A stretch of 20,959 bases of DNA. It comes from a virus. Below the pieces are notes generated by a model. It was given only the letters and a program-made list of their open reading frames with translations, searched no databases and had not been told where the DNA came from. Where the stretch lies: the IMG/VR virus record IMGVR_UViG_3300030099_004116, positions 1 to 20,959 of that record, one strand, 5' to 3'. The position numbers were made by a program, and so were the translations under genes. Shown piece by piece: positions 1 through 20,959 of this stretch (position 1 is the first letter of the stretch; each line of letters opens with the position of its first letter).

Positions 1-57
1 AGTCTGAACCTTTTCTTTCGCCTGAGCTGAGTTTCTAGCTCCTCTTCTTCTACCCAT
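1..57 (-). CDS. 5' end of an unidentified gene, truncated by the window edge
   Basis: An ATG at 57 opens a frame that stays open to the window edge (19 codons). An AGGAGT Shine-Dalgarno follows an A-run about 7 bases upstream. The product begins MGRRRGARNSAQAKEKVQT, a very basic N-terminus. It loosely recalls the basic start (MGKRLGRKR) of the gene just upstream, so this may be a second structural protein of the same kind, but too little is visible to name it. The 40 bases between the two genes hold no terminator, so they are probably co-transcribed. Confidence 0.6.
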   Translation of the reverse strand, partial: MGRRRGARNSAQAKEKVQT

Positions 58-97
58 GATTAATACTCCTTTTTTTTTAGTGAAATAATTATGAATA

Positions 98-679
98 TTA
101 CACGAAAGTATCAGCAGCTGCTGTATCAATTGCAAAGCCTGTGCTTCTAATTAGCAAGATGCCAGCATCATAAGTACCAGCTGTGGAACCATCACTAACA
201 ATGTAGAACTGGTTAGCGGTAGCGAAGGTATCACCGTTAAGAGCCTGTGAGTTTGAATTTCCCTTCACAGCAGTAGTAATATCAACACTAGTATTGGTGT
301 TACCATTTCCAGCTGCATTAGCATTAACAGCAGAGGAGTGAGCATAAATGTGCAAATCATCATCACCAGTTGTTGGTGTCTCAAGAATAAACATCTCAAG
401 ATCTACAAGGTAGCCATGAATGCTTTCATTCCAAGTAAAGATGGTGCCAGACTCTCCATCAACGCCAATAACGTCATTTGCAGCAAATGATGCAATAGCG
501 GCATCAGCTGTGCCAAGATCTAAAACCAACTCAACAACACACAAAGAACCATCACGCATCTTATTACAACGCACGAAGGTGTCTTTCATTCCATCACCCA
601 TTCCTAAAGATGATCTTTCAATTGTCTCGCCTCTCTTCTCAAGAGACAACAGTCTTTTACGACCTAATCTTTTTCCCAT
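98..679 (-). CDS. Putative virion structural protein, 193 aa
   Basis: It starts at an ATG with an AAGGAG Shine-Dalgarno at good spacing. The first ~30 residues are basic (MGKRLGRKRLLSLEKRG). The remainder is rich in Gly, Ala, Thr, Asp and Asn, with few aromatic residues, and alternates hydrophobic and polar stretches in the way of a beta-rich phage surface protein. There is no signal peptide or membrane segment. It is the first gene after the terminator that closes the capsid operon, so it probably has its own promoter in the 210-base gap upstream. By memory it resembles a family often found next to gp23 in marine T4-like phages, whose members are called structural proteins. A decoration or neck role is possible but not shown. 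Confidence is high that it is a gene and low on function. Confidence 0.8.
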   Translation of the reverse strand: MGKRLGRKRLLSLEKRGETIERSSLGMGDGMKDTFVRCNKMRDGSLCVVELVLDLGTADAAIASFAANDVIGVDGESGTIFTWNESIHGYLVDLEMFILETPTTGDDDLHIYAHSSAVNANAAGNGNTNTSVDITTAVKGNSNSQALNGDTFATANQFYIVSDGSTAGTYDAGILLIRSTGFAIDTAAADTFV

Positions 680-702
680 AACAATTTCTCCTTTATTTAT
701 TT

Positions 703-716
703 GTTATTGCAATAAC
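703..716. promoter_or_regulatory. 14-bp perfect palindrome upstream of the 193-aa gene
   Basis: GTTATTGCAATAAC is its own reverse complement. It lies about 24 bases upstream of the ATG at 679, just before an AATAAATA run (7 of 8 matches to the T4 late-promoter core TATAAATA) and the Shine-Dalgarno. It could be an operator or part of a promoter for the gene after the capsid terminator. Apart from this site and the terminator near 826-860, the 210-base gap at 680-889 shows no ORF with a credible start. Confidence 0.3.
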
Positions 717-825
717 TTGTTTTATCCAATGATTTAGCACCAGCCACCTCGGTATTAAATCTTTCTATGGGCAGTGGCCTCACCCAAAGGAGAATAATCC
801 AAGTCAAAGTAATTAGTGTTCTTAA

Positions 826-860
826 AACAAAAAACCCCCTCATTCAAAGAATGAGGAGGC
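826..860 (-). terminator. Rho-independent terminator after the major capsid gene
   Basis: Read on the minus strand, an 8-bp stem (CCTCATTC/GAATGAGG, loop TTT) extends to 11 bp with one mismatch. It is followed by TTTTTTGTTTT. It begins about 30 bases after the capsid stop codon, which is ideal for ending the highly expressed capsid transcript. Confidence 0.9.
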
Positions 861-889
861 TTAATTTAGCTATCTGTATCTGTTAGCTA

Positions 890-2767
890 TCAGGAAGCAC
901 CAGCCTCACCGAGGATACCACGACAGATAACGAGTCCATACATATCTGGACGAACCATCTTCTTGGCATAGCGAGTCATAACGCCCTTACGTGGGACGAA
1001 GTCTTCAGGTCCAAAGATGGTTGGTGTTGTCTGGAGTGGAACGTATGGAGCATACACATAACCGCTCTCAAGGAAGCTGTTACCACGACGACCAACGAGG
1101 ATCACGTTACGGAGGAAGTATGGGTCAACGATGACATCAAACTTCTTGCTGAGGTTACCGACATTGACAGCACCAATGGAGCCAGTCTCGGCGTCAGCAG
1201 TAACGCTAGCACGGAAGCCAGCAGTGAACTCAAGGATGTTAGCAACCTCTGGTCCGCAAACCACGAAGTTAGCACCACCACGAAGAGTCTTGCGGTGAAT
1301 CTGAGCGGAAACATCGTTGATGGTCTCAACGAGTGTCTCGTACCACTCGGACACTGTACCAGTGAAATCTGGAGCAGCAGAAGAAGCACCAATCTCAGCA
1401 CCGGTCTCACGGTTCACGAAGAGACCTGGGGAGCGGGACCAGTAGTAGGTAGAAGCAGTAGCACCGTTCACGAGGTCAGCAAGGATCTCGCGATCAATCT
1501 CAAGAGCAATCTGCTCGGAGAGAATGCTGGTAAGCTCTGTCTCAGCGTCAAGGTTGTGGTAAGCGTTGAGGTCTTGACCCAACTCTGGTGTCCACTTAGC
1601 CTTGAGCTTCTTGGTCTGAGCGGTAACAGCAATGCTGTCCACCTTGATGTCGATCTCTGGGATAAGAGCACTTCCCTCTAAGCCCCACTCAGTAGCGCCA
1701 ACAACGGAACCAAGAGCGGTAGAAGCGTCAAAGTTGTCGCGAAGTGGGAAGGCAAGGGCGCCGGCAGCCAAACCGGTTGAGCCGAGGGCAGCAGCGCTGT
1801 CACTCTCAGAAGTAACGTCACTTTGATCACTAAATGTCAAAACAAAGCGAAGAGCAGCAGCCTGAGAAGTAAGACCGGACTGGAATGGAGCACCACGAGA
1901 ATCAGAGCTAACGCGCTTGGTTAAGCGACGAACTTGCTGCATCTCTGTAATGGCACCAATTGTGCCAATACGACTATCGAGGTTCAAAGTGGCGCGCAAG
2001 TTACCAGTATCAACACCATTTGCAATATCAAGAAAAGAAACAGCAGATAAATTATCAAAATCAATCTCGCTGAACTCGCCCTCAGCAATATCAAGAATGA
2101 CACAGCCAGCGGTTTCCAAGTTGAGAAGATCTGGGTCAAAATCAAGTAATTTCTTTCTGTCATCAGTAAGACTGCCGTCAAGCTTGAACACAGAAAGAAC
2201 AACACCCTGCGCAGCATCACCATTTCCGACAGCAGTGCTGGATCCAGTTGGGGAAGCGTAAGCATAACCACGAGCAGAAGAGCGAGGACCGGAAAGATCA
2301 CCACCGGTAGAGCCAACGAGTCCAACACCACCAGTAATCTGAGAAGCAACACGGTTTGTGCCGTAGACAGACTCTTCAACAATGTTACCAAGACGGGAAC
2401 TTTGGGTGCTGCTGTCTCCAAGACTTGGTGAGAACACAAAGTCAAGGAAGAAAATGAGTCCACTTGGAAGGCTCATTGGCTGAACGCTAACGAGATCGTT
2501 AGCAATCAAGCCTGCAAACACGCGGCGAACGATTGGGAAAGCCACGGCTGCGAAACCTTCGACATCACCTGCTTGCATAGCAGAAGACTCACGAAGAAGC
2601 TCTTTTGCCTGGTTCTCAAGCAAACGAGCCATGGAAGCACGGTGACGATCACCGTCAAGACCCTCAAGAAGTCCTGTGCGCTCCCACTTGGTGAGAAGAG
2701 CATTGCTCTCCGCACGCATGTCACGGTTGACAACACCTTCGGTCAACCTTTCAATAATACTAGCCAT
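890..2767 (-). CDS. 23: Major capsid protein, T4 gp23 family, 625 aa
   Basis: This protein builds the hexameric shell of the head. The section at about residues 71-105 (GFAAVAFPIVRRVF, then AGLIANDLVSVQPMSLPSG) matches the gp23 signature, in T4 approximately PVLIGMVRRAFPNLLAHDICGVQPMSGPTG. Near the C-terminus, VIVDPYFLRNVILVGRRG and the Tyr/Pro-rich YAPYVPLQTTPTIFGPEDF are also typical. The length is somewhat above T4 gp23 (521 aa). The first ~60 residues are charged and helical, as in the T4 pro-piece. L58-R59-E60 is a good (L/I)-x-E site for the prohead protease and would leave ~565 residues, close to where T4 cuts (after residue 65). The start has a strong AGGAGG Shine-Dalgarno. It follows the scaffold by 26 bases and is closed by a strong terminator. 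Confidence 0.97.
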   Translation of the reverse strand: MASIIERLTEGVVNRDMRAESNALLTKWERTGLLEGLDGDRHRASMARLLENQAKELLRESSAMQAGDVEGFAAVAFPIVRRVFAGLIANDLVSVQPMSLPSGLIFFLDFVFSPSLGDSSTQSSRLGNIVEESVYGTNRVASQITGGVGLVGSTGGDLSGPRSSARGYAYASPTGSSTAVGNGDAAQGVVLSVFKLDGSLTDDRKKLLDFDPDLLNLETAGCVILDIAEGEFSEIDFDNLSAVSFLDIANGVDTGNLRATLNLDSRIGTIGAITEMQQVRRLTKRVSSDSRGAPFQSGLTSQAAALRFVLTFSDQSDVTSESDSAAALGSTGLAAGALAFPLRDNFDASTALGSVVGATEWGLEGSALIPEIDIKVDSIAVTAQTKKLKAKWTPELGQDLNAYHNLDAETELTSILSEQIALEIDREILADLVNGATASTYYWSRSPGLFVNRETGAEIGASSAAPDFTGTVSEWYETLVETINDVSAQIHRKTLRGGANFVVCGPEVANILEFTAGFRASVTADAETGSIGAVNVGNLSKKFDVIVDPYFLRNVILVGRRGNSFLESGYVYAPYVPLQTTPTIFGPEDFVPRKGVMTRYAKKMVRPDMYGLVICRGILGEAGAS

Positions 2768-2777
2768 TTTAAATTTA

Positions 2778-2794
2778 CCTCCTAAAATATGTTT
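2778..2794 (-). promoter_or_regulatory. Leader and Shine-Dalgarno of the capsid gene, shared with the 704-aa fibre gene
   Basis: On the minus strand the capsid leader reads AAACATATTTTAGGAGG. The leader of the 704-aa fibre-like gene carries the same 11-mer (AAACATATTTT) followed directly by GGAGG. Two unrelated genes sharing an untranslated leader suggests a common translation or mRNA-stability element, possibly for abundant proteins. The 5' end of the element overlaps the scaffold stop codon. Confidence 0.45.
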
Positions 2795-4062
2795 TATTTA
2801 ATTCCGGCTAAACGTTTCATTCGCTCTGCGAATGCATCATGTTTAGGTGTGCTCTCAGCACGAGAAGCACGAATAACAGAAGTTGGACGGCTAATAGCTT
2901 CGCTCAATGTTTTTGGTCCACGATTTGGTGCAGACTCCACTGTGCTTTGAAGCGTGTTAAAAATTGTCCTTGCCTCTGTAACTGAATCAGATTTTGAAAT
3001 AGCTTCGACAATTCTATCTTTTTGTCGCTCATTTAAGGAGGTATTTCGCAATACGCGATTCGTATAAAGTAAGCGTGCGTTAGAAAGATTGACTCCCTGA
3101 AGGGATTCTTTCATCTCAATAGCTGCGCGCTTAAGGTTATCAAGTTGCTCACTGAGTTGGCTATTTTCAAAAACCAACTCTTCTTGAGCCTTCTTTAAAG
3201 TGTCTAATTCTTCTTCCATGTCAGTGCTGCGGCGATGTGCGATCTCTTTCTCCATCTGGAACTTCTTGTCCTCAGCGGAACGACCAGCCCATCCAGCCAA
3301 GTCAGCACCCATGTCAACTGTAAGCTTCTCAACGATGGTATCAATTAACTCATCGGAGATTTCTAATTCTTCTTCAAGTCCTGCTCTTTCTAATTCAGAA
3401 GCAGCCTCGTCAGCCATCATAGCATCCAAGTTCGCCATCATGCTGCGAAGCTTGGGATCTTCAACAGCATCTCTGTCTTTCTTAAGTTGGGCTAGCAACT
3501 CTCTAACAGTAGCCATCAATTCATCAGCGGAAGCTTCTTTCTTTTCTTCTTCCATTGTATCAAGCACGGCCTCATCTTGAGCAGCAGGATCTTCAATTGT
3601 GATTGTATCTTCGTCTTCAAGGAGGGCAGCGAGGATAGCCTCTTCAATCTCAATGTCTTCATCAAGATCTTCTTCCTCGTCATCGCGAGCACCAGGGGCA
3701 GGCGGCATTGAAGGCATAGATGGCATTGACATTTCTTGAAGGGCTTCCTTGAGAGCACCAAGATCTAAATTGATCTCAACGTCCTCGCCTTCCTCGGCTA
3801 ACTGGTTGAGGTTATCGCCTTCCATCTCGCTTAAACCATCGGTAGCAGCAAGTGGGACATCCTCAACGTCCTCTTCTAAAGAAGCATCGCCCTCTGCGGG
3901 AGCATCCTCGTCAAGACCAAGCTCGTCCTGCTCTAAAAGCTGTTCGAGAGTCTCACGAACTTCCGTCGAGTACTTATCGACAATAGCAGCCTCAGCATTC
4001 TTGAGGGCTGCTTCACGTAATGCTTGTGCATCTACAATGGCTTCTTTAAGTAAGTTAGACAT
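2794..4062 (-). CDS. 22: Prohead core scaffold protein, gp22-like, 422 aa
   Basis: It lies directly upstream of the capsid gene, the position of T4 gene 22. It is extremely acidic in residues ~45-190 with runs of Glu/Asp, and is predicted largely alpha-helical and coiled-coil (notably about residues 275-325). It ends in a basic tail, RMKRLAGIK, resembling other T4-type scaffolds. Scaffolds form the inner core on which gp23 assembles and are then degraded by the prohead protease. Many L-x-E and I-x-E triplets are present (LKE near residue 7, LRE near residue 17), as expected for a substrate, though such triplets are common in acidic proteins. A short acidic Met/Pro stretch (MSMPSMPSMPPAPG) lies near residues 111-124. 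It is longer than T4 gp22 (about 270 aa). Start: ATG with AAGGAG. The assignment rests on position and composition rather than motif identity. Confidence 0.88.
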   Translation of the reverse strand: MSNLLKEAIVDAQALREAALKNAEAAIVDKYSTEVRETLEQLLEQDELGLDEDAPAEGDASLEEDVEDVPLAATDGLSEMEGDNLNQLAEEGEDVEINLDLGALKEALQEMSMPSMPSMPPAPGARDDEEEDLDEDIEIEEAILAALLEDEDTITIEDPAAQDEAVLDTMEEEKKEASADELMATVRELLAQLKKDRDAVEDPKLRSMMANLDAMMADEAASELERAGLEEELEISDELIDTIVEKLTVDMGADLAGWAGRSAEDKKFQMEKEIAHRRSTDMEEELDTLKKAQEELVFENSQLSEQLDNLKRAAIEMKESLQGVNLSNARLLYTNRVLRNTSLNERQKDRIVEAISKSDSVTEARTIFNTLQSTVESAPNRGPKTLSEAISRPTSVIRASRAESTPKHDAFAERMKRLAGIK

Positions 4063-4090
4063 GTAGTTCTCCTTAAAAACAATTTTTCAA

Positions 4091-4100
4091 TGTAAATAGT
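4091..4100. promoter_or_regulatory. Possible promoter element upstream of the scaffold gene
   Basis: The plus-strand sequence TGTAAATAGT (minus strand ACTATTTACA) sits about 29-38 bases before the scaffold ATG. Near-identical copies occur in two other intergenic gaps, at 5290 and 9464. Seven of eight bases fit the T4 late core TATAAATA, but on the strand opposite to the genes, so polarity is uncertain. No terminator is visible in the 62-base gap. Confidence 0.3.
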
Positions 4101-4124
4101 GTGGTAAAAAAGTAAAAGAAACGT

Positions 4125-5270
4125 TTATGAGCCTGTTTTATTTATAATAAACCAATTCTTGCCATCAGATTGCACAACCACAACACTATTAACCATTTTA
4201 ACGCTTGCATGATCTCTATTATCTATCTTTCCAAGTTCGCTTTCAATGGTCAACATATTGCTGTTTAGTTTATATGAATCGGTATTGATCTTCTTGATTG
4301 TAATAATTCTTCCTCTCCAGTCGGCTGCAGGAGGGAGAGTAATGACCATAGTATTCTTTGTTGTGTCTGCGAGGATTGTATAATCAGAATCCTTGACATG
4401 ATACTCTTCATCTGCAACCGTTGTTATGTTTCCAATAACAGCACTGCGATGAACCACTGCTGCGTCAAAGATGGCATCACGAACGACATGAAGATTGTTA
4501 GTCAATGTTTTACCTTCTACTTTTAATGTAGAGGAGTTTGCGTCAAAAGAAAAAGCATTTGATGCCGCAAGACCTTTTTTACCCCTCAGCTGCACAGCAC
4601 TAACTGAACCTTCTGGGTGTAGAGTCTTAGACTTCAGATAAGAATCACAGAAGTTTTTTAGTGATGTTCTTCGGAGATCGCCACGAGATGAGTCATGAAC
4701 CATCAAAAGATCATCATCGCTAAGGTTTTGACCTCTTGCAGTAATGTCTTCGCATCGTTTGTGGTTGATAGCCAGATAGCCAGAATCGGCATCTAATCCG
4801 CTATTAGCACCTAAAGATAAAGATAGTCCTTGCTGCTCGCTTTGTAAACCATTGCCAACCTTGACTTGAATGCCGCTCTTTGTTTTATATAAAGAATTAC
4901 CTAAAGCAATGGTGTTTAAATCAATGTCCCCAATCAACTCATTAGCAGGGATATTTACCAAACCTTCTGCAGAGCCATGAAAAGAAATAGCACACACTTG
5001 CTTTGTTTCTAATGTTTGTCCATCAAAACGTAAGCCATATTCTGCTTTTGCGGTTGTCCCCTCTTGAAAAGTAATAACAGCACCTTTTGAGCCGCCCTCT
5101 AACTTACGAATAGGAACCTCTTTGAGGGTAGCACATGGACTTTGTGCATCGGTATCATAAAAAACACTAGCACTAATAGTGCTTTTGAAAACCTTGATAC
5201 CATCAATTTCTTGATCGCCGTACTGATCAACAGAGCCCTCTACAGCTCCCTTCAACATATTATATGCCAT
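4125..5270 (-). CDS. Fibre-like virion protein with shared C-terminal beta domain, 381 aa
   Basis: It begins MAYNMLKGAV, like the 250-aa protein in this cluster (MAYNNLSGTV). Residues ~93-112 (AISFHGSAEGLVNIPANELI) and ~226-255 resemble a module also present in the 250-aa and 224-aa neighbours: S-I/L-Q-F, Ser/Gly, then a short beta unit ending L-x-V-x-G. Residues ~183-212 (DDDLLMVHDSSRGDLRRTSL) look like one copy of the ~50-residue unit repeated in the 704-aa protein. Residues ~285-381 form the C-terminal domain common to four neighbours: a YTILAD segment, TLPPA, a basic beta strand, IDNRD, and a final NWFII. The architecture suggests a trimeric fibre or appendage with a C-terminal tip. Whether it sits on the head or the tail is unknown. 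Start: ATG with GAGGG. Confidence 0.75.
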   Translation of the reverse strand: MAYNMLKGAVEGSVDQYGDQEIDGIKVFKSTISASVFYDTDAQSPCATLKEVPIRKLEGGSKGAVITFQEGTTAKAEYGLRFDGQTLETKQVCAISFHGSAEGLVNIPANELIGDIDLNTIALGNSLYKTKSGIQVKVGNGLQSEQQGLSLSLGANSGLDADSGYLAINHKRCEDITARGQNLSDDDLLMVHDSSRGDLRRTSLKNFCDSYLKSKTLHPEGSVSAVQLRGKKGLAASNAFSFDANSSTLKVEGKTLTNNLHVVRDAIFDAAVVHRSAVIGNITTVADEEYHVKDSDYTILADTTKNTMVITLPPAADWRGRIITIKKINTDSYKLNSNMLTIESELGKIDNRDHASVKMVNSVVVVQSDGKNWFIINKTGS

Positions 5271-5289
5271 CTTGAACCCTCGCTTATGT

Positions 5290-5299
5290 TATAAATAGT
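5290..5299. promoter_or_regulatory. Possible promoter element upstream of the 381-aa gene
   Basis: Plus strand TATAAATAGT, minus strand ACTATTTATA, located 20-29 bases before the ATG at 5270 and right after the T-tract of the upstream terminator. That is where a fresh promoter would be wanted. It matches the T4 late core exactly, but on the plus strand. Confidence 0.35.
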
Positions 5300-5302
5300 G
5301 CC

Positions 5303-5338
5303 AAAAAAAAAGGATGCCCCCCATAAAGAGGGACATCC
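5303..5338 (-). terminator. Rho-independent terminator after the 704-aa fibre gene
   Basis: On the minus strand GGATGTCCC pairs with GGGGCATCC (one mismatch, 9-base loop), followed by nine consecutive T. It lies about 30 bases after the stop at 5371 and separates the 704-aa gene from the 381-aa gene. Confidence 0.9.
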
Positions 5339-5344
5339 AAAAGA

Positions 5345-5360
5345 ACCAAGAAAACTTGGT
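5345..5360 (-). terminator. Small hairpin immediately before the main terminator
   Basis: ACCAAG/CTTGGT is a perfect 6-bp stem with a TTTT loop on the minus strand, followed by TCTTTTGG. It forms a weak first hairpin in tandem with the strong terminator just downstream, and may instead protect the mRNA 3' end. Confidence 0.4.
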
Positions 5361-5370
5361 GTGTGTTATA

Positions 5371-7485
5371 TCACACGATTCTCCAGTCGTTGTCAGCAAC
5401 ATAGACCACAGCGATAGCACCGTATGGGGATTCGATCTTCACAGAAGTCTCACCATCAATAGTCTGGGAACCAGCACGGTTAATCTGAATGTAGTTAGTA
5501 GCTGTAACACCGTCCTTAGCCTTAACGGTAATAACGTCGCCGACAGATGGGGAAGCTGGCAATGTCACTGTGGACGCACCAGAAACTGTAGCGAAGTAGT
5601 TATAACCCTCAACCAAGGTGTCGCCGTCAGACTTGAGAGCAACGTTGTTAGCTGTAACAGAAAGAACACCAGAGGTTGCGGTAAGACCGGAACCAGCAGC
5701 AGCTGTCATAAGATCAGCAATGGACTCTTTCTTGGAGCCGTTGGAGTCGTTAGCATCAATGATAGCAATGCTATCGTTAGCAACGTCAACAGAAGCAGCA
5801 GAAAGCTCATTGAGGTCGAGAGCCATGACAGCAGAAGCAGCGGAGAGACCGTTACCAGCAAACAAAGTTGCGAGAGCGTCGGTTGTTGTGCGCTGCTCAG
5901 TAGCACCATCAGAATCAAGAGTCAAGAAGGAGTCAGAAGCTGCTGGGGTGACAGCGGAGAACTCAGAAATGTCAAGTTCCATCTCGGAGATAGAGTCAAC
6001 GCCACCCTGGTAAGCAAGACCTGGACCAGCGAAGGAACCGGAAATACCGAGTCTATCGGAAGCAATCTTGATAGCACCAGAAGTCTGAACATCGAGATTA
6101 CCAGAACCGTCCTGACCAAGACCAAGACCAGCAACAGCTGGAGCAAGCTTGGCACCTGTGACACCGTCGTCCTTGAGACGAAGAGAATCAGAGTTAAGCT
6201 CAATTGTGGAATCATCAACATTGACGGAAAGAGCGTGGGAGCTAAGAGCAAGACCGTCACCAGCAACGGTAGACTTGAGCTGAATCTCGTCAGAAGCAAT
6301 CTGCATGGATGTAGAGTTGACCTGAACAGCCAAGACACCGGAAGCAGCAGCGAGTGCGTCACCAGCGATAGCAGCAGCATAGTCAGACATTGTTTCACGC
6401 TTCACAGAACCGTCAGAGTCGATGAACATGAACTCGTCACCAGCAACAGCAGCAGTGCCGTCAGCAATAGCGGAGCCAGAAAGCTTAAGAGCTTCGGAAG
6501 CAAGAACGAGACCACCGTTAGTAGCAGCAACAGTAGACTTAAGCTGCATCTCACCAGCGTCAAACTCGAAAGAAGTAGAGTTAGCGTTCACAGAAATGAC
6601 ACCAGAAGAAGCCTGGAGACCGTCTGTAGAAGCAACCATAGCGTTCACGAGGTCAGCAATAGACTCTTTACGAGTAGCGTTAGAATCATTGGCGTCAACA
6701 ATAGCGAGGCTATCATTAGCAACGTCAACAGAAGCAGCAGTCAACTCGTTGAGATCAAGCTTCATAACAGCAGAAGCAGCAGCAAGACCGTCACCAGCAA
6801 ACAATGTTGCAAGAGCGTCGGTTGTTGTGCGCTGCTCGGTGGAGCCGTCAGAATCAAGAGTCAAGAAAGAATCAGAAGCTGCTGGGGTAACAGCAGAGAA
6901 TTCGGACATGTCAATCTCAAGATCAGAGATGGAGTCAACTCCACCATTGTATTTGAGACCTGGACCAGCGAAGGAGCCAGAGAGACCGATCTTATCAGAA
7001 TCAATCTTGAGAGCACCGGAAACCTGGACAGCGAGGACGCCAGAAGAAGCAGCAAGTGCGTCACCAGCAACAGCAGTCATGAAGTCAGCGATGGACTCTT
7101 TCTTACTTAAGTTATCGTCAGCATCGACAATAGCGAAGCTGTCAGCACCAACGTTAATAGCGGCAGCAGAAAGCTCATTGAGATCGAGAGCAAAAGCACC
7201 GTTAGCAGCCTTGATACCGTCGCCGGCAGCAGAAGTTGCATAATCGGTCATACGCTCACTCTTCATGAGGCCATCACCATCAAGGAAATAGAAGCTATCA
7301 GCAGAGAGATCTGCTGCAGCATCAGCGACACCACCGAGGCGGACTGTGCCACCGACCATGAGGTGAGAAGAACCGGTAATAATACCACCGTCAGCGACGA
7401 GGTTACCACCAGAGGCAACAACGTTGCCTTCCTGTGTAAGGGAACCGCTAAGGGTAGCAGAACCTAATTGAAATTTATAAGCCAT
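5371..7485 (-). CDS. Repeat-rich fibre-like virion protein, 704 aa
   Basis: It is Ala/Ser/Asp/Gly-rich and low in Cys and aromatics, typical of a long fibrous phage protein. About seven copies of a ~50-residue unit occur (near residues 58-105, 108-155, 197-248, 250-300, 345-390, 508-560, 563-610). The pattern is DSF-x-x-x-D-x-D-G, then a basic/Glu stretch, then AGDGLAAxSGV. A larger ~140-residue block is duplicated (residues ~159-299 and ~472-610). The last ~85 residues are the C-terminal beta domain shared with three neighbours (VTLPASPSVGD, TIDGETSVKIESPYGAI, DNDWRIV). The N-terminus (MAYKFQLGSATLSGSLTQEG) is followed by Gly-rich beta repeats. It could be a receptor-binding or head fibre. 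Its GGAGG leader is shared with the capsid gene, hinting at high expression. A strong terminator follows. Confidence 0.82.
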   Translation of the reverse strand: MAYKFQLGSATLSGSLTQEGNVVASGGNLVADGGIITGSSHLMVGGTVRLGGVADAAADLSADSFYFLDGDGLMKSERMTDYATSAAGDGIKAANGAFALDLNELSAAAINVGADSFAIVDADDNLSKKESIADFMTAVAGDALAASSGVLAVQVSGALKIDSDKIGLSGSFAGPGLKYNGGVDSISDLEIDMSEFSAVTPAASDSFLTLDSDGSTEQRTTTDALATLFAGDGLAAASAVMKLDLNELTAASVDVANDSLAIVDANDSNATRKESIADLVNAMVASTDGLQASSGVISVNANSTSFEFDAGEMQLKSTVAATNGGLVLASEALKLSGSAIADGTAAVAGDEFMFIDSDGSVKRETMSDYAAAIAGDALAAASGVLAVQVNSTSMQIASDEIQLKSTVAGDGLALSSHALSVNVDDSTIELNSDSLRLKDDGVTGAKLAPAVAGLGLGQDGSGNLDVQTSGAIKIASDRLGISGSFAGPGLAYQGGVDSISEMELDISEFSAVTPAASDSFLTLDSDGATEQRTTTDALATLFAGNGLSAASAVMALDLNELSAASVDVANDSIAIIDANDSNGSKKESIADLMTAAAGSGLTATSGVLSVTANNVALKSDGDTLVEGYNYFATVSGASTVTLPASPSVGDVITVKAKDGVTATNYIQINRAGSQTIDGETSVKIESPYGAIAVVYVADNDWRIV
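5656..6072 (-). repeat. Long direct repeat, C-proximal copy within the 704-aa gene
   Basis: It encodes residues ~472-610 and is repeated at 6589-7011, about 940 bases away. The protein copies are nearly identical through segments such as SGSFAGPGL, EFSAVTPAASDSFLTLDSDG and TEQRTTTDALATLFAG. The DNA copies differ mainly at third codon positions, so the duplication is old enough to drift but the protein is kept under selection. Confidence 0.9.
6589..7011 (-). repeat. Long direct repeat, N-proximal copy within the 704-aa gene
   Basis: It encodes residues ~159-299, the partner of the copy at 5656-6072. This copy carries a small length difference near its end (AMVASTDGLQASSGV against TAAAGSGLTATSGV). 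Recombination between the two could shorten or lengthen the fibre by ~313 residues in frame. Confidence 0.9.
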
Positions 7486-7494
7486 TTTATAAAA

Positions 7495-7511
7495 CCCTCC
7501 AAAATATGTTT
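7495..7511 (-). promoter_or_regulatory. Leader and Shine-Dalgarno of the 704-aa gene, matching the capsid leader
   Basis: The minus strand reads AAACATATTTTGGAGGG. It shares AAACATATTTT and GGAGG with the capsid leader. Just upstream lies TATAAACA (7 of 8 to TATAAATA, here in the sense direction), a candidate late promoter. The rest of the 97-base gap shows no terminator. Confidence 0.45.
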
Positions 7512-7582
7512 ATAGTAAGGCATGATAAGATAAATAACTCATCCCATCGTCAATAAGTAGTAGCTTATAAAGGTAAGTTTTA

Positions 7583-8335
7583 TTAGCAAATATAGAATTT
7601 ATTTGAGCCGTTACAATATAACTGGATCGATGCATAAGGTGACTCTAAAATCACCACATTTGAGCCATCGATTGTTTCTCCGGTAATTGCGTTTATGCTA
7701 ATATTTTTTGTGTTAGCTTGGCCGCCCTCATCTTTAAAAACATATGTTTGTCCGCTCTGCAATAAGCTTGCACTAGGCAAAGTCAAGGCTATAGGGTTGT
7801 CGTTAGCAGATGTATCAACCCCTAAATAATAATCAGATTTCAGAACAGAATAGGTGCCAGTTATTCTTGTTCTATTGTAAGATAATCCAGCCCCCATAAC
7901 TAACACAGAGGAGCTAAATAATAAGTTTGATGAGCCAGTAAGATCCCCGTCTACTGAATCATGAAACTGAATTGAATAAGCAGGGCCCTCTGCTACAACG
8001 TTGTCTGCCTTGACGTTAACTAACCTGCTACCATCACCAATAAAATAAGATGATGAGATACCCACACTAGCACTAATATCCCCTGCTACATTTAGGGTAT
8101 CGCCATCGAAAGTAATCTCACTATGGCATGCTAAGCGATTCGCATCTCCGGCGATATTTGTAACCATTCCATAGTTTACTGGATTGGAAACACGAGGCAC
8201 ATTAATAACGCTAGCGGCATCAGATGTAGCAAGGTTACCAGATACAATAGGGACAATAATGTCACCATTGTTATCCCGCCTAGGGATCATTTGATTAGGC
8301 TGGGCTACTGTTCCAGATAGATTATTATATGCCAT
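7583..8335 (-). CDS. Fibre-like virion protein with shared C-terminal beta domain, 250 aa
   Basis: The N-terminus MAYNNLSGTV matches the start of the 381-aa protein. Residues ~67-104 (ITFDGDTLNVAGDISAS and SSYFIGDGSRL) and ~118-150 (AYSIQFHDSVDG, GSSNLLFSSSVLVMGAGL) are two beta modules of a kind also seen in neighbours. Residues ~160-250 form the common C-terminal domain (YSVLKSDYYLGVD, ALTLPSAS, YVFKDEGG, TIDGSNVVILESPYASIQLY, NKFYIC). It has no signal peptide or membrane segment. It reads like a minimal version of the fibre architecture: anchor, short modules and tip. Start: ATG with AGGAG, 18 bases after the previous gene. Confidence 0.78.
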   Translation of the reverse strand: MAYNNLSGTVAQPNQMIPRRDNNGDIIVPIVSGNLATSDAASVINVPRVSNPVNYGMVTNIAGDANRLACHSEITFDGDTLNVAGDISASVGISSSYFIGDGSRLVNVKADNVVAEGPAYSIQFHDSVDGDLTGSSNLLFSSSVLVMGAGLSYNRTRITGTYSVLKSDYYLGVDTSANDNPIALTLPSASLLQSGQTYVFKDEGGQANTKNISINAITGETIDGSNVVILESPYASIQLYCNGSNKFYIC

Positions 8336-8353
8336 TAGAGTCTCCTAGAATAG

Positions 8354-9028
8354 TTAGAAGACAAACCAATTGGTGCCATTCGAATAAAGGCTGATTGCAG
8401 GATTTGAGCCTGTCAAGATATAATTGTTAGAACCATCAAACGTAACACCAGCAGTAGATCCAGTGATCACAATACTGCCTGTTCCTCTACTGGCAAATTC
8501 GTCCTTGATAAGATAGACCCTGCCAGCTTTACCAGCAGCACTAGGGATAGACATGGTGACATAGTTAGCCTTCCGGACACCCAAGATGTAATCACTTGTC
8601 TTGATCATATATGGCGTTGTTGTGACTGCAGTATAGTTGCCACCAAAGCCTCTAACAAAAGTTGCTTCCTGATCGATACTGGCGCTAAGGATATATGTAG
8701 AGCTTGACATAACAGACAAACTGCCCGTAAAGACATGAGTGTCAGCATTGTCATTGCCAAAATTAGTATTGCCACTAACATCAATCTCTATTTTATTAGT
8801 AGTGATAATGTCTAGATTATTAGCCTCAATTGTGCCGCTTACTAAAAGATTGCCGGTTAAAAACATAGTGCTAGAACTAGCAAGATAAGTAAGATTCACA
8901 GAGCCACTAGAATTACCAGTGCCCGAGGCGGTCATAAACTGAAGCGAGCCACTAGGTCCAGATGGTGCTCCGTCGGCACTACCGCTAGTATCGGAACAAT
9001 TTATGTAAGCCCAGCCGAACTGCGCCAT
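8354..9028 (-). CDS. Fibre-like virion protein with shared C-terminal beta domain, 224 aa
   Basis: It begins MAQFGWAYINCSD, an N-terminus I recall from structural proteins of marine T4-like phages. Residues ~25-68 (GPSGSLQFMTASG, SGSVNLTYLASSSTMFLTGNLLVSG) are the S-L-Q-F module seen in the 250-aa and 381-aa proteins. Residues ~77-104 (IEIDVSGNTNFGN, HVFTGSLSV) are a beta repeat common in fibres. Residues ~138-224 are the shared C-terminal domain (IKTSDYILGV, MSIPSAAGKAG, YLIKDEF, TFDGSNNYIL, ISLYSNGTNWFVF). Its ATG overlaps the stop of the upstream gene (TAATG) with GGAG just ahead, so the two are translationally coupled and their products may act together. Confidence 0.78.
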   Translation of the reverse strand: MAQFGWAYINCSDTSGSADGAPSGPSGSLQFMTASGTGNSSGSVNLTYLASSSTMFLTGNLLVSGTIEANNLDIITTNKIEIDVSGNTNFGNDNADTHVFTGSLSVMSSSTYILSASIDQEATFVRGFGGNYTAVTTTPYMIKTSDYILGVRKANYVTMSIPSAAGKAGRVYLIKDEFASRGTGSIVITGSTAGVTFDGSNNYILTGSNPAISLYSNGTNWFVF

Positions 9029-9435
9029 TAGCCTACTCCAGAGGATCCGGACCAGCTAGGGCCAGTAGAGCTAGAAAGTGTTCTAGCCTCAATACTAGTA
9101 AGACCAGCAACAACATCAATATTGCTTGATCCAGAAACAAATATTTCAGAAACTTTAAGCTCTAAACGAATAGTGTCATTTGTTCCGTTATTTGGAGGCT
9201 GTCCGATACTAAAGAAATTATTTGAACTTTCAACACCCAACTGAGAAAAACCAACTCTACAGTCAGTAGAAGAATTATCATTATTGATAACATAAATCCA
9301 ACGTGTAACTTTTGGAAATTCAATTTTTGTAGCTGTTGAACAATTAACGCTTCCTGTGGCGAATGGTCTTCCGCTGACCTGATAGGCGCCTACGTGATTT
9401 ACGCCGACTCCTGTTCTCCATGAATTTGCACCCAT
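9028..9435 (-). CDS. Putative virion structural protein, 135 aa
   Basis: It is a small, beta-rich, Ser/Asn/Gly-rich protein beginning MGANSWRTGVGVNHVGAYQVSGRPF. A central EFPKVTRWIYVINND strand is followed by a second sheet (IRLELKVSEIFVSGSSNIDV) and a Ser/Gly-rich tail. It lacks the fibre C-terminal domain and any membrane or signal segment. I recall similar MGANxWRxG proteins beside fibre genes in marine phages, described only as structural. It heads the fibre cluster with a GGAGG ribosome site and a possible promoter element just upstream, and its stop overlaps the next start. A fibre base, collar or decoration role is plausible but unproven. Confidence 0.7.
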   Translation of the reverse strand: MGANSWRTGVGVNHVGAYQVSGRPFATGSVNCSTATKIEFPKVTRWIYVINNDNSSTDCRVGFSQLGVESSNNFFSIGQPPNNGTNDTIRLELKVSEIFVSGSSNIDVVAGLTSIEARTLSSSTGPSWSGSSGVG

Positions 9436-9463
9436 TGTAAAACCTCCAAAATTCTATTACAAC

Positions 9464-9473
9464 TATAAATAGT
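9464..9473. promoter_or_regulatory. Possible promoter element at the head of the fibre cluster
   Basis: Plus TATAAATAGT, minus ACTATTTATA, 29-38 bases before the ATG at 9435 and immediately after the bS21 stop codon. With one more base it is the near-palindrome CTATAAATAG. It is the third copy of the motif found at 4091 and 5290. Confidence 0.35.
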
Positions 9474-9712
9474 CAGTTTCTATTTCTATTACGCTTTTGT
9501 CGCTTCTTTTCTTCTCGGAGTCTTGTGCGTTGTGCTCTGATGCGCTTATCTTTCTTTGCCTCCGATGGCTTCTTGTGGTATCTTCTTTCGCGATACTCTT
9601 CAACAATTCTAGTTTTCTTTGTCTTTTTTAGAAATCTACGAATCATTCTCTCTGAATTGTTCTTACAAGATCTTGCATCAACAGAAAAATTTACGCTTTT
9701 ATTTCTACTCAT
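9473..9712 (-). CDS. Phage-encoded ribosomal protein bS21, 79 aa
   Basis: Small-subunit protein S21 sits near the anti-Shine-Dalgarno end of 16S rRNA and helps initiation. The protein is very basic. VNFSVDARSCKNNSERMIRRFLKKTKKTRIVEEYRERRYHKKPSE (quoted in parts: VDARSCKNNSERMIRRF, then IVEEYRERRYHKKPSEA) follows the S21 plan, where E. coli has FDVALRRFKRSCEKAG, EVRRREFYEKPT. A basic tail of Arg/Lys/Asn follows. I chose the ATG at 9712 (MSRNKSVNF) because it has GGAAGG at proper spacing and overlaps the preceding stop as ATGA. A TTG 15 bases earlier is less likely. Phages and large viruses are known to encode S21, probably to bias host ribosomes toward viral mRNA. Its place in the middle of a head operon is notable. 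Confidence 0.88.
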   Translation of the reverse strand: MSRNKSVNFSVDARSCKNNSERMIRRFLKKTKKTRIVEEYRERRYHKKPSEAKKDKRIRAQRTRLREEKKRQKRNRNRN

Positions 9713-10140
9713 TTCATTGCCTTCCAAACTTGTGAAGCACCACCAATCAAAGAACTAATATCAACACCTGCGTCGCTAGGATCTCCCAAATCGACTGAAC
9801 CTGGTTTTGGACCAGAAGATGATGCTTCTCTGTTAGTTAGTGGCTCTGTGCCTTCAAACAAATTAACTCCATTGTAAGCGCTCGCTCCAATTGAGTCCAT
9901 CAATTTTTTGCGGTGCTGTCTAAGTTGCTCGTTTGTTTTTTGAACTTGCTTCTTTATCTGCAAGTCTTCATTAAATAGGGCTTCAGATGTTTTTTGCTTA
10001 CTCTCAACAATAACATTTGCATTCATGCCTTGAGCAACCTCAGAGACAATGTTAGTTAACAAGCCGCTCTCTAAAAGAACCTCGTGAATACATTCTTTTA
10101 CAACAGGCTTAATTAATTTTTTAAGTTCGTTCTTTTTCAT
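9709..10140 (-). CDS. Conserved phage protein of unknown function, possible prohead component, 143 aa
   Basis: The N-terminus MKKNELKKLIKPVVKEC continues IHEVLLESGLL. It resembles, more loosely, the MKITK module of other genes here and offers I18-H-E20 and L22-L-E24 as possible prohead-protease sites. A helical, charged middle (about residues 45-85) is followed by SIGASAYNGVNLFEGTEPLT, a Ser/Gly/Pro linker, DPSDAGVDIS and a C-terminal VWKAMK. I recall this pattern in marine T4-like contigs but know no function. Its ATG follows the upstream stop directly, with GAGGAA inside the upstream gene's last codons, and its own stop overlaps the bS21 start (ATGA). It has no membrane segment. Confidence 0.72.
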   Translation of the reverse strand: MKKNELKKLIKPVVKECIHEVLLESGLLTNIVSEVAQGMNANVIVESKQKTSEALFNEDLQIKKQVQKTNEQLRQHRKKLMDSIGASAYNGVNLFEGTEPLTNREASSSGPKPGSVDLGDPSDAGVDISSLIGGASQVWKAMK

Positions 10141-11586
10141 TTATTCCTCAAGTAACATTTTATTCAATTCGCAACGGAAAGCCTCTTGTAATAGCTTTAC
10201 GTACTCATCTTCAGAGTAGCCTCTACGCTTAAATTGTCTACGAATAAAACTAGTAACACTTTTTCTAAGTTTATTAAACTTTTGCGGATCATCAAAAATT
10301 GCTTTAAGTGCTGGATCTTTATCAAGAAGTTTTTGGTTGTCAGATACAAATCTAGCCATAATTTTAGCCATCACATTTTGCTCTTTACCACTGCGAATGT
10401 CTGATCTTCTAGCAGACTTAGCAGCTTTTTTGGCTTGTCTGTAATCAAAGGCATCTCTGGCGCGCCTTCTAAAAGGAGGATCATTTCTCGTGTATTTCAT
10501 TAACTCTTTTATTTCATTATCAGATATAGCATCAATTGTGCCGGCTGGCATAGAACTACGTGGTGATTTTCTTTTCTTGAGAAAAGCTCTGAACTTATCG
10601 GGATTTTGTTCTTTAGCGATGTTATGAATACCTAAAATAAAAGAATTAGCAAATTCTCTAAATTCTTTATCTGTAGAGCGTAATTTACTAGCGTGCCCAT
10701 AGATGTAGCGCAAAACTGTTCTTGCTTCAGGGGTCCAACGGGCTTCATTAAGCAAAGCCTCTTTAATTATTGACATTCCTTCAGCAACAGGTATATTTCT
10801 TTGTTTTAAATATTTACCAATTCTTTTAGCAATCTGCTGTGCTGACTGTTGAGACATACCAATCTTTTGAAGCTGCATAACTAAAGGCTGCTCTTTTCTT
10901 TGCTCATCGCCAACCCTAAGATCTTGTTGTCTTTTGGTGATAGAAAGGGGAGCGTCTTTTGGTAATTCAGATTCGTCACCATCTCCAGCATCACCTTCAG
11001 CACCATCACCCCCTGCCGCAGCGGGTGGACCACCAAATCTACTAAGTCGAGCTAAATCTGCAGTTTGTGGAGCGCCAGTGCTAGCCCTGCCAGTAACTGG
11101 TCCCATGTAATTAAAAACACCAATGTTTTTTTGCTTTGGCTGTTCTGCGGGTGCAGCGGCTGGTTTATCGCCACCAGTTCTAATTTGCTCTATTTTTGCT
11201 GTGGCTTTCGCGATGGTATCTTCAATCGCTTTTTTCTCCATCTCGCCAGTGGTGCCAAGCTCTAACTCTGCCCTCTTGCGAGCAATAAGTTCTTGCAATA
11301 ACTTTATTTGCCTGTCCATAATGATAGCAGCTTTTTCAGCCTCTGTGCCAGCTTGATCAATCTTAAATGCTGGGTCGTCTTGTAAAGCTTTTAGAGCTTC
11401 CTCGGCATACCTTTCCACCTCTCCTTTTCTTTCTAGATCAGCTAGAATGTTCTTAGCGGCAGTGCCAAGTCTTTTTAAAGAATCAGCGACAGTGGCTTCA
11501 TTAAGCACTTCAATTTGTTCACTAGAGAACGAACGCCAGCTTTCCATAACAAGCTGATCGTTTTTGAAACTAGACCAATTACTCAT
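10141..11586 (-). CDS. Unknown phage protein downstream of the prohead protease, 481 aa
   Basis: It lies just after the protease gene, overlapping it by 8 bases, where T4 has the scaffold. The start (MSNWSSFKND) runs into QLVMESWRSF near residue 20 and L28-N-E30, a possible prohead-protease site. Residues ~35-145 are helical and charged. Residues ~150-225 are a Pro/Ala/Gly/Asp-rich linker. The remainder is helical and strongly basic (KRKSPRSSM, FRRRARDAFDYRQAKKAAKSARRSD), ending in an acidic helix, EAFRCELNKMLLEE. A basic, helical, linker-containing protein in this position could be an internal or core head protein, perhaps DNA-binding, but I do not recognise the family. Start: ATG with GAGG in the protease 3' end. 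Confidence 0.75.
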   Translation of the reverse strand: MSNWSSFKNDQLVMESWRSFSSEQIEVLNEATVADSLKRLGTAAKNILADLERKGEVERYAEEALKALQDDPAFKIDQAGTEAEKAAIIMDRQIKLLQELIARKRAELELGTTGEMEKKAIEDTIAKATAKIEQIRTGGDKPAAAPAEQPKQKNIGVFNYMGPVTGRASTGAPQTADLARLSRFGGPPAAAGGDGAEGDAGDGDESELPKDAPLSITKRQQDLRVGDEQRKEQPLVMQLQKIGMSQQSAQQIAKRIGKYLKQRNIPVAEGMSIIKEALLNEARWTPEARTVLRYIYGHASKLRSTDKEFREFANSFILGIHNIAKEQNPDKFRAFLKKRKSPRSSMPAGTIDAISDNEIKELMKYTRNDPPFRRRARDAFDYRQAKKAAKSARRSDIRSGKEQNVMAKIMARFVSDNQKLLDKDPALKAIFDDPQKFNKLRKSVTSFIRRQFKRRGYSEDEYVKLLQEAFRCELNKMLLEE

Positions 11587-12184
11587 CGTCTAATACCTCA
11601 TTGAGCAGACGATTGATACGATCCGCTTTTGTAAATACTTTATTCGTATAATCTTTGGCCTCTTTCATCATAAAGGCACCAGGAGTTGAAGGCTCAGAAA
11701 CAAAGTCAAAACAAATTAACTGAAAATCATCCTCAACCATTGTGCGACCTGCGGACTCTGAAACAGAACCCATACCGCGAGAAGAAATACCAAGAGTCAC
11801 ACCGGACTCAACAAGGGAACGAAGAATTTTGCCAGATGGTGTATCGAGCACGCGGGCTTTACCCATAACGGACTTACCATCCCACCAAACTTCTGTAATC
11901 ATATGCGAAGCATTCTTAAGATTGATAACAGAATCCTCTGGGTGATCTAACTCACCAAGTGCTCTGTTCTCTTTTACTAACTTCTCATAGTTCTTCATTT
12001 CTCTCATCAATACGCGATGAGGATAAACGCGACCATTTCCATTCTGAACATCAGCCTCTTGGAGTTTACCAGAAAGCATCATGCCGCCATCGGCAACAAA
12101 ACGCTTCTCGTCTTCGGTAAGAAGATCTTTACAGACTCCTCCCTCACACAAAGCATAAAATTCTCTTAATAATTTTTGACTCAT
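11579..12184 (-). CDS. 21: Prohead core protease, T4 gp21 family, 201 aa
   Basis: This serine-type protease is activated inside the prohead, cuts capsid and core proteins after (L/I)-x-E, and destroys the scaffold. The order of conserved blocks fits the family: GKLQEADVQNGNGRVYP (about residues 39-55), ENRALGELDHPE with probable catalytic His81, MITEVWWDGKSVMGKARVLDTPSGK (about 95-119, in parts), GVTLGISSRGMGSV with nucleophile candidates Ser134/Ser135, and FQLICFDFVSEPSTPGA (154-170). The length matches T4 gp21 (212 aa). L6-R-E8 and L194-N-E196 near the two ends could be self-processing sites, as in T4. The start has AGGGA about 8 bases ahead. Downstream are the 481-aa protein and, after the fibre insertion, the scaffold and capsid substrates. 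Confidence 0.95.
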   Translation of the reverse strand: MSQKLLREFYALCEGGVCKDLLTEDEKRFVADGGMMLSGKLQEADVQNGNGRVYPHRVLMREMKNYEKLVKENRALGELDHPEDSVINLKNASHMITEVWWDGKSVMGKARVLDTPSGKILRSLVESGVTLGISSRGMGSVSESAGRTMVEDDFQLICFDFVSEPSTPGAFMMKEAKDYTNKVFTKADRINRLLNEVLDDE

Positions 12185-12202
12185 CTTTATTCCCTTAGAA
12201 AA

Positions 12203-12292
12203 TTAAGCGGGCGCAACCCGCTCGTCTATGCAGCCTTTCTTACAAAGTCTGACTGGCTGAAGCATCCACTTACGTGTCCAAAAGTCGCTCAT
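12203..12292 (-). CDS. Candidate 29-residue ORF between the MKITK gene and the protease
   Basis: The ATG overlaps the preceding stop as ATGA, the same coupling used by real genes here. The frame runs 29 codons and fills the gap exactly. The peptide begins MSDFWTRKWMLQPVRLCKKG and has two Cys, three Trp/Phe and a net positive charge. There is no strong Shine-Dalgarno of its own, so reinitiation would be needed. Its last codons and stop lie in a GC-rich hairpin. It may be a real micro-protein or a leader controlling protease expression. No family is recognised. Confidence 0.45.
   Translation of the reverse strand: MSDFWTRKWMLQPVRLCKKGCIDERVAPA
12206..12222 (-). other. GC-rich hairpin just upstream of the protease gene
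   Basis: AGCGGG/CCCGCT is a perfect 6-bp stem with a 5-base loop, followed on the minus strand by TAATTTTCT. The T-run is too short for a confident terminator. It may be an attenuator or mRNA-stability element lowering protease output, and it overlaps the end of the 29-codon ORF. Confidence 0.4.
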
Positions 12293-12582
12293 TCTGTTTC
12301 TCCAATAATTTTATCCAACTCAGCCGCCAACATATCAAGTTTTGGCTTTACAGCACCAGAAGAAAGCATACCTTTAGCTGCTGCCTTTTGCATCTTTGCG
12401 ACCATAGTAGCCATAACAGCTCTTTCGTTGTCATCAACACCTGCAGCAGTTACACCCTTAGCAGCGTCCATGGCTGCTTTTCTAGCATCAGAGCCAGAAA
12501 GCTTAACTGGTGGATCTTGCTCGTCTAATACGGCTAACTCTTCAAGAATAATCTCTTTTAATCTATTCTTCGTGATCTTCAT
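12289..12582 (-). CDS. MKITK-module protein, probable internal head protein, 97 aa
   Basis: It begins MKITKNRLKEIILEELAVL, one of five proteins in the window with this N-terminal module. I12-L-E14 fits the prohead-protease consensus. The rest is Ala/Lys/Met-rich and helical (DARKAAMDAAKGV, then VMATMVAKMQKAAAKGM), with no Cys or membrane segment, so the mature piece would be a small helical protein. The gene sits two steps upstream of the protease. Its start overlaps the last 20 bases of the DUF1360-like gene, with GAGGAT as ribosome site. An internal-head role is inferred from the tag and context. No function is known for the body. Confidence 0.75.
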   Translation of the reverse strand: MKITKNRLKEIILEELAVLDEQDPPVKLSGSDARKAAMDAAKGVTAAGVDDNERAVMATMVAKMQKAAAKGMLSSGAVKPKLDMLAAELDKIIGETE

Positions 12583-12904
12583 TGCCGATCCTCATGTTTT
12601 GTGCTATTTGAATTCCGTCATCACTGAACACCATACTAAAAATATAAGATGTCCCAGATGATAAAGAGCCCATAATAATAAAATTAAACAAACTTACGTC
12701 AAAACTAAATAGTTCTGTTAGCGGAGAAAGTAAAACTAAAAACCAACCAACATGAAAACCCATACACATTGGACAATGAAAAAGCTTGCCGTAACCTTTG
12801 AATCTTTCTTTTGCTGGTCTAAATCTTTTAATTAGCGGCATGTCACTATACACAAGAATTTGTGTAAGTCCATATGCTGCTAAAACAAAAATTAAGAGTT
12901 CCAT
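12563..12904 (-). CDS. DUF1360-like small membrane protein, 113 aa
   Basis: Three hydrophobic segments are visible: residues ~1-19 (MELLIFVLAAYGLTQILVY), ~50-62 (FHVGWFLVLLSPL) and ~71-93. Between the first two lies FHCPMCMGFHVGWF, with a C44-x-x-C47 pair before the second segment, the hallmark of DUF1360 membrane proteins found in Bacillus and many phages. It probably resides in the inner membrane. Its biochemical role is unknown, and the CxxC could bind metal or form a disulfide. Start: ATG with AGGGA 8 bases ahead. The C-terminal NEDHEE is read from bases that also encode the MKITK module of the next gene in another frame. Confidence 0.82.
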   Translation of the reverse strand: MELLIFVLAAYGLTQILVYSDMPLIKRFRPAKERFKGYGKLFHCPMCMGFHVGWFLVLLSPLTELFSFDVSLFNFIIMGSLSSGTSYIFSMVFSDDGIQIAQNMRIGNEDHEE

Positions 12905-12912
12905 TGTTGTCC

Positions 12913-13455
12913 CTATTCAAGAGTATAAAGATAGTTCATCGCATAAGGATCTCTAATGTATCCTTTACGGATAGATCCTTGCTTGACAGCCTGTGGAACC
13001 TCGCCCAATTCTGTAGAGTCAGCATTGTCTGGATCAATCAACTCATCATCAGTCATAGAAACAATTGCTTCTGTGTGTTCGAAGTATGGGCGTTCTTCTG
13101 TGATAAAATGAGAAATGTTTACAAGGGCTAGCTTTGTAGCGCTTGTATCTTCATTATCGGGCGTCTGCATAGTTGCCTCAAAAGAGCCATAGAAAGAGCC
13201 AGCCTGGATAGACTCTGGAATAACAAGACCTCTTTTCTTTAGGTAAGCAAAAAGTCTATTTTGTGCTCCGTAAACATAATCAGAGGCAACTTCTTTTGGG
13301 AAAGCGATAACCTTGTTTTGAGCGGACGAAAGAATGATGTCGATGTCACCATGATCAAAGATCATAAGATCACCCGAAAGGCTCTTTCGGATATCCATTT
13401 CAAGGGTGACTAATTTTCTGTTGGCTTTGTTGCCAACTCTAATCGTTATCGCCAT
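12913..13455 (-). CDS. Conserved head-module protein of unknown function, 180 aa
   Basis: I placed the start at the ATG at 13455 (MAITIRVGNKANRKLV). GAGGAAA lies ahead of it, and the alternative TTG five codons earlier would use up that ribosome site. The protein is soluble, with an N-terminal beta strand, a DLMIFDHGDIDIILSS segment near residues 30-45, VIAFPKEVASDYVYGAQNRLFAYLKKRG near 48-75 (quoted in parts), and an acidic C-terminal half ending DPYAMNYLYTLE. It overlaps the 275-aa gene by 17 bases. Between portal and protease T4 carries core genes 67 and 68. This protein is in that place but shows no similarity I can detect. Confidence 0.75.
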   Translation of the reverse strand: MAITIRVGNKANRKLVTLEMDIRKSLSGDLMIFDHGDIDIILSSAQNKVIAFPKEVASDYVYGAQNRLFAYLKKRGLVIPESIQAGSFYGSFEATMQTPDNEDTSATKLALVNISHFITEERPYFEHTEAIVSMTDDELIDPDNADSTELGEVPQAVKQGSIRKGYIRDPYAMNYLYTLE

Positions 13456-14266
13456 TATAAATTTCCTCAACTAATGACTGGGTTTTGAGAACAGTCATCA
13501 AAACATTTTCGTTGATGTCTGATTTAGCAAAAGACTTTAGCTTCTCAACAATCTGGTTTGTCTTATTGAGCATGTCTTCATCGTTCTTGATAGCATTAAC
13601 ACTAACAGCCTCGGCAAGTTTTATTTTAAGACGACCAATCTCTGTATTGAGATACATCTTCAACTCTAAACCATTATCAGAGAAAGATGTAATGTATCTT
13701 GTAAGAAGATCTTTTTGCTCTTGAAGAAGCCCACTTTCATACTTATCGTTGAACTTACCAACAAAGGTTCTAAAAGTAACATTATCAATAGCATGCGTAT
13801 CAACATTCTGTGCTGTTGTACTCATACCCTTTACAATCTCACCCTCAAGAATAACTCTATTTTTTGGTGATGTCTTTTGTGAGAACATCTGATCAATTGT
13901 AGCAAGAGCCTTGTAGTTTGGAACAAAGTTGTTGAAGATCTCTGGCGTAAGTTCTTTGTTGATGTCGTGGATCAACTCGGTCTGCTGCTTGAATAATCCA
14001 GTTGGATCAATCATCATCTTTTGTCTGCGAGACTCTATAAGGACTTTTTGTGATGTATTCTCGTCAAGGCTTTGATTTTCATAAAGAGATCTATAACATT
14101 CAAGATCTTTTCTCAATAAGCTTTTAGAGTGAAAGTGTCTTTTGATAATAGAGATGGTTTTATCTCTTCTCTCAATATCTTCTTTGAGAACAGCAACTGT
14201 CGCTTCTCTTACTAATGCCTCATAAACAAAAGCAGTATTGCGCTTTTTATTATGTCTAATTTTCAT
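13439..14266 (-). CDS. Conserved phage protein of unknown function after the portal, 275 aa
   Basis: It begins MKIRHNKKRNTAFVYEALVREATVAVL, shown here in parts as MKIRHNKKRN and TAFVYEALVREAT. This N-terminus recurs, by memory, right after gp20 in marine T4-like phages. The protein is almost entirely alpha-helical and charged, with likely coiled coil near residues 205-255 (LKIKLAEAVSVN, NKTNQIVEKLKSFAK), and has no membrane segment. It overlaps the portal by 11 bases, with TTGGAG in the portal end serving as ribosome site. Position, helicity and charge are what a prohead-core or portal-associated assembly protein (T4 gp67/gp68 position) would show, but homology is not visible. Confidence 0.75.
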   Translation of the reverse strand: MKIRHNKKRNTAFVYEALVREATVAVLKEDIERRDKTISIIKRHFHSKSLLRKDLECYRSLYENQSLDENTSQKVLIESRRQKMMIDPTGLFKQQTELIHDINKELTPEIFNNFVPNYKALATIDQMFSQKTSPKNRVILEGEIVKGMSTTAQNVDTHAIDNVTFRTFVGKFNDKYESGLLQEQKDLLTRYITSFSDNGLELKMYLNTEIGRLKIKLAEAVSVNAIKNDEDMLNKTNQIVEKLKSFAKSDINENVLMTVLKTQSLVEEIYNGDND

Positions 14267-16268
14267 TCTTTTGCTCCAATAAAGTCTCTTTCTTGGTGTC
14301 TAAACCTTCCAAGAGAACACGCAAACTGCTATCAATCTCGAAAAGACGTGACTCTTCATCATGCTCTCTCATGGTATAAATAGATTCATCTTGCTCATAA
14401 ATACCTACATTAGCACCAATTGGGTTTGCGAGCGTATTAATCTCAGAACCTGGGAGTGTGTTTCTAACGCCAGAGCTTGCTTTCTGCGCTCCGCCGGCTG
14501 CCTTCATAGACCTACTACGAGGACCACCACCAGAGCGCCTATCATCGCGTTTAGGGTAATAGATTTTCTTACCCTTACTGTTTGGTCCTCCGTGAATTCT
14601 TGGAGCGTCACGAGAGCCAGGAGGCACTGCTAATAATGGGGATTCGTCGCCACCACCTGCTTCATCGCCGGCTGGTGCCTCACCTGGAGCCTCTGGTGCT
14701 AAATCAGCGGGCTCAATCTCTGCTGGACCTCCAGGTTCTGCACCCAAGTCACCACCAAGTTCACCACCTAAATCGCCTCCTAGGGCTGCACCAAGTTCTC
14801 CTCCGCCAGATGCTGCTTGTTCGGCAACTGCTTGGAGGGCAGCATCGTGCTTACGATCATAATACATCTCACGCTGGTTTCGGATAAAGTCCTCGTGACC
14901 CATACCAAAGATGTTTTCCATAACCCAGCGACGAGAGAAGTAGCCTTCGGTAGCAGACGCAGCAATATCAAACTTCTGTTTCCAATGCTCAATCTCTTGA
15001 AGCTCAGCAATCTTGGATGGGTTATTGAGAGAAAGCGAGAAGTTTAAGAGATCATCACCACGGAAACCAAGAGTATAAAGGTGAATAATTCCAATCTTTG
15101 TAAGCTCTGAAATAATAACACGCTGTAATCTTTGAATAGTTCTAGAAAAACGAATGTCTTTTTGAGCTAATGTTGTCTTATCTTCTGTGGCACCCTCGCC
15201 CATAGCCAAATAAGCCTGTGGGATCTTGAGCGCAGAGAACAATTTATCACGAAGATACTTGATATCGTCAATAGCAGTAATGTTTTGTGCTCCAGCAAGT
15301 GACTGAATATCAGTAACAGATCCAGCACGGACAGGAATAAAATAGTCTTCTTCAATAGACATAGGGTTATAACGTAGATCGATTTGTCCTGTGTTTGGAT
15401 CAACAACTGAATGGCGCTTCAACTGCGTGACAATTTTCTCCATGTACTGCTCAACATCCTGTGGAGGAATAGCGCCAACATCAATCTTAAATACGCGACG
15501 CTCGGAAGAACGAACAACACGATAAGCCATCATAGAGTCTTCCATAAGAGTCAACTGACGCCAAATACGACGAGCAGGCTCTAAAATAGAAGAACCGTAT
15601 GGAATGTATTTATCATTTCCTAAAATGCGGAAATGACAAACTTGCCAGTTTTCAAAAGTCATACCAGCAGAGTTCCACTGATACTGAACGTAATTTGGAT
15701 TTGTTGAGTCTTTACCTTCTAATCTTTCAATCTCTGTTGGCGGAAGAGCAATAACAGACTTCACGCCGTACTTATCGTCAATGTCCAAATACAAAAAGAA
15801 GTCTCCATACTTACACATTGTGCGAGACCAGCCAAAAAGGTTGTACTTAAGATTAAGTACTTGATCAAAAAGGATGTTTAGTACTGCTCTAATCTCTTCG
15901 TTGCTACATTTAATGTTGAGCATCGGACGAAGTTCGGAATAAGTTGTCATCTCATCTGCATAAATATCTAATGTAGAAGCAATCTCTGGTGTGTACTCCA
16001 TCTGATCAAAGTCAACATAACGCTCTGTGCGACGCTGGTTGGCCATTGCATCAGTGGCAACAACATCAAGGGGGTTATAAACCGACTTTTTAAACTGTTG
16101 CCCAGAAGCGGACTTAAAGCGAGAACCAAACTTATCTAAATGCTGGCGGCGAATACGACGACCAGACTGCGAACGATAGTTGATAATTGGCCCAGAGAAC
16201 AGTCTCGTAAGTGCTTTGAATAAATCCGATTGTGGATTTGCTGGGTTTCTTGAGTTTCTTTTCGCCAT
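14256..16268 (-). CDS. 20: Portal vertex protein, T4 gp20 family, 670 aa
   Basis: It forms the dodecameric ring at one capsid vertex, the channel for DNA and the docking site for the terminase. Typical gp20 blocks are present: RYVDFDQMEYTPEIASTLDIYADE (about residues 83-106, in parts), LFGWSRTMCKYGDFFLYLDID, ALPPTEIERLEG, EDSMMAYRVVRSSERRVFKIDVG, and an IKYLRDKLFSALKIPQAYLAMGEG block (shown in parts). It is ~145 residues longer than T4 gp20 (524). The excess is a C-terminal extension with a Gly/Ala/Glu/Pro-rich stretch (~485-543), a basic Gly/Ser patch (HGGPNSKGKKIYYPKR, GGGPRSRSMK) and a final acidic helix. Its start lies 8 bases after the terminase stop with only a weak GAG ribosome site. 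Confidence 0.96.
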   Translation of the reverse strand: MAKRNSRNPANPQSDLFKALTRLFSGPIINYRSQSGRRIRRQHLDKFGSRFKSASGQQFKKSVYNPLDVVATDAMANQRRTERYVDFDQMEYTPEIASTLDIYADEMTTYSELRPMLNIKCSNEEIRAVLNILFDQVLNLKYNLFGWSRTMCKYGDFFLYLDIDDKYGVKSVIALPPTEIERLEGKDSTNPNYVQYQWNSAGMTFENWQVCHFRILGNDKYIPYGSSILEPARRIWRQLTLMEDSMMAYRVVRSSERRVFKIDVGAIPPQDVEQYMEKIVTQLKRHSVVDPNTGQIDLRYNPMSIEEDYFIPVRAGSVTDIQSLAGAQNITAIDDIKYLRDKLFSALKIPQAYLAMGEGATEDKTTLAQKDIRFSRTIQRLQRVIISELTKIGIIHLYTLGFRGDDLLNFSLSLNNPSKIAELQEIEHWKQKFDIAASATEGYFSRRWVMENIFGMGHEDFIRNQREMYYDRKHDAALQAVAEQAASGGGELGAALGGDLGGELGGDLGAEPGGPAEIEPADLAPEAPGEAPAGDEAGGGDESPLLAVPPGSRDAPRIHGGPNSKGKKIYYPKRDDRRSGGGPRSRSMKAAGGAQKASSGVRNTLPGSEINTLANPIGANVGIYEQDESIYTMREHDEESRLFEIDSSLRVLLEGLDTKKETLLEQKNEN

Positions 16269-16276
16269 TTAGTTTC

Positions 16277-17860
16277 TCACTTTATAATCCAACCAAACTG
16301 CTCATATGTTTTTTGTGCTTCAGTTTTTTGTTGCATAATGCTGTCTTTTTTATAACCATGCTGCCCTTTGATCTGCGTATTCATGGTAGTTTTCGAAGTA
16401 ATAATTGCATTTGAAAAAGCCATTTGGTAATTTAGTTCTCTTGCATTTGCTTGAAGTGCAGTATCGCGAACCCAACAACAAATAGCAAGAGCCATAATTA
16501 AATCATCATGGTAGCCTTTCATAGCTTGTGGTTTGCCATGACTCCAAATAAATGTTTTGAATTCACTAACTACACGGGTAGAATATATCTTAATTAGTTT
16601 ATTTCTTATAAACTCCTCTAATTTAGCAATGATAAGAGGTCTTGTCTTCATACTAGTAGAGAAGCCCGGCACAGCAGAGTTATGAACTTCAGCTTGATGC
16701 TGTTCAATATACTCGTGTGTCGATTTAATTGAATAATACAAATTAGGATAGTTATATTCTATCAGTTTATCCAGAACTGTGTAGCCAATATTATTATTTT
16801 CTACAACCAACATACAATTTCCAAACTCTCGACCAACTTGATTTAGCATTTGTGCAAACATATCCGGTGTTGGCTTGCCTTGATATTCTGCTATAATTTC
16901 AAGGGTTTCTAATTTTAGTATGTGAAAAGTAGAATAGTCTTCACCGTCGCCGCGTGCAACATCTGCTACCATCAAATAGTTACAAGATGGATCAAATTCT
17001 TGCCACATCCAAATATTTCTATCAAATCCTGTTCGGTACTTTGGTTCGCAAACATTTGTAAGCATCCATTCCATGTCCTCTGAATCAATAACAGTGTCAC
17101 CAGAAGTATTAAAGTTACATTCTAGCTCCTGTGCGATTTGTCTGCGGGACATGTTTTTGGTTTCTTTACGATACCATTCTTGATCTCTGTCGGGATGAAC
17201 ATGCCAAGGTAAAGTTGTCAAATTAAAATTATTCGCTCCTGCCTCTGCATCGGTGCAAGTTTTATGAAACCAATTGCCAACACCATTAGGAGTGGATAGA
17301 GCAATGCAGCGACCACCAGTAGAAAGAGTAGGATACAAACCAGTCCATAGATCTTCTAGTCCTTCGATGTGTGCTGCCTCATCAAGAACCAACAAAGACA
17401 ATGCTTCTGAACGACCAGCGTCGCCAGAGGTAGAAGCAGCCTTGATAGAAGAGCCATTAGATAACTCAAAGGATGTGCGGTTATCAATATTGATGTTTGC
17501 AATGCGGATCCAATCAGGAAGATTCTTCATAATCTTCTTGACTTTATTTACTAAGTTTCCTGCTGTCGCAAACTTTGTTGCCATAACAAGGACAGCCTTA
17601 TCTCTATGAAACAACATAAGCCAGACAATGTATCCGGCTGTGATTGTTGAGATTCCCAACTGTCTTGCTTTCAGGATGACGTTAAAGCGATAATCATTAA
17701 AGTCTTTTAGTAGAACATCCTGAAAAGGATATGTATTGAAAAGAATTAGTCCGTGCAAAGGGTGTGAAATTCTGGCGTAAGTCTTCAAAAAATAAACGGG
17801 GTCTTTACCACATTTAAGTATTTCTTGAACTCTTTTCTTTTTGTCTAACTTGAACGCCAT
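16277..17860 (-). CDS. 17: Terminase large subunit, T4 gp17 family, 527 aa
   Basis: This ATP-driven motor packages DNA through the portal and cuts concatemers. ATPase domain: Walker A region KARQLGIST at residues 64-72, with Ile where T4 has the usual Lys (SRQLGKTT); Walker B LLVLDEA with D160-E161; coupling motif ALSTPNG at ~187-193. RNase-H-like nuclease: YLMVADVARGDGEDYS with D300, then MLVVENN with E354, and YHDDLIMAL with D452-D453, giving the expected acidic triad. The length is somewhat below T4 gp17 (610 aa). It lies directly upstream of the portal. The start ATG at 17860 has a weak ribosome site and is close behind the upstream stop, suggesting coupling. Confidence 0.97.
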   Translation of the reverse strand: MAFKLDKKKRVQEILKCGKDPVYFLKTYARISHPLHGLILFNTYPFQDVLLKDFNDYRFNVILKARQLGISTITAGYIVWLMLFHRDKAVLVMATKFATAGNLVNKVKKIMKNLPDWIRIANINIDNRTSFELSNGSSIKAASTSGDAGRSEALSLLVLDEAAHIEGLEDLWTGLYPTLSTGGRCIALSTPNGVGNWFHKTCTDAEAGANNFNLTTLPWHVHPDRDQEWYRKETKNMSRRQIAQELECNFNTSGDTVIDSEDMEWMLTNVCEPKYRTGFDRNIWMWQEFDPSCNYLMVADVARGDGEDYSTFHILKLETLEIIAEYQGKPTPDMFAQMLNQVGREFGNCMLVVENNNIGYTVLDKLIEYNYPNLYYSIKSTHEYIEQHQAEVHNSAVPGFSTSMKTRPLIIAKLEEFIRNKLIKIYSTRVVSEFKTFIWSHGKPQAMKGYHDDLIMALAICCWVRDTALQANARELNYQMAFSNAIITSKTTMNTQIKGQHGYKKDSIMQQKTEAQKTYEQFGWIIK

Positions 17861-17866
17861 TCATTT

Positions 17867-18415
17867 CTATTGGTTTTTCTTGCGTGTATCGTTCTCTGGT
17901 CGCTTACCACCGTCACCAGTCCAGCCGCCCTGACTAACAAAGTCACGCCATCTATCTTCTGCTTGTGGTTTGGAGCCAGTCTCGTTATTCATCTCTTCGT
18001 CAAGTCCGCCAACTCTAAAATTAAGTTTAGCATTGACAAAAGAACGAACGCGGGAAGAGTTCTGAACTAGAACATCAATCTCGCCTTCTTTTGTAAGGGT
18101 AACTGCGTTTCCTGTGATACGCTTGTACTCGCCCTTGAGCCATTTAGAAATATCCATCATACGCTGCTCTGTATCAGTCTCAAAGCCAGAAGCATAAACT
18201 TCTTTTAAGTGAACATCAGATTGATAAGTAAGGCACATAATATTTCCGGAAAACCTAACACCAAAGCCATCCATAACGCGATGGTCGAGCATCATGTTGC
18301 CCTCTTCACGCTTTAAACCAATCTTTACTGGTTCGCCATTTTCATCTAAGGCACCATCGTAGCCGTTGGCTGCTGCCTGGGATAAACCCTGAACTATTTC
18401 ATAAATTGTTGCCAT
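17867..18415 (-). CDS. Conserved unknown protein upstream of the terminase, 182 aa
   Basis: It begins MATIYEIVQGLSQAAANGYDGA, shown as MATIYEIVQGLSQ and AAANGYDGA. A mixed alpha/beta core follows, including GLKREEGNMMLDHRVMDGFGVRF (in parts GLKREEG and DHRVMDGFGV) and YKRITGNAVTLTKEGEIDV, and a disordered, charged C-terminal tail (~145-182) rich in Gly, Asp, Lys and Asn. I recall this family beside the terminase in marine T4-like phages. The location 6 bases upstream of the large terminase makes a small-terminase or packaging-accessory role conceivable, but no helix-turn-helix or coiled coil typical of gp16 is visible. Start: ATG with AGGAAA. Confidence 0.72.
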   Translation of the reverse strand: MATIYEIVQGLSQAAANGYDGALDENGEPVKIGLKREEGNMMLDHRVMDGFGVRFSGNIMCLTYQSDVHLKEVYASGFETDTEQRMMDISKWLKGEYKRITGNAVTLTKEGEIDVLVQNSSRVRSFVNAKLNFRVGGLDEEMNNETGSKPQAEDRWRDFVSQGGWTGDGGKRPENDTRKKNQ

Positions 18416-18426
18416 TTTAGTATTTC

Positions 18427-18492
18427 CTATTTCGAAAGATTCTCAATCTCTTCTTTGATGGTTTGCTTAAGTTGTGCTTTTGTTATTTTCAT
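18427..18492 (-). CDS. 21-residue free-standing MKITK-module ORF
   Basis: The ATG lies 14 bases after the previous stop, with AAGG about 9 bases ahead. The frame encodes MKITKAQLKQTIKEE, then IENLSK and a TAG. That is essentially the N-terminal tag of the 92-aa gene with nothing after it. The first 17 codons differ from that gene at 3 of 51 bases, two of them changing Ile to Thr. It is either a bare tag peptide that is really made, or the remnant of a gene whose body was lost. The intact ribosome site and correct stop favour translation. I12-K-E14 would be cut by the prohead protease, leaving a 7-residue peptide. Confidence 0.6.
   Translation of the reverse strand: MKITKAQLKQTIKEEIENLSK
18442..18492 (-). 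repeat. 51-bp direct repeat encoding the MKITK module, copy in the 21-residue ORF
   Basis: 48 of 51 bases match the copy at 18995-19045 in the same orientation about 550 bases away. The identity includes synonymous positions, so this is a recent DNA-level duplication or gene-conversion tract rather than convergent protein sequence. Confidence 0.9.
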
Positions 18493-18506
18493 TATAGTTT
18501 ACCTTA

Positions 18507-18755
18507 CTATAGTATTTCAAGCTTAATGTAGCCATAACTTCTTTTAGCAACATCGGCTGAAAGGTCCTCTCTAATTTTATTAAGTGCGGCGGCCGCTGCT
18601 GGGTCATCCTCTGACGCCATGCTAAGCTCAATCAAGAGATCAAAAAAGGCACGACCTTGAGCAACGATACTATCAACATCAATTGCTTGCTCGTTCAAAA
18701 CTTTAGAATACTCTTCTTTGATGATCTGCTTAAGTCTATTTTTTGTGATGTTCAT
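18507..18755 (-). CDS. MKITK-module protein, probable internal head protein, 82 aa
   Basis: The N-terminus MNITKNRLKQIIKEEYSKVL carries the shared module with I12-K-E14. The body is small and acidic: VDSIVAQGRAFFDLLIELS, then EDDPAAAAALNKIREDL and a C-terminal YGYIKLEIL. It is probably helical with no Cys or membrane segment. It sits between the 92-aa and 21-residue module ORFs, making three in a row. The bodies share no obvious sequence, so the tag and not the cargo is what the family has in common. Start: ATG with AAGGAG, 11 bases after the upstream stop. The internal-head role is inferred. Confidence 0.75.
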   Translation of the reverse strand: MNITKNRLKQIIKEEYSKVLNEQAIDVDSIVAQGRAFFDLLIELSMASEDDPAAAAALNKIREDLSADVAKRSYGYIKLEIL

Positions 18756-18766
18756 ATTAGTGCTCC

Positions 18767-19045
18767 TTACTTAGACATCTTGCGTAAAGCAGCTTCAATG
18801 TCGTCAAGCTCCTCTTTACGGCCACGACCCATTGGGTCTTTCTCGCTACGCAATTTAGCAATAAGAGCCTCTAAGTCTTCCATGTTATCAACTTTTTCAT
18901 CAAAATCAATCGCAGACTTAATCGCATCCCTGGCTTTCTCATAGCCAAGATCTTTCATAAGCCCACCAATAGATTCATCCTCTTCGGTGAGAGCCTCAAT
19001 CTCTTCTTTGATAATTTGCTTAAGTTGTGCTTTTGTAATTTTCAT
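18767..19045 (-). CDS. MKITK-module protein, probable internal head protein, 92 aa
   Basis: The N-terminus is MKITKAQLKQIIKEEIEAL with I12-K-E14. The body is acidic and helical (GGLMKDLGYEKARDAIKSAI, then DNMEDLEALIAKLRSEKD), ending DDIEAALRKMSK. It is soluble, with no Cys. Its first 26 bases overlap the end of the 133-aa gene, with GGAG as ribosome site in that gene. The DNA of its module is duplicated in the 21-residue ORF. A function for the body is not recognised. Confidence 0.77.
   Translation of the reverse strand: MKITKAQLKQIIKEEIEALTEEDESIGGLMKDLGYEKARDAIKSAIDFDEKVDNMEDLEALIAKLRSEKDPMGRGRKEELDDIEAALRKMSK
18995..19045 (-). repeat. 51-bp direct repeat encoding the MKITK module, copy in the 92-aa gene
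   Basis: Partner of the copy at 18442-18492, with three mismatches in 51 bases. This copy also encodes, in another frame, the last eight residues of the upstream 133-aa protein. Confidence 0.9.
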
Positions 19046-19421
19046 TATTTGGTCTCCATCCTGTTAGCCATCGCTCCTCTCTGCCTTCCACGTATTGAAT
19101 GTAGCATTTATAACAACAATCAAATTTTGTAAGGCAAACATCGTCCATAGATTTCTTTGGAAAGACACCACAGACAGGACAAGATTTTAGCGATTCCCTA
19201 TTAAGTAGTTTTTTTGAGATCTTTATGCCATTTACATCAACTTTTTCTGAATACTCTTCTTGCGTCTTTACTTTATCGTAAAGTTTCTTCATTTGTTCCA
19301 AGTATTCTTTCTCTGCGGCTTCATCCCAATCTGCTCTTGGGTTCTTAATAGCCTCTTCGCCATACTTCTTTGATATGGCTTTTTCTATCGCAGCCATTTG
19401 GTTAGGATCTTTAACTTTCAT
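19020..19421 (-). CDS. Cys-rich, possibly zinc-binding protein of unknown function, 133 aa
   Basis: I chose the ATG at 19421 (MKVKDPNQMAAIEKAI) over a TTG one codon earlier. The N-terminal half is helical and charged with EYLEQMKKLYDKVKTQEE near residues 39-56. Residues 80-106 hold C81-x-x-C84 and C102-C103-x-x-C106, which could bind one zinc. After this comes YIQYVEGREERWLTGWRP, which by memory is conserved in marine phage homologues. The final residues NNENYKSTT are read from bases that also encode the MKITK module of the next gene. It overlaps the upstream gene by 11 bases with a poor ribosome site, so coupled translation is likely. Function unknown. Confidence 0.75.
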   Translation of the reverse strand: MKVKDPNQMAAIEKAISKKYGEEAIKNPRADWDEAAEKEYLEQMKKLYDKVKTQEEYSEKVDVNGIKISKKLLNRESLKSCPVCGVFPKKSMDDVCLTKFDCCYKCYIQYVEGREERWLTGWRPNNENYKSTT

Positions 19422-19839
19422 CAAACGCTCTGTATGCTAAATAAGTTGTGCCAACACCAGAAACAACACCAAGAGTAGTCCAAAGCCAACGGCGTTGTGG
19501 TGGTACGTTATCAATAATGTCTTGTAAAGATTGAATTTGTCTGTCTTTTGTTTCAATCATCAAATCATACTCGCTTTGTAGAGACTGATAACGGATGCTT
19601 AAATTATCTAATTCAAGTGTAAGCTCTATCTCTGTCTCTTCAATTGCTCTGCTAATCTGTAAATCACATTCACGGACAGCAAACTCTCTTGTGACCATAA
19701 TCTCTGCTGTCGCGATAGGATCAAATAAAACACCATCAAATGGTGCCGGCTGATCTTCTGTAAGAACAGAGAATTGTCCAGGTGGAGCAGCTAGCGCTTT
19801 ACTTAATAATAACACATTAAGGAACATAATTGAACCCAT
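19411..19839 (-). CDS. Membrane-anchored coiled-coil protein, possible second spanin component, 142 aa
   Basis: Three zones are visible. Residues ~1-18 are hydrophobic and end in ALAA, like a cleavable signal peptide (no lipobox Cys). Residues ~58-110 are a Glu/Gln/Leu-rich coiled coil. Residues ~117-136 (RRWLWTTLGVVSGVGTTYLAY) form a C-terminal transmembrane segment with a short cytoplasmic tail. If exported, it would sit in the inner membrane with its coiled coil in the periplasm. It overlaps the end of the preceding spanin-like gene by 23 bases. The sequence TEDQPAPFDGVLFDP near residues 27-41 is, by memory, recurrent in marine phages. A start at Met5 (19827) is an alternative that gives a cleaner signal peptide. 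The lysis role is inferred from neighbours. Confidence 0.65.
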   Translation of the reverse strand: MGSIMFLNVLLLSKALAAPPGQFSVLTEDQPAPFDGVLFDPIATAEIMVTREFAVRECDLQISRAIEETEIELTLELDNLSIRYQSLQSEYDLMIETKDRQIQSLQDIIDNVPPQRRWLWTTLGVVSGVGTTYLAYRAFDES

Positions 19840-20212
19840 AAATTTCTTCTATCTTTCCAACAAGCGCATTTTGATCTGTATCAAACTTTTCAACATACTC
19901 ATTCTTTTCTTTTACACGCTCTTCAATCAGTATCTCAACAGCAGCATCATACTTTTCTTGTAGTTCGTATAAGTCGTTTTGATATTTCTCTAATGCTTCG
20001 TCACGAAGTTCTAGTTCTGTTTTGTGAATGTCCTGTAACCCATCCACTTGCTCTTGTAAAGAAATAACGGATGCGTCGTATGCTTGCTTTAATAAATCTT
20101 GGTCTCGCTGTGATTTCATCCACAAAAAACAAAAGAGAAAGGCGATAATCACCTCTCTCCAATAGTTCTTTAGAAACGAAAGTTTTTTAGCGTATTCTAA
20201 AACAAGGCTCAT
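19817..20212 (-). CDS. Putative i-spanin-like (Rz-like) lysis protein, 131 aa
   Basis: A single N-terminal membrane segment (residues ~20-32, EVIIAFLFCFLWM), preceded by basic residues, is followed by a long soluble coiled coil (~35-120) rich in Glu, Gln, Leu and Lys. That is the layout of inner-membrane spanins, which bridge the periplasm in the final step of lysis of Gram-negative hosts. The gene starts in a TAATG overlap with the holin, so the two are co-translated. No outer-membrane lipoprotein spanin is evident inside or after it. The 142-aa protein may be the partner. Assignment is by topology and neighbourhood, not by sequence family. Confidence 0.65.
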   Translation of the reverse strand: MSLVLEYAKKLSFLKNYWREVIIAFLFCFLWMKSQRDQDLLKQAYDASVISLQEQVDGLQDIHKTELELRDEALEKYQNDLYELQEKYDAAVEILIEERVKEKNEYVEKFDTDQNALVGKIEEIYGFNYVP

Positions 20213-20412
20213 TATCGCCCCTTAAGTTTTGCAATCCCATCAATTACGGCTTGTCCGCCAATGTAAATGCCAGAGATTGCAACCCAGTCACCAGAATCTA
20301 AATTAGATGTGATAACCATTGCAGTTGCTGTAAGCCATACTAAAAACTTACGAGAAATTGCCTTCTCAACTAAACCATCAATTTTTGATTTTGTTGCTTC
20401 ACTCATGCTCAT
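20212..20412 (-). CDS. Putative holin, 66 aa
   Basis: It is a short protein with a charged N-terminus (SEATKSKIDGLVEKAISRK), two hydrophobic segments (residues ~23-37, FLVWLTATAMVITSN, and ~41-60, GDWVAISGIYIGGQAVIDGI) joined by a tight turn, and a basic C-terminus (AKLKGR). This is holin-like: it would pore the inner membrane at the end of infection. The start has AAAGGAG with ideal spacing and overlaps the preceding stop as ATGA. The next gene is a spanin-like protein, which supports a lysis cassette. No endolysin is present in the window, so it must be elsewhere. Confidence 0.75.
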   Translation of the reverse strand: MSMSEATKSKIDGLVEKAISRKFLVWLTATAMVITSNLDSGDWVAISGIYIGGQAVIDGIAKLKGR

Positions 20413-20867
20413 TTTTTCTCCTTTGCTATTTTAGTAGCGGTGGCATACATAACACTCTCGGCGTCATCACCATAACGCTTCTTAAAATCCTTTTTGTTTT
20501 TCTTCATACCCTTAACAACTTTCTCTTTTTCTTTCTTCATTGCTTTGGTAAGTTTTTCTTCGTCTAACTCTTTACCATCTGGGTAAAGCATGCTGTCTAA
20601 AGATCTTGCACCACGAACCTTTGGCTTATCAGTACCCTCGAAGTGTCCGTAAACAGTCTCAATGTATTCGTGAGCAAGGGTAATCTTTGACTCAACCCAC
20701 TCTTCAAGATCAGAAGCATCATTTACATACTGCTGGATCTTGGGGATAATTTCTTTCATGTATTCAAGTTGAGAAACTGCCATGTATCCCTCGCCTTCTT
20801 CTTCCTCGGCAAGAGCATTAATTTCTTCTTCAATAATCTGTCGTAGTTGTGTCTTTGTGAGTTTCAT
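20409..20867 (-). CDS. MKITK-module protein with two further recurrent modules, 152 aa
   Basis: The N-terminus MKLTKTQLRQIIEEEINAL carries the tag with I12-E-E14. A second module at residues ~30-77 (MAVSQLEYMKEIIPKIQQYV, then LEEWVESKITLAHEYIETVY) and a third at the C-terminus (KKRYGDDAESVMYATATKIA) both resemble, by memory, short modules reused in many marine T4-like phage proteins. A Lys-rich linker joins them. The whole is helical and soluble. It lies just before the holin (ATGA overlap), and its start overlaps the upstream stop (TAATG). A virion-internal role is inferred from the tag. Confidence 0.77.
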   Translation of the reverse strand: MKLTKTQLRQIIEEEINALAEEEEGEGYMAVSQLEYMKEIIPKIQQYVNDASDLEEWVESKITLAHEYIETVYGHFEGTDKPKVRGARSLDSMLYPDGKELDEEKLTKAMKKEKEKVVKGMKKNKKDFKKRYGDDAESVMYATATKIAKEKK

Positions 20868-20959
20868 TACATCATCTTCCCTAAATGCATTTGAAGATCG
20901 CCCATTGTGTGTTTGCCACCTTTAACCCAGTTAACCAAAGCGACAACAATATCGGGAGC
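20867..20959 (-). CDS. 3' end of an unidentified gene, truncated by the window edge
   Basis: The frame is open from the window edge for 30 codons and ends in TAA, which overlaps the next start (TAATG). The visible tail includes APDIVVALVNWVKGGKHTMG and ends in a Met-rich helix, LQMHLGKMM. Helical and soluble as far as seen. No family recognised. Confidence 0.6.
   Translation of the reverse strand, partial: APDIVVALVNWVKGGKHTMGDLQMHLGKMM

Follow-up and report, generated by a model that had tools for sequence, protein, structure and literature searches.

An uncultured viral sequence poses the question of why ORFs that otherwise have nothing in common should share a start. The window analysed here, the whole 20,959-nt stretch of IMG/VR record IMGVR_UViG_3300030099_004116, carries five such ORFs on its minus strand. 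The initial annotation had read the shared start as an address tag for the prohead interior, and its bearers as a cargo of internal proteins.

Tagged ORFs and Head Genes in the Window

All five ORFs, with starts at 20867, 19045, 18755, 18492, and 12582, fit the proposed pattern M[KN][IL]TKxxL[KR][QE][IT]I[KEL]EE, and each has I-x-E at residues 12–14 (IEE, IKE, IKE, IKE, and ILE, respectively). The pattern was matched in none of 200 first-order Markov windows, and its twelve fixed positions have a probability of approximately 7e-13 per start Met, given the amino acid composition of the window. The four long bodies are unrelated, as had been stated, blastp pairing none of them at E ≤ 1. The product starting at 18492 consists of the tag and only six further residues, so that the five cargo genes originally counted become four cargo proteins and one tag-only micro-ORF. 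Comparable tag-only ORFs are found elsewhere (L173:10950-11024, L286:11918-11983). We refer to this start as the K-class tag.

20826..20867, minus strand: K-class tag MKLTKTQLRQIIEE, residues 1–14 of the 152-aa ORF; second L-x-E, LAE21
20409..20867, minus strand: tagged putative cargo ORF, 152 aa; C-terminal YATATK module, C-terminus matching phrog_12788 and phrog_727
19004..19045, minus strand: K-class tag MKITKAQLKQIIKE of the 92-aa ORF; second site LTE21
18767..19045, minus strand: tagged putative cargo ORF, 92 aa
18714..18755, minus strand: K-class tag MNITKNRLKQIIKE of the 82-aa ORF; second site LNE22
18507..18755, minus strand: tagged putative cargo ORF, 82 aa
18427..18492, minus strand: tag-only micro-ORF, 21 aa, MKITKAQLKQTIKEEIENLSK
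12541..12582, minus strand: K-class tag MKITKNRLKEIILE of the 97-aa ORF; second site LDE21
12289..12582, minus strand: tagged putative cargo ORF, 97 aa, in a variable slot immediately upstream of the protease gene

Just past the tag, four of the five products thus have a second [LI]-x-E, a feature absent from the initial annotation.

The window also encodes a T4-type head, including the gp21-type protease already recognized in that annotation, whose membership of Peptidase S77 is secure (PF03420, 118 bits against a cut-off of 27).

890..2767, minus strand: major capsid protein (gp23), 625 aa; PF07068, E 2e-71
2588..2590, minus strand: E60 of the capsid protein, the predicted P1 residue (LLRE↓S); alignment pairs it with LTE↓A of T4 gp23
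2794..4062, minus strand: scaffold, gp22-like; assignment rests on position and N-terminus, without a family match
9709..10140, minus strand: conserved head-cluster ORF, 143 aa; start MKKNELKKLIKPVVKECIHEVLLE resembles the K-class tag
10141..11586, minus strand: 481-aa ORF immediately downstream of the protease gene, with a start (MSNWSSFKNDQLVMESWRSF..EVLNE) like that of the W-class tag described below
11579..12184, minus strand: gp21-type prohead protease (Peptidase_S77), 201 aa; PF03420, E 4e-34; phrog_207, E 7e-55
14256..16268, minus strand: T4-type portal (gp20); PF07230, E 1.1e-80

The L-x-E sites of the capsid protein and scaffold lie at places equivalent to those in T4: the scaffold N-terminus has LLKE↓A at residue 7 and ALRE↓A at residue 17, and the gp23 site aligns across the clade as L[KR]E↓[AS/Q]. 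In approximately nine of 16 clusters, slots beside gp21 are occupied by tagged or tag-like genes. The gene of G039 in the slot downstream of the protease has QLLHENWRNFLSE.

Distribution among Viruses and Cells

The tag occurs well beyond this window. Scanning of related phages, a check that the initial annotation had suggested, found it to be widespread, modular, and nearly absent from cellular genomes, with exact matches in more than 120 IMG/VR stretches versus, among 257 Gb from bacteria and archaea, a single stretch, itself phage-like. Judged from sequence, its carriers form a large, uncultured, aquatic group of T4-type phages. Records longer than 40 kb hold 3–27 K-tagged genes each, and the 376 K-tagged bodies fall into 279 clusters, 232 of them singletons.

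Wherever head genes next to the tag could be read, they were T4-type with an S77 protease. Both the protease and a T4-type head are present in 26 of 39 K-tag records longer than 40 kb, and S77 accompanies gp23 in 22 of 22. The other 13 lack S77 and gp23 alike, and four of these can be explained as pieces of contigs or as near kin to S77 phages. HK97-type capsids (PF05065) and S78 proteases are absent from all tagged records. Frequent occurrence of the tag in phages without a gp21-type protease, which would have refuted the proposed address tag, was therefore not found, nor was any rival head type. One apparent counterexample, G022 (147 kb, with tags and without S77), was set aside: 114 of its 191 genes match genes of other tagged genomes, chiefly those of G001, a genome with S77.

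A profile of the K-class tag searched against 11 genomes identified 15 tags in the huge-phage record LR756508 and one partial tag in Flavobacterium phage immuto, and none in T4, S-RSM4, Melnitz, Moby, XacN1, RM378, SRB7757, Mel-JY01, or LR756511. A tblastn search of INPHARED with the bare tags gave no match, which shows little because the queries were too short. The literal tag strings do not occur in the PMC library literature, and neither a virion proteome nor cleavage data turned up for any phage bearing the tag.

Conservation and a Sliding Protease Motif

Conservation was assessed in 215 tags lying outside the retrieval pattern. The least variable positions are L8 (96%), I12 (93%), and E14 (96%); E15 is retained in 79% (A in 11%). 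L8, I11, I12, and E14 map onto residues Y4, F7, I8, and E10 of the T4 capsid targeting sequence (CTS), in which mutagenesis has assigned residues 4 and 7 to targeting and 8 and 10 to processing (PMC9026906). A few tags are internal instead of N-terminal.

The second [LI]-x-E slides, its P1 lying at residues 19–23 of K-tagged proteins. With P1 at 18–24, it is found in 147 of 267 body-distinct proteins, compared to 83±5.5 after column shuffling, and in 55% of tagged versus 11% of untagged genes. Among 24 motifs differing in spacing or residue, only [LI]+2=E is coupled (z 11.4; next 3.3).

These phages also carry a second, previously unreported tag, the W-class (MKLLLENWRKYLNE), which has the T4 spacing hydrophobic-x-x-hydrophobic-[IL]-x-E. 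It was found on 302 proteins in 143 body clusters, with P1 at E14; where E14 has been lost, a shifted [LI]xE is present in 23 of 47 proteins versus 4% at control positions.

We think it likely that the K-class tag (MKITKxQLKQIIKEE...[LI]xE) works as a CTS in the manner of the T4 internal proteins, and the W-class tag as its interchangeable equivalent, with docking, cleavage, packaging, and injection all inferred. The cut could fall at either E14 or the second [LI]-x-E (E19–E23), or at both. Several points count against capsid targeting: the residue after E14 (P1') is mostly E, unlike the A or S at the capsid site, and to this are added the absence of virion or cleavage data, the few internal tags, and, as described below, the acidity and largely unrecognizable function of the cargo, the W-retrieved records without S77, and the weaker transmembrane deficit of the W-class.

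The tag might instead attach its bearers to the core or portal of the prohead without being cut, [LI]-x-E merely capping a helix. Hydrophobic positions 8, 11/12, 16, and 19/20 do fit a single amphipathic helix, and similar helices open conserved head-cluster proteins. We nevertheless consider uncut docking unlikely, in that the [LI]-x-E unit slides with its spacing kept in both tag classes, other spacings and residues are uncoupled, and the motif agrees with the published rule for gp21 (PMC9026906).

Properties of the Putative Cargo

T4 internal proteins are basic. With a median of 105 aa, the K-tagged bodies are likewise small, but most are acidic (median pI 5.0; 26% above pI 8), unlike the T4 IP family (small, basic, DNA-associated). 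Most of the 106 K-tagged and 97 W-tagged proteins searched against Pfam had no match, and most of the cargo is without recognizable function. Domains that were identified include protein kinase, zeta-toxin-like, ART-PolyVal (ART-like), GNAT, YkuD, pentapeptide, and M23 peptidase; kinases and ART-like, zeta-toxin-like, and GNAT proteins are among the W-class cargo. The tagged proteins are soluble, as judged from sequence: a transmembrane-like stretch occurs in one of 361 K-tagged proteins, compared to 65 among length-matched proteins; the deficit is weaker in the W-class (13 of 295 versus 40). All 124 of 124 K-tagged genes are on the strand of the protease and other head genes.

Many tagged genes form clusters distant from the head genes, and YkuD and M23 peptidase domains could act on the cell wall, which leaves room for an address elsewhere: tail, baseplate, membrane, or a nonvirion assembly. 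We give such an address very little weight, given the near-absence of membrane proteins among the tagged, the linkage to S77 phages, the tagged genes flanking gp21, and the fit to the gp21 site rule.

Exchange of Tags

K and W genes are interleaved (47 adjacent K/W pairs), and 26 W bodies have K-tagged homologues; the bodies of L050:1985-2212 and L084:2757-2978, for example, are 76% identical and their tags differ. It is scarcely credible, then, that the shared start is a by-product without a role in the protein (recombination hotspot, translation-initiation leader, or mobile N-terminal exon), as tag-only micro-ORFs and the AGGA often upstream of K tags (51% versus 29%) might suggest, since an unrelated W tag substitutes on homologous bodies, conserved residues are encoded by differing codons (position 8, for instance, by six for Leu), and L8, I12, and E14 are as strongly conserved as the first codons.

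A W-tag profile matched nothing in the 11 genomes searched for the K tag (T4, LR756508, immuto, and others); that search had no positive control, though the same profile matched 27 of 31 other records. Among W-retrieved records, S77 is present in nine of 11 of at least 120 kb and in none of 14 of 54–108 kb; the latter may be fragments, though not every one was demonstrated to be so. A T4-like late promoter (TATAAATA) was neither overrepresented 5' of tagged genes nor seen ahead of those capsid genes that were listed, making this result uninformative.

A Proposed Model for Capsid Loading

The tags exist as modular, N-terminal, lineage-wide elements. Their conservation is that of protein sequence, they replace each other on homologous bodies, and they terminate in the recognition motif of the protease. 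The evidence for capsid targeting and cleavage is indirect but convergent. In the mechanism that we propose, the amphipathic helix of the K tag would bring newly synthesized cargo to the prohead core and dock it there; the S77 protease, once fired, would cut behind [LI]-x-E, at E14 or at the second site near E21/E22, freeing the cargo inside the head ahead of DNA packing; and the cargo would probably enter the host together with the DNA. W-class tags would serve the same role in the same phages, exchangeably with the K-class. The originally proposed prohead address and internal-protein cargo are thus supported by the scan of related phages, although the cargo is mostly acidic, and cleavage, packaging, and injection remain unproven.

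With only slight preference, we extend this to a clade of uncultured T4-type phages with two interchangeable capsid-loading tags, probably taken from the N-termini of their own core proteins beside the protease gene, by which each genome would load the head with up to approximately 30 different effectors to be delivered along with the DNA. This large and fast-turning arsenal would comprise kinases, acetyltransferases, enzymes resembling ADP-ribosyltransferases, and many small unknown proteins. If the tags do load proteins into the head, each tagged phage prepacks far more of them than are known for T4. A tag of probable capsid cargo sorts hundreds of unknown phage proteins by place of action, so that sequence alone suffices to list candidate injected effectors or antidefense proteins. 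The cutting sites of the head protease are predicted as well, and capsid engineering gains new loading tags.

Comparison with Known Systems

The closest parallel is the CTS of T4 IPI–IPIII, a substrate of gp21 (Mullaney and Black 1996, cited in PMC9026906 and PMC10052503). Both it and the present tags are short, N-terminal, borne by otherwise unrelated proteins, and end in [LI]-x-E; the hydrophobic-x-x-hydrophobic-[IL]-x-E spacing, gp21/S77 protease, T4-type head, and small, diverse cargo are also alike. Only spacing and residue classes are held in common with the T4 letters (MKTYQEFIAE), which differ from those of both tags, and T4 matches neither tag profile. In contrast to T4, the phages here are uncultured and have two tag classes per genome, a second sliding L-x-E (K-class), up to 27 K-tagged genes per genome, and mostly acidic cargo.

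Head and ejection proteins of SPN3US/phiKZ likewise have N-terminal propeptides cut by a prohead protease and are carried in the head, but their site rule is A-x-E and most propeptides span 111–254 residues; the portion of the source available mentions no shared transferable tag (PMC10052503). In T-even phages, internal protein genes were found through a common signal sequence on unrelated bodies, as here; T4 has few such proteins, and Ip1–3 are injected antirestriction proteins (PMC12373910), whereas functions are unknown for the tagged proteins described here. Lineage and leader also differ, and at least 10 Ips are known there (PMC12373910), compared to hundreds of bodies here.

Tagged Genes of the Window

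The initial annotation had credited five products with a common N-terminal pattern on unrelated bodies, and the check bore this out: each of the five starts is present on the minus strand and matches the pattern (the K tag, of the type MKITKxQLKQIIKEE), and the bodies show no match to one another. Under a first-order Markov null, none of 200 simulated windows contained the tag. Of the five, the ORF at 18492 encodes just 21 amino acids, practically a bare tag. Tag-only micro-ORFs (21–25 amino acids, stop codons directly after the tag) occur at three places; they may be remnants, sites where new cargo can land, or free peptides that act as decoys:

Window 18427-18492, minus: tag-only micro-ORF
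Locus L173:10950-11024: tag-only micro-ORF
Locus L286:11918-11983: tag-only micro-ORF

Tag Conservation and the Protease Rule

The best reading of the tag is a cleavable capsid targeting sequence, although only sequence facts support it and every physical step is inferred. The tag would dock through its hydrophobic face, tagged cargo would be trapped in the prohead core, the S77 (gp21-type) prohead protease would cut after [LI]xE, at E14 or a second site, and the cargo would be kept in the head with the DNA and delivered on infection.

As claimed initially, a gp21-type protease is encoded here (S77, 11579-12184, minus), among T4-type head genes that include the gp20 portal, gp23 capsid, and terminase. 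The published gp21 recognition rule is L/I-x-E (PMC9026906). The T4 gp23 site LTE|A aligns with L[KR]E|[AS/Q] in the capsid proteins of the tagged clade, and the clade's gp22 scaffold begins LLKE|A..ALRE|A; judged from these sequences, the rule is visible in the clade's own head proteins. The window capsid protein (890-2767, 625 amino acids) matches Gp23 in two pieces, the second at 363-610, and therefore has a large insertion compared with T4 gp23. In two T4-type phages the S77 match is split into two pieces within ORFs of approximately 580 amino acids (LR756508 156507-158102; PV062637 3493-5046), suggesting an insertion inside the protease.

Conservation was measured on 215 tags outside the retrieval pattern. 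The least variable residues after Met are L8 (96%), E14 (96%), and I12 (93%), and position 15 usually holds E or A; codons differ at conserved residues, so selection acts on the protein. The module runs on weakly to residue 22, with a second [LI]-x-E whose P1 (the residue before the presumed cut) lies at 19, 21, 22, or 23. [LI] and an E two residues later go together far more often than column composition predicts (147 versus 83 ± 5.5; z = 11.4, one protein per body cluster, with no further phylogenetic weighting of related tags), and none of 23 control motifs exceeded z = 3.3. Most of the divergent huge-phage tags have [LI]xE or VxE near residue 22 (VLQE, VLRE, IVNE, IIQE). E14 as cut site fits T4 spacing and invariance; the residue after the second site is more often A or G than that after E14.

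Distribution

The window is a fragment of 20,959 bp from IMG/VR, without any further genome, and a degenerate DNA pattern was used to search IMG/VR and GTDB. It found the K tag in at least 120 IMG/VR stretches but in only a single contig of the GTDB genomes (257 Gb); this contig, part of a MAG, codes for a protein homologous to a phage cargo family. Fetched loci, with gene starts from simple ORF calling, yielded 406 distinct tagged ORFs; the 376 longer bodies formed 279 clusters, 232 of them single.

The scan of related phages proposed in the initial annotation found the tag widespread. Profile search gave 3–27 tagged ORFs per record in 39 records >40 kb, the most (27) in G004, a 242-kb record that also has two adjoining gp23-type capsid genes (139350-142938; L158, L159). 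S77 was found in 26 of the 39 and gp23 in 22, all 22 with S77; records without S77 also lack gp23, and no HK97 capsid or S78 protease was found in the tagged records searched. Most tagged genomes are incomplete. In three S77-less records the T4 portal lies close to or at the end of a contig, and another, G022, has most genes in common with other tagged genomes, above all with G001, in which S77 is present. In the capsid-protein tree, strongly tagged records fall into a single supported group, whose sister group holds LR756508 (tagged), immuto (one partial tag), and Mel-JY01 and RM378 (none).

A Second, Exchangeable Tag

N-terminal pattern statistics on genes remaining after the K class revealed a W tag, MKLLLENWR[KRQ][YF][LI]xE, with 40 N-terminal cases versus 2 in an internal control stretch; its profile finds 302 distinct proteins, whose bodies fall into 143 clusters. 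A W-tag DNA pattern also matched stretches of IMG/VR, the matches listed being a lower bound on their number; in 86 of the W proteins, from loci other than those fetched with this pattern, W8 is 90% and E14 77% conserved. Where E14 is missing, [LI]xE returns, shifted by 1–3 positions, in 23 of 47 tags versus 4% at control positions. S77 was found in none of 14 W-retrieved records of 54–108 kb and in nine of 11 of at least 120 kb.

The K (L8..I11 I12 x E14), W (W8..F/Y11 L12 x E14), and T4 MKTYQEFIAE (Y4..F7 I8 x E10) sequences have a common spacing; residues 4 and 7 of the T4 sequence act in targeting, and 8 and 10 in processing (PMC9026906). K-tagged homologues exist for 26 W-tagged bodies, one pair being 76% identical behind different tags (L050:1985-2212 and L084:2757-2978), and by this comparison the tags are interchangeable on homologous bodies. 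There are 47 adjoining K/W gene pairs.

Probable Cargo

K-tagged proteins are small (median 105 amino acids), and membrane segments occur in one of 361, versus 65 expected by length. In S77 genomes, 124 of 124 K-tagged genes lie on the protease's strand, versus 88% of all genes. Few domains can be recognised: the K class has YkuD, GNAT, leucine-rich repeats, and pentapeptide repeats, and the W class has protein kinase, zeta toxin, P-loop kinases, ART-PolyVal, GNAT, GDSL lipase, M23, thioredoxin, and C5 methylase.

Two other transferable modules are C-terminal, YATATKxAKK and SSEKQRRWACAQ...AEEMC (window 20409-20867, at the C-terminus; L285:8514-8948; L023:2687-3139). The latter module seems to be what joins 39 K-tagged proteins into one cluster, and is found without a tag as well. 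Tag-like sequences inside longer ORFs, such as TSQLKQFIREELDAFLDE before SEKQRR (L023:2687-3139; L285 around 3573; L095:5919-6770), suggest protein fusions whose parts could be separated by the head protease.

Genes beside the Protease

In the head cluster, the slots directly before and after the S77 gene differ between phages. About nine of sixteen cases have K-tagged, W-tagged, or tag-like genes there, and in the window both slots are filled in this way. In T4, the core genes 67 and 68 sit between genes 20 and 21. Just downstream of the window's protease lie two genes with tag-like starts:

10141-11586: 481-aa ORF, W-like helix at its start
9709-10140: conserved 143-aa ORF MKKNELKKLIKPVVKECIHEVLLE, K-like helix at its start

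Because of these starts, we infer that the K and W tags may have been copied from docking ends of resident core proteins, the two genes being a possible evolutionary source. Elsewhere, G022 encodes at 10293-10562 (L200) an 89-amino-acid protein with a tag-like start, MKFTHDSLRELIREA, ahead of a body very rich in Lys and Arg, which makes it a candidate for an internal protein that binds DNA.
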